From the NCBI GenBank assembly GCA_947304245.1, contig CAMZAK010000001.1, forward strand, positions 1 to 64,000: a stretch of DNA of 64,000 bases. Reading direction: 5' to 3'. The position numbers and the translations under genes are program-made. Shown piece after piece: positions 1 to 64,000 of the stretch. This stretch comes from an uncultured Clostridia bacterium (GTDB lineage Bacteria > Bacillota > Clostridia > Oscillospirales > Ruminococcaceae). Every line of letters starts with the position of its first letter. Position 1 is the first letter of the stretch. The notes under the pieces were generated by a model. The model was not told the DNA's origin. It was given only the letters and a program-made list of their open reading frames with translations, and ran no database searches.

Positions 1-1
1 A

Positions 2-1963
2 GAACAAATACTAGCTGAAAGAAAAAATTATAGTAAAGCAAATAAAAAAATAAATGTTTTAGAATTAGAAAATAAAATGTTGAAAAAAATAAAAGCACGT
101 ATAGAGGGTTTATATAAAATTTATTTAATTGATGAGGAAAAAGATGTTGTTTTAAACAAAAAATTTTCTGTTGAAGAAGTTAAAGAAAATGATGAAGATT
201 TTCGTAGATTAGTAGAAAAATATGAATTAAAATTAAAAAAAGAATTATATGGGGAAGAACGCTATTATATTAAAAAGTTATATGGAGATTTAAGAGATTT
301 AATAAGTTTTTATGAATCTAACCAAAAAGAAAACATAGAAGAAAAAATGCTAAATAAGATTGAGACTCCTACTAGTTCTAACGAAATTTTTAAATTTAAT
401 TCATTAATGAGTGAGGAAAAAATTTATAATCTAAAAAATGAAAATGAAGAGCTTTTTCAAAAAATAAAAGATATTTTAGATTACCAGGATAATAAAATTG
501 GAAATGGCAGTAAACTAGTAAAAATTTTAGAAAAATTAAAATTTGAAAGAGAAGTTTATAAAAATAATAAAGACGGTTCTTTCATTGTTTTAGAAAACTA
601 TAAATTACAAGAATTATTAAGAGAAATAAATGAAATATGTGAAAATTTTAATGAAGCATTTTATGAAATTGCAAAGAAATATGAAGAAGATGCTAATTTA
701 AATGAAGATGCATATAAGAAAATTAGAGGAATATATAATAAATTAGAAGATTTAATAGAATTTTATGAAACAACTTCGAAAAATTTAGAACTCATTAAAC
801 TTAAAAATGAAAATGAGAAATATTATGCTAAAATATTTAATTTCTTATTTGAGCAGTGTAAAAACATGGAGGAAAAAGCTTCTTTAATGGAAATTTTAGA
901 AGAAATAAATTTATTTAAAGAAATTTGGAGTAAAAAAAATATTTCGAAGAATTATAATATTCTTTTAAAAGAAAACGAAAATTTAAACGATGTTAACAAA
1001 AGTTTAAATAATTTATTAGAAAAAATAAATGGTGATAATAAATTTTGTGAAATTATAAATAAATATGAAGAAGACAAGCATTTTAATTATCTTTTAAATT
1101 ATGAAGAAATTAGGAAATTATACCGTAAATTAATTAATTTGAAAGATTTTTATGCTTTTAATTCAGAAGAAACATTAGAAAATTTGAACACAATAACTTT
1201 TAATAAAGAAGAGAAAACAAATAAAACAAATGTTGATGAAAAAGAAAGAAAAATGCAAAGTGTTAAAGTTTTTAAACAAAGGTATACTAAAGAAGCTATT
1301 TATGAAGAAATTCCTAAAATTATAGCTGAAATTGAAAAAAAATTAGGTGATGTTCAACAAAACGCTGAAAACATAAAATATATTGTTTCTATAAATTTTT
1401 TGAAAAGCATGCTAGAAAAACTCAAAACTTATTATGATGAAATAAATTATGTTAAAACCATTAAAGAACGAAATAAATTTGATTTGCTTTTTTTCGATTT
1501 ATTTCAAAAATTTGAAGAAATTTTATTTGAATTAAAAGATAAACCCGAAACAATAAAACAATTTGCAGTGGCATTAGATGAAAACAACAACGAAGATGTT
1601 GGAAACAACAACGAAGATTTTGAAGAAGAAGAAGTTGATAGATACACTGGAGATTATGAATGGGGTTTTCTTGGATATGAAAACGATGGCAGTTCAGAAG
1701 ATGAAGATAGAATAGAAAAAGACAGAGAAAATCTTGAAAATTACTATAATAAAATTAAACAAATTTTACCAGAAGAGTTGGGTTTATTTGAAGAGTTAGA
1801 ACTTTTATGTGATAATATTCATTATGCTAAAGACCCTGTATATGATTGTAAGAAAGAAAAGGAAAATTTAGATAAAAAACTTAAAAAAATATCAGATAAT
1901 ATGTTGAAATTAAACATGAGATTGAATAAATTTAAATCTAAATTAGATTTGGCAATTTCTTAA
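2..1963 (+). CDS. Array paralog with three tandem A modules, 5' end outside the window
   Basis: The reading frame is open to the left edge, so the ATG at 77 is internal and the leader lies outside the window. No known family is recognised. Three copies of a helical module of about 115 residues (module A) are visible. Each has a start like K-N-E-N-E-x-x, a middle E-x-L-L-x-x-I, then F-x-x-x-A-x-x-Y-E-L and an end L-Y-x-K-L-x-x-L-x-x-F-Y-E. They cover roughly residues 1-107, 143-258 and 266-388 counted from nt 2. A strongly acidic stretch near residue 540 precedes a C-terminal helical part (about 575-653) resembling module E of the genes at 9617 and 11638. There is no signal peptide or membrane segment in the visible part. 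It ends in TAA 62 bases before the shared palindromic terminator. Confidence 0.85.
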   Translation, partial: EQILAERKNYSKANKKINVLELENKMLKKIKARIEGLYKIYLIDEEKDVVLNKKFSVEEVKENDEDFRRLVEKYELKLKKELYGEERYYIKKLYGDLRDLISFYESNQKENIEEKMLNKIETPTSSNEIFKFNSLMSEEKIYNLKNENEELFQKIKDILDYQDNKIGNGSKLVKILEKLKFEREVYKNNKDGSFIVLENYKLQELLREINEICENFNEAFYEIAKKYEEDANLNEDAYKKIRGIYNKLEDLIEFYETTSKNLELIKLKNENEKYYAKIFNFLFEQCKNMEEKASLMEILEEINLFKEIWSKKNISKNYNILLKENENLNDVNKSLNNLLEKINGDNKFCEIINKYEEDKHFNYLLNYEEIRKLYRKLINLKDFYAFNSEETLENLNTITFNKEEKTNKTNVDEKERKMQSVKVFKQRYTKEAIYEEIPKIIAEIEKKLGDVQQNAENIKYIVSINFLKSMLEKLKTYYDEINYVKTIKERNKFDLLFFDLFQKFEEILFELKDKPETIKQFAVALDENNNEDVGNNNEDFEEEEVDRYTGDYEWGFLGYENDGSSEDEDRIEKDRENLENYYNKIKQILPEELGLFEELELLCDNIHYAKDPVYDCKKEKENLDKKLKKISDNMLKLNMRLNKFKSKLDLAIS

Positions 1964-2024
1964 AAATAAACCTATAAAGTAGAATTGTTTTAATTAAATA
2001 AGATGGTTTTGTAATTTTTAATTA

Positions 2025-2058
2025 AAAACATATGAAATTAATTTTTCATATGTTTTTT
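2025..2058 (+). terminator. Array palindrome, terminator of the gene ending at 1963
   Basis: AAAACATATGAAA and TTTCATATGTTTT form a perfect 13-bp stem around loop TTAATT, followed by more T. The same palindrome lies between most genes of the array. It has an A-tract on one side and a T-tract on the other, so it could act in both directions. Confidence 0.8.
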
Positions 2059-2060
2059 GG

Positions 2061-2090
2061 TTGACTTTAAACTATAAAATTTTGTAAAAT
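2061..2090 (+). promoter_or_regulatory. Array promoter in front of a decayed copy
   Basis: TTGACT and TAAAAT are separated by 18 bp. It begins 2 bp after the preceding terminator. The sequence up to the start codon nearly matches that of the gene at 23928, so gene and control region were copied together. Confidence 0.7.
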
Positions 2091-2124
2091 TATTATAAAT
2101 TTTTTTAAAATGGAAGGGTTTAAA

Positions 2125-2330
2125 TATGTTTAACAACATTAATGAAAATTTAAAATTAAAGCAAGAGATAGTTAAAATGCAAGATAACGAACAGTTAAAA
2201 TAAATTAAAAAAAGAAGAAAAAGTTAATAATAAAAAATTATTAAGAGAATAAAGAATTGTAAGAGTTGTTTCTGATGATAAAATATCAGATAAAATATTT
2301 AAATTAGGAAAAGAATTTAATAAAAAATAA
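2125..2330 (+). pseudogene. Decayed array paralog that keeps the leader
   Basis: An ATG with ribosome binding site GGAAGGG starts a 25-codon frame containing the leader NINENLKLKQEIV, and it then meets TAA at 2200-2202. The DNA aligns with the first codons of the gene at 23928: GAA CAA TTT AAA GAA there reads GAA CAG TTA AAA TAA here. An extra A in the next A-run shifts the frame, and more stops follow. Promoter, ribosome binding site and leader are intact while the body is gone. A short leader peptide could still be made, but I infer a pseudogene. Confidence 0.75.
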
Positions 2331-2370
2331 ATAACACACATAAAGAATAAAAATATGTGTGTTATTTTTT
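2330..2370 (+). terminator. Terminator after the decayed copy
   Basis: AATAACACACATA pairs perfectly with TATGTGTGTTATT around an 11-base loop, followed by T residues. The sequence differs from the common array palindrome. Confidence 0.75.
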
Positions 2371-2426
2371 AATGCTTTTTTATCCCAGCATTGTTTGCTA
2401 AATTTAATGTAAAATTTTTTTAAAGT

Positions 2427-2774
2427 TTATCCTTTAGCTTTAAGTAGCTGTATTTTATAAGACAAATTTTTGCTAATAGTTTCAAAATTGCAGATCAATC
2501 TTTTATATGAATAGTTTTTAGATGATTTATTTTCTTTTAATTTCTTATTTATGCGATTTATTTGTTCTTGCACTGAAACTTTCATTTCGTTTATTCGTTT
2601 TAGTGGTTCTTCTTTAGAAATTGAGTTTTCATTAATTTCATGTATATTATCTGCTAATATATCTAAATAATTTTGTAAAATTTTTATATCATCTTCTTCT
2701 TGCAGTTTTACTTTTCTTTCAATTAATGGTTTAGCCACCACATCAATTTTACTTAATACATCATTTGCTTGCAC
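2427..2774 (-). CDS. Short array paralog, 115 residues
   Basis: Not a known family. GTG start at 2772-2774 with GGAG eight bases upstream. The N-terminus (ending in SKIDVV) resembles the end of the array leader. The rest is charged and helical. Its last 35 residues (around KSSKNYSYKRL) resemble part of module F in the genes at 2910 and 3942 (KSKSNTF, KSSSNEFKFKKL). It may be a truncated paralog or a small family member. No terminator with a T-tract on its own strand was seen after it. Confidence 0.6.
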   Translation of the reverse strand: MQANDVLSKIDVVAKPLIERKVKLQEEDDIKILQNYLDILADNIHEINENSISKEEPLKRINEMKVSVQEQINRINKKLKENKSSKNYSYKRLICNFETISKNLSYKIQLLKAKG

Positions 2775-2909
2775 TTTTTTTCACTCCTTTTTAGATCATC
2801 TTTTCATTTATAACATTTTATTTTGGAAAATTCTGTTGTTTTTTGTTGCTTATTAAAAAAATCAAAATATGTTTATTTTTGAACATTAATTCATTTAAAT
2901 AATTTTTTT

Positions 2910-3860
2910 TTAATTTATTTTATGATTATTTATGTTATTTAAAATTGCTTTTAAAAGAACGTCTATGTTTTGATAAATAATCAAAAACTTTGTTTTATCA
3001 TATAAATTATACCCATTATTTAGTTTTTCCATTATGGTGGATAGTTTATCTAAATTTTTTATTTGCATATCAAAAATATTTAAATAATATTTTAAAAATT
3101 CTCCTTTTTCGTTTTTTTCCTCATCGCCAAATATTATATCGAAGTATTTTGTAGCTTTTTTTAAATTTAAAAAATCGAAATATTTATAATTTTCTTTTTC
3201 AAATTCATTTTGTGTAAAAATGTCTTCTTTCGTGGGTATTTCATCTTTATTGTTTTCGTTTAAAGTTTCTTTAATTCCAGTAATATTAATTAAATTTTCA
3301 TATTTTTCATCATATTTAATTAATTTGTTAGAAAAAAACTTAATATTATTTAAATATTTTTTAATGTTTTTTATTTTTTCAATTAGATCTTGTATTTTGA
3401 TAATAATAAATGTATTAGATTTAGATTTTAAATTTTCTTGTAATCTGTTTAAAGCTCTTTTTTTGCTTTTTAAAAAAATTTTTTCAGCCATTCTACTATA
3501 TTTTCTAGTTTGTGCTATCTTTTCCTTTTTAGATAATGTTGTAAGATACATTCCATCATCGGGGTTTTTCTTTGAAAGGTTAAACAAATCATCAGCAAAC
3601 GCATATTTTATGTAATAGTCTAAATATCTTTCCATTTTTTCTGTTTGTTTAAAAATTTCATCACTTAAATTTTTTAATTCTAAAGCGTAGACTGAAAATG
3701 TTTGCAGTAAAGCTTTTTTCTTGTTTTCTTTTTTTTCTTCATCTTGCCATTCTTTTAGGTTTTCATTATTAATAGCTGTTTTAGTTTTTATTTGTTCAAT
3801 AATTTCTGTTTTTAGTTCTTTACTATTTTGTAAGATTTTATTTTGTGCGTTATTTTCCAT
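2910..3860 (-). CDS. Array paralog with module F, 316 residues
   Basis: Unknown function. ATG start with AAGGAAAA upstream. Leader-like residues 7-25 end in LKTEIIEQ. A Lys/Glu-rich link (NLKEWQDEE) like that of the gene at 7685 follows. Module F (about residues 65-200) has KMERYLDYYI, DLFNL, then an L-x-x-x-L-K-S-K-S-N-x-F helix and an IKKYL segment. The same order is seen in 3942-5237. No signal peptide or membrane helix. It follows the split gene 3942-5516 in the direction of transcription, 81 bp away, with a weak terminator between. Confidence 0.85.
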   Translation of the reverse strand: MENNAQNKILQNSKELKTEIIEQIKTKTAINNENLKEWQDEEKKENKKKALLQTFSVYALELKNLSDEIFKQTEKMERYLDYYIKYAFADDLFNLSKKNPDDGMYLTTLSKKEKIAQTRKYSRMAEKIFLKSKKRALNRLQENLKSKSNTFIIIKIQDLIEKIKNIKKYLNNIKFFSNKLIKYDEKYENLINITGIKETLNENNKDEIPTKEDIFTQNEFEKENYKYFDFLNLKKATKYFDIIFGDEEKNEKGEFLKYYLNIFDMQIKNLDKLSTIMEKLNNGYNLYDKTKFLIIYQNIDVLLKAILNNINNHKIN

Positions 3861-3923
3861 AAATTTTCCTTTCTTTACTTACAAATTGCACCTGCTCTTT
3901 TTTTGGCTCTAAAGTTTTGTTAA

Positions 3924-3948
3924 AATTTAACTTTTGTTTTGTTAAATT
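3924..3948 (-). terminator. Possible terminator overlapping the stop of the upstream minus-strand gene
   Basis: On the minus strand AATTTAAC pairs with GTTAAATT around a 9-base loop and is followed by TTT. It overlaps the stop codon at 3942-3944. It is A/T-rich and weak. Confidence 0.4.
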
Positions 3949-5237
3949 AAATATTTCACATTAAGTTTTTTGTAATTTCTTATTAATGAATTTTTTTCTT
4001 TTATTTTATTTTGTAGTATAAAATTCATTTCATAATATTCAGATAAACAAAATTCAATTAATTTTTTTAAGTTCTTTTTTTTAAGTTTAATAAAATCTTG
4101 ATTATGCTCATTTTCAATATTTTTAATATCTTGTATGAATGAAGATATGATGTTTAATTTATTTATTAAAAGATTATATGTTTTTAAATAATCATCTAAA
4201 AATGTATTTTCATCTTCTTCATATTCATTATTTTTATTGGTTTTCTTAAAATTTTCAAAATTTTTTTCTAGGTAAGACTGAGCATCTTTTAAATTTAAAG
4301 GTTTCATTTCAATAGGTTTTTTAGCATCTTCTTCATTTTCGTTACTTTTAAACAACACTTTAATAAAATTTTCTATTTCATCTAAATATATTTGTTTTTC
4401 TTTAATTTTTTTAATTATTTCATGTAGTTTTTTAAATTTAAATTCATTTGAAGAAGATTTAACTTTTTCAGCTAAAAAGCCTAAAATTTTATTATTAATA
4501 TTTAAAATTTTTTGTTCTTTTTCTTTTAAAATATTTAATGAATCATACAGAGATTTTCTTTCAGTAAAAATTCTACTTTTAACATCTAGGTTAAATAAAT
4601 CCTTGAATTCATATATATTAGCAAATTTATGTAAAAGAATAACGATTTTTTTAAAAGTTTTAGAAATATAATAATCTAAACATTCTTCCATTTTTTTTTT
4701 GTTATTATGAATTTTGCAATTTAGTTTTTGTAATTTTTGAGCATGTTCATTAAGTGTTACAGTAATGCCTTTTTTTAAGGCTTCTTTTTTACTTAATTCT
4801 TCTTCTTCTTCAAAAACAATTTTGTTTGGGTTTTCTTTTTTTTCTTCAGCTATTTTTTCTATCCATAATTTGTTATTATTAGTTTTTTCTTTTAAATTAT
4901 TTTCGTTAAATTTTTGTTCAGGTTTATAAAAAATTTCTAGTGAAAATGTTCTATTTTTTTCATAAAAATCAATTAATCTTTTTAATTTGTTATGAATATT
5001 TTTAATAAATTTATAAGAGGAATTATCTAATTTTTCTTTTAATTCACATTTTTCTGCTAACTTAAAAAATTCTAGGGCTTCTTCTGAAAAATAATAATTA
5101 AAAATATCTTCTAATAATTCTTTTTCTTTATTTAAAATTTTAAAGTTTAAATTATTGTTATTATGTTTTTTTTTTAATTTCTCTAATTTTTCTAGCATGT
5201 TTTTTAAAATAATATTATTTTTAGTTAAAGTTTTCAC
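3942..5237 (-). CDS. C-terminal part of the split paralog (modules A and F)
   Basis: This is 431 codons downstream of the in-frame TAG. The first possible start is GTG at 5235-5237, but no convincing ribosome binding site precedes it, so independent translation is doubtful. Residues 10-95 hold most of module A (LKNMLEKLEKL, FFKLAEKCELKEKL, LKRLIDFYE). A linker with ENPNKIVFEEEEE, shared with the genes at 5638 and 7685, follows. Module F occupies about residues 180-300 (KMEECLDYYI, KSSSNEF). The frame has no further damage. Confidence 0.6.
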   Translation of the reverse strand: MKTLTKNNIILKNMLEKLEKLKKKHNNNNLNFKILNKEKELLEDIFNYYFSEEALEFFKLAEKCELKEKLDNSSYKFIKNIHNKLKRLIDFYEKNRTFSLEIFYKPEQKFNENNLKEKTNNNKLWIEKIAEEKKENPNKIVFEEEEELSKKEALKKGITVTLNEHAQKLQKLNCKIHNNKKKMEECLDYYISKTFKKIVILLHKFANIYEFKDLFNLDVKSRIFTERKSLYDSLNILKEKEQKILNINNKILGFLAEKVKSSSNEFKFKKLHEIIKKIKEKQIYLDEIENFIKVLFKSNENEEDAKKPIEMKPLNLKDAQSYLEKNFENFKKTNKNNEYEEDENTFLDDYLKTYNLLINKLNIISSFIQDIKNIENEHNQDFIKLKKKNLKKLIEFCLSEYYEMNFILQNKIKEKNSLIRNYKKLNVKYLI

Positions 5238-5291
5238 ATTTAAATTTTGTGTAACCTTTTCAAATAAACTTTTGTTATATTTTTTATAGGA

Positions 5292-5516
5292 CTATAAGGT
5301 GTATTTAACATTTTCATCATTATTTGTGGTATTCATCTCGTTAAAATTGTTATTATATTCTTTTTCTTTAATTAATTGGTTTTTGGGTTGTTTTGTTGGT
5401 TTATTTTGTTTTTTAAGATATTGCAAAATGGGTTTGAAATCATTCTTTGTTTCTTCAACAATTTCTGTTTTTATTTTTTGTTGATTTATTAAATTTTGAC
5501 TATTATTAATTTTCAT
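5292..5516 (-). CDS. N-terminal leader part of the split paralog, 74 residues
   Basis: ATG start with AAGGAG upstream. It carries the leader (NNSQNLINQQKIKTEIVEE) and a Lys/Pro/Gln linker before the TAG at 5292-5294. As read it would release a 74-residue leader peptide. I see it as the translated front of a broken gene. Confidence 0.65.
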   Translation of the reverse strand: MKINNSQNLINQQKIKTEIVEETKNDFKPILQYLKKQNKPTKQPKNQLIKEKEYNNNFNEMNTTNNDENVKYTL

Positions 5517-5590
5517 GATTTCTCCTTTTATAACTAATTTTCAAAAATTAATCTAACATGTTTTTAGGTTAAAATTAAAAAATCAAATAA

Positions 5591-5620
5591 GACCACATAG
5601 GTTTAATCCTACGCGGTTTT
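5591..5620 (-). terminator. Terminator of the gene at 5638-7521
   Basis: On the minus strand ACCGCGTAGG pairs with CCTATGTGGT around ATTAAA, with two G-U pairs. Those wobbles only work in minus-strand RNA, which fixes the direction. It replaces the usual ACATATG palindrome here. Confidence 0.75.
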
Positions 5621-5637
5621 ACAATTTAATTTTTAAA

Positions 5638-7521
5638 TTAATAGTTCCTTCCAGAGTCCATTTCAGATTTTGCATAAAAATCTATTAATTCGTTTAAATA
5701 TTCAAATAATTTATTTACAATAGAATCATCAGTTTTTTTAATGGAATTATTAGATAAATTATTTATTTTTTCAAAAACTTCGTTAAATAAGTTGTCGTGA
5801 ATTTGCATCTTTCTTTCATTGTCATATGTAATACAGTGTTTTGCTCTACCGAGATGCCATGCGAATTTAGGATCTTCCTTTAAAAAACTTATTTCTTCAT
5901 CAATCTTTTTCCTATCATCATCATAAAATGTAAGAAAAAGATAAAATCTGGTTTTTTCATCATCAATCATATTTTTTATTTTGTCAGCTGGCAATTCAAC
6001 TTCTTGAATTTTTTTAAACTCTTCAAAAAAAGTTTTTTTAAAATTTTCACTAATTAAATTCTTTTCTTTTTCATTGATGTTATTAAGATCTCTTTTAATT
6101 TTAGGTGAACAATTTATTATTAAATTATAAATTTTATGTAACTTAATGTTTTCTTCTTTTAAAAATTTATAAATAATATCTAAATTATTTGAAAATTTTA
6201 TTTTATCAATATTGTTTTTACAATACTCTCTATAATCATTATTAAAAATTAAAGATAAAACATTTAAATTTAAAAGTTTTCTTTCTTTATAAGATTTATT
6301 TTGTAAATAAAAAGGGTCTAATGTATCTATTTTAATTGATATATCTTTATTAACATTATTTAAATTAGAAAAAATAAATTTAGAATATTCCTCGTTTTCT
6401 TCAAATAATTTTTTTGTTTCATTTAATTTTTTTATTTTATTTAATTTTTTTATTTTATTTTTTATTTCATAACTAAATTTTTTATCTTCATAATCTTTAT
6501 CATTTTCATAATCTTTATAATTTTCATAATCTTTATAATTTTCATAATCTTCATAATCTTCATCATATATACCATTTTTACAATCTTTATAATTTTCAAT
6601 AAATTTATTATAAAACTTTTCAAAAATTTTATAACAATCATATTTAAATTTTACTGGTTCTCCTTCCATAATGTCAGAATTAATATCATTTAAAAATTCA
6701 TTGTTACTACTTAAACTTCCTAAAATACTACGCCCAATATTTATATTTCTAACTCCAAATTTTGTTATGAATCTCTTTAATGCTCTAAATAAATAGTCTA
6801 AACATTTTGTTTCTATTTTTATTATTTTGTCTAAATAATCTAAATCTTTTATATTATTTAATGATTTTCTAAACAGCATTCTTTTTTGTTTGAAATCCTC
6901 AAATATTCTATAAAATGTAGCATATATTTCATCTATTGCTCTAATTTTGCGATTACCATAAATAGTGCAAAGTCTTAAATTATAATGATAATTTGGAAGA
7001 AAATTTCTTCTATAATTTTCAAAAACACCTCTAAATAAAACTTCATCTTCAAAAACTTTATATTTAACAAGTGCGAGAAAATTATCCATAAAATTTTCGT
7101 AAACTTCATCTAATTGTTTTAACTTTAAACTTTTTAATTTTTCATCTTCTTCACTTAATTCTTTATCTTCTTTACTTAATTTTTTATAATTCTTAATTAT
7201 GCTATTTAAAAAATTTTCATTTAAATTGTTATTTTGTTCTTTTTCTTTATTTTCTACAGGTGTTTCAAGATCTTTTTTTTCTTTTTCTTCTTCAAAAATA
7301 ATTTTGTTTGGGTTTTCTTTTTCAGTTTCGTTTAAATTATTACTTTCTTCTCTTTTTTTCTGTTGTTCTTTTTCTTCATTTCTTTCAGGTATTTCAGCAT
7401 CTTTCCATAGTTTGTTTTCAATAGTTTTCTCTTCTTTTTTTTCGTCTTTTAATTTTTCAACAATTTGTGTTGGGGCTTTTTGCTGTTCTTTTAAAATACG
7501 TTCATTGTTAATATTTTCCAT
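5638..7521 (-). CDS. Array paralog with modules B, C and D, 627 residues
   Basis: Unknown function. ATG with GGAG upstream. The leader (NNERILKEQQKAPTQIVEK) matches the gene at 7685 almost residue for residue. Charged linkers with ENPNKIIFEEE follow (about 20-130). Module B (about 130-310) has YATFYRIFEDFKQKR, KDLDYLDKI, YLFRAL, NNEFL and EPVKFKYDCYK. Two slippery repeat tracts (residues 318-344 and 352-369) lie before module C (about 370-545). Module D (about 560-627) ends in a short helical pair near LFEYLNELIDFYAKSE. There is no module A. Soluble and probably helical, with its own promoter and terminator. Confidence 0.88.
   Translation of the reverse strand: MENINNERILKEQQKAPTQIVEKLKDEKKEEKTIENKLWKDAEIPERNEEKEQQKKREESNNLNETEKENPNKIIFEEEKEKKDLETPVENKEKEQNNNLNENFLNSIIKNYKKLSKEDKELSEEDEKLKSLKLKQLDEVYENFMDNFLALVKYKVFEDEVLFRGVFENYRRNFLPNYHYNLRLCTIYGNRKIRAIDEIYATFYRIFEDFKQKRMLFRKSLNNIKDLDYLDKIIKIETKCLDYLFRALKRFITKFGVRNINIGRSILGSLSSNNEFLNDINSDIMEGEPVKFKYDCYKIFEKFYNKFIENYKDCKNGIYDEDYEDYENYKDYENYKDYENDKDYEDKKFSYEIKNKIKKLNKIKKLNETKKLFEENEEYSKFIFSNLNNVNKDISIKIDTLDPFYLQNKSYKERKLLNLNVLSLIFNNDYREYCKNNIDKIKFSNNLDIIYKFLKEENIKLHKIYNLIINCSPKIKRDLNNINEKEKNLISENFKKTFFEEFKKIQEVELPADKIKNMIDDEKTRFYLFLTFYDDDRKKIDEEISFLKEDPKFAWHLGRAKHCITYDNERKMQIHDNLFNEVFEKINNLSNNSIKKTDDSIVNKLFEYLNELIDFYAKSEMDSGRNY
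6413..6465. repeat. 18-bp in-frame repeats coding LNKIKK-type units
   Basis: About three imperfect 18-bp units lie inside the gene at 5638-7521 and code LNKIKK, LNKIKK, LNETKK. The 18-bp period keeps the frame, so copy number could change without inactivating the gene. Confidence 0.7.
6487..6566. repeat. 18-bp in-frame repeats coding Tyr/Asp/Glu/Lys units
   Basis: About four 18-bp units, close to TTCATAATCTTTATAATT on the plus strand, encode ENYKDY-type hexapeptides on the minus strand. It is a minisatellite-like tract in the link between modules B and C and should be prone to slippage. Confidence 0.75.
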
Positions 7522-7551
7522 AATATTCTCCTTTTTTCTAAATTTTCCATA

Positions 7552-7580
7552 ATATTACAATATTTCCCATTTTTTGTCAA
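7552..7580 (-). promoter_or_regulatory. Array promoter of the gene at 5638
   Basis: On the minus strand, TTGACA at 7575-7580 and TAATAT at 7552-7557 with a 17-bp spacer beginning AAAAATGGGAAATATTG. It directly follows the palindromic terminator of the preceding gene. Confidence 0.75.
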
Positions 7581-7587
7581 ATAAAAA

Positions 7588-7615
7588 AACATATGAAAAA
7601 TTATTTCCATATGTT
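7588..7615 (-). terminator. Array palindrome, terminator of the gene at 7685
   Basis: AACATATG and CATATGTT stems with further A/T pairs inside. Same element as at 2025. It sits between the stop of the gene at 7685 and the promoter of the next gene. Confidence 0.7.
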
Positions 7616-7684
7616 CTTGATTTTAATTAAATGTTAATTAAATTTTTAATGTAAAACTTTAGATTTATTTTATTAATTTTTAAA

Positions 7685-9418
7685 TTAATAATCTATTTCA
7701 GAATTTGCATAAAAATTTATACTATCGTTTAAATTGTTAAGTAATTTATACACAATGGTATCTTCAGAAAGTTCAGAATCGCTAACTAAAGTTGTTATTC
7801 TTTCAAAAACTTCATTAAACAAATTGTCGTCAATGTGGGAAAATCGTCCATAATGTTTAGCGTATGTTGTTTTTCCCCATCCAAATTCTTCTGGTTCTAC
7901 TAAAAATTGTAAATCTTCATCTTTAGGTTTTTCTTTTTCGTAATTTCTACTTTTGCTTTTTTTCGCCATTTTTGCAATTTTATCTGCATTAATTATTTTA
8001 TTTTCAATTCCATCAAAAACTTTAAAAAAAGTTTCTATGAAATTTTTACTGATTAATTCTTTTTCTTCGTTGTTAATATTATTAAAATCTTTTTTAAAAT
8101 TAGGTGAACATTCCAAAATTAAATCGTAAATTTTACGTAAATTTTTGTTTTCTTCTTTCAAGAAATTATAAGTAACATCTAACTTATTTTTAAATTTTTC
8201 TTCTTTAAGATTTTTTATGCAATTATCTCTACAATGTTTGAAAAGCCTTAAGAACAAATTTTTTAAATTTAAAAACTTTTTTTCTTTGTAAGATTTATTC
8301 TTTAAAATTAAAGGGTTAGAAGAGGGTGTTTTAATTGGTATTTTTCCTTCAATGAGATCTAAATTAAATTTATAAATAAAATTAAAAATTTCAAGATTTT
8401 CTTTAAACAATTTTTCTATTTCATTTAAATTTGTAGTATTATTAATAGTTTCATTATTTTCATTATGGCCATGAGTTTGATTTTTATAAACATTTTCTAT
8501 AACTTTAAAACAATCATATTTAAATTTTATTGGTTCCTCTGTAATAATTGATGGGGGGCAGCTTAGGTAAAAGTCTATATTAAAAAATTCATTGTTAACT
8601 ATAAAATCTTCTAAAAAATTATTCCCACTATCATATATATTGTGTATTGCAAAATTTTTTATAAATCCTTTTAATTCATCGGAAAGATAGTTTAAACTTT
8701 TTCTTTCTAATTCTTTTGGTTCTTCTAAAGAATCTAAATCTTCCACAGTATTTAAATAATTTCTATAGTTCATTCTTGCTTTTTTAAAGGCTATGTATAA
8801 ATCATAAAATGTGGCGTAAATTCTATCTTTTTTTGGAAGTCTACGATTACCATAAATTTTAGATAATTGTAAACTATCTGAATTTAATGTAATTTTATAA
8901 TCTTTTATATATTTTGCTGCTAAGATGTCATCTTCGTAATATTTATATTTAACAACTGTAAGCAGTTTGCTCATAAAACTTGAAAAAAGATAGTCTACAT
9001 ATTCTAATTTTTTTTTAATTTTTTCTAATCTTTCATAATCTTTTTTTGTGCTTATTGTGTTTAAATTTTCTTTTTTTAAATCTTCATTTAAATTATTATT
9101 TTGTTCTTTTTCAGTTAATTTTTCTTCTTCTTCTTTAAAAACAATTTTGTTTGGGTTTTCTTTTTCAGTTTCGTTTAAATTATTACTTTCTTCTCTTTTT
9201 TTCTGTTGCTCTTTTTCTTCATTTCTTTCAGGTATTTCAGCATCTTTCCATTCTTCTAAGTTTTTTTTGTTTTTTCTCATTAACTCATTTATTTGTTCTT
9301 TCCATAAATTTTTATTATCAGTTTTTTCTTCTTTTTTTTCGTATTCTAATTTTTCAACAATTTGTGTTGGGGCTTTTTGCTGTTCTTTTAAAATACGTTC
9401 ATTGTTAACATTTTCCAT
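7685..9418 (-). CDS. Array paralog with modules B, C and D, 577 residues
   Basis: Closest to the gene at 5638, with nearly the same leader, linkers (IPERNEEKEQQKKREESNN) and domain order. Start ATG with GGAG upstream. It has an additional NLEEWKDAE segment, also seen in the gene at 2910. Module B (about 135-310) contains YATFYDLYIAFKKAR, DLDSLEE, VNNEFF and EPIKFKYDCFKVIENVY. An Asn/His-rich link (about 315-335) stands where its sister has repeats. Module C lies at about 340-500 and module D at about 515-577. The two genes look like a tandem duplication in which the linker has diverged most. Confidence 0.88.
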   Translation of the reverse strand: MENVNNERILKEQQKAPTQIVEKLEYEKKEEKTDNKNLWKEQINELMRKNKKNLEEWKDAEIPERNEEKEQQKKREESNNLNETEKENPNKIVFKEEEEKLTEKEQNNNLNEDLKKENLNTISTKKDYERLEKIKKKLEYVDYLFSSFMSKLLTVVKYKYYEDDILAAKYIKDYKITLNSDSLQLSKIYGNRRLPKKDRIYATFYDLYIAFKKARMNYRNYLNTVEDLDSLEEPKELERKSLNYLSDELKGFIKNFAIHNIYDSGNNFLEDFIVNNEFFNIDFYLSCPPSIITEEPIKFKYDCFKVIENVYKNQTHGHNENNETINNTTNLNEIEKLFKENLEIFNFIYKFNLDLIEGKIPIKTPSSNPLILKNKSYKEKKFLNLKNLFLRLFKHCRDNCIKNLKEEKFKNKLDVTYNFLKEENKNLRKIYDLILECSPNFKKDFNNINNEEKELISKNFIETFFKVFDGIENKIINADKIAKMAKKSKSRNYEKEKPKDEDLQFLVEPEEFGWGKTTYAKHYGRFSHIDDNLFNEVFERITTLVSDSELSEDTIVYKLLNNLNDSINFYANSEIDY

Positions 9419-9448
9419 AATATTCTCCTTTTTCTAAAATTTTACATA

Positions 9449-9477
9449 ATATTACAATATTTTCCTTTTTTTGTCAA
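9449..9477 (-). promoter_or_regulatory. Array promoter of the gene at 7685
   Basis: On the minus strand, TTGACA (9472-9477), 17-bp spacer, TAATAT (9449-9454). It lies immediately after the palindrome at 9482-9513. Confidence 0.75.
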
Positions 9478-9481
9478 ATAA

Positions 9482-9513
9482 AAAACATATGAAAAATTAT
9501 TTCCATATGTTTT
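9482..9513 (-). terminator. Array palindrome, terminator of the gene at 9617
   Basis: AAAACATATG and CATATGTTTT stems separated by a 12-base A/T interior that can extend the stem. It lies about 104 bp past the stop of the gene at 9617. Confidence 0.7.
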
Positions 9514-9616
9514 AAAATTTTAATGCAAATTTAAAAAAGAGTAATTTAATTTAGAATTAAAATGCATAGATTTACTTTATGTAATACTTAAGATTTGTTT
9601 ATAAAGATCATCGACA

Positions 9617-11377
9617 TCATTTTTTAGAAAACACATTTTTAGTTAAATAACATAAATATTTATTTAATGAACTGTGAAAGTTGCTAATGTCAGCTTTCAC
9701 TTTTTCAAAAGCTTTTAATTCTTCAGTAATTCTTCTGTCTGCTTCATTTATTATTGCTATTTCTTCTTCAGTAAATTCATATAATTTATCATGATTTTTT
9801 ACTACATATGCTAAAACTACAACTTTATTGTAAAATTCATCATTTCCATATTCAAATAAACAAGCCATAGCATTTAAAAGTTTTTCATAATATTTAAAAT
9901 TAATTTTTTTTGATTCCTCTTTTTCTTGTACATTATTTTTTAAATAATAGTCTCTTTCAAGTATCGCTTGACGTTTAGGGAATTGATAAGCATATTGTAG
10001 TTTATCCCTTAAAAATATTCCTTTCGTTATTTTTCCGTTTCTAATAAGATTTTTTGCTCTATTTAAAATAAATTCAAACCTTTCTACAAAATTGTTAAAT
10101 TTAGCATATGCATATACTGAATTTTTAAAATTAAAGTTTTTTGCAATTTCTGAAAAATCTTTTTCGAAGATTTTTCCTATTGAGTTTAAATTGTTTTCTA
10201 ATATTACATATTCAACCAAATAATTATCAGTATTGTTATTAAATAAACTTTTGAGTTCATTTTTAAATTCTTCTATTAATTTTGGAACTATTTTAGAATT
10301 ATTAAAACCATGTTTGGCATCCATAAGAGTTTCTAGTGCAAATGGTACCTTTTTTCTTCTTTCATAATTAATTTTATTTTCTTTGGGGAGTTCATTAATT
10401 TTTTTTAATTTAATTTCATAAAAACTTCTCAATGTATTTAACATATCATATAGGCATTGAATTCCAAAGTATTTATTTCTGTTATTATCTATTCTTTTGT
10501 TAATGTTTAATTCATAATATTCTGCTAATATGTGAAATGGTTCAATTGTGTAATTAAAGAAATTAAAACAATCTAATAATTTTTTTAACATCGTGTTCTC
10601 TTTAGATGTTAAATTCTCTTCATTGTTTTCTTTTTTGTAAAGTTCTCTTTTAATTGAAAGTTGCTCCAAAATGTTTTTTAAATTACTATTATCTCTCATT
10701 TGTTTACATTGAGCATTTAAAAATTCTTTTATTTTTAGAAAAAGCCCTTCGTTTTCATTTTTTAATTCTTCAAGCTGTTGGTTTATGGTAGTGTTTTGAG
10801 TTTGCACAACTTTTTGTTTTGGTTTTATTTTCTCATTAATGTTAGATTCTATTTTATTAATCATACTTTCTTTTTTACTTTTTTCACAACCAATTTTATT
10901 TTCTTTAATGTAAAATTCATAAAAACTCAATAACTCAATTAATTTTTCATATGTTTTACTAATTGTGATTTTTCTAATTCCAAAAATTTCAAAATAATTA
11001 TTTCTTTCTATGTTAATGTTCAATTCATAATCTTCTGCTATTATGTGAAATGGTTTAATACTATGTTTATTTATGTGATTAAAACAATCTAATAATTCTT
11101 TTAACATCTCGTTTTCTTTAGATGCTAAATTAACTTCATTGTTTTTTTCTTTGTAAGCTGAGTAAGCTGCTCTTTTAATTGAAAGTTGCTCTAAAATGTT
11201 TTTTAAATCACTATTGTCTCTCATTTGTTTACATTGAGCATTTAAAAATTCTGTTATTTTTAGAAAAAGCTCTTTGTTTTCATTTTTTAATTCTTCAAGC
11301 TGTTGGTTTATGGTAGTGTTTTGAGTTTGCACAACTTTTTGTTTTGGTTTTATTTTCTCATTAATGTTAGATTCCAT
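9617..11377 (-). CDS. Array paralog with two leader-plus-A units and module E, 586 residues
   Basis: I chose the ATG at 11377, with AGGAAG nine bases upstream; the frame's earlier start (11407) is poorly placed. Residues 1-20 are the leader (NINEKIKPKQKVVQTQN) and module A spans 25-157. A second complete leader recurs at 177-196, followed by a second A module to about 340. Module E (about 350-586) is shared with the gene at 11638 (LMDAKHGFNNS, FSEIAKNFNFKNS, YAKFNNFVERF, ITEELKAFEKVKADIS). The two leader blocks are identical over about 65 bases (10787-10850 and 11301-11366), so the duplication is recent. No membrane segments. Confidence 0.88.
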   Translation of the reverse strand: MESNINEKIKPKQKVVQTQNTTINQQLEELKNENKELFLKITEFLNAQCKQMRDNSDLKNILEQLSIKRAAYSAYKEKNNEVNLASKENEMLKELLDCFNHINKHSIKPFHIIAEDYELNINIERNNYFEIFGIRKITISKTYEKLIELLSFYEFYIKENKIGCEKSKKESMINKIESNINEKIKPKQKVVQTQNTTINQQLEELKNENEGLFLKIKEFLNAQCKQMRDNSNLKNILEQLSIKRELYKKENNEENLTSKENTMLKKLLDCFNFFNYTIEPFHILAEYYELNINKRIDNNRNKYFGIQCLYDMLNTLRSFYEIKLKKINELPKENKINYERRKKVPFALETLMDAKHGFNNSKIVPKLIEEFKNELKSLFNNNTDNYLVEYVILENNLNSIGKIFEKDFSEIAKNFNFKNSVYAYAKFNNFVERFEFILNRAKNLIRNGKITKGIFLRDKLQYAYQFPKRQAILERDYYLKNNVQEKEESKKINFKYYEKLLNAMACLFEYGNDEFYNKVVVLAYVVKNHDKLYEFTEEEIAIINEADRRITEELKAFEKVKADISNFHSSLNKYLCYLTKNVFSKK

Positions 11378-11449
11378 TTTTTTTCTTCCTTTCTTTTTGT
11401 AAAACATAATATTTTGAATTTTAATGGTTATCTTTTATTTTTTTATATA

Positions 11450-11478
11450 ACTATATATAAATTTACATTTTTTGTAAA
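11450..11478 (-). promoter_or_regulatory. Array promoter of the gene at 9617
   Basis: On the minus strand, TTTACA (11473-11478), 17-bp spacer starting AAAAATGTAAA, TATAGT (11450-11455). Confidence 0.65.
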
Positions 11479-11483
11479 ATAAA

Positions 11484-11514
11484 AAAACATATGAAAAATT
11501 TCTTCATATGTTTT
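11484..11514 (-). terminator. Array palindrome, terminator of the gene at 11638
   Basis: AAAACATATGAA and TCATATGTTTT form the same hairpin as at 2025. It lies about 125 bp past the stop of the gene at 11638. Confidence 0.7.
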
Positions 11515-11583
11515 TAATTTTAATTAAATGCTAAAATATTATTTTAATGTAAATTTAGAAAACATTAATACAATTTGGAATTA

Positions 11584-11605
11584 ATATATATATATATATA
11601 TATAT
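11584..11605. repeat. (AT)11 dinucleotide tract
   Basis: 22 bases of perfect alternating AT in the 3' untranslated stretch of the gene at 11638. The matching stretch after the gene at 9617 (about 9550-9615) has similar flanks but no tract. Confidence 0.85.
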
Positions 11606-11637
11606 TTACTTCATATAATGCTTTAGATTTAGTTTAT

Positions 11638-12918
11638 TTATAGATCATTATAGCCAGCATTTTCAGAAAACACATTTTGATTTAAATAACATAAATAATT
11701 ATATAATGAATTTTTGAATTTGCTAATGTCAGCTTTCAATTCTTTAAAAGTTTTTAATTCTTCAGTAATTCTTTTGTCTACTTCATCTATTATTGCTTTT
11801 TCTTTTTCAGAAAATTCATATAATCCAGCATGATTTCTTACTAAATCTGCTAAATCTAAAACTTTATCATAAAGTTCATCATATCCATATCCAGGTAAAA
11901 AATCATAAATAATATATATAAGTTTTTTATAATATTCAAAATCAATTTTTATTAATTTTTCTTCAGAAACAATTGGTTTTTTTAAGTTATCTTCATTATA
12001 TTTTAAACTGTATACCTCTTTTTCATTTTCACTTATTGCTTCATTCTTATAATATAAATATCCTTCTTTTTTTCTATTTCTTAAAAATATCCCTTTTTTT
12101 ATTTTTCCACTTTTAATCAAATTTTTTGCTTTATTTAAAACATCTTTAAACCTTTCTACAAAATTGTTTAATTTAGTATATGAATATATTGAATTTTTAA
12201 AATCAAAGTTCTTTGCAATATTTGAAAAACCAAAATAAAAATCACTTTGTATTTCATTTAACTCTTTTGCTAAGCTTATGTATTCTTCCTTTTCATACAT
12301 ACGAATATTTTTATAATTAATATAAAAAAGATTTTTAAGCTCATCTTTAAATTTTTCTATTAATTCTGGAACTATGTTAGAATTGTTAAACCCATGTTCG
12401 GCATCCATAAGAGTTTTAAGTGCCACTGTTACTTTTTTTCTTCTTTCATAATCTATTTTTTTTAATTTAAATTCATAAATATCTAGCAATTCATTTAATT
12501 TTTCATATATCTTACTAATTTTATTATAATTATCTCCTTCTTTTTTAATGTTTAATTCATAATTTCCTGCTAATATGTGAAACGGTTCATTACTAGATTT
12601 ATGTAGAGAATTTAAATCATCTAATAATTCTTTTAACTTATCATTTTCTTTATACGTTATGTGTGATTTATTTATCATATCTAATTTGTTTTTTTTATCT
12701 TTATAAAGTGCTCTTTTAATTGAAAGTTGCTCTAAAATGTTTTTTAAATTACTATTGTCTCTCATTTGTTTACATTGAGCATTTAAAATATCTGTTATTT
12801 TTAGAAAAAGCTGTTCGTTTTCATATTCTAATTTTTCAAGCTGTTGGTTTATAGCAGTGTTTTGAGTTTGCACAACCTCCTGTTTTGGCTTTAAGTTTTC
12901 ATTAATGTTAGATTCCAT
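11638..12918 (-). CDS. Array paralog with one A module and module E, 426 residues
   Basis: The ATG at 12918, preceded by AAAGGAAAT, is taken as start because it begins the leader (NINENLKPKQEVVQTQN). The frame's upstream ATG at 12978 lies just after the promoter and lacks a binding site. Module A spans about 25-160 (LFLKITDILNAQCKQMRDN, FHILAGNYELN, LNELLDIYEFK). Module E spans about 170-426 and is a clear homologue of the C-terminal half of the gene at 9617. It may be the single-unit ancestor from which the double-unit neighbour arose. Soluble, no signal peptide. Confidence 0.88.
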   Translation of the reverse strand: MESNINENLKPKQEVVQTQNTAINQQLEKLEYENEQLFLKITDILNAQCKQMRDNSNLKNILEQLSIKRALYKDKKNKLDMINKSHITYKENDKLKELLDDLNSLHKSSNEPFHILAGNYELNIKKEGDNYNKISKIYEKLNELLDIYEFKLKKIDYERRKKVTVALKTLMDAEHGFNNSNIVPELIEKFKDELKNLFYINYKNIRMYEKEEYISLAKELNEIQSDFYFGFSNIAKNFDFKNSIYSYTKLNNFVERFKDVLNKAKNLIKSGKIKKGIFLRNRKKEGYLYYKNEAISENEKEVYSLKYNEDNLKKPIVSEEKLIKIDFEYYKKLIYIIYDFLPGYGYDELYDKVLDLADLVRNHAGLYEFSEKEKAIIDEVDKRITEELKTFKELKADISKFKNSLYNYLCYLNQNVFSENAGYNDL

Positions 12919-12988
12919 TTTAATTTCCTTTCTCTTTGTAAAACATAATTGTTTAAATTTTAAATATGTTTTATACAATTTCGTAATT

Positions 12989-13017
12989 ATTATACAAAAT
13001 TCTACATTTTTTGTAAA
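12989..13017 (-). promoter_or_regulatory. Array promoter of the gene at 11638
   Basis: On the minus strand, TTTACA (13012-13017), 17-bp spacer AAAAATGTAGAATTTTG, TATAAT (12989-12994). TGTAGAAT and TGTATAAT form a 10-bp-spaced direct repeat over the -10. Confidence 0.75.
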
Positions 13018-13066
13018 GTGTAAATTTTTGTAATTACATAAAATTATTAAAATTAGTTTTTATATT

Positions 13067-13822
13067 TTATTTTTTTTGTTGGTCAATTAAATGAGAATGT
13101 ATTTCATCGTATTTTTCTAAACATAATTCCATTATTTTAAAATTTAATTTTTCTTCAGAATAATAGTCCGCATTTATTAATTCTATTAGTTCATTCCACA
13201 AATCTGTTAAACAATTAAACTGTTTTTCGTAATATTCAACATTTATTTCTTTAATTTCAGGAAAATATGCATAAGGTATGGGGTAGTTCTTTCCATATTT
13301 AACATATTTAAAAGTTTCTGCTAAATTTTCAATTAAAGTTTTAGCTGATTTTTTAAAATTATTTAAATTTTCAGTTTTTATTTTAATGTTTTGTTGTAAT
13401 TTTTTTATTTCAAAAATAATAAATTTAATTGAAGTTGTTTTTAATTTATTTTCTAATAAATTTAAATTGTTTATTTTAGAATTTAGGTGTTCTTTTAAAA
13501 TATTTAAATTATCTTTATCTTTAACCCGGCATTTATCAATTAACTTTTGAAAAGTTTTTATTTTAGCATAATGTTGCGGCATTAAAGTTTTAATGTTGCT
13601 TTTTTCAATAATTTTTTCAATTTCGCTATATTGAAAGTTTAGTAGTCCATCTATTTCTTTTATTGTTTTTTTCATGTTTTTAATGGTTTCTTCTTCCGTT
13701 TTTTCTAAATCTTTAATTAAAATTTCAAATTTTTCTAACAGTGTTTTTTTAATTTGACAACTATTTTTGTTTTCAACAATTTCAATTTTATTTAATAGCT
13801 CGTCTGAATTAAAATTATTCAT
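13067..13822 (-). CDS. Array paralog with module F, 251 residues
   Basis: ATG start with AGGAG upstream. A short leader-like N-terminus (NSDELLNKIEIVENKN) precedes a helical body resembling module F of the genes at 2910, 3942 and 33609. Visible matches are the LKTTSIKFIIFEIKKL helix and a final YYSEEKLNFKIMELCLEKYDE. There is no A or B module. It is the gene of the minus-strand arm nearest the ATPase and is transcribed away from it. Unknown function. Confidence 0.82.
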   Translation of the reverse strand: MNNFNSDELLNKIEIVENKNSCQIKKTLLEKFEILIKDLEKTEEETIKNMKKTIKEIDGLLNFQYSEIEKIIEKSNIKTLMPQHYAKIKTFQKLIDKCRVKDKDNLNILKEHLNSKINNLNLLENKLKTTSIKFIIFEIKKLQQNIKIKTENLNNFKKSAKTLIENLAETFKYVKYGKNYPIPYAYFPEIKEINVEYYEKQFNCLTDLWNELIELINADYYSEEKLNFKIMELCLEKYDEIHSHLIDQQKK

Positions 13823-13933
13823 TAAAATTTCTCCTAATTACGTTTAGTTTTAAAAATATTATATGCTTAGTTATTTTGCAAAGTTTAAAAAGATTCATAT
13901 TCATAATTTATGCTTGTTTTTCATATAAAAATA

Positions 13934-13962
13934 TTAACATTATTGTTTTTGTTAAATTAAAT
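13934..13962 (+). promoter_or_regulatory. Possible promoter of the P-type ATPase
   Basis: TTAACA, 17-bp spacer, TTAAAT, 25 bp before the start. It is a moderate match in very AT-rich DNA and differs from the array promoters. Confidence 0.35.
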
Positions 13963-13987
13963 AGTAGTTAAAATTGGAGGATTTAAA

Positions 13988-16768
13988 TTGAAAATTTCAT
14001 CTTTATTTAAAATTTTTTCAGATAAAGAAGATAATTTTAAAAAAGAAAAAACTAAAAAAGAAAAAACTAAAAAAGAAAAAAAATTAGCTAGTTATGAAAT
14101 GCCTAGCATTGTTAATTCTTCATTTAATGGGCTTAATTTTAAAGAAGCTAAAAAAATTTTAAAAAAACAAGGTGAAAATACAATAAAGTCTCAAAACAAC
14201 ATTTCTGCTGTTAAAATTTTTGCTGGGCAATTTAAAGATTTTTTGGTTTTAATTCTTTTAGTTGCAACAATTATTTCAATTTTCATGGGAGAATTAATTG
14301 AGGCGGTTTCCATTTCAACAATACTTTTTTTAAACGCTATTATGGGGTTTATTCAGGAATATAAAACCGAAAAAACTCTAGAAGCATTAGATGAAATGGT
14401 TACCCCTAATGCTTGTGTTATTAGAGACGGCAAAATGTTTAATATCCCTGCCAACAAACTAGTTGAAAAAGACATAATATTTGTTAAAATGGGAGACACT
14501 GTTCCTGCTGACGCTGTTATTTTAAAAAGCAATAATCTTGAAGTGGATGAATCTATTTTAACCGGAGAATCTGTTGCTGTTACTAAAGAAAAAGATGATG
14601 GTTTAAATGAAGAAAACGAGTTAAACAAGAAAAATATTGTTTACATGGGAACCGCTGTTGTTAAAGGGCAGTGTGTTGCAAAAATTGTGGCAACCGGTTT
14701 GAAAACGCAAATGGGCAAAATTGCAGACATGCTAGAAAAAATAAAAAAAGAACAAACACCACTTCAAAAAAAGTTAAGCCAGATGGGGAAAATTATGGTT
14801 TTTGGTTGTTTGTTGGTTTGTTTTACTGTAATTTTTATTGGAATTTTAAGAGGGGAAGAAGTTTTAGAAATGGTTATGGTTGGCCTTTCTTTGGCTGTTG
14901 CTTCTGTTCCTGAAGGGCTTCCCGCTATTGTTACAATAGCTCTTGCTTTTGCAGTAAAACACATGATTAAAAGAAAAGCTCTGGTTAGAAAACTGCACGC
15001 TGTGGAAACTTTAGGGTGTGCTAACGTAATATGCACAGACAAAACAGGCACAATAACCCAAAACAATATGACGGTTAAAAACATTGTTACTGCGAATTTT
15101 AATTTTAATGTAACCGGGCAAGGTTTAAAAAAAGAAGGGAACATTTCTTTAAATAATAAAACGGTTATTTTAAATAAATTTCCTTTTTTGGAAAAAATTT
15201 TAACTACTGCGGTTGTTTGTAATTCTTCTTTAATTTTCACTTCAAAAAAAGATGAAAATTCTTTTGAGTTTTCAGGGGAACCTTTAGAAGCAGCACTTTT
15301 GGTTGCTGCTAGTAAAGCAGAAATTAGTAAAAAAGATGTTGAGTTTAAAGTTTTTGATGAAATACCTTTTAATTCATCTAAAAAATTTATGACCGTTTTT
15401 GCAAAGTCTGAAGAAGGAGAAAATTTTGTTTTTGTTAAAGGAGCCTACGACATAATTTCAAAAAGGTGTGAATTTTATGAAGAAGAAGAGTTGGTTTCTT
15501 TTAAAGAGGTTAAAGAAATTTTTAATGAAAAACATAAAATTTTTTCTAAATGCGGAATGCGTGTTATTGCCTTTGCTTACAAAAAATTAAATGATTTTAA
15601 AACAGCAGAGCAAGGCTTAACATTTTTAGGGCTTTGTGCAATGATGGACCCACCAAGAAAAGAAGCAAAAAATTCTGTTAGGTTGTGTAAACATGCTGGA
15701 ATTAAAACAGTTATGATTACAGGAGACAACAAATTTACTGCAAGAGCTATTGCAAAAGAGGTTGGAATTTTTAAAGAAGGAGACTATTGCTTAGAAGGAA
15801 AAGAAGTTGAAGAAATGGAGGAAGCTGAATTAAGGCAAATTGTTAAAAAAACAACTGTTTTTGCAAGAGTTTCCCCTAAACATAAACTAAAAATTGTTAG
15901 AGCTTTTAAAAAAAATGGCAATGTTGTTGCAATGACGGGGGACGGCGTTAATGATGCTCCTGCAATTAAAGAAGCAGACATTGGGGTTTCCATGGGGAAA
16001 ACAGGGAGTGAGGTTACAAAAGAGGCAGCAGACATTGTTCTTTTGGATGACGATTTTTCAACTTTGGTTGCCGCAGTTGAAGAAGGCAGAACAATTTACA
16101 ACAATATTAGAAAATTTATGAGATATCTTCTTTCTTGCAACTTAGGAGAAGTTTTAACTTCTCTTTTTGCAATATTAATGGGGATGCCAATTCCTTTGCT
16201 TCCTATGCAAATTCTTTTAATTAATTTGGTAACAGATTGTTTGCCTGCAATTGCTTTAGGTTTAGAGCCTAAAGAGAAAAAAATTATGGAAAAACCTCCA
16301 AGAAAAACTGAAGAAAACATTTTTTCAAAAGGTTTGATGTTTACAATAGTTGTTAGAGGATTTTTAATTGCATTAACAACCTTAACTGTTTTTACTGTGA
16401 TTTTTAAATTAACTCTTTCAATAGATTTATCACGCAGTGCAACATTTTTAACATTAGTTAGTTTGCAGTTAATTCATGTTTTTGAGTGCAAAAGCGAAAC
16501 AAAATCTATTTTTAAAATAAACCATTTAAACAATAAGAAACTTCTTTTTGCAGTTTTAATTTCTTTTGTTATTGCAATTTCTGCTGTTTGGGTTAGCCCT
16601 TTTAACAAAATAATTAAAAACTATCCTTTAAATTTTAATCATACTTTAATTGTAATTTTTTTCACAGTTTTAGTGCCATTCATTAACGCCATTATTTTAA
16701 ACTTTAAAAATTATGTAAGAAGAAAAAGAAGGTATGAAAAAATTTTAAAATTTAATTATGTAAATTAA
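13988..16768 (+). CDS. Calcium-type P-type ATPase (P2 family), 926 residues
   Basis: This is an ATP-driven cation pump in the membrane, of the PacL/SERCA-like Ca2+ type. It has a TTG start with GGAGG seven bases upstream. Seen in order: a Lys/Glu-rich N-terminus with KEKTK repeats; the first membrane pair (about 85-125); the actuator TGES (192-195); M4 with PEGLP (308-312); the phosphorylation site DKTGT (351-355); TGDGVNDAP in the P domain; M5-M6 with N-x-x-T-D-x-x-P-A; and four further C-terminal helices. The PEGLP and NxxTD motifs are those of Ca2+ rather than heavy-metal pumps; Mn2+ or another ion cannot be excluded. Full length and intact. It stands alone between the two arms of the array and is less AT-rich than its neighbours. 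A link to the array is not shown. Confidence 0.95.
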   Translation: MKISSLFKIFSDKEDNFKKEKTKKEKTKKEKKLASYEMPSIVNSSFNGLNFKEAKKILKKQGENTIKSQNNISAVKIFAGQFKDFLVLILLVATIISIFMGELIEAVSISTILFLNAIMGFIQEYKTEKTLEALDEMVTPNACVIRDGKMFNIPANKLVEKDIIFVKMGDTVPADAVILKSNNLEVDESILTGESVAVTKEKDDGLNEENELNKKNIVYMGTAVVKGQCVAKIVATGLKTQMGKIADMLEKIKKEQTPLQKKLSQMGKIMVFGCLLVCFTVIFIGILRGEEVLEMVMVGLSLAVASVPEGLPAIVTIALAFAVKHMIKRKALVRKLHAVETLGCANVICTDKTGTITQNNMTVKNIVTANFNFNVTGQGLKKEGNISLNNKTVILNKFPFLEKILTTAVVCNSSLIFTSKKDENSFEFSGEPLEAALLVAASKAEISKKDVEFKVFDEIPFNSSKKFMTVFAKSEEGENFVFVKGAYDIISKRCEFYEEEELVSFKEVKEIFNEKHKIFSKCGMRVIAFAYKKLNDFKTAEQGLTFLGLCAMMDPPRKEAKNSVRLCKHAGIKTVMITGDNKFTARAIAKEVGIFKEGDYCLEGKEVEEMEEAELRQIVKKTTVFARVSPKHKLKIVRAFKKNGNVVAMTGDGVNDAPAIKEADIGVSMGKTGSEVTKEAADIVLLDDDFSTLVAAVEEGRTIYNNIRKFMRYLLSCNLGEVLTSLFAILMGMPIPLLPMQILLINLVTDCLPAIALGLEPKEKKIMEKPPRKTEENIFSKGLMFTIVVRGFLIALTTLTVFTVIFKLTLSIDLSRSATFLTLVSLQLIHVFECKSETKSIFKINHLNNKKLLFAVLISFVIAISAVWVSPFNKIIKNYPLNFNHTLIVIFFTVLVPFINAIILNFKNYVRRKRRYEKILKFNYVN

Positions 16769-16782
16769 AAAAAGAGTTAAAA

Positions 16783-16810
16783 TAGACAAATATAATATAT
16801 AAAATATAAA
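16783..16810 (+). promoter_or_regulatory. Possible promoter in front of a gene remnant
   Basis: TAGACA, 16-bp spacer, TATAAA, 43 bp before the remnant. It may be the degraded promoter of the lost gene. Confidence 0.35.
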
Positions 16811-16853
16811 TAAAATTATACTACCATTAAAATAATAATTTTATAAATAAGGA

Positions 16854-16961
16854 GTGAAATTTAAGCAAAGCAATATTAATAAAGATGTTTGCGAAAATTT
16901 AAAATCAAAACAGGAGGTTGTGCAAGAACTAGAAGCTTTAGAAAAAAATGTTGAGAATTAA
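16854..16961 (+). pseudogene. Leader-only remnant of an array paralog
   Basis: A ribosome binding site (AAGGAG) stands where other array genes have one, but the expected ATG is lost; the only in-frame start, GTG at 16854, overlaps the GGAG itself. The frame reads SNINKDVCENLKSKQEVVQ, a recognisable leader, and ends in TAA at 16959-16961. From there to the terminator at 17096 no coding sequence is seen, only a small direct repeat (GTTGAGAATTAAAA twice). I infer a deleted paralog of which the front survives. Confidence 0.65.
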
Positions 16962-17095
16962 AACTGTTGAGAATTAAAATAATGAAAATAATAAATCAAA
17001 AGAGCCAAAAAAAAATAATTTTTGGGGTTGATGCAACACCTCCTAAAATTATTAACATATAACCAAAGTAATTAATTAAAATTTAAATTAAACTT

Positions 17096-17130
17096 AAAAT
17101 ATATGAAATTAATTTTTCATATGTTTTTTT
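17096..17130 (+). terminator. Array palindrome
   Basis: AAAATATATGAAA pairs with TTTCATATGTTTT through one U-G pair in plus-strand RNA, followed by a T-tract. It ends the remnant's transcript. The long frame's first ATG (17103) lies inside this hairpin, which argues against that start. Confidence 0.75.
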
Positions 17131-17132
17131 AT

Positions 17133-17161
17133 TTGACAAAAAATGTAAAGTTTTGTAAAAT
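17133..17161 (+). promoter_or_regulatory. Array promoter of the gene at 17202
   Basis: TTGACA, 17-bp spacer AAAAATGTAAAGTTTTG, TAAAAT. The TGTAAARt motif occurs twice with a 10-bp period, the second copy over the -10. Confidence 0.8.
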
Positions 17162-17201
17162 ATTGTTAAATATTTTACAAAACAAAGGAGAGCAAAAAAA
17201 T

Positions 17202-19379
17202 ATGATTAACAATATTAACAATAGCAATAATTATAATTCAATAACTGTACAACAAGAAATAACAACAAATGGAGAAGAAGTAAAAGAAATAAAGAAAAGA
17301 AATAGTGAATTATATTATAAAGCTTTTGATTGTTTATATGAAATATGTAAAAAATATCGTGAAACGGTGTTAATTAAAAATAAGAAGCCTTCATTGTTAG
17401 TTGCACTTTATAAAATAATAGTTGCTGACAAAAAGGAATATGACAAAAATGTTTTAAACATTGAAACTTTAGAAAAAGAATTTGAATTATTACAAAAAAT
17501 ATGGATTATTTTAACTGAAATAAACAATGAAACGTTTCTTAAAAATTTAGAAACATATGAATTAAACCGTAAATTAAAATGTTTAGATGACAAATATGAT
17601 GAACATAAAAAAAATGAATTTATTAAATTTAAAGAATTATGTATAGAATTAATTGATTTGTTTGACTTTTATAAGGAAAATAAAATTAATGATTTTGGTT
17701 ATATAAAAAAGATGTACGACAAATTTGCTAGAGTTGACAATTATTTCAATATATTTACGAATTGCTTAAAAAAACTTGTAGATTGCAGAACATCGGAAGA
17801 TTTTTCGTGGTTTAATAGAATAGTAAATAATGAAGAAAACAAGAAAGATAAAAATGATGAAAATAAAGAAATTGAAATTTATGAAACTCGTAAGATTAAG
17901 AAAAAAGATAGAAAAAAAGCATCTTATTTACTTTTATATATGGAATTAAAGATGAGGAGGAATGTTTTTAGAAAATTATTAGACTATGTAAAAGATTTAA
18001 ATTATTTAGAAGAGATTGTGAAAAAAGAAGAAAAAATTTTAAAAAGATTATTTGGATATTTAGAAAATTTAGTTAGAAAATTAAATATTCCTAATTGTAT
18101 GATTGAAGGAAATGGGCTATCTGCATTAGATTTTGATCTTAATCATGAGTTTGACAATCTTTATAATGCAGAATCTAAAGACAGTGATCCTGTAAAATTT
18201 AAATATATGGTTTGCGATGTTATTAATAATTTCTACAGAAAAGAGATTAGAAATATAGAAAACAAAATAGGGAAAAAAAATGAAGAAATGAATGCAGAAA
18301 AATACGGAAAAGATGAAAAAGAGGAAGAAAAATTAAAAGAAACATATGAAAATTTAGCTAAAGAAAATAAAGCATACTACGATTTTATTTTCCGTTTAGT
18401 TTTTGATGCAATAAACGAAAAAATGTTAAATTTAGATATATTTAATAATGATTGTGAAGTTAATTATAAATATGAAATGCAAAAATTTTATAATTTGCAA
18501 AATATGCTTAGAACAGTTTATAAATTTATTAAAAATTTCACCGAAGAATCCATTGAAAAATCTCGTGTAAAATATTATAAAGATATTATTTATTGTTTAA
18601 AAAATGAAAGAGCAATGTTGCGTAAAATTTACGATTTTATTATGAGCTATGTTCCAGAATTAAAAGATAAAGAAAAATTTATTAATAAATTTATTAATGT
18701 AGATTTTGAAAAACTTAGTGAAAAAGAAAAAGCAGAAATTAAAAATGAAAAAGAAGAAATTAAAAATAGTTTTAAAAAAGCTTTTTTAGATGAAATTGAA
18801 AAAATTAAAGACCCAATTGTTATAAGAGATGATTTATGGCAATTAAATAATAAGGGTTTTCCTGTTTTAGGTATTACTGATATATTTGATGAGGAATTTA
18901 ATGAGGACTCTAGAAAGAGTTCTATTAAACCGAATGGAGATTTTTTTGGTGACATTAAATATACTTCGGTTTCTCTTCCTAAAATAAGTAAGATAAGAGA
19001 TATTAATTTTAATTCAGTTTTTAATGAAATAGAAAGTGTAGTTGATGAATATGGCTATTTAAAGCAAAACAACACAATAAATGATGAGGAGCCTGAAAGC
19101 AATGAAGAAATTTTAAGAAAATTAGAAAAATGTTATACATATTTTTCTAATGAAGGGTCAATAAATGTTAGTGATTTTAAATTACTTAAAAAATTATTGG
19201 AAGAATACCGAGATTTAGTTAATAATTCTAAAAATCAACCCGAATCTAACAATAAAGATTCTATTTTAAATAAATTATATAAAATTTTAAATGAAACAAT
19301 AAATTTTTATTTTGATGAAAAAAACGGAAAATTTTTTATTTATGACATTTTTTATAGAATAAAACCTAAAAAAAGTTAA
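17202..19379 (+). CDS. Array paralog with modules A, B, C and D, 725 residues
   Basis: Start ATG at 17202 with AAAGGAG upstream; the frame's earlier start at 17103 lies in the terminator. The N-terminus (INNINNSNNYNSITVQQEI) is a divergent leader. Module A spans about 28-160. Module B (about 165-345) has RVDNYFNIF, IEIYETRKIKKKDR, VKDLNYLEE, YLENLVRKLNI and DPVKFKYMV. Module C (about 385-545) has KFYNLQNM, YLKNERAMLRKIYDFIM and KDPIVIRDDL. Module D (about 598-715) has NFNSVFNEIESVVDEYG and LYKILNETINFYF. Four long DNA blocks are identical to the gene at 21630, separated by diverged segments. It is the most complete module order in the array. Function unknown. Confidence 0.9.
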   Translation: MINNINNSNNYNSITVQQEITTNGEEVKEIKKRNSELYYKAFDCLYEICKKYRETVLIKNKKPSLLVALYKIIVADKKEYDKNVLNIETLEKEFELLQKIWIILTEINNETFLKNLETYELNRKLKCLDDKYDEHKKNEFIKFKELCIELIDLFDFYKENKINDFGYIKKMYDKFARVDNYFNIFTNCLKKLVDCRTSEDFSWFNRIVNNEENKKDKNDENKEIEIYETRKIKKKDRKKASYLLLYMELKMRRNVFRKLLDYVKDLNYLEEIVKKEEKILKRLFGYLENLVRKLNIPNCMIEGNGLSALDFDLNHEFDNLYNAESKDSDPVKFKYMVCDVINNFYRKEIRNIENKIGKKNEEMNAEKYGKDEKEEEKLKETYENLAKENKAYYDFIFRLVFDAINEKMLNLDIFNNDCEVNYKYEMQKFYNLQNMLRTVYKFIKNFTEESIEKSRVKYYKDIIYCLKNERAMLRKIYDFIMSYVPELKDKEKFINKFINVDFEKLSEKEKAEIKNEKEEIKNSFKKAFLDEIEKIKDPIVIRDDLWQLNNKGFPVLGITDIFDEEFNEDSRKSSIKPNGDFFGDIKYTSVSLPKISKIRDINFNSVFNEIESVVDEYGYLKQNNTINDEEPESNEEILRKLEKCYTYFSNEGSINVSDFKLLKKLLEEYRDLVNNSKNQPESNNKDSILNKLYKILNETINFYFDEKNGKFFIYDIFYRIKPKKS

Positions 19380-19401
19380 ACTAAGAATTAAATTTTTAAT
19401 T

Positions 19402-19434
19402 AAAACATATGAAATTAATTTTTCATATGTTTTT
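19402..19434 (+). terminator. Array palindrome, terminator of the gene at 17202
   Basis: Perfect AAAACATATGAAA / TTTCATATGTTTT stem with loop TTAATT, 23 bp after the stop codon. Confidence 0.8.
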
Positions 19435-19447
19435 ATTGTTTTTTTAT

Positions 19448-19476
19448 TTGACAAAAAATGTAAAAATTTGTATAAT
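19448..19476 (+). promoter_or_regulatory. Array promoter of the gene at 19512
   Basis: Consensus TTGACA, 17-bp spacer AAAAATGTAAAAATTTG, TATAAT. This is the best sigma-A match of the set. Confidence 0.85.
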
Positions 19477-19511
19477 GATTATAATATTATGCAAAAAAAG
19501 GAGAGTAAAAT

Positions 19512-21497
19512 ATGATTAATAATACTAATGAAAACTTTAATGATGGTGTTAATAGCATTTTAATACAACCATTACAACCAGAAAGATTAATAAAAAGTGA
19601 AGAAGAAAAATTAGAACAGTCAACTAATGAGTTATATAAAAAAATTATTGATTTTTTAGAAACGTCTTTAAACCCATCTCTTAAAAAAGAAGATTCTAAA
19701 GAGTTTTTTAAAATTAATAAGAATTTAAAATTAATTTTAAATGAAATAAAATTTAATAAGAGTGAATATGATGGGTATGCTTTAAAACTTGAAGATTTAA
19801 AACAAGAATTAGAATTACTACAAAAAATATGGAATATTTTACTTGAAATAAACATCAATACATTTCTTGAAGAATTAAAAGAATATGAATTAAACCCCAA
19901 TTCAAATAAAAAAATTCGAGAACTATGTGAAGAATTGGAAAATTTATTAACATTTTATAAAAAAAACATAAATTATAAAGCAAATGAAATTAATATAGAA
20001 AATGAAAAAAATAAAGAAAATAAAAACTTTAATAATCACAAAGATATAAGAAAGGTATACGAAGAATTAATTAGAGTTGACGGTTATTTTAATAAATTAA
20101 TTAAGAGCTTACGAAAAATGGCAACATTTAGAATATCACAAGACATATGGTCAACTAATGGAACAATAGAGGATGAAGGAAATGAAAACAAAGAAATTGA
20201 AATTTATGGATCTCATAAAATTATGAAAAAAGATAAAGTGTTTAGGATTTTTTTAGACGTATACATGGAACTAAAGAAAAACAGAGGTGTTTTTAGAAAA
20301 TTATTAGATCATGTAAAAGATTTAAATTATTTAGAAGAAGTTGTGAAAAAAGAAGAAAATTTTTTAAAATATATATTTTCTTATTTAGAAAACATTGTTA
20401 GGTTTTTAAATGTTAATAATAATGATCAATATTATGGAAATTTTAATTTAAGTATTTTAAACCTTAACAATGATTTTTATAAATATTATCGTCCATATTC
20501 TCCAGATAGTTACATTGTAAAATTTAAGTATGTTGTTTATGATGTTATTAAAAAATTTTATTTTAAAGAAATTAAAAATATAGAAAATAAAATAGGAAAA
20601 AAAATAGAAAAATTAGACGAAAAAGAATGTGTGAGAGATGAAAAAGAGGAAGAAGAATTAAAAGAAATATATAAAAATTTAGCTAAAGAAAATGATGCAT
20701 ACTACAATTTTATTTTTCGTGTAGTTTTTGATTCAATAAACAAAGAAATATTAAATTTAAATATATTTAATAATCGTTGTAAAGTTAATTATAAATATGA
20801 AATGCAAAAATTTTATAATTTACAAAATATGTGTGGAACACTTTTTAAAGTTAGTAGTGATTTTATTAAAAATTTAGTTAAATCTAATCCTGTAAAATAT
20901 TATAAAGATATTATTTATTGCTTAGAAAACGAAAAAGCAATGTTGCGTGAAATTTACGACTTTATTATGAGCTATGTTCCAGAATTAAAAGATAAAGAAA
21001 AATTTATTAATGTAGATTTTGAAAAATTTAGTGAAAAAGAAAAAGCAGAAATTAAAAAAGAAAAAGAAAAAATTAAAAATAGTTTTAAAAAAGCTTTTTC
21101 AGAAGAAATTGAAAAAATTAAAGACCCAGTTGTTATAAGAGATGATTTTGAAAAACTTAGCAGTTCATTTCCTGCAATTACTGAAAAATTTTATGAAGAT
21201 GAAGATGATGAATATGGTGAAAATTTTTATATGTTTACTACCTTTATTTGTGATAAAGCTAAGATAGAAGATACTAATTTCAATTCAATTTTCAATAAAA
21301 TAAATAGTTTAGTTGATAAATATGGTAATTTAAAACAAAACAAAACAAAAAATAATGAAGCAGTAAAAGACGATTCTTTTTTAGGTAGATTATATAAACT
21401 TTTAAACAAAACAATAAAATTTTACTTTAATGAAAAAAACGGAAAATTTTATTTTTATGAAACTTTTAATAGATTATCTAACCAATTTTTAAAGTAA
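19512..21497 (+). CDS. Array paralog with modules A, B, C and D, 661 residues
   Basis: ATG with AAAGGAGAG upstream. The leader region (NTNENFNDGVNSILIQPLQPE) keeps N-x-N-E-N but has lost the K-x-E-I-V core. Module A spans about 30-150 (LLQKIWNILLEIN, FLEELKEYELN). Module B (about 170-355) contains RVDGYFNKL, EIYGSHKIMKKDK, VKDLNYLEE and YLENIVRFLNV. Module C spans about 380-555 and shares long DNA stretches with the genes at 17202 and 21630 (YKDIIYCLENEKAMLREIYD). Module D is at about 580-655. It sits between those two closely related genes and is clearly more diverged than they are from each other. Confidence 0.9.
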   Translation: MINNTNENFNDGVNSILIQPLQPERLIKSEEEKLEQSTNELYKKIIDFLETSLNPSLKKEDSKEFFKINKNLKLILNEIKFNKSEYDGYALKLEDLKQELELLQKIWNILLEININTFLEELKEYELNPNSNKKIRELCEELENLLTFYKKNINYKANEINIENEKNKENKNFNNHKDIRKVYEELIRVDGYFNKLIKSLRKMATFRISQDIWSTNGTIEDEGNENKEIEIYGSHKIMKKDKVFRIFLDVYMELKKNRGVFRKLLDHVKDLNYLEEVVKKEENFLKYIFSYLENIVRFLNVNNNDQYYGNFNLSILNLNNDFYKYYRPYSPDSYIVKFKYVVYDVIKKFYFKEIKNIENKIGKKIEKLDEKECVRDEKEEEELKEIYKNLAKENDAYYNFIFRVVFDSINKEILNLNIFNNRCKVNYKYEMQKFYNLQNMCGTLFKVSSDFIKNLVKSNPVKYYKDIIYCLENEKAMLREIYDFIMSYVPELKDKEKFINVDFEKFSEKEKAEIKKEKEKIKNSFKKAFSEEIEKIKDPVVIRDDFEKLSSSFPAITEKFYEDEDDEYGENFYMFTTFICDKAKIEDTNFNSIFNKINSLVDKYGNLKQNKTKNNEAVKDDSFLGRLYKLLNKTIKFYFNEKNGKFYFYETFNRLSNQFLK

Positions 21498-21514
21498 GAA
21501 ATAAATTTTTAATA

Positions 21515-21548
21515 AAAACATATGAAATCAATTTTTCATATGTTTTTT
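21515..21548 (+). terminator. Array palindrome, terminator of the gene at 19512
   Basis: AAAACATATGAAA / TTTCATATGTTTT stem with loop TCAATT and a T-tract, 18 bp after the stop. Confidence 0.8.
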
Positions 21549-21561
21549 TATTGTTTTTTGT

Positions 21562-21590
21562 TTGACAAAAAATGTAGAAAATTGTACTAT
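21562..21590 (+). promoter_or_regulatory. Array promoter of the gene at 21630
   Basis: TTGACA, 17-bp spacer AAAAATGTAGAAAATTG, TACTAT. Confidence 0.75.
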
Positions 21591-21629
21591 AATTATAACA
21601 TTTTATAAAACAAAGGAGAGTAAAAAAAT

Positions 21630-23777
21630 ATGATTAACAATATTAACAATAGCAATAATTATAATTCAATAACTGTACAACAAGAAATAACAACAAATGG
21701 AGAAGAAGTAAAAGAAATAAAGAAAAGAAATAGTGAATTATATTATAAAGCTTTTGATTGTTTATATGAAATATGTAAAAAATATCGTGAAACGGTGTTA
21801 ATTAAAAATAAGAAGCCTTCATTGTTAGTTGCACTTTATAAAATAATAGTTGCTGACAAAAAGGAATATGACAAAAATGTTTTAAACATTGAAACTTTAG
21901 AAAAAGAATTTGAATTATTACAAAAAATATGGATTATTTTAACTGAAATAAACAATGAAACGTTTCTTAAAAATTTAGAAATATATGAATTAAACCGTAA
22001 ATTAGATTGTGTAGAAAATAAGTATTCAAACGATGAATTTATTAAATTCAAAAAATTATGTGATGAATTACACAATTTATTAAAATTTTATAAGGAAAAT
22101 AAAATTAATTATTCTAGTGATGTAAAAAGGATTTACAACAAATTAGGTAGAGTTGATAATTATTATAATATTTTCATGAAGAACTTACGCGAATTTGCAA
22201 ACTGTAGAATAACGGAAGATTTACGGAGAATTGATGAAATAAAAAATAATGAAAAAAACAAGAAAAATAAAAATAATGAAAAAAACAAGAACGATAAAAA
22301 TGATGAAAATAAAGAAATTGAAATTTATGAAACTCGTAAGATTAAGAAAAAAGATAGAAAAAAAGCATCTTATTTACTTTTATATATGGAATTAAAGATG
22401 AGGAGGAATGTTTTTAGAAAATTATTAGACTATGTAAAAGATTTAAATTATTTAGAAGAGATTGTGAAAAAAGAAGAAAAAATTTTAAAAAGATTATTTG
22501 GATATTTAGAAAATTTAGTTAGAAAATTAAATATTCCTAATTGTATGATTGAAGGAAATGGGCTATCTGCATTAGATTTTGATCTTAATCATGAGTTTGA
22601 CAATCTTTATAATGCAGAATCTAAAGACAGTGATCCTGTAAAATTTAAATATATGGTTTACGATGTTATTGATAATTTCTACATAAAAGAGATTAAAAAT
22701 ATAGAAAACAAAATAGGGAAAAAAAATGAAGAAATAAATGCAGAAAAATATGGAAAAAATGAAAAAGAGGAAGAAAAATTAAAAGAAACATATAAAAATT
22801 TAGCTAAAGAAAATGAAGCATACTACGATTTTATTTTCAATTTAGTTTTTGATGCAATAAAAAAAGAAATAAAAGATTTAGAAATATTTGATGATGATTA
22901 TGAAGCTGATTATAAATATGAAATGCAAAAATTTTATAATTTGCAAAATATGCTTAGAACAGTTTATAAATTTATTAAAAATTTCACCGAAGAATCCATT
23001 GAAAAATCTCGTGTAAAATATTATAAAGATATTATTTATTGTTTAAAAAATGAAAGAGCAATGTTGCGTAAAATTTACGATTTTATTATGAGCTATGTTC
23101 CAGAATTAAAAGATAAAGAAAAATTTATTAATAAATTTATTAATGTAGATTTTGAAAAACTTAGTGAAAAAGAAAAAAAAGAAATTCAAAAAGAAAAAGA
23201 TGAAATTAAAAATAGTTTTAAAAAAGCTTTTTTAGAAGAAATTAAAAAAATTAAAGACCCAATTGTTATAAGAGATGATTTATGGCAATTAATTAGTGAC
23301 GGATTTCCTTTTTTAGATGAGGACTTTAGAAAGAGTTCTATTAAACCGAATGGATATTTTTTTGGTGACATTAAATATTCTGGGTTTACTTTTCCTAAAA
23401 TAAGTAAGATGAATGATATTAATTTTAATTCGGTTTTTAATAAAATAGAAAGTGTAGTTGATAAATATGGTAATTTAAAAGAGAATAGCACAATAAATGA
23501 TGAGCCTGAAAGCAATGAAGAAATTTTAAGAAAATTAGAAAAGTATTATTATTATCTTTTAGAAAAAGTAGATGTTAGTCATGATACGCGTGAAACTATT
23601 TATAAATTGGTGGAAGAATACCGTGATTTAGTTAAAAACTCTAAAAATCAACCCGAATCTAACAATAAAGATTCTATTTTAAATAAATTATATAAAATTT
23701 TAAATGAAACAATAAATTTTTATTTTGATGAAAAAAACGGAAAATTTTTTATTTATGACATTTTTTATAGAATATAA
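21630..23777 (+). CDS. Array paralog with modules A-D, near-copy of the gene at 17202, 715 residues
   Basis: ATG with AAAGGAG upstream. The first 352 coding bases are identical to those of the gene at 17202, as are about 360 bases over module B (22290-22650), about 265 over module C (22908-23173) and about 135 at the 3' end. Between these blocks the sequence is clearly diverged: the end of module A with the front of B (residues about 118-225), the B-C link, and the start of D. The acidic/Asn-Lys linker before EIEIYETRK is longer here (an extra NNEKNKN-type repeat). The pattern fits gene conversion rather than plain duplication followed by drift. Function unknown. Confidence 0.9.
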   Translation: MINNINNSNNYNSITVQQEITTNGEEVKEIKKRNSELYYKAFDCLYEICKKYRETVLIKNKKPSLLVALYKIIVADKKEYDKNVLNIETLEKEFELLQKIWIILTEINNETFLKNLEIYELNRKLDCVENKYSNDEFIKFKKLCDELHNLLKFYKENKINYSSDVKRIYNKLGRVDNYYNIFMKNLREFANCRITEDLRRIDEIKNNEKNKKNKNNEKNKNDKNDENKEIEIYETRKIKKKDRKKASYLLLYMELKMRRNVFRKLLDYVKDLNYLEEIVKKEEKILKRLFGYLENLVRKLNIPNCMIEGNGLSALDFDLNHEFDNLYNAESKDSDPVKFKYMVYDVIDNFYIKEIKNIENKIGKKNEEINAEKYGKNEKEEEKLKETYKNLAKENEAYYDFIFNLVFDAIKKEIKDLEIFDDDYEADYKYEMQKFYNLQNMLRTVYKFIKNFTEESIEKSRVKYYKDIIYCLKNERAMLRKIYDFIMSYVPELKDKEKFINKFINVDFEKLSEKEKKEIQKEKDEIKNSFKKAFLEEIKKIKDPIVIRDDLWQLISDGFPFLDEDFRKSSIKPNGYFFGDIKYSGFTFPKISKMNDINFNSVFNKIESVVDKYGNLKENSTINDEPESNEEILRKLEKYYYYLLEKVDVSHDTRETIYKLVEEYRDLVKNSKNQPESNNKDSILNKLYKILNETINFYFDEKNGKFFIYDIFYRI

Positions 23778-23825
23778 CTAATAACAATTACTAAGTAATT
23801 TAAATTTAGAGTTAAATTTTTAATT

Positions 23826-23860
23826 AAAACATATGAAATTAATTTTTCATGTGTTTTTTT
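23826..23860 (+). terminator. Array palindrome, terminator of the gene at 21630
   Basis: AAAACATATGAAA pairs with TTTCATGTGTTTT (one A to G change in the right arm), followed by a T-tract. Confidence 0.75.
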
Positions 23861-23862
23861 AT

Positions 23863-23892
23863 TTGACTTTAAACTGTAAAATTTTGTAAAAT
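23863..23892 (+). promoter_or_regulatory. Array promoter of the gene at 23928
   Basis: TTGACT, 18-bp spacer TTAAACTGTAAAATTTTG, TAAAAT. Same subtype as the promoter at 2061. Confidence 0.75.
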
Positions 23893-23927
23893 TATTACAA
23901 ATTTTTTTAAAATGGGAGGGTTTAAAT

Positions 23928-25577
23928 ATGATTAACAACATTAATGAAAATTTAAAGCCAAAACCAGCAATAGTGCAAAATCAAGATAACGAACAATTTA
24001 AAGAAACTAAAAAAGAGGAAAAAGAAAACCAAAATAAAATATCTTTTAGTATTAGTAATAGTAGTGGAAACAATAGTGAGAAAATTGAAACCATAAACAT
24101 AAACAAAGAAAAAGAAAAATTAAACCAAATAATTTTTAATGAAGAAATAATAACAAAAAAATTTAGTGAACCTGAAAAAAATTTTAATATTTACGAAGAA
24201 GTGAGAAAAATATATGATGAATTAAATGAAGTTGACAAATATTATAACTATTTTATTAATTGTTTACGTAATGTTGCTCAATATAAAATTTTAGATGATG
24301 AAACCTTAAATTCAGAAAATATTAATTTTAATAGTAACAATAGCAAGAAAATTAAAGTTTATGCGGATTATGAGATTTTAAAAAAACATAGAATATATGC
24401 CACTTTTTTTAAAATTTATATTGAATTTAAAAGAAAAAGAGAAAAATTTAGAAATCTGTTAGATTACGTAAAAGATTTAAAATATTTAGAAAAAACAATA
24501 AAAGAAGAAAAAGAAATTTTAAAATATTTATTTGGTTATTTAGAAAACCTTGTTAGATGTTATAATATAGATAACTCAAAGAATGGTGGTGGAGTTAGTT
24601 TAGAATATTTTAACCCTAATAATGAATTTTATTGTGGTGAACATTATGACTCAAAATGTGAAGATGCTTACCCTGTAAAATTTAAATATGATGTTTATGA
24701 TGCTATTAAAAATTTTTATGATGTGGAGATTAAAAATTTAGAAGAAAATTTGGTGGGAAACAAAAATTTAAATTTAGAAAACATAGATGAAAAAATGGGT
24801 TTAGAAAAAGAGAGAGAATTATATTATGAGTATGAAACATTATTTAAAAAAAATGATTTATATTATAAATTCATAGCTTATTTAAATTTTGATGCAATAT
24901 TTAGGAGATTAGAGCTTTTAAGGCAATTATTTAATGAAATAGATTATGAAATTAATTTTAAAAATGAGGAAGAAAAATTTCATAAGTTGCAATTTATGTT
25001 TAGAAAACTTAGAAATCATATTAGATTATTATTTCAAAACATATCTAAATCGGACGAGATGATTTATTATTTAAAAAATGAAGAAGGAATGTTGCGTAAA
25101 ATTTACGATTTAATTATATATTTTTTGCCAGATTACCTAAAAGAAAGAGATGAATTTGTTAATGCAGAAATTGAAAAATTCAATGATGAAGAATTGAAAA
25201 AAATTAAAAAGCATTTTAGAATGTCTGTTTTAAGAGAAATTGTGCGAGTTAAGGATGAAACTGTTCCGTTTAAAAAAATGTATAATTATTTTGGAAAAAA
25301 ATTTCCTTTAATTTTTAGAGATTACAAATGGGAAAATAGTAACAAAAAAGCTATAAGCATATCTCTTGATGGTGTGATTGATGATGTTAATTTTAATTCA
25401 GTTTTTGAAAAAATAGATAATTTGGTTGATGAATACGGCAATTTAAAACAACCCGTAATAAAACAAAACAAAACTGAAAACAAAGATTCTATTTTGGGTA
25501 GGTTATATAAAAATTTAAATGCAATTATAGAACTTTATTTATATGGCATTGTTAAATTTTATGAAAGGTTAAAATAA
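23928..25577 (+). CDS. Array paralog with modules B, C and D, 549 residues
   Basis: ATG with GGGAGGG upstream. Canonical leader NINENLKPKPAIVQNQ, then a Ser/Asn/Lys-rich linker (about 25-85) that includes NQNKISF, a weak relative of the ENPNKIVF motif of the left arm. There is no module A. Module B (about 88-270) has EVDKYYNYF, KHRIYATFFKIYIEFKRKR, VKDLKYLEK, YLENLVRCYNI and YPVKFKYDVYDAIKNFY. Module C is at about 300-460 (KFHKLQFMFRKL, YLKNEEGMLRKIYDLI) and module D at about 485-540. Its 5' region is the template of the remnant at 2125. Confidence 0.9.
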   Translation: MINNINENLKPKPAIVQNQDNEQFKETKKEEKENQNKISFSISNSSGNNSEKIETININKEKEKLNQIIFNEEIITKKFSEPEKNFNIYEEVRKIYDELNEVDKYYNYFINCLRNVAQYKILDDETLNSENINFNSNNSKKIKVYADYEILKKHRIYATFFKIYIEFKRKREKFRNLLDYVKDLKYLEKTIKEEKEILKYLFGYLENLVRCYNIDNSKNGGGVSLEYFNPNNEFYCGEHYDSKCEDAYPVKFKYDVYDAIKNFYDVEIKNLEENLVGNKNLNLENIDEKMGLEKERELYYEYETLFKKNDLYYKFIAYLNFDAIFRRLELLRQLFNEIDYEINFKNEEEKFHKLQFMFRKLRNHIRLLFQNISKSDEMIYYLKNEEGMLRKIYDLIIYFLPDYLKERDEFVNAEIEKFNDEELKKIKKHFRMSVLREIVRVKDETVPFKKMYNYFGKKFPLIFRDYKWENSNKKAISISLDGVIDDVNFNSVFEKIDNLVDEYGNLKQPVIKQNKTENKDSILGRLYKNLNAIIELYLYGIVKFYERLK

Positions 25578-25596
25578 TTTAATTTAACTAAAATTT

Positions 25597-25631
25597 AAAA
25601 GCATATGAAATTAATTTTTCATATGTTTTTT
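25597..25631 (+). terminator. Array palindrome, terminator of the gene at 23928
   Basis: AAAAGCATATGAAA pairs with TTTCATATGTTTTT, with one G-U pair in plus-strand RNA. Confidence 0.75.
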
Positions 25632-25655
25632 ATTTTAAAGTTTCTTCTACATATA

Positions 25656-25684
25656 TTGACAAAAAATGTTAATATATGTAAGAT
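25656..25684 (+). promoter_or_regulatory. Array promoter of the gene at 25720
   Basis: TTGACA, 17-bp spacer AAAAATGTTAATATATG, TAAGAT. Confidence 0.7.
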
Positions 25685-25719
25685 TATTTAAAGAAATAGA
25701 ATTATAAGGATGGTTAAAA

Positions 25720-28266
25720 ATGAATAATACAAATGAAAATTTAAAACCAAAACAAGAAATAGTGCAAAATCAAAATATTGTTGAAAATAAAGAGATTGAA
25801 GAATTAAAAAGAGAAAATGAGGGTTATTTTGAATATATTGTTGAATATTTATCTAAACAATGTGAAAATATGAAGAAAAATGATAGGCTGAAAAAGCTTT
25901 TAGAAAATATTAAAATTTTGAAAGAGAAGACTTATGAAATTAATTTTAAATATAATATTTTCAAAGAAGACACTATTTTAAAAAGAGAAAGATATATTCT
26001 AAAAGAATTGAAAGAGTTTATTTTAGATTATAAAACAAAAAATATTTTTAATATTATAGAAAAATATGAATCTAAAGAAGAATTTAAAAAAGAGGAAAGA
26101 TCAGATTATGAGCTTGTTGATGAATTATATGAAAAACTAGAAAAATTAAAAAGATCTTATGAAGTTGTTTTAAATAATTGTAAAGATTATGAGGTTAATA
26201 AAAAAAATGAAGACATTTATTTTAACTATAGGGATTTAACATTAGGCGATAAGAATGATTTAAATTTAATACCAAAAGAAGACTTAATTGAATATGAAAA
26301 AGTAAAAAACGAGTTTGATATAAAGAATGAAAATATAAATTTGTTTTTTACTTTAATGGAACGTTTAAATGTTGAATGTGAAAAAATGAGGAAGAATATA
26401 ATTTTAAAAAAAATTTTGTTTAATTTAATTGCTAAAAGACAAAGATATATAAAACATGTTGTACGTCTTAGTGAGTACATTTATAATTTTGAAAAAGAAG
26501 CAAATTTACTAAAAGAAATAGAAGATGTTTTAAACAGTTTTAATTCAGAATTTTTTAAATTCGCAGAGATTTACGAATTAGGGCAAAAATTAGATGATGA
26601 ATGTTTTTTGCGTGTTAAAGATTTATATAATAAATTAGAAGATTTAACAAAATTTTATGAAGAAGATAATCAGGGCAGAAGAAAATTGATTTGGAGTTAT
26701 ATGAATTATGTAGGTGATGAAAATAACTTAATTTTAAATAAAAAATTATTAAAAAGATATATAATATCAAGAATAGAAGAAGTTGATGAATATTATGAAT
26801 TTTTTATGGATTGTTTTTATAAAATTGCTGAATATTTAAATGGTTTTTCTTTTGAAAAACCTAAAAATTTTATTAAAGAAAATGATGATAAGCCAATTAC
26901 TATTTTTAAAGATGTAAAAGAAAAAAAGGAAAATTTAAAATATAAATCTTTTATGGATCTTTATTTAAAGTTCTATGATAGAAGAAATTTTTTTAAAAGA
27001 GTATTAGCAAAATGTTATAGATTGCATCTTTGTTTTGCATATGAATTTCTTGAATTATATGATTTAGTATTAAAAGAAAAACAAAACTTAAAATATTTGT
27101 TTTCTTATTTGGAAAATCTTGTGAGATGTTATAATTTAGATAATGTAAAGAGTTTTAGAAATAAATTAAATTTAGAAGAACAATTTAACCCAAATAATGA
27201 ATTTAATAAAAAATATGACCCAGATTCTAAAGAATCTTACCCTGTTGAATTTAAATATAATGTTTACGACATAGCAGAAGAATTTTATGAAAAAAACTCT
27301 AAAAAATGGATGAAAAATTTTTTTTCTCGTCGTATTATGCGAAATCTTCCAATGTCGGTTCGACGTAGAATGGCAGATGCCCCACCTGACGAAGTTACAA
27401 TTACAATAAATAAGCATATGTTCAAAATAAAAAAGGAGGTTATAGATTATTTAAAAAAAATTTCTCAGTATGAGAGACATTCGGTATTTGTTAAGTTTTT
27501 TAAACAAGTGTTTAAAAATTTAGAAGATGAAATGAAAAAAGGGGATTATTCAAAAAATTATGTATATAAAAAACTTAAAGGTTTAATAAACACGTTATTG
27601 CATATGGAAACCTATAAATATAGTAAATTTGAAGATGAATTTAAAAATGAAAATTTATTATTATTAGGAAAAGATTTTACAAGATTTGAAAGATTTTGTG
27701 ATTTTTTTAAAGATAAGCGCAAAAAGAATAAAGAGTTATATAATTTCCTTATAAAATATTCAAAAGATAAAGAAAAAGAAATAATTAATGATGAAGATTT
27801 ATATGATTTCCTTGTAAAATATTCAAAACACAAAGAAAAGTTTTTAGAATTAGAAAATTCTTCAAAAGAAATTGCAGGATTTTTTTCTAATGAATTAAAA
27901 AATGAATTGAAAAAAATTAAAAATGAGCCTGTTAAAGGTAGAAATTTGTTAACTGGTAGATCTACAGATTACCCTACAATGTTAAAAGGCAAACACACCT
28001 TAAACTTAGGTGAAGATTTTAATTATTATATTACAAATCATCTTAATAACGAAAAAGATGTTGAAATAGAAGATTCAAATTTTAATGAAATATTTGAAAA
28101 AATAGAAAGTTTGGTGGACAAAGAGGGAAATTTAAAACGAAATTTTGTAAATGTTGAACGTAGGTATGAGAGTGAGGCTTTAAATGAATTGAGTGAAAAA
28201 TTAAGTGAACTAATAAGATTTTTAATAGAAGGAATTAATCTTTACAGGCCACTTGAAAAATCATAA
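25720..28266 (+). CDS. Largest array paralog: two A modules, B, C and D, 848 residues
   Basis: ATG; upstream AAGGATGG. Leader NTNENLKPKQEIVQNQN. Module A occurs twice (about 25-155 and 205-318: LLKEIEDVLNSFNSEFFKFAE, LYNKLEDLTKFYEED). Module B (about 350-525) has RIEEVDEYYEFFMDCFYKIAEYL, YLENLVRCYNL and YPVEFKYNVYDIAEEFYEK. A segment at about 528-575 is unlike the rest: rich in Arg, Met and Pro (FSRRIMRNLP, RRRMADAPPDE), followed by a beta-prone stretch VTITINKHMF. Module C (about 575-760) ends in KIKNEPVKGRNLLTGRSTDYPTM, shared with the gene at 28432. Module D is at 785-848. No membrane helix. Confidence 0.9.
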   Translation: MNNTNENLKPKQEIVQNQNIVENKEIEELKRENEGYFEYIVEYLSKQCENMKKNDRLKKLLENIKILKEKTYEINFKYNIFKEDTILKRERYILKELKEFILDYKTKNIFNIIEKYESKEEFKKEERSDYELVDELYEKLEKLKRSYEVVLNNCKDYEVNKKNEDIYFNYRDLTLGDKNDLNLIPKEDLIEYEKVKNEFDIKNENINLFFTLMERLNVECEKMRKNIILKKILFNLIAKRQRYIKHVVRLSEYIYNFEKEANLLKEIEDVLNSFNSEFFKFAEIYELGQKLDDECFLRVKDLYNKLEDLTKFYEEDNQGRRKLIWSYMNYVGDENNLILNKKLLKRYIISRIEEVDEYYEFFMDCFYKIAEYLNGFSFEKPKNFIKENDDKPITIFKDVKEKKENLKYKSFMDLYLKFYDRRNFFKRVLAKCYRLHLCFAYEFLELYDLVLKEKQNLKYLFSYLENLVRCYNLDNVKSFRNKLNLEEQFNPNNEFNKKYDPDSKESYPVEFKYNVYDIAEEFYEKNSKKWMKNFFSRRIMRNLPMSVRRRMADAPPDEVTITINKHMFKIKKEVIDYLKKISQYERHSVFVKFFKQVFKNLEDEMKKGDYSKNYVYKKLKGLINTLLHMETYKYSKFEDEFKNENLLLLGKDFTRFERFCDFFKDKRKKNKELYNFLIKYSKDKEKEIINDEDLYDFLVKYSKHKEKFLELENSSKEIAGFFSNELKNELKKIKNEPVKGRNLLTGRSTDYPTMLKGKHTLNLGEDFNYYITNHLNNEKDVEIEDSNFNEIFEKIESLVDKEGNLKRNFVNVERRYESEALNELSEKLSELIRFLIEGINLYRPLEKS

Positions 28267-28286
28267 AAAATAAAAAGTTTAAATTT

Positions 28287-28321
28287 AAAAGCATATGGAA
28301 TTAATTTTTCATATGTTTTTT
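28287..28321 (+). terminator. Array palindrome, terminator of the gene at 25720
   Basis: AAAAGCATATGGAA and TTTCATATGTTTTT, followed by more T, 21 bp after the stop. Confidence 0.75.
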
Positions 28322-28372
28322 ATTTTAGATATTTTTCTATGTTAAGGAGACAATATAAAAAATAAGGGGATA

Positions 28373-28401
28373 TTGACAATATATGTAGAATTTTGTAGAA
28401 T
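28373..28401 (+). promoter_or_regulatory. Array promoter of the gene at 28432
   Basis: TTGACA, 17-bp spacer ATATATGTAGAATTTTG, TAGAAT. TGTAGAAT occurs twice exactly 10 bp apart (28384 and 28394). Confidence 0.8.
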
Positions 28402-28431
28402 ATCATATATTATACGGAAAGGATAAAAGGT

Positions 28432-30690
28432 ATGAATAATAATATTAATTTTAGTGAAGAATTAAAACCAGAAAAAGCAATAGTAGAACAACAAAAAGAA
28501 CAAAAAGAAATTAACAAAGAAAATATTAATAAAAAATATGAAGGCATTTATTTTGATCCTAGAGATTTAACATTAAGCGAAGAGAATGATTTAAGTTTAA
28601 TACCAAAAAAAGACTTAGTTGAATATGAAAAAGCAAAAAACGAGTTTGATAGGAAAAATGAAAATATAAATTTGTTTTTTACTTTAATGGAACGTTTAAA
28701 TGTTGAATGTGAAAAAATGCGGAAGAATAAAATTTTAAAAAAAATTTTGTTTAAACTACTTGTTAAAAGACAAGAATTTATGTTTTATGTTTTAAAAAAA
28801 GAATTTCTTATGTATAGTTTTGAAAAAGAAGCAAATTTACTAAAAGAAATAGAAGGTCTTTTAAACAGTTTTAATTCACAATTTTTTAAATTCGCAGAAA
28901 TTTATGAATCAGGGCAAAAATTAGATGATGAATGTTTTAAGCGTGTTAAAGATTTATATAGTAAATTAGAAGATTTAACAAAATTTTATGTGGAAGATAA
29001 TCTTTTTAAATCCGCAAAGTTTTATAGATTTGATGTAAGGTTAGGCGATGAATGTTCTCTGCATGTTAAAGATTTATATAATAAATTAGAAGATTTACCA
29101 AAATTTTATGGAGAAGATTGTAATCGCGAAATAAAAAGCAAAATGGAATTTTTAGAGAAAGCAGGTAATAACACCAATTACTATTTAAATTACAAATTAT
29201 TAAAAGGATATATAATATCAAGAATAGAAGAAGTTGATGAATATTATGAATTTTTTATGGATTGTTTTTATAAAATTGCTGAATATTTAGATGGTTTTTC
29301 TTTTGAAAAACCTAAAAATTTTATTAATAAAAATGGTGATGAGCCAATTACTATTTTTAAAGATATAAAAGTAAAAAAGAAAAATTTAAAATATATATCT
29401 TTTATGGATCTTTATTTAAAGTTATATAACAAAAGAAATTTTTTTAGAAGAGTATTAGCAAAATGTTACAGATTGCATCTTGATGTTAAGGATCGTGAAC
29501 TTAGTAATAGAGAATATATTTTTTATATATATGATTTAGTATTAAAAGAAAAACAAAACTTAAAATATTTGTTTTCTTATTTGGAAAATCTTGTGAGATA
29601 TTATAATTTAGGTAATGTAAAAAATTTTAGAAATAAATTAAATTTAGAAAAACAATTCAACCTAAATAATGAATTTAATGAAAAATATGACCCAGATTCT
29701 GAAGAATCTTACCCTGTTGAATTTAAATATAATGTTTACAGCATAGCAGAAGGATTTTATGAAAAAAATTCTAAACAATTGATGGAATATTTTTTTGACA
29801 TTAATCTACGTAAACCAAGAGGAAATGTAGGTGTATTAGTTGATGAATATACAAATGTATATGAATATTTAGATTGGAGAAAAATGCACTTTTTTATGTA
29901 TAAGGATAAGATATTAAATACAAAAGAGGAATTTATAGATGGTTTAAAAGATGCGTCTAAAAATGAGAGAAATTCATCATGCTTTAAGTTTCTTAAAGAA
30001 GTTTTTAAAAATTTAGAAGACGAAATGAAAAAAGGAGATTATTCAAAAAATTATGGATATAAAAAACTTAAAGGTTTAATAAACACCCTATTGTTTATGG
30101 AAACCTATGAGTATGGTGATTTTGAATTTGGAGATAAAAATAAAAGAATGTTAGAAGAAGATATACTAAGAGCAAGGAGATTTTTTCAGTTTTTTGATGA
30201 TAAGAACGAAAAAAATAAAGAATTATGTGATTTTCTTTTAAAATATTCAAAAGACAAAGAAAATGTTTTAAAAAATTCTTCAAAAGAAATTGCAGAATTT
30301 TTTTCTAATGAATTAAAAAATGAATTGAAAAAAGTTAAAAATGAGCCGGTTAAAGGTAGAAATTTGTTAACTGGTAGATCTACAGATTACCCCACAATGT
30401 TTAATAAAGACAAATTTGCCATAGACTTTAGTGAAGATGTTGATCGTTATATTACAAATCATCTTAATAACGGAAAAGAAGTTACGGTGGAAGATTCGAA
30501 TTTTAATGAAATATATGAAAAAATAGAAAGTTTGGTGGACAAAGAGGGAAATTTAAAACGAGATTTTGTAAATGTTGAATATAGTAAATATCATAGTGAG
30601 GCTTTAAATGAATTGAGTGAAAAATTAAGTGAACTAATAAAATTTTTAATAGAAGGAATTAATCTTTACAGATCACTTAAAAAATCATAA
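28432..30690 (+). CDS. Array paralog with A, partial A, B, C and D, 752 residues
   Basis: ATG with GGAAAGG-type site upstream. Leader variant FSEELKPEKAIVEQQ. It resembles the gene at 25720 from its residue 165 onward, as if that gene's first A module were missing. Module A is at about 68-185. Its last 40 residues are repeated once more (about 187-228: FDVRLGDECSLHVKDLYNKLEDL), a tandem copy. Module B is at about 262-450 and module D at about 689-752. The B-C link (about 455-505, EYFFDINLRKPRGNVG...) has no visible match to the corresponding segment of 25720 although both flanks are similar, so this link is a variable site. Confidence 0.9.
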   Translation: MNNNINFSEELKPEKAIVEQQKEQKEINKENINKKYEGIYFDPRDLTLSEENDLSLIPKKDLVEYEKAKNEFDRKNENINLFFTLMERLNVECEKMRKNKILKKILFKLLVKRQEFMFYVLKKEFLMYSFEKEANLLKEIEGLLNSFNSQFFKFAEIYESGQKLDDECFKRVKDLYSKLEDLTKFYVEDNLFKSAKFYRFDVRLGDECSLHVKDLYNKLEDLPKFYGEDCNREIKSKMEFLEKAGNNTNYYLNYKLLKGYIISRIEEVDEYYEFFMDCFYKIAEYLDGFSFEKPKNFINKNGDEPITIFKDIKVKKKNLKYISFMDLYLKLYNKRNFFRRVLAKCYRLHLDVKDRELSNREYIFYIYDLVLKEKQNLKYLFSYLENLVRYYNLGNVKNFRNKLNLEKQFNLNNEFNEKYDPDSEESYPVEFKYNVYSIAEGFYEKNSKQLMEYFFDINLRKPRGNVGVLVDEYTNVYEYLDWRKMHFFMYKDKILNTKEEFIDGLKDASKNERNSSCFKFLKEVFKNLEDEMKKGDYSKNYGYKKLKGLINTLLFMETYEYGDFEFGDKNKRMLEEDILRARRFFQFFDDKNEKNKELCDFLLKYSKDKENVLKNSSKEIAEFFSNELKNELKKVKNEPVKGRNLLTGRSTDYPTMFNKDKFAIDFSEDVDRYITNHLNNGKEVTVEDSNFNEIYEKIESLVDKEGNLKRDFVNVEYSKYHSEALNELSEKLSELIKFLIEGINLYRSLKKS
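28883..29121. repeat. Tandem copy of about 120 bp inside module A
   Basis: 28883-29000 and 29004-29121 code two copies of the end of module A (F-K-x-A-x-x-Y ... D-E-C ... V-K-D-L-Y-x-K-L-E-D-L-x-K-F-Y). The length preserves the frame. The copies are diverged, so the event is not very recent. Confidence 0.7.
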
Positions 30691-30711
30691 AAAATAAAAA
30701 GTTTAAATTTA

Positions 30712-30747
30712 AAAACATATGGAATTAATTTTTTCATATGTTTTTTT
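30712..30747 (+). terminator. Array palindrome, terminator of the gene at 28432
   Basis: AAAACATATGGAA and CATATGTTTTTTT around an A/T-rich loop, 22 bp after the stop. Confidence 0.75.
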
Positions 30748-30771
30748 ATTTTAGATATTTTTCTACATATA

Positions 30772-30800
30772 TTGACAAAAAATATTAATTTGTGTAAAAT
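30772..30800 (+). promoter_or_regulatory. Array promoter of the gene at 30834
   Basis: TTGACA, 17-bp spacer AAAAATATTAATTTGTG, TAAAAT. Confidence 0.75.
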
Positions 30801-30833
30801 TATTGAAGAATTAAATTAGAAGGATGGTTAAAA

Positions 30834-32492
30834 ATGAACAATTTAAATGAAAATTTGGAACCAGTAAAAGAAATAGTGCAAAATCAAAATATTGTTGAAA
30901 ATCAACAGATTGAAGAATTAAAAAGAGAAAATGAGGGTATTTTTAAAGATATTATAAATGAATATTTATCTGAACAATGTAAAAAGATGAAAAAAAAATA
31001 TATTATGCAAAATCTTTTAGAAAATATTAAAATTTTGAAAGAGAAGAATTATGAAATTTATTTTAAAAATGATATTTCAAAAGAAGCAGAATATGTTTTA
31101 AAAAAAGAAGGGATTTTGCTAAAAGAATTAAAAGATTTTATTTTAAGTTACTTAAAAATTTTGAGGGGAGATAACATTTTTAAAATTGCAGAAAAATATG
31201 AATCTAAAGAATTTAAGGAACAAGAAAGATCAGATTATGAGTTTGTTGATGAATTATATAGAAAACTAAAAAATTTACAAGGATTTTATGAATTTGTTTT
31301 AGAATATTTTAAAGATTATGAAAAAGAAGATATTTTAAAAAATAGAGAGATGTTTGAAAAAGAATTTGTAAATAAAATTAAAAAAGAAAAATTAAAAGTT
31401 GAGCCACTTAACACAATTAAAGAAGAAGATTTTAATAATAATAACAATATTGTTGAAGATGGTGAAAATGTTTTTTTATATGGTGAAGAAGAAGATTATG
31501 ATGAAAGTTGGGAGAATTTAAATAAACTTTTTGTGGAAGCAGAAAATAAATTATTAGACGTAGAAGGTTATGGTGATGCTTTTACGAATAGTCTTTTCGA
31601 TTTTGTTAAATATTTTTACGATTCTTATAAAGTTAATGTAAAACCAAACCAAAACAAAGAGGAAGAAGTTAACGTTTATGCAAAACATAATATTAAAAGA
31701 AAAGATATGAAAAATGATGATTTTTTGAGAATGTATATAGAATTAAAAAAAGAACTAAAAAGTTTAGGAAAAATTATGCAAAAACAAATTGAAAGAGTTA
31801 AAAAAAACATTGAAATAAAATCTCGCTATGAATATAATTTAGATAGATTAAATTATGTAATTGACACTTTAAATAAAGAAAAGGAAAAATTAAAATATCT
31901 ATTTTCTTACTTAGAAAACTTAGTAAAATTAATTAATTTACATAACATTAAAGATTCTAAAAATAAGATAGATTTTAAAGAACATTTTAATTTAAATAAT
32001 GAATTTAAAGATTCATTTAACCCAAATTCTGAGGAAGCGTTTCTTGTAAAATTTAAATATGATCTTTATGATGTTATGGATTTTTGTCGTATAGAAGTTG
32101 AAAAAATTGCGGAAATGTTAACAAAAAATAATTCTAGAATTGAAAAATATAAAGAGATTAAAGTACGTGTTAGAAATTATAAAACTAATGTAGTTGAATA
32201 TAAAAAAGTAAGAGCCAAAAATCTTATAATTCAAACAATTGAGAGAAATATTAATCAAATTAACAAATTGTATATTACAGAAATTGAGCCTATATTAAAA
32301 AAGCTGGCATCTGAATTTAAAGATAATTTAGATTCTAAAAAATTAATTAATTTAATTAGAATTTTATTTGAACTTATAAATTTAAAAAAATCTTATATTA
32401 ATAGTTGTTTTTTATCTGCATTTAAAAATGCACAAACAGAGCAGGTTGAAGGTGTTTTGAAAATAAAAACTCCATATGAAAATTTGCCATAA
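30834..32492 (+). CDS. N-terminal part of the split paralog (leader, A, B), 552 residues
   Basis: ATG; upstream AAGGATGG. Leader NLNENLEPVKEIVQNQN. Module A is at about 25-155 (IEELKRENEG, FKIAEKYESKEFKEQ, LYRKLKNLQGFYE), an acidic Asn/Glu link at about 185-222, and module B at about 225-430 (KRKDMKNDDFLRMYIELKKEL, YLFSYLENLVKLINL, NNEFK, FLVKFKYDLYDVMDFC). The first part of module C runs to the stop. Translation of this part is expected from the intact start region. Confidence 0.8.
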   Translation: MNNLNENLEPVKEIVQNQNIVENQQIEELKRENEGIFKDIINEYLSEQCKKMKKKYIMQNLLENIKILKEKNYEIYFKNDISKEAEYVLKKEGILLKELKDFILSYLKILRGDNIFKIAEKYESKEFKEQERSDYEFVDELYRKLKNLQGFYEFVLEYFKDYEKEDILKNREMFEKEFVNKIKKEKLKVEPLNTIKEEDFNNNNNIVEDGENVFLYGEEEDYDESWENLNKLFVEAENKLLDVEGYGDAFTNSLFDFVKYFYDSYKVNVKPNQNKEEEVNVYAKHNIKRKDMKNDDFLRMYIELKKELKSLGKIMQKQIERVKKNIEIKSRYEYNLDRLNYVIDTLNKEKEKLKYLFSYLENLVKLINLHNIKDSKNKIDFKEHFNLNNEFKDSFNPNSEEAFLVKFKYDLYDVMDFCRIEVEKIAEMLTKNNSRIEKYKEIKVRVRNYKTNVVEYKKVRAKNLIIQTIERNINQINKLYITEIEPILKKLASEFKDNLDSKKLINLIRILFELINLKKSYINSCFLSAFKNAQTEQVEGVLKIKTPYENLP

Positions 32493-32528
32493 AAATATGA
32501 AGAGGTTTTAGATCCTAAACTTTCAGAT

Positions 32529-33008
32529 ATGGCATTTAGAATAATGAACGATCAAATTGAGGAAATTGCTAAAATAAAAGAATTTAATAAATTTATTTTA
32601 AATTATTTAAAAGAAAAAAAATTGGATACTAATGATTTTGTAAATGATGTTTTTAAACTTATTGCTAATGAATTTAAAAACATTGAAAAAGAACCTATTG
32701 AATTTAAAAATTTCTCTAATACTAAAAAATATCCTGCTATTATGAAAACTTTTGAAGATTATAATTTGAATGAAAATGAAAATAATGATGTTAATCTCAT
32801 AATAGATGATGCTTATTTCAATGAAATATTTGAAAAAATAGAGAATTTAGTGAATGAATATGGGGAATTAAAACATAATAATTCAAATATTAGTAATTCT
32901 AATAATTCTTTTTTAAATTTATTATATAAAAAATTAGAAGATGTTATTGATTTTAACATAGATAATTTCATAGTTTTATTAAATTATCATTTAAATTATT
33001 ATTCATAA
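32529..33008 (+). CDS. C-terminal part of the split paralog (end of C, module D)
   Basis: An open frame of 159 codons following the in-frame TAA. It carries the end of module C (EFKNIEKEPIEFKNF, then KKYPAIM as in paralogs) and a full module D (FNEIFEKIENLVNEYGELK, LLYKKLEDVIDF). The ATG has no ribosome binding site in front, so separate expression is doubtful. Confidence 0.6.
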   Translation: MAFRIMNDQIEEIAKIKEFNKFILNYLKEKKLDTNDFVNDVFKLIANEFKNIEKEPIEFKNFSNTKKYPAIMKTFEDYNLNENENNDVNLIIDDAYFNEIFEKIENLVNEYGELKHNNSNISNSNNSFLNLLYKKLEDVIDFNIDNFIVLLNYHLNYYS

Positions 33009-33039
33009 AATTTAAATTAAATGTTAAAAATTTTTTTGA

Positions 33040-33068
33040 TTGACAGAATATGTAGAATATTGTAGAAT
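33040..33068 (+). promoter_or_regulatory. Array promoter of the gene at 33100
   Basis: TTGACA, 17-bp spacer GAATATGTAGAATATTG, TAGAAT. TGTAGAAT occurs twice, 10 bp apart (33051 and 33061). No palindromic terminator lies in front, unlike elsewhere in the array. Confidence 0.8.
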
Positions 33069-33099
33069 TATTATAATATTTTATAAAAGGAGATATGTT

Positions 33100-33498
33100 A
33101 TGCAAAATAATAATGTTAATCAGAAAAATTCAGAAATTTTAAAAGACTTAAATTCAAAAACAGAAGTTGTGGATACAGTAGAGAAAAAAGAAGATGAGAA
33201 AAACATTGGAGAAGAAAAGGAAGAAGAGAAAAAGGGTTTAGAAGAAAAAGAGGATGAAAAAAAGAAAGAAGAGGAAAAGAAGAATGTAGAGGAAAAAAAT
33301 GATGTAGAGAATAAAGAAGATGAAAAAAACAGTGTAGAGGAAGAAGAAGATAAACAAAAGAGTATGAAAGCTGAAGATTATTATGAAATAAAAAAGAATG
33401 AGAATAAGGAAAAGCTAAACAAAATGTATAATGTTGCATATAAACTTATGTTTAATGATCTTTTAGGTGGAGAAACTAAAAGACCAAAGAAAAAATAA
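33100..33498 (+). CDS. Small, highly charged array member, 132 residues
   Basis: ATG at 33100 with AAAGGAG upstream; the frame's first start (33040) lies in the promoter. The N-terminus (VNQKNSEILKDLNSKTEVVD) fits the leader. Residues 25-95 are almost only Glu, Lys and Asp with Val/Asn, in units like VEEKNDVENKEDEKN, so a long charged single helix or disordered segment is likely. The C-terminal 35 residues have a Tyr/Leu-rich helix and end in a basic tail (KRPKKK). It shares leader and promoter type with the large paralogs but none of their modules. Confidence 0.8.
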   Translation: MQNNNVNQKNSEILKDLNSKTEVVDTVEKKEDEKNIGEEKEEEKKGLEEKEDEKKKEEEKKNVEEKNDVENKEDEKNSVEEEEDKQKSMKAEDYYEIKKNENKEKLNKMYNVAYKLMFNDLLGGETKRPKKK

Positions 33499-33540
33499 AC
33501 TTATTAAAATTAAAAAATTTAATAAAAATAATAAATAAAA

Positions 33541-33576
33541 TATATAGAAAATTTAATTTTTCTATATATTTTTTTA
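33541..33576 (+). terminator. Terminator of the gene at 33100
   Basis: TATATAGAAAA and TTTTCTATATA stems with a T-tract. Same layout and similar loop as the array palindrome, but a different stem sequence. Confidence 0.75.
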
Positions 33577-33608
33577 ATGTAGTATGTTAAAATGTTTTAG
33601 GTGATTTT

Positions 33609-42227: not shown

Positions 42228-43400
42228 TTATATTCTTGCGACGCCTGTTTTTTTTGCAGCTTCAGAAACAGCTTTAGAAATCTTTTCTTTAACTTTAGGG
42301 TTAAATGGGCTTGGTATTATGTAGTCTGTTTTTAATTCTTCTTCTCTAATTAGTTCTGCTAAGGCAAATGCTGCTGCTAATTTCATTTCATTGTTTATGT
42401 CTTTTGCACGTACATCTAAAGCACCTCTAAAAATTCCAGGGAATGCTAAAAGGTTATTAATTTGATTGCTAAAGTCACTTCGGCCTGTTCCAACTATGAA
42501 AGCTCCTGCTTTAATTGCAATGTCTGGCATAATTTCTGGAGTTGGGTTTGCCATAGGGAAAAGGATTGGTTTTTCTGCCATAGATTTAACCATTTCCTCT
42601 GTTACAGTGCCCGGAGCAGAAACGCCAATGAAAACATCTGCACCTTTTATTACTTCTTTTAAACTTCCTTTAACCTTTTCTTTATTAGAAATTTTAGCCA
42701 TTTCTTCTTTTTCTTTGTTTAAATTTTCTCTTCCTTCGTATATTGCCCCTGTTCTGTCACACATTATAACATTTTTTAGTCCTGCTGCAATTAAAAGTTT
42801 AATTATTGCAATTCCAGCAGCACCGGCTCCGCTAGTTACCACTTTAATTTCTTCCATTTTTTTTCCTGCTAGTTTTAGTGCATTAATCATTGCTGCTAGG
42901 GTTACCACTGCTGTTCCGTGTTGATCGTCATGAAAAATTGGAATATCTGTTTTTTCTTTTAATTTTTCTTCAATTTCAAAACATCTTGGTGCGGAAATGT
43001 CTTCTAAATTAATTCCTCCAAAACTGCCGCTAATTAATGCAATTGTGTTTACTATTTCATCCACATCTTTAGAACGAATGCATAAAGGAATTGCGTTAAC
43101 ATCTCCAAATTTTTTAAATAAAACACATTTTCCTTCCATCACGGGCATTCCTGCTTCGGGGCCTATGTCTCCTAACCCTAAAACTGCTGTTCCATCTGTT
43201 ACAACTGCAATTGTGTTCCATCTTCCAGTTAGTTCATAGCTTTTGTTTATGTCTTCTTTAATTTCAAGGCAGGGTTTAGCAACACCTGGAGTGTATGCAA
43301 TTGAAAGGTCTTTTGCTGTGTTTAAAGGCATTTTAGGAACAATGTCTAGTTTACCTTTCCATTTGCGGTGCTCTTTTAAAGAAATTTCGTTATAATCCAT
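42228..43400 (-). CDS. NAD(P)-dependent malic enzyme, short bacterial type, 390 residues
   Basis: Oxidative decarboxylation of malate to pyruvate, with Mg2+/Mn2+. The ATG at 43400 fits GGAGG five bases upstream; the TTG at 43412 precedes that site. Seen: YTPGVAKPCLEI, TDGTAVLGLGDIGPEAGMPVMEGK, FHDDQHGTAVV (metal site), the nucleotide fold VTSGAGAAGIAI, and PNPTPEI-like MANPTPEIMPD. It lacks the C-terminal phosphotransacetylase-like domain of long MaeB proteins. Single gene with its own promoter. Confidence 0.95.
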   Translation of the reverse strand: MDYNEISLKEHRKWKGKLDIVPKMPLNTAKDLSIAYTPGVAKPCLEIKEDINKSYELTGRWNTIAVVTDGTAVLGLGDIGPEAGMPVMEGKCVLFKKFGDVNAIPLCIRSKDVDEIVNTIALISGSFGGINLEDISAPRCFEIEEKLKEKTDIPIFHDDQHGTAVVTLAAMINALKLAGKKMEEIKVVTSGAGAAGIAIIKLLIAAGLKNVIMCDRTGAIYEGRENLNKEKEEMAKISNKEKVKGSLKEVIKGADVFIGVSAPGTVTEEMVKSMAEKPILFPMANPTPEIMPDIAIKAGAFIVGTGRSDFSNQINNLLAFPGIFRGALDVRAKDINNEMKLAAAFALAELIREEELKTDYIIPSPFNPKVKEKISKAVSEAAKKTGVARI

Positions 43401-43451
43401 AAAAACCTCCAATTTATTATTTAAAGATAATATCTAATTTTAATTTCAAAA

Positions 43452-43481
43452 ATTATAGCATTTGAAGTAGAATTTTGTCAA
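43452..43481 (-). promoter_or_regulatory. Promoter of the malic enzyme gene
   Basis: On the minus strand, TTGACA (43476-43481), 18-bp spacer, TATAAT (43452-43457), 17 bp downstream of the tRNA 3' end. Confidence 0.8.
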
Positions 43482-43497
43482 AAATTAATTATAATAT

Positions 43498-43573
43498 TGG
43501 TGCGCCCGACAGAACTCGAATCTGCAACCTTTGGAACCGGAGTCCAATGCTCTATCCTTTAAGCTACGGGCGC
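43498..43573 (-). tRNA. tRNA-Arg, anticodon CCG, with encoded CCA
   Basis: The minus strand gives a full cloverleaf. Acceptor GCGCCCG pairs with CGGGCGC, then discriminator A and CCA. The D arm has TAGCTTAAAGGATAGAGC. The anticodon stem is TTGGA/TCCAA with loop CTCCGGT (anticodon CCG, reads CGG). The T arm has TTCGAGT; it reads TTCGAGTTC, as usual for the T loop. Confidence 0.95.
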
Positions 43574-43598
43574 AAATTTAATGTTACACACACACATA

Positions 43599-43627
43599 AT
43601 TTTAAATTAGAATTTAATTTAAATCAA
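43599..43627 (-). promoter_or_regulatory. Probable promoter of tRNA-Arg
   Basis: On the minus strand, TTGATT (43622-43627), 17-bp spacer, TAAAAT (43599-43604). A (GT)n-like run lies between it and the tRNA. Confidence 0.6.
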
Positions 43628-43660
43628 TAGTGTAATTCAAAATTTGATTTGTTTTTTAAT

Positions 43661-43698
43661 TTGACTATGAGTTTAAAATATGTTAGCATTAAATGCTA
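43661..43698 (+). promoter_or_regulatory. Promoter with overlapping palindrome, probable metal operator
   Basis: TTGACT (43661-43666), 17-bp spacer, TAGCAT (43684-43689). The -10 is the left arm of a perfect inverted repeat TAGCAT-TAA-ATGCTA (43684-43698). Position and symmetry suggest a repressor site for the metal importer that follows, such as a Fur/Zur- or DtxR-type regulator; which one is not known. Confidence 0.55.
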
Positions 43699-43771
43699 TT
43701 ATTAATTTTTTATTGTTTTTAAGGTTAACAGTAAAAATTTTTAATTGGTTTTTTTGGGTGGGAATTTGTTA

Positions 43772-44689
43772 ATGAAAATATTTAAAAAATTCACATTGGT
43801 TTTTTTTACGGTTTTAACGTTAGTTTTGATTTTAACCTGTTGTAAGAATGATAATATAAACAATAAAGAAAAAAAAATAAAAATAGTGACCACAATTTTT
43901 CCTGAGTATGATTTTGTAAGGCAGCTAACCAATGGTGTTAAAGATGTTGAAGTTAAAAATTTAACCCCTTTTGGTGTGGATGTTCATTGTTTTGAGCCAA
44001 CTCCAAAAAACATTATTGAAGTTAAAGAAAGCAATTTATTTGTTTATGTTGGAGGAGAAACAGAAGTTTGGGTTAAAAAAATTTTAAATTCATCTGAAAA
44101 AGATGAGAATTCTTCCATTTCTTTGCTAGAAATTTTAAATTTTAAAGATTCTGAAAAAAAAGACGAGCATGTTTGGACTTCTTTGTTAAACTGCATGAAG
44201 ATTGTGAAAAAGTTAAAGGAAAAACTTTGTGAAATAAACCCAGAAAACAAAAATTCATATGAAGAAAACTGTGAGAACTATTTAAAAGAATTAAAAGGGC
44301 TCCATGAAGAGTTTAAAGAGGTTGTTTTGAACAAAAAAAGGGACATATTGGTTTTTGCAGACAGGTTTGCTTTTTCTCATTTTGTTAAAGATTATGGTTT
44401 AAAATATGTTTCGCCTTATTTGGGTTGTTCTTCTGAGGAGGAGGTTAGTTCTAAAAAGATTGCTGAAATTGTTAAAATGGTTAAAGAAAACAAAATTCCA
44501 GTAATATTAAAATTAGAGCAAGGAAATTCTAGTGTGGCAAAAGAGATTGCAAAAGAAACGGGAGCTGTTGTTAAAAATTTTAATTCTTGCCATAACTGCA
44601 CAGAAGAAGAATTTAAAAAAGGGGAAACTTTTTTAGGGCTTTTTAAAAGAAACCTTAAAACTTTAAAAGAGGCAGTTGGTTTGTTATGA
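43772..44689 (+). CDS. Metal-binding lipoprotein of a zinc/manganese ABC importer (ZnuA/TroA-like), 305 residues
   Basis: Captures Zn2+ or Mn2+ outside the membrane. ATG at 43772 with GGTGGG upstream; earlier in-frame TTG starts precede that site. A lipoprotein signal peptide ends in LILTCC (Cys 23 or 24). Family ligands: GVDVHCFEPTPK (His), EHVWTS (His), FADRFAFSHFVKDYGL (His) and a late acidic region. The His-rich loop typical of many ZnuA proteins is replaced by a short Glu/Lys stretch. It overlaps the next gene by ATGA, so the three genes 43772-46220 form one operon. Confidence 0.92.
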   Translation: MKIFKKFTLVFFTVLTLVLILTCCKNDNINNKEKKIKIVTTIFPEYDFVRQLTNGVKDVEVKNLTPFGVDVHCFEPTPKNIIEVKESNLFVYVGGETEVWVKKILNSSEKDENSSISLLEILNFKDSEKKDEHVWTSLLNCMKIVKKLKEKLCEINPENKNSYEENCENYLKELKGLHEEFKEVVLNKKRDILVFADRFAFSHFVKDYGLKYVSPYLGCSSEEEVSSKKIAEIVKMVKENKIPVILKLEQGNSSVAKEIAKETGAVVKNFNSCHNCTEEEFKKGETFLGLFKRNLKTLKEAVGLL

Positions 44690-45375
44690 ATTTAATTAGT
44701 TGCAAAAATTTAACCGTTAACTACGATAAAGAAGCAGCTGTTGAAAACTTGTCTTTTTCTGTTTCTTTTAAAGATTACATTTTCATTTTAGGAGAAAACG
44801 GATCTGGCAAAAGCACTCTTTTAAAAACAATTTTAAACCTTAAAAAGAAGAGCAAAGGTGAAATTTTTTTTGAAAACTTAAAAAGAAATGAAATAGGTTA
44901 TTTGCCACAAAGAATTACTCTTAAAAAAGATTTTCCTTCAACGGTTTTTGAAATTGTTCTTTCTGGTTTTGTTAGTTGTTGTTCTCTTTTTTACAGTAAA
45001 AAGCAAAAATTAAAAGTTTTACAAATTTTAAAAAGTTTAAAATTAGAAAACATTAAAAATGTTTCTTTTAAAGAGCTTTCAAAGGGGCAGCAACAAAAGG
45101 TTTTGCTTGCTAGAGCTTTGTGTGCAACTAAAAAGGTTTTATTTTTAGACGAACCTTGTGCAAATTTAGACCCCGTTTTTACAAAAGAGTTTTATTCTTT
45201 AATTAAAAAGCTAAATGAAGAAAAAAATGTTGCAATTGTTATGGTTTCGCATGACATTGAAGCTGCAATTTTAAATGCTAAAAAAATTTTACATATTAAA
45301 AAAAAGGTTTTATTTTTTGGAGAAATTCAAGATTATTTAAAAAGCGAGTTTGCAAAAGTTTTTTTGAGAAAGTAG
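44686..45375 (+). CDS. ATPase of the zinc/manganese ABC importer (ZnuC-like), 229 residues
   Basis: Drives import with the lipoprotein before it and the permease after it. Walker A GENGSGKST at about residues 37-45, Q-loop YLPQRI, signature LSKGQQQKV, Walker B VLFLDEPCANLD, switch His in MVSHD. Start overlaps the stop of the previous gene (ATGA). Confidence 0.94.
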   Translation: MNLISCKNLTVNYDKEAAVENLSFSVSFKDYIFILGENGSGKSTLLKTILNLKKKSKGEIFFENLKRNEIGYLPQRITLKKDFPSTVFEIVLSGFVSCCSLFYSKKQKLKVLQILKSLKLENIKNVSFKELSKGQQQKVLLARALCATKKVLFLDEPCANLDPVFTKEFYSLIKKLNEEKNVAIVMVSHDIEAAILNAKKILHIKKKVLFFGEIQDYLKSEFAKVFLRK

Positions 45376-45386
45376 GGGAATTTATT

Positions 45387-46220
45387 TTGTTTAATGAAAT
45401 ATTAAATGTTTTTAAATATCCTTTTTTGCAAAGAGCTTTTATTGCAGGTCTATTTATTTGTGTTTGTGTGGCAATTTTAGGAGTTAGTTTGGTTGTTAAA
45501 AGGTTTTCCATGATTGGAGACGGGCTTTCTCATGTTGGTTTTTCTGCTTTTTCAATTGCATGTGTTTTAAATTGTGCTCCTTTTTTTGTTTCAATCCCTA
45601 TTGTTGTTCTGGCTGCCGTATTTTTATTACTGCTTAGTGAAAACAGTAAAATTAAAGCAGACAGCGCAATTGCTTTAATTTCTAACAGTTGTCTTGCTAT
45701 TGGTGTTGTTTTAATTTCAATTACAAATGGTATTAATAAAGATGTTTTAAACTATATGTTTGGAAGCATTTTAGCATTAAACAATTTAGATTTAATCTTG
45801 GCTGTTACCTTTTCTTTTGTGGCAATTATTGTTTTTATTTTTTCATATAATAAAATATTTTCAATAACTTTTGATGAAGACTTTACAAAAGCAGTTGGAG
45901 TTAGGGTTAAACTTAGTAAAATTGTTATGGCAATTTTAACAGCGCTAATTATTGTGGTTGGAATGAAGTTTGTTGGAGCACTTTTAATTTCTAGCTTAAT
46001 TGTTTTTCCTGTTATTTCTGTTAGTATGATTTTTAAAAGTTTTAAAAGTGTTGTTATTTTTTCTGCCATAGATTCTGCAATTTGTTTTGTTTTAGGGTTT
46101 TTTAGCTCTTTTATTTTTTCAATTCCAACCGGAGCAATGATTGTTATTTTTAATTTAGTTGTTTTTGTTATTTGTTATTTTGTGTCTTTATTTAAAAAGT
46201 TGAAAATAACTTTAGGGTAA
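45387..46220 (+). CDS. Permease of the zinc/manganese ABC importer (ZnuB-like), 277 residues
   Basis: The membrane channel of the importer. TTG start with AGGGGAA upstream, 11 bp after the ATPase gene. About eight hydrophobic helices. Family stretches include FSMIGDGLSHVGFSAF near residue 45 and MKFVGALLISSLIVFPVISV near 195. A short piece of this gene is repeated just after its stop. Confidence 0.93.
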   Translation: MFNEILNVFKYPFLQRAFIAGLFICVCVAILGVSLVVKRFSMIGDGLSHVGFSAFSIACVLNCAPFFVSIPIVVLAAVFLLLLSENSKIKADSAIALISNSCLAIGVVLISITNGINKDVLNYMFGSILALNNLDLILAVTFSFVAIIVFIFSYNKIFSITFDEDFTKAVGVRVKLSKIVMAILTALIIVVGMKFVGALLISSLIVFPVISVSMIFKSFKSVVIFSAIDSAICFVLGFFSSFIFSIPTGAMIVIFNLVVFVICYFVSLFKKLKITLG

Positions 46221-46237
46221 AATTATTTCATATTTTA

Positions 46238-46340
46238 TTACAAATGGTATTAATAAAGATGTTTTAAACTAAATGTTTGGGAACATTTTAACACTAAACA
46301 ATGTAGATTTAATTTTAGCTGTTGTTTTTTTGTGGTAATT
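46238..46340 (+). pseudogene. Duplicated scrap of the permease gene
   Basis: It aligns with 45721-45825 inside the permease gene (TTACAAATGGTATTAATAAA at the start of both) with a few substitutions. One turns TAT into TAA. It has no start or full domain. The rest of 46221-46371 holds nothing else. Confidence 0.8.
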
Positions 46341-46371
46341 TTAACATTGTTATTAATAAAAAGTTTAATTT

Positions 46372-46400
46372 TTGAAAAAATTTTAGTTAAATGTTATAAT
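46372..46400 (+). promoter_or_regulatory. Promoter of the amidohydrolase gene
   Basis: TTGAAA, 17-bp spacer, TATAAT, 63 bp before the start codon. Confidence 0.7.
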
Positions 46401-46462
46401 TTTATTTAAATAAGAAAATTTTGAGTTTGGGTTATTTGAATTAAGAGGAGAAATTAAGAGTT

Positions 46463-47614
46463 ATGGTTTACAAGAATGTTGAAATATTCATTGATGAAAA
46501 AACAAAAATTGAAAAAGGTTTTATTTTGGTTGAAAATGGGCTAGTTAAAAAAGTTAAAAGAATGGAAGAATATGATTTAAATTATGAAAAAGCTGGAGTT
46601 AAAAATTTTAATGGTTATAAGATATACCCAGGATTCATAGATTCACACAGCCACATTGGAATGTGGGAAACCGGGCTTAATTTTGCAGGGGACGACGGAA
46701 ACGAAGAAACAAACCCAATAACACCACATTTCAGAGCAATAGACGCAGTAAACCCAAAAGATGATGCGTTTTTTAAGGCGTTAAAGGCAGGAATTACAAC
46801 TGTTGTTACAGGGCCTGGGAGTTCTAACCCAATTGGAGGAAGTTTTGTTGCTTTAAAAACATATGGAGACTGTGTGGATGACATGGTTATTAAAAACCCT
46901 GTTGGAATTAAGTTTGCTTTAGGAGAAAACCCAAAAACAGCTTACAACAAAAAAGAAATGACTCCAACAACAAGAATGGGCACTGCAGCTTTAATTAGAG
47001 AAGAGTTAGAAAAAGCTAAAAGATACTTCTTGAAACAAAAAAAAGGAGAGCAGCAAAGTTTTAATTTTAAAAGTGAGGCTTTAATTCCTCTTCTGGAAGG
47101 AAAAATTAAAGCTTTTTTTCATTGTCACAGAGCAGATGACATTTTTACTGCAATTAGAATTGCAAAAGAATTTAATTTAAATTTTAGTTTGGTTCATGCA
47201 ACAGAAGGCTACTTATTTAAAGAATATTTGAAAAATGTTGATGTAATTTTAGGGCCTTTCATTTCAGACATTTCTAAACCAGAACTTAAAAAATTTAGTG
47301 AAAAAAGTGCATATGTTTTAAACAACGCTAATGTTACTTTTTCAATATGCACAGACCACCCTGTTTTTCCTATTGAATATTTAAATTTAGCTTGCATTGT
47401 TGCAATTAAAAACGGACTTTCAAAAGAGCAAGCAGTTTTAGCCATAACTAAAAATGCTGCAATAACGGCTGGAATTTACGATTTGACCGGTTCCATTGAA
47501 GTTAACAAAATGGCTAATTTTGTTGTTTTTAAAAAAGATGAGGAAATTTTTTCTCCTTATTCTGAGCCTTCTTTTGTTATAATTGATGGCAAAATTGCTT
47601 TTGAAAAGTTTTAA
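46463..47614 (+). CDS. Amidohydrolase (imidazolonepropionase-like, COG1228 type), 383 residues
   Basis: A metal-dependent hydrolase of unknown substrate. Upstream AGAGGAG. The amidohydrolase pattern is complete: PGFIDSHSHIG (first metal His pair), AGITTVVTGPGSSNPIGG, FFHCHRADD (His), LVHATEGY (His), CTDHPVFP (Asp), and a C-terminal beta part closing with VNKMANFVVF and IIDGKIAFE. Cytoplasmic, no signal peptide. The nearest described proteins are often called amidohydrolase or imidazolonepropionase without proven histidine-pathway function; no hut genes are nearby. Confidence 0.9.
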   Translation: MVYKNVEIFIDEKTKIEKGFILVENGLVKKVKRMEEYDLNYEKAGVKNFNGYKIYPGFIDSHSHIGMWETGLNFAGDDGNEETNPITPHFRAIDAVNPKDDAFFKALKAGITTVVTGPGSSNPIGGSFVALKTYGDCVDDMVIKNPVGIKFALGENPKTAYNKKEMTPTTRMGTAALIREELEKAKRYFLKQKKGEQQSFNFKSEALIPLLEGKIKAFFHCHRADDIFTAIRIAKEFNLNFSLVHATEGYLFKEYLKNVDVILGPFISDISKPELKKFSEKSAYVLNNANVTFSICTDHPVFPIEYLNLACIVAIKNGLSKEQAVLAITKNAAITAGIYDLTGSIEVNKMANFVVFKKDEEIFSPYSEPSFVIIDGKIAFEKF

Positions 47615-47703
47615 AATTTTGCATAAACTTGTTTTGGCTTGAATAATATTTTTTAAGATACTTCAAATTAAATTATGTTAAAATTTTTGGAAGGTTTTTT
47701 GCT

Positions 47704-47943
47704 ATGGTGGAATATGTAATATTATTATTAATATTTTTTATAATGATTTTGTTTTACATGAATTTTAAGAATTTTTTCAAAACAGTTGTTTTTAACTTTT
47801 TATGTGGATTTGTAGTTTTTGCAGTTGTTGCATATTTTTTAGAGCAATACATTAGCTTTAGCATATTTTCCTTATTGATTTCTATGATTGTTGGAATACC
47901 TGGAATTGTTAGTTTAATTTTGTTTAGAATTTTTTGTATTTAA
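47704..47943 (+). CDS. BofA-like small membrane protein, 79 residues
   Basis: ATG with GGAAGG upstream. Almost entirely hydrophobic, with two to three membrane helices. The end IVGIPGIVSLILF matches the signature of the BofA family, known as inhibitors of pro-sigma-K processing in spore formers. BofA-type proteins also occur in genomes without clear sporulation, so this is not proof of sporulation. Its last 30 bases overlap the 3' end of the convergent sugar transferase gene. Confidence 0.6.
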   Translation: MVEYVILLLIFFIMILFYMNFKNFFKTVVFNFLCGFVVFAVVAYFLEQYISFSIFSLLISMIVGIPGIVSLILFRIFCI

Positions 47944-49416
47944 TTTTTGTTTAATAAATTCAATAGTATTTTTCTCAATTTTACTTATTCCTTCTGCAGT
48001 GTCCGTTTTTAAAAAAATAATTAATGTTTTAATAATTATTTTAATATCTAACCATAATGAATATTTTTGAATATAAGAAAGGTCTAAAATTAGTTTATCT
48101 TTAGGTGTTGTGCTATATTTACCCATTACTTGAGCAAGCCCTGTTAAACCTGCTTTAACTTTTAGTCTATATTTAAATTCTGGAAGTTTTTCTTGAAATT
48201 CTTTAATATGTTCAATTCTTTCTGGTCTTGGGCCTACAACGCTCAAATCTCCTTTTAATATGTTTAGAAATTGAGGAATTTCGTCTATTCTAAATTTTCT
48301 CATTATTTTTCCGACTGGAGTAATTCTAAAATCATCTTTTTTTGCCATCTTATTTTTAACGTTTTGGTCTGCATTAACAATCATAGATCTGAATTTTAAA
48401 AGGTTGAATTCTTTCCCGTTAATGGTTAACCTTTTTTGTTTAAAAATTATTGGGCCTTTGTCATATAATTTAATTGCTATTGCAGAAATTAAACTAAGTG
48501 GAATTGTTAAAATTAAAGCAACTGTTGCAAAAATTATGTCTCCAATTCTTTTTACAATAATTTGTTCAAAACTCATTTCGTAGTCTGTTGTGGAGTAAAA
48601 AGTTGCATCATCTGCCGAAAGCATGGTTGAGCAGTAAACCATAACATCGCACACGTTTGGGTATATGCACATTTGTTTGTTGTGCTTATAGCAGTATTGC
48701 AATAAAAAAGCCCTAGAATTTGTTGGAATATTTAAAAAAAATATGACTTCATTTTTATTTATTTTTTTTAAAATTTGCTTATCGTTATATTTAATAATAT
48801 CTTTAATATTCCATCTGAAGGAATTTTTTTTAATTTTTGAAACAAGATAAAGTAAATCTTTTTGGTTCTCAAAAATTATTAAGCTGTTTTTGGGTTTATT
48901 AATTTTAAAATAAAAAATATTGAATGATTTTGTGAAAATGTAAATTATAAATATTTGCATTAAAAAACTTAGTGTAAGATTTAAAAAACTAGGAAAAATT
49001 GTGTTTTTAATGTAGTGAAAAAAGAATTTTGAAAATTCTGGTTTGTTTACATATGCTAAATTTGAATTATTTTCAATGAAATATTTTTCAGAAAATTCTT
49101 GGTAGTTTGTGCTACTAATGTTCATTATGTGTAGCGTTATAAATGTTACGAAATCTGCAATAAATGTTCCTAAAATTGCAGAATCTCTAATTTCTTTTGT
49201 ACTTTTTTTTCCAATTGCAACATCCCCATAAAGTTTAGTTGATGTGTAAATTGATGTAATAAACATTAAAACAGAAATAACAAAAGTTCTATTAATTTTT
49301 TTAATTTGAGGTATTGCATCAGAAAAAGATGCGAAAAAAATTAAGGTTAAAATAATAAATAAAAACATCTTAATGATGAAAATGAAAGTTTTTTCAAACT
49401 TTAAAAAAAAATTCAT
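47914..49416 (-). CDS. Polyprenyl-phosphate phosphoglycosyl transferase (WcaJ/WbaP-like sugar transferase), 500 residues
   Basis: Starts a surface glycan by moving a sugar phosphate onto undecaprenyl phosphate. Four to five N-terminal helices precede a soluble middle. The catalytic bacterial sugar transferase domain (about 290-480) has RIGDIIFATVALI, KGPIIFKQKRLT, FKFRSM-like LLKFRSMIVNAD, RKFRIDEIPQFLNILKGDLSVVGPRPE and GLTGLAQV. ATG at 49416; its AGGAGC site overlaps the TAG stop of the flippase gene, indicating translational coupling. The donor sugar is not evident. Confidence 0.93.
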   Translation of the reverse strand: MNFFLKFEKTFIFIIKMFLFIILTLIFFASFSDAIPQIKKINRTFVISVLMFITSIYTSTKLYGDVAIGKKSTKEIRDSAILGTFIADFVTFITLHIMNISSTNYQEFSEKYFIENNSNLAYVNKPEFSKFFFHYIKNTIFPSFLNLTLSFLMQIFIIYIFTKSFNIFYFKINKPKNSLIIFENQKDLLYLVSKIKKNSFRWNIKDIIKYNDKQILKKINKNEVIFFLNIPTNSRAFLLQYCYKHNKQMCIYPNVCDVMVYCSTMLSADDATFYSTTDYEMSFEQIIVKRIGDIIFATVALILTIPLSLISAIAIKLYDKGPIIFKQKRLTINGKEFNLLKFRSMIVNADQNVKNKMAKKDDFRITPVGKIMRKFRIDEIPQFLNILKGDLSVVGPRPERIEHIKEFQEKLPEFKYRLKVKAGLTGLAQVMGKYSTTPKDKLILDLSYIQKYSLWLDIKIIIKTLIIFLKTDTAEGISKIEKNTIEFIKQKLNTKNSKQN

Positions 49417-49431
49417 ATTTTAAACTTGCTC

Positions 49432-50838
49432 CTAAGCTTTTTTGTATTTTTTATTAAACCTTAAAATAAACCTTATAATTAAATCTTTATTACATATTAT
49501 GAAATAAAAAAATGTTAGAATGCCATATAAAACATTAACAGTGACGCCATACCTTAAAAAAACTGTTGTTGTTAAAAAATAAACCGGCATAAAATGAAGC
49601 AGATATGTTTTTTTAAATTTTAATTTTAAAGTATTATGCAAACATAAAAATCTTATGATGCTAACAACAAAAAAACATAAACTAATTGCAAGACCAGCAG
49701 ACTGCAAACCAATTAAATTATGACTAAAAAACATAACAACAACTGTAACAATTACTCCAACTAATTGTGAAAAAAACATAAACCTAACTTTTTTTTCTGC
49801 TTGCATAATGGAACCAAGAAAAATTTGTACTGCATCTAAAATGCTGCTTAAATATAGTAACGGCATTAAATTCATAGAATCTTTATAAGATGAGCCTACC
49901 ATGAAAGAGAAAAAAATGCAAGTTATTGGCATTAAAATTATTGTTCCGCTACTTATGAATTTAAAAAACGAATTAAATGTTTTATTGTAAATTTTGGTTT
50001 TTAAACTACTTTTATTCATTAAAAAAGAATATTCCTGAAAAGCAAAATTAAAAGACATAACGAAAAGGCCAATTAATGAAATAACCCTGTAGGCTGGTGT
50101 GAAAGCTCCTATTGCGTCTGTTCCATAATAATATTTAAACATCCATGTGTATGATGACTGGTTAAAACAGTAAGCAATGCTGTTCATTGTTGTTGGAATT
50201 GAATATGAAATTAATTTTTTAATTGTTTTAATGCTAATATATTTTAATTTGAATTTTTTAACGCTTTTTAAAAATAATTCTATGAAAACTCCTTGGCTTA
50301 AATATGAAAATGCTGTTGCTAAAATTAAAGCTGAAGATGTTATTTTAAAAATGCAAAGGAAAATAATCCCTGTAAGAAGTTGTGCAAAAGAGCCAACAAC
50401 ACCTGAAATGGCATAGAGTTTATTTTTTCCCAAACCTCTGCAGGCAAATTGAACAAGTTGGTTGAATGTGTAACTAAAACTAATAAACAGCATTTGTAAA
50501 AAAAACATTATAGAATATTTTTTTACTATGCAATATATTAATAGCAATATAACATACATTAAAAAACCTAGAAATCCTATGAAGTAACCGGTAGATATTA
50601 TTTTTAGTTTTCCTTTAATGTTATTGTAATCAAAAATATATCTTATAATGCTCATCCAAATTTGTAGGCAAAAAATTGTTAAAAGCATTGTTGTGGTGTT
50701 TGTTATGAAGGTGAAATAGCCTATGTCTTCCTTATTTGTTAAAATGTGTGTGGCAATTAACAAAATAATAATCCCCATAAATCTACTAATGGTATTGCCT
50801 ATGAAATATATAACAACATTTTTGGAAAGTTTACCCAT
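49432..50838 (-). CDS. Wzx-type polysaccharide flippase, 468 residues
   Basis: Moves lipid-linked glycan units across the membrane (MOP superfamily). ATG with AGGGG upstream. Twelve or more hydrophobic helices; the N-terminus (FIGNTISRFMGIIILLIATHILT) is typical of the polysaccharide biosynthesis flippase family. It ends in TAG 15 bp before the sugar transferase start, so the two form one operon and probably act on the same glycan. Confidence 0.9.
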   Translation of the reverse strand: MGKLSKNVVIYFIGNTISRFMGIIILLIATHILTNKEDIGYFTFITNTTTMLLTIFCLQIWMSIIRYIFDYNNIKGKLKIISTGYFIGFLGFLMYVILLLIYCIVKKYSIMFFLQMLFISFSYTFNQLVQFACRGLGKNKLYAISGVVGSFAQLLTGIIFLCIFKITSSALILATAFSYLSQGVFIELFLKSVKKFKLKYISIKTIKKLISYSIPTTMNSIAYCFNQSSYTWMFKYYYGTDAIGAFTPAYRVISLIGLFVMSFNFAFQEYSFLMNKSSLKTKIYNKTFNSFFKFISSGTIILMPITCIFFSFMVGSSYKDSMNLMPLLYLSSILDAVQIFLGSIMQAEKKVRFMFFSQLVGVIVTVVVMFFSHNLIGLQSAGLAISLCFFVVSIIRFLCLHNTLKLKFKKTYLLHFMPVYFLTTTVFLRYGVTVNVLYGILTFFYFIICNKDLIIRFILRFNKKYKKA

Positions 50839-51013
50839 TAAATTCCCCTTTTTAAAAATTTTTTATTTTAATAGTTTTTTTATTTTAATAGTTTTGAAAA
50901 TAATATCAAAAAAAAATATAAAAATCTATTGGTGATATTTTAAAGTTATATGCTATAATTATATTCGTTATTATTATTAAATATAAAAAATTCCATAGTT
51001 GGAGGGGTTTTAT

Positions 51014-52231
51014 TTGAAAATTGCACTTTTTACAGAAACTTATATTAATTGTTATAGTGGTGTTAAAACACACATTAAAACTTTAAAATATGGTTTGGAG
51101 AGTTTAGGGCATGAAGTTTTAATTGTTTGCGCATTACCTAAAACAAAAAAACATTTTATTAAAGATGGTGTTTTGTGTTGCCCTAGCATTAGTTTGAAAA
51201 AAATTTATAATTATGGTGTTGCAAAACCAATTAGCCCTTCTAGATATAAATTTATTAAAAAATTTAAGCCAGATGTAATACACATTCACACAGAATTTGG
51301 AGTTGGGTTTTCAGGAGCTTATGCTGCAAAGCTGTTAAAAATTCCTTATGTTTACACAATGCACACGATGTATGATGAATATTTATATTACATAGCACCA
51401 AAAAAATTAATTAATATTGCTAAAAAAACAGCTCATTTTTACGTTAAACAGTTAGCACAAAGAGCAGCTGTAATTGTGGGGCCTTCTGTTAAAATTAAAG
51501 ATTTTTTAAAAGGTTGCGGTGTTGAAAAAGAGGTTGAAATTGTTCCTAATTCTGTTGAACTTAGTTTATTTGACGAAGAAAATTTAAATTATTTAAAAAA
51601 AGAAGAAATTAAAAAAAATCTTTCTTTAAAAGAAGAAGACATTGTTGGTTGTTTTTGTGGAAGACTAGGAAAAGAAAAGAATGTGGATGTTTTATTAAAA
51701 TATTGGAGTGAACTATTAAAAAAAGATAAAAAATTCAAACTATTAATTTTTGGAGATGGGCCATATAAAAAAGAATTTGAAGAGTTAGCAGCTAATTTAA
51801 AAATTACGGATAATGTTATTTTTTTAGGGAAAATTGAACATAACAGCCTACCAGAATACTACGCAGTTTGCGATTTTTACATAACCTGTTCTTTGTCTGA
51901 GGTGCATTCAATTTCCAATTTAGAAGCTATGGCAAGTGGGCTTTTTGTTTTTCAGAATTTTGATGAATTAAACAAAGACCAAATAATTGAAAATGTTAAT
52001 GGTGCTACCTTTAAAAACGTTAATGAAATGGTTGAAAAAATTTTAGATTATGGCAAAAAAAGCAAAGAAGAAAGGAAAATTTTAAGAAAAAAAACAAAAG
52101 AATCTGTTTTAAAGCATGGAGAGGAAGAACTAGGCAGGAAGATGGTTAAAATTTATGAAAAAGCAATAATTTTTCAGGCTAACAAGAAAAAGAAAAATTT
52201 TTTGTTTGGTAAAATTAGAGCATCTAAATAA
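51014..52231 (+). CDS. GT4 glycosyltransferase, diglucosyl-diacylglycerol synthase-like, 405 residues
   Basis: Retaining glycosyltransferase with GT-B fold. I use the TTG at 51014, preceded by GGAGGGG; the TTG at 50999 lies before that site. Seen: GVKTHIKTLKYGLESLGHEV, PDVIHIHTEFGVGFSG, YTMHTMYDEYLYYI, GPSVKIKDFL, IVPNSVE, GRLGKEKNVDVLL, IFGDGPYKKEFEEL, and the acceptor/donor loop SLSEVHSISNLEAMASGL. In usual GT4 enzymes the last reads S-x-S-E-x-x-x-x-x-x-x-E. The pattern fits 1,2-diacylglycerol 3-glucosyltransferases of Bacillota membranes. Convergent with the YfhO gene, 16 bp apart. Confidence 0.9.
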   Translation: MKIALFTETYINCYSGVKTHIKTLKYGLESLGHEVLIVCALPKTKKHFIKDGVLCCPSISLKKIYNYGVAKPISPSRYKFIKKFKPDVIHIHTEFGVGFSGAYAAKLLKIPYVYTMHTMYDEYLYYIAPKKLINIAKKTAHFYVKQLAQRAAVIVGPSVKIKDFLKGCGVEKEVEIVPNSVELSLFDEENLNYLKKEEIKKNLSLKEEDIVGCFCGRLGKEKNVDVLLKYWSELLKKDKKFKLLIFGDGPYKKEFEELAANLKITDNVIFLGKIEHNSLPEYYAVCDFYITCSLSEVHSISNLEAMASGLFVFQNFDELNKDQIIENVNGATFKNVNEMVEKILDYGKKSKEERKILRKKTKESVLKHGEEELGRKMVKIYEKAIIFQANKKKKNFLFGKIRASK

Positions 52232-52247
52232 AATTTTTAAAATATTA

Positions 52248-54635
52248 TTAATTATTAAAATTTTTAGAATTTTTAGAAAGTTTTAGTGTAGTTTTTTTGA
52301 AAATTTTTATATTTATTATTGATAAATATAAAACCAAAAAGAAAAAACTCAATAAGAAAATGTAAAACCCTAAACGAAGTCCTGGTGTTTCATATTTAAA
52401 TTTAATTTTATTTTCTCCTTTTTTAACTTTAATTGCCATTAAACCAGAATTAACATTTTCAATTTCAACATTTTTATTGTTAACCGTTGCAGAAAAACCT
52501 TCTTCAAAAGGGACGGTGAAAACTAGAAGAGAATCTTTTTCTAAATTTATTGTTGCAGAAAAGCCATAAGAGGTTTTTTTAAAATTTGTGCAAGAATTTT
52601 TTCTTAAAGTTTGAATTAAATCTTCTGGTTCTAATTTTAAAGTTTCTTTTGTTGTTGGAGTTAAAATGTCTTCATATTTTTCAATTTGCTCTTTAGAAAG
52701 AACAACAGAGTTCATTAAAAGTTTATTTTTAGAATTTTTACTTAATTTAGAAAATTTTTCTTTTTCAATGTAGTTATTTAAAACAAAACCCATACTTAAA
52801 AAATTTTTGTTTTTATATATTTTATAACCATTTTCTTCTTTAAAAAATTCAAAACTTTTTGGGATTTTTTCTTCATATTCGTTTACATGGTTTAAAGGAA
52901 TTAAAATATATTTAACAGACAAAAAATCTCTAAGGTTTTCATATTTTTCAAGTGGGATTTCAGAAGAAACATCTCTTTTAATTTTTAAGTTATTGTAAAA
53001 ACTCATTATTGAAGAGTTTACTGTGCTGTGAAATGTTGTTATGGAAGGGATGTTTAAAAGCATTCCTAAATTATTTGCAGATTCTGCGGGGACAACATCA
53101 ATTCTGTAAAATTCTTCTGGGTTATCTTCAAAATTAATTTTGCAATTAACTCCATTAGTTATTATTTTTTCATATGTGTTATTTGAAAAATAAAACTTTC
53201 CCCATAATAATTGAACTTGTGAGTATATTATTATAAATAAACATAAAACTAGCATGAGTTTATTAAAATTTTTAGTAATCAAAAATTTAATTAAAATAAC
53301 ACCTAAAAGTGCTATTGAAAAATTAACCCAAAACATTGGAGGGTTTTCTGGCATATTAAAAAAAATAATTTCGCCGTCCACTTTTTCTGGCAAAATCCCT
53401 ATTAAAGAAAAGCAAAGCAAAACAATTAAATTAATTTTTATAGCGTAGTTAAATGAACACTGTTCAATTGAAATTGCTGTTATTAAAGCTAGCATTAGTG
53501 TTAAAGAAAAAAACCATCTTGTGTAAAACGAAGAATTAAAGCCGTTAAATGAGCTATTTAAAAAAGGTATGGCCATGAAAATAAATAAAGTTACTATTAA
53601 TTTTTTAAGCCATAGTTTATTTTTATCTTTTAAATTATTTTTAAATAAATTATTTTTAAAAAATGCTATAATGCCAGTCATGCCAAACATCGGCATATAT
53701 GCCGCAACAGAAAACCATTTCGCGTTTGCGTCTGGAAAAAAGTTTGGTAAAGAGGGCATATCTGGAGGAAAAAACAAACTATGAAGCAGCAAGCCATATC
53801 TTTGAACCGCGGGGTAAAACAGCATGTTAAACCCTAAAAGTGTTCCATGTGCTCTAGGGTTTTTAAGAACCATAATAGCAGAAGGCAAAAATAAAACAAA
53901 CCCTAAACCAACACCAATTATTAATTCTAAGGTTAAAAACATAAATGTTTTTATGGAGATTTTTAAATTTTTATCTGTAATTCTAAATATGAAATATATT
54001 AATAAAAAAACAGATTCCGCAACAAAAAAATAAAAGTTAGTTAAAAGGTTTAGTGCAATAGACACTGCAAACAAACCTTTTTTTTTGTTTGTTATTAAAT
54101 TTTCTAACCCTATTAACATTAAAGGAAAAAATGCAATTATTTCATGAAAGTGGTTGTAAAAAATATTGTAAATTGAAAAACCAGAGAAAGAGTAAAGCAA
54201 GGAAGCTAAAAAAGCAGTTTTAGTTTTTTTTGTAAACCTTTTAATATATAAATATGAAGTTAGAGCTGCTGTTGCAAACTTTAAAATTAAAAGTGGCGCC
54301 ATGAGGTAGGGCACAAAATTGTTTGGAAAAGGAATTGTTAACCAAAAAAATGGACTTCCTAAAAGGTAAAAGCTGTAAGATGCAATAAAATTTGTGCCTA
54401 AATCTGTGTTCCAATTCAGGCCAAATTCACCGTTTCTTACAGCGTTGTGGGCTAATTTGTAAAAAGGAATTTGTTGAGCGTTGTAGTCTCCATAAAAAAT
54501 GAAAATGCCTTTGTCGTAAATAATGTATGGCAGAAAAATTATTATGGCAAGGGTTAGTGCAATTAAAAATATTTTAATCATATTTTTCTTTTCATTCTCT
54601 GTGGGAGTTAAAAAGAGGTTTAGCTTTTTAAACAT
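52248..54635 (-). CDS. YfhO family membrane protein, 795 residues
   Basis: A large integral membrane protein of the YfhO family; family members are implicated in glycosylating lipoteichoic acid with lipid-linked sugars. ATG with AGGAG upstream. The first extracellular loop has YGDYNAQQIPFYKLAHNAVRNG and the second WNTDLGTNFIASYSFYLLGSPFFWL, the family hallmark. About a dozen helices run to residue 500. An extracytoplasmic part with VFTVPFEEGFSATVNNK follows, and a last helix is at about 765. Alone on this strand between GT4 and murB. Confidence 0.92.
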   Translation of the reverse strand: MFKKLNLFLTPTENEKKNMIKIFLIALTLAIIIFLPYIIYDKGIFIFYGDYNAQQIPFYKLAHNAVRNGEFGLNWNTDLGTNFIASYSFYLLGSPFFWLTIPFPNNFVPYLMAPLLILKFATAALTSYLYIKRFTKKTKTAFLASLLYSFSGFSIYNIFYNHFHEIIAFFPLMLIGLENLITNKKKGLFAVSIALNLLTNFYFFVAESVFLLIYFIFRITDKNLKISIKTFMFLTLELIIGVGLGFVLFLPSAIMVLKNPRAHGTLLGFNMLFYPAVQRYGLLLHSLFFPPDMPSLPNFFPDANAKWFSVAAYMPMFGMTGIIAFFKNNLFKNNLKDKNKLWLKKLIVTLFIFMAIPFLNSSFNGFNSSFYTRWFFSLTLMLALITAISIEQCSFNYAIKINLIVLLCFSLIGILPEKVDGEIIFFNMPENPPMFWVNFSIALLGVILIKFLITKNFNKLMLVLCLFIIIYSQVQLLWGKFYFSNNTYEKIITNGVNCKINFEDNPEEFYRIDVVPAESANNLGMLLNIPSITTFHSTVNSSIMSFYNNLKIKRDVSSEIPLEKYENLRDFLSVKYILIPLNHVNEYEEKIPKSFEFFKEENGYKIYKNKNFLSMGFVLNNYIEKEKFSKLSKNSKNKLLMNSVVLSKEQIEKYEDILTPTTKETLKLEPEDLIQTLRKNSCTNFKKTSYGFSATINLEKDSLLVFTVPFEEGFSATVNNKNVEIENVNSGLMAIKVKKGENKIKFKYETPGLRLGFYIFLLSFFFLVLYLSIINIKIFKKTTLKLSKNSKNFNN

Positions 54636-54718
54636 TTAAATTTTTTCTCCTGATTAAAATAAGGTTTAAATTATAAGTATAGTATAACATATTATATGTT
54701 TTATATGTTTTGTTTTAA

Positions 54719-54747
54719 TTGCAAGATTAAATTTTATATTGTATAAT
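54719..54747 (+). promoter_or_regulatory. Promoter of the murB-rapZ-dnaE run
   Basis: TTGCAA, 17-bp spacer, TATAAT, about 120 bp before murB. Confidence 0.7.
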
Positions 54748-54868
54748 TTTCGTGTAATTTTTTTAGTTATTTATTAATGAATTTTGTTAACTTTAAGGGC
54801 ATAAATTTTAATAAACAGCATTAATATTGGTTAATTATTTAATTTTAATCTTTTTGAAGGAAGGTTTT

Positions 54869-55774
54869 ATGTTGGAATCTAAAAAAATTTTGGATTTTTT
54901 AGATTATAATAAAATTCTTTATAAATGCGACGTTAGCATGAAAAGTTTAACTAGCTTTAAAATTGGTGCTAATGCTAAATTTGTTGTTTACCCTGAAAAT
55001 TTTGAACAGGTTAAAAGTTTAATTTTATTTTGCAAAGAAGAAAAATTGTTGTATTATTTTTTAGGGAATGGCAGCAATATTATTGCTAAAGATGAAGATT
55101 TTTTAGGAATTTTAATTTCTAGTAAGAAGCTAAATAAAATAAAAATTTTGAGTAATAATAAAATATATTGTGAAAGTGGTGTTAATCTTTTTAAACTTTG
55201 CATGTTTTCATGTGAAAATTCTCTTTCTAATTTAGAAAATTTATATGGCATTCCAGGCAGTTTGGGTGGCGCTATTGTAATGAATGCGGGAGCATATGGA
55301 AGCGAAATTAAAGATGTTGTTGTTGGGGTTTCTCACTTAGATGAAAATGGGAATTTATTTTATTTAAAAAGAGAAGATTTAAATTTTTCATACAGGAACA
55401 GCATATATCAAAAAAATAATTTTTTTATTGTGAGTGCTATTTTAAAATTAGAAAAAGGAAACAAAGAAGAAATTGAAGTTAAAATGCAAGAAGTTTTAAA
55501 AAAAAGAAAAGAAAAGCAGCCATTAGAATTTCCTAATGCTGGGTCTGTTTTTAAAAGGCCAAAAAATGATTTCGCTGCAAAGTTAATTGAAGAATGCGGT
55601 TTAAAAGGGCTTAAAGTTGGGGGAGCCATGGTTAGCAAAAAGCACGCAGGATTTATAATAAACACTGGAGGGGCAACAGAGAAAGATGTTAGATGTTTAA
55701 TTGAAAAGATTAAAAATACTGTTAAAATTAAAAAAAATGTGGACTTGGAAACAGAGGTAAAATTTTTAAATTAG
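54869..55774 (+). CDS. murB: UDP-N-acetylenolpyruvoylglucosamine reductase, 301 residues
   Basis: FAD-dependent reduction that makes UDP-MurNAc. ATG at 54869 with GGAAGG; the earlier ATG at 54827 lacks a site. FAD-binding GNGSNIIAKDEDF, GIPGSLGGAIVMNAGAYGSE, SYRNSIYQ (catalytic region), QPLEFPNAGSVFKRP (catalytic Ser) and AGFIINTGGATEKDV. Length fits the type without the extra beta-alpha-beta-beta fold. rapZ follows after 14 bp. Confidence 0.97.
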   Translation: MLESKKILDFLDYNKILYKCDVSMKSLTSFKIGANAKFVVYPENFEQVKSLILFCKEEKLLYYFLGNGSNIIAKDEDFLGILISSKKLNKIKILSNNKIYCESGVNLFKLCMFSCENSLSNLENLYGIPGSLGGAIVMNAGAYGSEIKDVVVGVSHLDENGNLFYLKREDLNFSYRNSIYQKNNFFIVSAILKLEKGNKEEIEVKMQEVLKKRKEKQPLEFPNAGSVFKRPKNDFAAKLIEECGLKGLKVGGAMVSKKHAGFIINTGGATEKDVRCLIEKIKNTVKIKKNVDLETEVKFLN

Positions 55775-55788
55775 GGGAATTTTTTAAT

Positions 55789-56664
55789 ATGGAGATGCTT
55801 ATTATAACTGGGCTTTCTGGTTCTGGAAAAACTAGAGCTATTAATGTTTTAGAAGATATGGATTTTTTTTGTGTGGACAATCTTCCAACAAAACTAATTT
55901 CTAAGTTTGCAGAAATTAAGAGAGCTTCTAGAGGATGGCTTAAAAAAATTGCCATAGTAACAGACATAAGAGGCGGCTGGATGTTTTCTAGCATTTTTAA
56001 CGAACTCAAAATTTTAGATGAATTTGGAATTAACTATAAAATTTTATTTTTAGATGCAAAAGATGAAACTTTAAAAAACAGGTTTAACGAAACAAGAAGA
56101 AAACATCCCCTAATTGGGCTAGACGGTTGTTTTAGCATTGAAGAAGCAATAGAGAAAGAAAGAAAAGCATTAGAAAAAATAAAGGAAAGAGCAGATTTTA
56201 TAATAGATACTACAATTTTTAGTAGTTCTCAGTTAAAAGAGCATTTGTGTGAAATTTTTTTAAAGGAAAGCAAACAATCTGTTATTGTAGACATTATTTC
56301 TTTTGGGTTTAAACATGGAGATATTTCAAGAGCGGATTTGGTTTTTGATGTGAGATGTGTTCCTAACCCTTACTATGTTGAAAATTTAAAAAACAAAACC
56401 GGAAAAGATGAAGATGTTAAAAAATATATTATGTCTTTTTCAGAGACACTAAATTTAATAAAAAAATTAGAAGATTTATTAGCATTTTTAATGCCGTTAT
56501 ATGTTAAAGAAGGGAAAAATCAGTTAACCATAGCATTTGGCTGCACTGGAGGAATTCATAGGTCTGTTATGTTTGCGGAACATTTTTTTAATATTTTTAA
56601 GAAAAAAGGAAACAAGGTTAATGTAAACCATAGAGAACTCAGCAGGAATTATAATAAGTTTTAG
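55789..56664 (+). CDS. rapZ: RapZ/YvcJ-type nucleotide- and RNA-linked regulator, 291 residues
   Basis: GTPase/ATPase of the RapZ (YvcJ) family; in Escherichia coli it controls glmS by guiding small-RNA decay, and in Bacillota its role is less clear. AGGGGAA precedes the ATG. Walker A GLSGSGKTRA at residues 7-16, DNLPTKLI, the C-terminal domain with SFGFKHGDISRADLVFDVRCVPNPYY and AFGCTGGIHRSV, ending in HRE. In many Clostridia yvcK and whiA follow; here dnaE comes next. Confidence 0.96.
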   Translation: MEMLIITGLSGSGKTRAINVLEDMDFFCVDNLPTKLISKFAEIKRASRGWLKKIAIVTDIRGGWMFSSIFNELKILDEFGINYKILFLDAKDETLKNRFNETRRKHPLIGLDGCFSIEEAIEKERKALEKIKERADFIIDTTIFSSSQLKEHLCEIFLKESKQSVIVDIISFGFKHGDISRADLVFDVRCVPNPYYVENLKNKTGKDEDVKKYIMSFSETLNLIKKLEDLLAFLMPLYVKEGKNQLTIAFGCTGGIHRSVMFAEHFFNIFKKKGNKVNVNHRELSRNYNKF

Positions 56665-56690
56665 TTAATTTAAAGAAAGAGATGGTTTAA

Positions 56691-59600
56691 ATGAAGTTTG
56701 TTCATTTGCATTTGCATACAACATTTAGCATATTAAATGGAGTTTGCAAATTAGATGAATTAGCAGAAAGTTTAGAAAAACAACAAGCAAAAGCAGCAGC
56801 CATAACAGATCATGGAAATATGTTTGGGGTTGTTGGTTTTTACGATGCACTAAAAAAAAGAAACATAAAACCAATAATTGGTTGTGAACTTTATTTAGAC
56901 AACGAACTTGAAAAGAAAAATTTTAGTTTAAAAAAAGATGTTAAACATTTAGTTGTTTTATGTGAAAACAAAGAAGGCTATGAAAACCTTGTTAAAATTG
57001 TTTCTGCTTCTTATGTTAATTTTTTTAGAGAAGTCCCTAGAGTTGGTTTTGAGCTTTTAAAAAAACATAAAAAGGGTTTAATTTTTTTGTCTGGCTGCAA
57101 AAAGGGAGAGATTGCAACAAATATTTTAAATAATGAATATCACAAGGCTAAAAGTTCTGCTTTAAAATTTAAAGATGAATTTGGTGAGGCTAATTTTTTT
57201 TTAGAAGTGCAGGATTTTGGCAAAGATGAAGAAAAAAATTTAAAGCGTAATTTAATTAAACTCTCTAAAGAAACAAAAATTCCTTTAGTTGCAACAAACA
57301 ATGTGCATTACATTGAAAAAGAAGAAAAACTAACTAAAAAGATTTTGTCTTGCATTAAGAATAATGAAACTTTAAAAAGAGAAGAAGCTTTAAACGGTGT
57401 AACTGGAGAAAAATATTTAAAAAGCTATTTTGAAATGAAAGAAATGTTTTCTTCGCCTTGCGAGCAAGAGGCTTTAAAAAATACCGTTAAAATTGCCAAA
57501 AGGTGCAATTTTAGTTTTGAAATTTTTAAAATTAACATTCCAAGGTTTAATTCTGGTTTTGAAGACAATGAAAAATTTTTACTAGAAAAAGCAAAAGAAG
57601 GGCTTTTTTTAAAGTTTGGAGAAAAGCCAAGTAAAGAAGTTATTGAAAGGTTTGAATATGAATTTAACGTTATCTCTAAAATGGGGTTTGTGGACTATTT
57701 TTTAATTGTTTGGGATTATGTTAGCTATGTTAAAAAAAAAGGAATTTTTGTAGGGCCAGGAAGAGGTTCTGGTGCTGGAAGTTTAATTAGTTTTTGTTTA
57801 GGAATAACAGAAGTAAACCCTATTGAGTTTGGGCTTTCTTTTGAAAGGTTTTTAAATGAATATAGAACAAAACTTCCAGATTTTGATGTAGATTTTTGCA
57901 ACGAAAGAAGGCATGAAGTAATTGAATATGTAATTAAAAAATATGGTAAAGAAAGAGTTGCAAGAATAATAACATTTGGAACATTAGCCGCAAAAGCAGC
58001 ATTAAGAGATGTTGGAAGAGTTTTAGCGTTGCCATATGAATTTGTGGACAGCATTGTTAAAAAAATCCCTTCTAAAATTGGTGGAAACTTGGCTTTTCTT
58101 TTAAAGGAAAGCAAAGAGTTTAAAGATGCAGTTGAAGAAAGTGCGGATTTTAAACTTCTTTTTAATTTGGCAGAAAAAATTGAGGGTTTGGTTAAAAACA
58201 CTTCAACTCATGCAGCTGCTGTTGTAATAACAAAAAACAGGTTAGATGATTTGGTGCCAATTTATGTTGCTGAAAATGTTGTTTTAACGCAATATGCTAT
58301 GGGAGACATTGAAAGATTAAAACTTTTGAAGATGGATTTTTTAGGGCTTAGGAACCTAACAATTTTAAGCAATTGTGAAAAATTAATAAATGAAAAAAAT
58401 AAAGAGTTTAAAGTTTTTAAAATTGCTTTAAACGATGTTAAAACTTTTAAAATGCTTTCTAATGGAGACTCTGTTGGGGTTTTTCAGCTAGAGTCTTTAG
58501 GAATGAGAACAACCTTAAAAAAAGTTAGGCCAAACAATTTAAAAGATGTTATGGACATTTTAGCTTTAAATAGGCCAGGGCCTTCTCAATTCATAGATTT
58601 ATATGTTAAAAACAAAGAGAACCCAGAAAATGTGGAATATTTAAACGAAAAACTAAGAGAAATTTTAAAAGAAACTCATGGCGTTATAATTTACCAGGAA
58701 CAGGTTATGAAAATTTTTAAAGAGATTGCGGGTTATTCTTTAAAAAGAATAGACATAATAAGAAAAGCAATAACTAAAAAAGATGCTAGCGTTATGGAAA
58801 AAGAATTAGAATTTTTTGTTTATGGCAGAAAAAGTGAAGAAGAATATTTAAACTGCCCTGGTGCTTTAAAAAAAGGGTTTGATGAAAAAACAGCAAGAAA
58901 AATTTTTAATAATATTTTAAAATTTGCGTCTTATGCTTTTAACAAATCTCATGCAGCGGCTTACTCAATAATTTCATATAAAACAGCATATGTTAAATGC
59001 AATTTTTTACTAGAATATTTGGTGTGCTTATTAAACAGCGTAGTAGAAAACAAAGACAAATTAAAAATTTATTTAAAAGAGTGCAAAGAAAAAAGAATTA
59101 AAATTTTGCCTCTTAGTGTTAATGAAAGTGAGAAGTTTTTTAAAATTGAAGGAAATAATGCAATTAGGTTTTCTTTTTTAGCTGTTAAGAACGTTAGTTT
59201 TAATTTTTCGGAGGCAATTGTTAAAGAAAGAGCTTTAAAAAAATATATTTCAATTAAAGATTTTTTATATAGGGTGTTACAAAGCAAAAACGAAAGAGAA
59301 TTTAACAAAAATGCAATAATATCTCTTTTTTTGAATGGTGCTTTTAAAGAGTTTAATGAAAATTTTAAACTTTTAAAAGACTTTGAAGTTTTTTTAGATG
59401 AGATTTTAACAGATGTTAAAAATTTAAACAGAGAGGTTAAAGGGCAAATTAGTTTTTTTGAATTTGAAGAAAAACGAAAAGAAAGGCAAAAAGAAAAAAG
59501 TTTTATTTTAACTGGAGTTTTTAAAGATGTTGTTGTTTTAAAAAGTAGGGCTAATGAAAAAAGGCTTTATGTTTTAAAATTTAATTTTAATTTAAAAGAG

Positions 59601-59978
59601 ATTAAAATTTTTATTAAAAAAGAAAAATTTAATGAATTTTATAAAGAAATTTTAAAAAACCTTGAAGAAAAAAATTTTGTTAAAGTTTTTGTTAAAATTT
59701 TTGAGTTTAAAGGTAAGAAATATTTATTTTTAGAAAGGTTTGAAGAAATAAAAGTTTTATATTTAAATTTAAATAATGTTAATTTTAAAGATGTTTTGAA
59801 AATTTTAAGTGGTTTTGAAGGAGAAAGTGAAGTTATTTTTCATAAAATTAACAAAGGAGAAAGAAAATTTTTTAAAAACTCTAAAATTAAAGGGATTAAA
59901 ATTTGTGAAGAATTAAAAAATTGTTTAAAAAAAACTATTGGTGAGAAAAATTATTGCATTAAAACCGTTAAGCGTTGA
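56691..59978 (+). CDS. dnaE: DNA polymerase III alpha subunit, DnaE type, 1095 residues
   Basis: Replicative DNA polymerase. PHP domain from the N-terminus (FVHLHLHTTFSILNG, TDHGNMFG). The palm has GPGRGSGAGSLI and the catalytic PDFDVDFCNERR at about residue 395. The finger region has GVFQLES and LALNRPGP. The HhH part has IIYQEQVM and SHAAAYSIISYKTAYVK. Then an OB-fold-like C-terminal part (about 935-1030). No exonuclease insert, so it is not PolC. The last 150 residues are Lys/Phe/Glu-rich and weakly conserved. It ends in TGA, overlapping the pfkA promoter. Confidence 0.97.
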   Translation: MKFVHLHLHTTFSILNGVCKLDELAESLEKQQAKAAAITDHGNMFGVVGFYDALKKRNIKPIIGCELYLDNELEKKNFSLKKDVKHLVVLCENKEGYENLVKIVSASYVNFFREVPRVGFELLKKHKKGLIFLSGCKKGEIATNILNNEYHKAKSSALKFKDEFGEANFFLEVQDFGKDEEKNLKRNLIKLSKETKIPLVATNNVHYIEKEEKLTKKILSCIKNNETLKREEALNGVTGEKYLKSYFEMKEMFSSPCEQEALKNTVKIAKRCNFSFEIFKINIPRFNSGFEDNEKFLLEKAKEGLFLKFGEKPSKEVIERFEYEFNVISKMGFVDYFLIVWDYVSYVKKKGIFVGPGRGSGAGSLISFCLGITEVNPIEFGLSFERFLNEYRTKLPDFDVDFCNERRHEVIEYVIKKYGKERVARIITFGTLAAKAALRDVGRVLALPYEFVDSIVKKIPSKIGGNLAFLLKESKEFKDAVEESADFKLLFNLAEKIEGLVKNTSTHAAAVVITKNRLDDLVPIYVAENVVLTQYAMGDIERLKLLKMDFLGLRNLTILSNCEKLINEKNKEFKVFKIALNDVKTFKMLSNGDSVGVFQLESLGMRTTLKKVRPNNLKDVMDILALNRPGPSQFIDLYVKNKENPENVEYLNEKLREILKETHGVIIYQEQVMKIFKEIAGYSLKRIDIIRKAITKKDASVMEKELEFFVYGRKSEEEYLNCPGALKKGFDEKTARKIFNNILKFASYAFNKSHAAAYSIISYKTAYVKCNFLLEYLVCLLNSVVENKDKLKIYLKECKEKRIKILPLSVNESEKFFKIEGNNAIRFSFLAVKNVSFNFSEAIVKERALKKYISIKDFLYRVLQSKNEREFNKNAIISLFLNGAFKEFNENFKLLKDFEVFLDEILTDVKNLNREVKGQISFFEFEEKRKERQKEKSFILTGVFKDVVVLKSRANEKRLYVLKFNFNLKEIKIFIKKEKFNEFYKEILKNLEEKNFVKVFVKIFEFKGKKYLFLERFEEIKVLYLNLNNVNFKDVLKILSGFEGESEVIFHKINKGERKFFKNSKIKGIKICEELKNCLKKTIGEKNYCIKTVKR

Positions 59979-60003
59979 CAACATAACTTTTTAAAGTTAT
60001 AAT
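59975..60003 (+). promoter_or_regulatory. Promoter of pfkA
   Basis: Consensus TTGACA, 17-bp spacer, TATAAT. The -35 contains the dnaE stop codon. Confidence 0.88.
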
Positions 60004-60070
60004 GCAAGGAATTGGTTTTTTCAAAAAACAACAATAAATAACAATAAAAGAAAAAATGGGGGCAATTTAA

Positions 60071-61033
60071 ATGAAGATTAAAAAGATAGGGATTTTAACA
60101 AGTGGAGGCGATGCTCCTGGTATGAATGCTGTAATTCATTCTGTGGTGAAATCTGCAATAAAAAACAAACTAGAGGTTTTTGGAATATATAGAGGTTATA
60201 ATGGTTTAATTCACGGAGACATTAAACCTTTAATTTTAAAAGATGTTGAAAACATAACACAAAGAGGAGGAACAATTCTTTATTCAGCAAGGTGTTTGGG
60301 CTTTAAAACAAAGGAAGGGTTAAATAGTGCTAAAAAAACATGTGTTGAAAAAGGAATAGATGCTTTAATTGTTGTTGGGGGAGATGGCTCTTTTAGAGGA
60401 GCATATACTCTTTACAAAGAAGGGATTCCGTGTGTTGGTTTGCCGGGGACAATAGATAACGACATTTCTTGCACAGACTACACCATAGGTTTTGACACTG
60501 CAGTTAACACTGCAATTTCAATGGTGGACAAATTAAACGACACAGTAACTTCGCACGACAGATGCAGTGTTGTGGAGGTTATGGGAAGAAATAGTGGTTA
60601 TATTGCACTTAACGTTGGAATTTCTTGTGCTGCCAACTACATTGTAACGCGTGAATTTGGGTTTGATGAAAAAGATTTATTTAAAAAAATGAAGGAAGCA
60701 AAAGAAAAAGGAGTAAATCATTTTATTATTATAGTGGCAGAAGGAATTTTAGACGTTACGAAATTAGCAGAAAAAATTGAAAAAGAGGTTGGGGTTGAAA
60801 GCAGAGCAACAGTTTTAGGGCATGTTCAAAGAGGGGGAAGCCCAACAATGAAAGACAGAGTAATTGGAGCAAGGTTTGGAGTTAAGGCTGTTGAACTGCT
60901 TCTTTCTGGTGAATATGGCAAAATTGTTGGAATTAAGGACGATGAATTAATTGCATACGACATTCCAAACGGTTTGGAGATGAAGAAGAGTTTGTCTAAA
61001 AAATTATATGAAATGGCGCAAGGTTTGTATTAA
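60071..61033 (+). CDS. pfkA: ATP-dependent 6-phosphofructokinase, 320 residues
   Basis: Phosphorylates fructose 6-phosphate (glycolysis). ATG with GGGGGC upstream. SGGDAPGMNA (11-20), ATP site GGDGS (103-107), catalytic TIDNDI with Asp 129, MGRNSGYIA (171-179), and LGHVQRGGSPT near the C-terminus. Gly in GGDGS indicates the ATP, not the pyrophosphate, enzyme. Usual length. The gene often has pyk behind it in Clostridia; here pyrH follows under its own promoter. Confidence 0.97.
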   Translation: MKIKKIGILTSGGDAPGMNAVIHSVVKSAIKNKLEVFGIYRGYNGLIHGDIKPLILKDVENITQRGGTILYSARCLGFKTKEGLNSAKKTCVEKGIDALIVVGGDGSFRGAYTLYKEGIPCVGLPGTIDNDISCTDYTIGFDTAVNTAISMVDKLNDTVTSHDRCSVVEVMGRNSGYIALNVGISCAANYIVTREFGFDEKDLFKKMKEAKEKGVNHFIIIVAEGILDVTKLAEKIEKEVGVESRATVLGHVQRGGSPTMKDRVIGARFGVKAVELLLSGEYGKIVGIKDDELIAYDIPNGLEMKKSLSKKLYEMAQGLY

Positions 61034-61053
61034 GTAAATTTAAGTATTATAAT
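61025..61053 (+). promoter_or_regulatory. Promoter of pyrH
   Basis: TTGTAT, 17-bp spacer, TATAAT. It overlaps the end of pfkA. Confidence 0.75.
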
Positions 61054-61086
61054 GTAATTAAGACGTTTTAGTTTGTGGAGGCTTTA

Positions 61087-61791
61087 ATGAAACCAAAATA
61101 TGAAAAAATAGTTTTAAAATTAAGCGGTGAAGCGCTGGCAGGAGAAAAAAAATTTGGTTTAGATTATGGTGTTATTAAAGAGATTTGTTTGGAACTTAAA
61201 AACCTAGTTGAAATTGGAGTTAAGGTTGCAATTGTTGTTGGAGGGGGCAATTTCTGGAGAGGCAAAACAAGTGAAGCAATGGACAGAACAAGAGCAGACC
61301 ACATTGGAATGCTTGCAACTGCAATGAACGCTTTAGCTGTTGCAGATGTTTTAGAAAGCATTGGGGTTAGCGTTAGGGTTCAAACTTCTGTTTCAATGCG
61401 GCAGGTTGCAGAGCCATACATAAGAAATAGAGCTGTAAGACACATGGAAAAAAAGAGAATTGTAATTTTTGGTTGTGGAACAGGGAACCCATTTTTTTCA
61501 ACAGACACGGCAGCATCTTTAAGAGCAGCAGAAATAGAGGCAGACATAATTTTTAAAGCAACTAAGGTTGACGGGGTTTACAACAAAGATCCAGATTTGT
61601 TCCCTGACGCTTTAAAATATGAGAAAATTTCTTTTGATGAGGTTATAGATAAAAATTTAAGTTTTGTGGACATTACAGCAACAACTATGTGTAAAGACAA
61701 TAATATTCCAATTTTAGTTTTTAGTTTAAAAAACCCTAAAAACATTTTAAAAGCTGTTTTAGGAGAGAAAATAGGGACGTTGGTTAGTTAA
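61087..61791 (+). CDS. pyrH: UMP kinase, 234 residues
   Basis: UMP to UDP, amino-acid-kinase fold, hexameric in the family. ATG at 61087 with GGAGG upstream; the GTG at 61075 precedes that site. KLSGEAL (11-17), GGGNFWRG (52-59), [13 protein letters not shown] (131-143), [13 protein letters not shown] (157-169), and a C-terminal [13 protein letters not shown]. It is the first of four genes in the order common in Bacillota, but without rpsB and tsf before it. Confidence 0.97.
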
Positions 61792-61861
61792 AATTAAAAC
61801 TATTTTAGTAGATTTTTTAGCTTTTTTAATTAATTTTAATAAATAAGGAGGTTTAAACTAA

Positions 61862-62416
61862 GTGGAGTTTAACATTAAAAAATTTGAAGAAAAAATGCAA
61901 AAGTGCATTAATAATTTAACTAGTGAATATGCTGCTATTAGAGCTTCTAGAGCTAACCCTGCTATTTTAAAAAAGGTTAGGGTTGAGTATTATGGCAGTT
62001 TAACTTCAATTGAGCAGATTGCTTCTGTTTCTGTTAGTGAGGCTAGAGTTTTAGTAATAAACCCTTGGGATTCTTCTTCTTTACCTTTAATTGAAAAAGC
62101 AATTCAGCAGTCAGACATTGGAATTAACCCGGTTAACGATGGAAAGGTTATTAGGCTTAACTTTCCTCAGTTAACACAAGAAGGAAGAAAAGAAATTGTT
62201 AAAGAGGTTAGAAGTTTAAAAGAAGCTGCTAAAATAACCATAAGAAACGTTAGAAAAGATGCTTTAAATGAAATTAAAAATTTAAAGAAAGATGGAACTT
62301 TTAGCGAAGATGAGGTTAAAGCAAAAGAAAATAACATAAAAAAATTAGTTGATGAATATAACGAAAAAATAGATGATATTTCAGAAAAAAAAGAGAAAGA
62401 AGTTATGGAAGTTTAA
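61862..62416 (+). CDS. frr: Ribosome recycling factor, 184 residues
   Basis: Splits the post-termination ribosome together with EF-G. GTG start with AAGGAGG upstream. Typical stretches: RASRANPAIL, VRVEYYGSLTSIEQIASVSVSEAR, INPWD, IGINPVNDGKVIRLNFPQLTQEGRKE. A long helical C-terminus completes it. Full length. Confidence 0.97.
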   Translation: MEFNIKKFEEKMQKCINNLTSEYAAIRASRANPAILKKVRVEYYGSLTSIEQIASVSVSEARVLVINPWDSSSLPLIEKAIQQSDIGINPVNDGKVIRLNFPQLTQEGRKEIVKEVRSLKEAAKITIRNVRKDALNEIKNLKKDGTFSEDEVKAKENNIKKLVDEYNEKIDDISEKKEKEVMEV

Positions 62417-62443
62417 TTAAAATTTTAATTTAGGAGATTTATT

Positions 62444-63145
62444 TTGTTTATTCCAAAACATATTGCAATAATAATGGATGGGAATGGTAGATGGGCAAAA
62501 AGAAGAGGTTTAGCAAGATATAAAGGGCACATTGAAGGAGCAAAAATAATTAAACCAATTGTTTTACATTGCAATGAAATTGGAGTGGAGGTTTTAACTG
62601 TTTTTGCTCTTTCAACCGAGAACTGGAATAGGCCTAAATTGGAAGTTAAAGCTTTAGTGAAACTAATTGAAAACTACCTTAACAATATGGATGAATATTT
62701 AAAATATGGTGTTAAGATTAAATTTTTGGGAGATTTAAGTATTTTTAGTAACTACATGCAAAATAAGATTCTACAGGTGGAGGAAAAGTTTAGTAAAAAT
62801 AAAGGAATGACATTTGCAATAGCTTTAAATTATGGTGCTAAAGATGAAATAAAAAATGCTTTTAAAAAAATATTATTGAAATTTGAAAATAAAGAGCTCA
62901 ACAAAGAAGAAATAACAGAAAAATTAATTAGTGAGAATTTATACACAAAAACCTTCCCAATGGTGGACCTTTTAATTAGACCGGGGGGAGAATTTAGAAT
63001 TTCTAATTTTCTTTTATGGCAGGCTGCTTATGCTGAATTTGTTTTTTTAGAAGATGTTTTATGGCCAGACTTTAAACCAGAGCACATAGATTTTGCAGTT
63101 TCTGAATATTCTAAAAGAAATAGAAGGTATGGTAAAATTAGCTAG
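62444..63145 (+). CDS. uppS: Undecaprenyl diphosphate synthase, 233 residues
   Basis: cis-Prenyl transferase that makes the C55 lipid carrier for cell-wall synthesis. TTG start with AGGAG upstream. IMDGNGRWAKRRG (10-22) with the catalytic Asp, GHIEGAK, FALSTENWNRP, ALNYGAKDEI, DLLIRPGGEFRISNFLLWQAAYAEF, and a final KRNRRYGKI. The usual R-T-S-G-E/R-x-R-x-S-N reads RPGGEFRISN. It ends in TAG; cdsA starts 14 bp on. Confidence 0.96.
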   Translation: MFIPKHIAIIMDGNGRWAKRRGLARYKGHIEGAKIIKPIVLHCNEIGVEVLTVFALSTENWNRPKLEVKALVKLIENYLNNMDEYLKYGVKIKFLGDLSIFSNYMQNKILQVEEKFSKNKGMTFAIALNYGAKDEIKNAFKKILLKFENKELNKEEITEKLISENLYTKTFPMVDLLIRPGGEFRISNFLLWQAAYAEFVFLEDVLWPDFKPEHIDFAVSEYSKRNRRYGKIS

Positions 63146-63158
63146 AGGAGAAAAAATT

Positions 63159-63986
63159 ATGAAAGCTAGAATTATTAGTGGAATTTTAGGAATTGGAATT
63201 TTAGTTTTAATTTTATTTTTTTACGATACTTTACTTTTAAATTTTGCGGTTTCTTGTGTTTGTGTGATGATGGTTTATGAAATTTTTTGTGCAACCAAAA
63301 TGTTTGAAAAATCTTTTTTGGTTTTTTTTGTTTCTGCTCTGTTTTCATTTGTTTTGCCTTTTTTAAAGTTAGAGCGCGGTTCAGATTTTAGGATTTTTGC
63401 AATATGTTTTTATGTTGCTTTTAATGTTTTATTTTTATTGAAAAAAAACAGAGAATTTAGAGTTTATGACATATTTTTTTGCTGTGTTTTCACAATTTTC
63501 ATGACGCTTTTTATTAGTAATATAATATACATTCGTTTTAAATTTAAACCTTACGGGCTTTATTACACAATTTTGTTTTTCATAATTTCTTGGGTTTGCG
63601 ATATTGGAGCTTATTTTGTTGGAGTAATTTTTGGAAAAACAAAACTAGCTCCTAACATAAGCCCTAAAAAAACCGTTGAGGGGTTTATTGGAGGAATTGT
63701 TTTTAGTTTTGTTGTTGTTTTTATTTATAGTTATACATATTTAAATTTTAATAATTTTAAAGTAGAGTTTAACTATTTAAATTTAGTTATTGCAACAATT
63801 TTAGGAGTTGTTTTTGCAACAGCAGGAGATTTGAGTTTTTCTGTATTTAAAAGGCAAAGAGGAATTAAAGATTTTGGGAACATTTTAAAAGGGCAGGGTG
63901 GAATGTTAGACAGGTTTGACAGTTGGATTTTTGTTTCTGCTATTTTATATCCTTTTATTAAATCTTTCCCAATTTTAATTTTTTAG
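63159..63986 (+). CDS. cdsA: Phosphatidate cytidylyltransferase, 275 residues
   Basis: Makes CDP-diacylglycerol for phospholipids; integral membrane protein. ATG at 63159 with GAGGAG; the frame's earlier start at 63093 overlaps uppS without a site. About eight helices. FGKTKLAPNISPKKTVEGFIGGI and ATAGDLSFSVFKRQRGIKDFGNILKGQGGMLDRFDS are the family signature, except that the common L-P-G-H-G-G reads LKGQGG. It ends 14 bases before the window edge; dxr and rseP usually follow. Confidence 0.95.
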   Translation: MKARIISGILGIGILVLILFFYDTLLLNFAVSCVCVMMVYEIFCATKMFEKSFLVFFVSALFSFVLPFLKLERGSDFRIFAICFYVAFNVLFLLKKNREFRVYDIFFCCVFTIFMTLFISNIIYIRFKFKPYGLYYTILFFIISWVCDIGAYFVGVIFGKTKLAPNISPKKTVEGFIGGIVFSFVVVFIYSYTYLNFNNFKVEFNYLNLVIATILGVVFATAGDLSFSVFKRQRGIKDFGNILKGQGGMLDRFDSWIFVSAILYPFIKSFPILIF

Positions 63987-64000
63987 GTTTGGGGTTTTAA

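Follow-up and report, generated by a model that had tools for sequence, protein, structure and literature searches.

Patchy identity between tandem paralogs of an orphan gene family in a reduced-genome clostridial bacterium probably reflects ectopic gene conversion

Introduction

In Mycobacterium tuberculosis, gene conversion between pe_pgrs27 and pe_pgrs28 has left two conversion tracts with 286 bp of unconverted target between them (PMC12046097). These genes belong to the multi-copy, lineage-expanded PE/PPE families, and the event, which was seen directly between strains by PacBio sequencing, is one of ordinary recombination without a dedicated system (PMC12046097). Mosaic identity among family members also arises via gene conversion in the cassette systems of antigenic variation, such as vlsE, pilE, msp2 and TprK (PMC4534519). 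Ehrlichia-type outer-membrane proteins, which are surface proteins, are encoded by tandem full-length paralogs and not by silent fragments (PMC4534519).

Here we describe a tandem gene family in a window of 64,000 nucleotides, the first part of contig C1 in the assembly of an uncultured clostridial gut bacterium. Two of its paralogs, A and B, alternate between exact identity and divergence. The array is likewise multi-copy and lineage-expanded, and it shares with pe_pgrs27/28 the discontinuous tracts with a few hundred bp of unconverted target between them; it differs in being known from one assembly, and its proteins are unrelated to those of M. tuberculosis.

The organism likely belongs to the wider small genome clade of the Acutalibacteraceae, judging from its best DnaE match and from the TLC ATP/ADP translocase of its genus-mates. 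Members of this clade, among them Ca. Improbicoccus, are described from termites as endosymbionts of protists and putative energy parasites, and are found as MAGs in ruminants and humans; the GC content of the clade is reported as 30-39%, and one member is described without an ATP/ADP translocase (PMC10579323). The likeness lies in a genome of 1.06 Mb, a nearest named DnaE (58%) in the rumen Ruminococcaceae MAG RUG11730, and the presence of the translocase in 5/7 congeners as against 0/14 control genomes. On the other hand, contig C1 has a GC content of only 26%, and the translocase has no match in the organism's own genome (G000) or in congeners G001 and G007, which suggests that a sublineage of this putative energy-parasite clade lost it (or never had it).

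Results

About 16 ORFs that belong to or resemble one family lie at 77-13822 and 17202-34517, with a P-type ATPase gene between the two groups. Most of the copies are full-length ORFs. The array and its anchors are as follows:

77-1963 (+), 2910-3860 (-), 3942-5237 (-): further array ORFs, weaker or partial homologs; contig C1 starts here
5638..9418, - strand: paralog pair 7685-9418 / 5638-7521, across the ATPase from A and B; N-terminal ~80 aa nearly identical, then diverged
9617..12918, - strand: paralog pair 9617-11377 / 11638-12918, array members
13988..16768, + strand: P-type ATPase, Ca2+-transporting type by sequence inspection; syntenic anchor in congeners
17202..19379, + strand: paralog A, 725 aa; predicted helical orphan protein without a Pfam, PHROG or NCBIfam family
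19512..21497, + strand: paralog C, 661 aa; more distant copy between A and B
21630..23777, + strand: paralog B, 715 aa; partner of A in the mosaic
23928..25577, + strand: paralog D, 549 aa
25720..28266, + strand: paralog E, 848 aa; mosaic with F
28432..30690, + strand: paralog F, 752 aa; mosaic with E
30834..33008, + strand: paralog H; N-terminal ~160 aa close to E, frame broken by one in-frame TAA at 32490-32492
34573..36201, - strand: amino-acid permease by sequence inspection; syntenic anchor that adjoins the ATPase in congeners

In paralog H, the same frame is still open 3' of the TAA. The members closest to A and B are all on contig C1, and sequence searches found no family member on any other contig of the assembly; the joined-contig analysis covers C1, while statements on the whole genome rest on genome searches. 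Searches at the level of genus, family and order, as well as a scan of genome contigs with paralog B, found no relative of the family outside its own genome. In congeners, the ATPase and the permease are neighbors, separated by 360 bp (G007) or 2.1 kb (G001), and neither gap holds a homolog of the family. Hence, the array is a lineage-specific insertion or expansion. The gap in G001 (locus L211, contig C29, 6956-9079) has a GC content of 15% and a single ORF at 8061-8720 on the - strand, whose N-terminus resembles a signal peptide.

Contig C1 carries several other repeats. Inside the window, an exact direct repeat of 238 bp (38257-38494 / 38557-38794) lies at the 3' end of and just past a peptidase-like gene (38549-39559). 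Outside the window are an exact direct repeat of 639 bp (128885-129523 / 131389-132027), an exact inverted repeat at about 141065 and 156614 with its arms about 15 kb apart, and, at the right end of the contig (185257-185617), a 102 bp tandem repeat that is the likely cause of the contig break.

To resolve the A/B mosaic, A (17202-19379), B (21630-23777) and C (19512-21497) were aligned three ways at the nucleotide level. Identical (I) and variable (V) blocks alternate, all on the + strand:

A 17194..17553 = B 21622-21981: identical block I1, 360 bp exact, 8 bp of them 5' of the ATG
A 17554..17846 vs B 21982-22292: variable block V1, 76.6% identity, with indels
A 17847..18213 = B 22293-22659: identical block I2, 367 bp exact
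A 18214..18462 vs B 22660-22908: variable block V2, 91.1% identity; 21 nonsynonymous differences and 1 synonymous
A 18463..18731 = B 22909-23177: identical block I3, 269 bp exact
A 18732..19226 vs B 23178-23639: variable block V3, 83.8% identity, with indels
A 19227..19361 = B 23640-23774: identical block I4, 135 bp exact

The initial annotation had listed four identical stretches (352, about 360, about 265 and about 135 bases), with lengths and positions that agree with these blocks to within a few bases, and a third, more distant paralog between the pair, which is C, whose protein is 55-56% identical to that of A or B. Its description of the intervening blocks as clearly diverged holds for V1 and V3, but not for V2 and the first ~115 bp of V3, where A and B differ only mildly.

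Could the identical blocks be the constrained parts of duplicates of equal age, with other regions free to change? Protein families do generally have conserved and variable regions. However, at codons that keep their amino acid, silent differences between A and B number 0/373 inside the identical blocks, compared with 17/224 inside the variable ones (Fisher p = 3.9e-8). Furthermore, the DNA of the I blocks is just 64-87% identical between A and C, so that these blocks are not merely conserved parts of the protein, and the same regions also differ strongly between E and F. Uneven purifying selection is thus refuted by the silent-site contrast (p = 4e-8), barring strong selection on the DNA itself, and we give it next to no weight. 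Models of uniform divergence and of selection only are ruled out by the same contrast; a uniform divergence along the pair was the outcome that the initial annotation had set against its own reading.

The recombination test that had been proposed at the same time was performed as a GENECONV-like permutation with 10,000 shuffles of polymorphic codons. Polymorphic codons at which A and B are equal form a run of up to 71 (p<1e-4). For silent sites alone, the longest equal run is 29 of 54 (p = 0.02), a modest result since the array region has a GC content of 20-24%, an AT bias so extreme that informative silent sites are scarce. Together with the silent-site contrast, these values support well the gene conversion that was initially suggested. 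RecA and RuvB are both present in the genome.

A different source of the pattern would be the assembly itself, in which bubble popping may have merged near-identical reads (turning 95-99% identity into 100%) or the variable blocks may have been given to the wrong copy. The assembly is a draft in 40 contigs, the repeats exceed typical short reads, and C1 starts inside the array. Nevertheless, merging smooths only stretches that are already near-identical and cannot make the contrast with blocks of 77-91% identity; the differences in V2 have been preserved; and both copies have unique flanks, with the ATPase beside A and paralog D beside B. On C1, the four exact runs are genuine features of the assembly. 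In addition, C1 passes through the 639 bp exact repeat, which shows that the assembler was able to resolve repeats of such size. We therefore regard an assembly effect as unlikely. It could bear on whether the identity is exact and on how the blocks are phased in cis, but not on the contrast between blocks.

Selection within the variable blocks was examined as well. V1 and V3 have changed at close to the neutral expectation (omega about 0.6-1.2), while V2 has an omega of about 3-6 (p 0.04-0.19). At 17-20% GC, however, NG86-type counts cannot be relied on, and selection can be mimicked by conversion. Positive selection is hinted at by V2 only, and the hint is suggestive rather than robust. There is also an excess of A-to-G changes, which is compatible with base composition.

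Patchy identity also marks other pairs of the array, namely E/F, 5638/7685 and the N-terminus of E/H, at positions that differ from those of A/B; silent-site support is not significant for E/F (p = 0.16) or 5638/7685 (p = 0.06). This patchiness at differing positions fits randomly placed conversion tracts and argues against the exchange of defined segments. The variable segments of A/B and E/F (25720/28432) do not coincide, and their identity profiles correlate at r = -0.22: amino acid identity in V1 is 55% for A/B and 91% for E/F, while in I1 it is 100% and 62%, respectively. No fixed variable regions of the protein were found in this comparison. Nor does the assembly contain a near-identical donor of V1-V3, or silent or partial copies that would supply these blocks.

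The copies may be expressed separately. For each of the ten copies checked, a sigma-70-like promoter lies upstream, which agrees with the consensus at 10-12 of 12 bases and in most cases has a 17 bp spacer, although promoter-like matches overall are no more common than in shuffles of the same AT-rich region. The site of C is as follows:

19448..19476, + strand: promoter-like site of C, a perfect TTGACA-17-TATAAT; related sites lie 5' of other copies

A Shine-Dalgarno-like sequence also precedes 10/10 copies, and an inverted repeat, CATATG...CATATG, precedes most of them. Such putative signals at each of the ten copies argue against a single expression site for the array.

The family proteins are large, rich in Lys, Glu and Asn, and predicted to be helical. 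Searches of Pfam, PHROGs, NCBIfam and PDB sequences for their function returned only chance-level matches. An AlphaFold2 model built from eight paralogs is mostly helical, at low confidence (mean pLDDT 64, pTM 0.34), and Foldseek with this low-confidence model found no match of E<1 in the PDB, so that we assign no fold to the family. By hydropathy, the proteins show no signal peptide or hydrophobic N-terminus, and no membrane-like segment of 19 residues.

These observations bear on the proposal, made at the outset, that cassette exchange varies defined segments as in antigenic variation. In a programmed system of this kind, conversion would alter the protein surfaces. The multi-copy array, the mosaic identity of A and B, the excess of amino acid changes in V2 and a lineage that is plausibly protist-dwelling (PMC10579323) all speak for it. 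On the other side, the variable segments of A/B and E/F lie at non-matching places, donors or silent cassettes are lacking from the assembly, promoter-like sites precede all ten copies checked, and the proteins carry no export or membrane signal. The array differs from the cassette systems (PMC4534519) in that no silent cassettes, export signal or fixed variable regions were found, and probably also in having no single expression site; the Ehrlichia-type paralogs (PMC4534519) match it in their tandem full-length copies, but they encode surface proteins. A diversity-generating retroelement was considered as well and rejected, as the genome has no match to the reverse transcriptase family PF00078. 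The claim of defined segments is not supported, and programmed diversification is very improbable.

Discussion

Taken together, our results are best accounted for by ordinary ectopic gene conversion among tandem, otherwise fast-diverging paralogs in a reduced-genome clostridial lineage, a reading to which we assign a probability of about 80%. From one draft assembly of one strain, we infer the direction, recency, number and age of the conversion events as well as their mechanism.

The sequence of events may have been as follows. A lineage-specific family would have grown through tandem duplications to the left and right of the P-type ATPase gene, and its copies would diverge quickly, with near-neutral or relaxed amino acid change in the variable blocks. 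Tracts of ~0.1-0.4 kb would occasionally be copied from paralog to paralog by homologous recombination of the RecA/RuvAB type. The sister copies A and B would have drifted about 10-25% apart before a recent re-homogenization over four tracts or, alternatively, in one or two longer discontinuous events. V2, with its 1 silent and 21 amino acid-changing differences, could have been converted at an earlier time and have since begun to diverge again. Hence, the recent feature of A and B would be their identity (homogenization) and not their variation.

A more speculative version, which we hold to be quite improbable, places a diversification array in a protist-dwelling clostridial parasite, where frequent segmental conversion among separately expressed tandem paralogs would go along with host-driven selection. 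Under this equally doubtful extension, paralogs without classical export signals would keep yielding new combinations.

With ordinary conversion as the preferred reading, the array clearly exemplifies patchy concerted evolution in a bacterium that is uncultured and has a reduced genome. It is also a large orphan gene family that, at about 30 kb in a genome of 1.06 Mb, presumably matters to its bearer. Our best guess for the proteins is a putative role as cytosolic or non-classically exported factors directed towards a protist host. If the lineage does live inside gut protists, the family proteins would be good candidates for host interaction.
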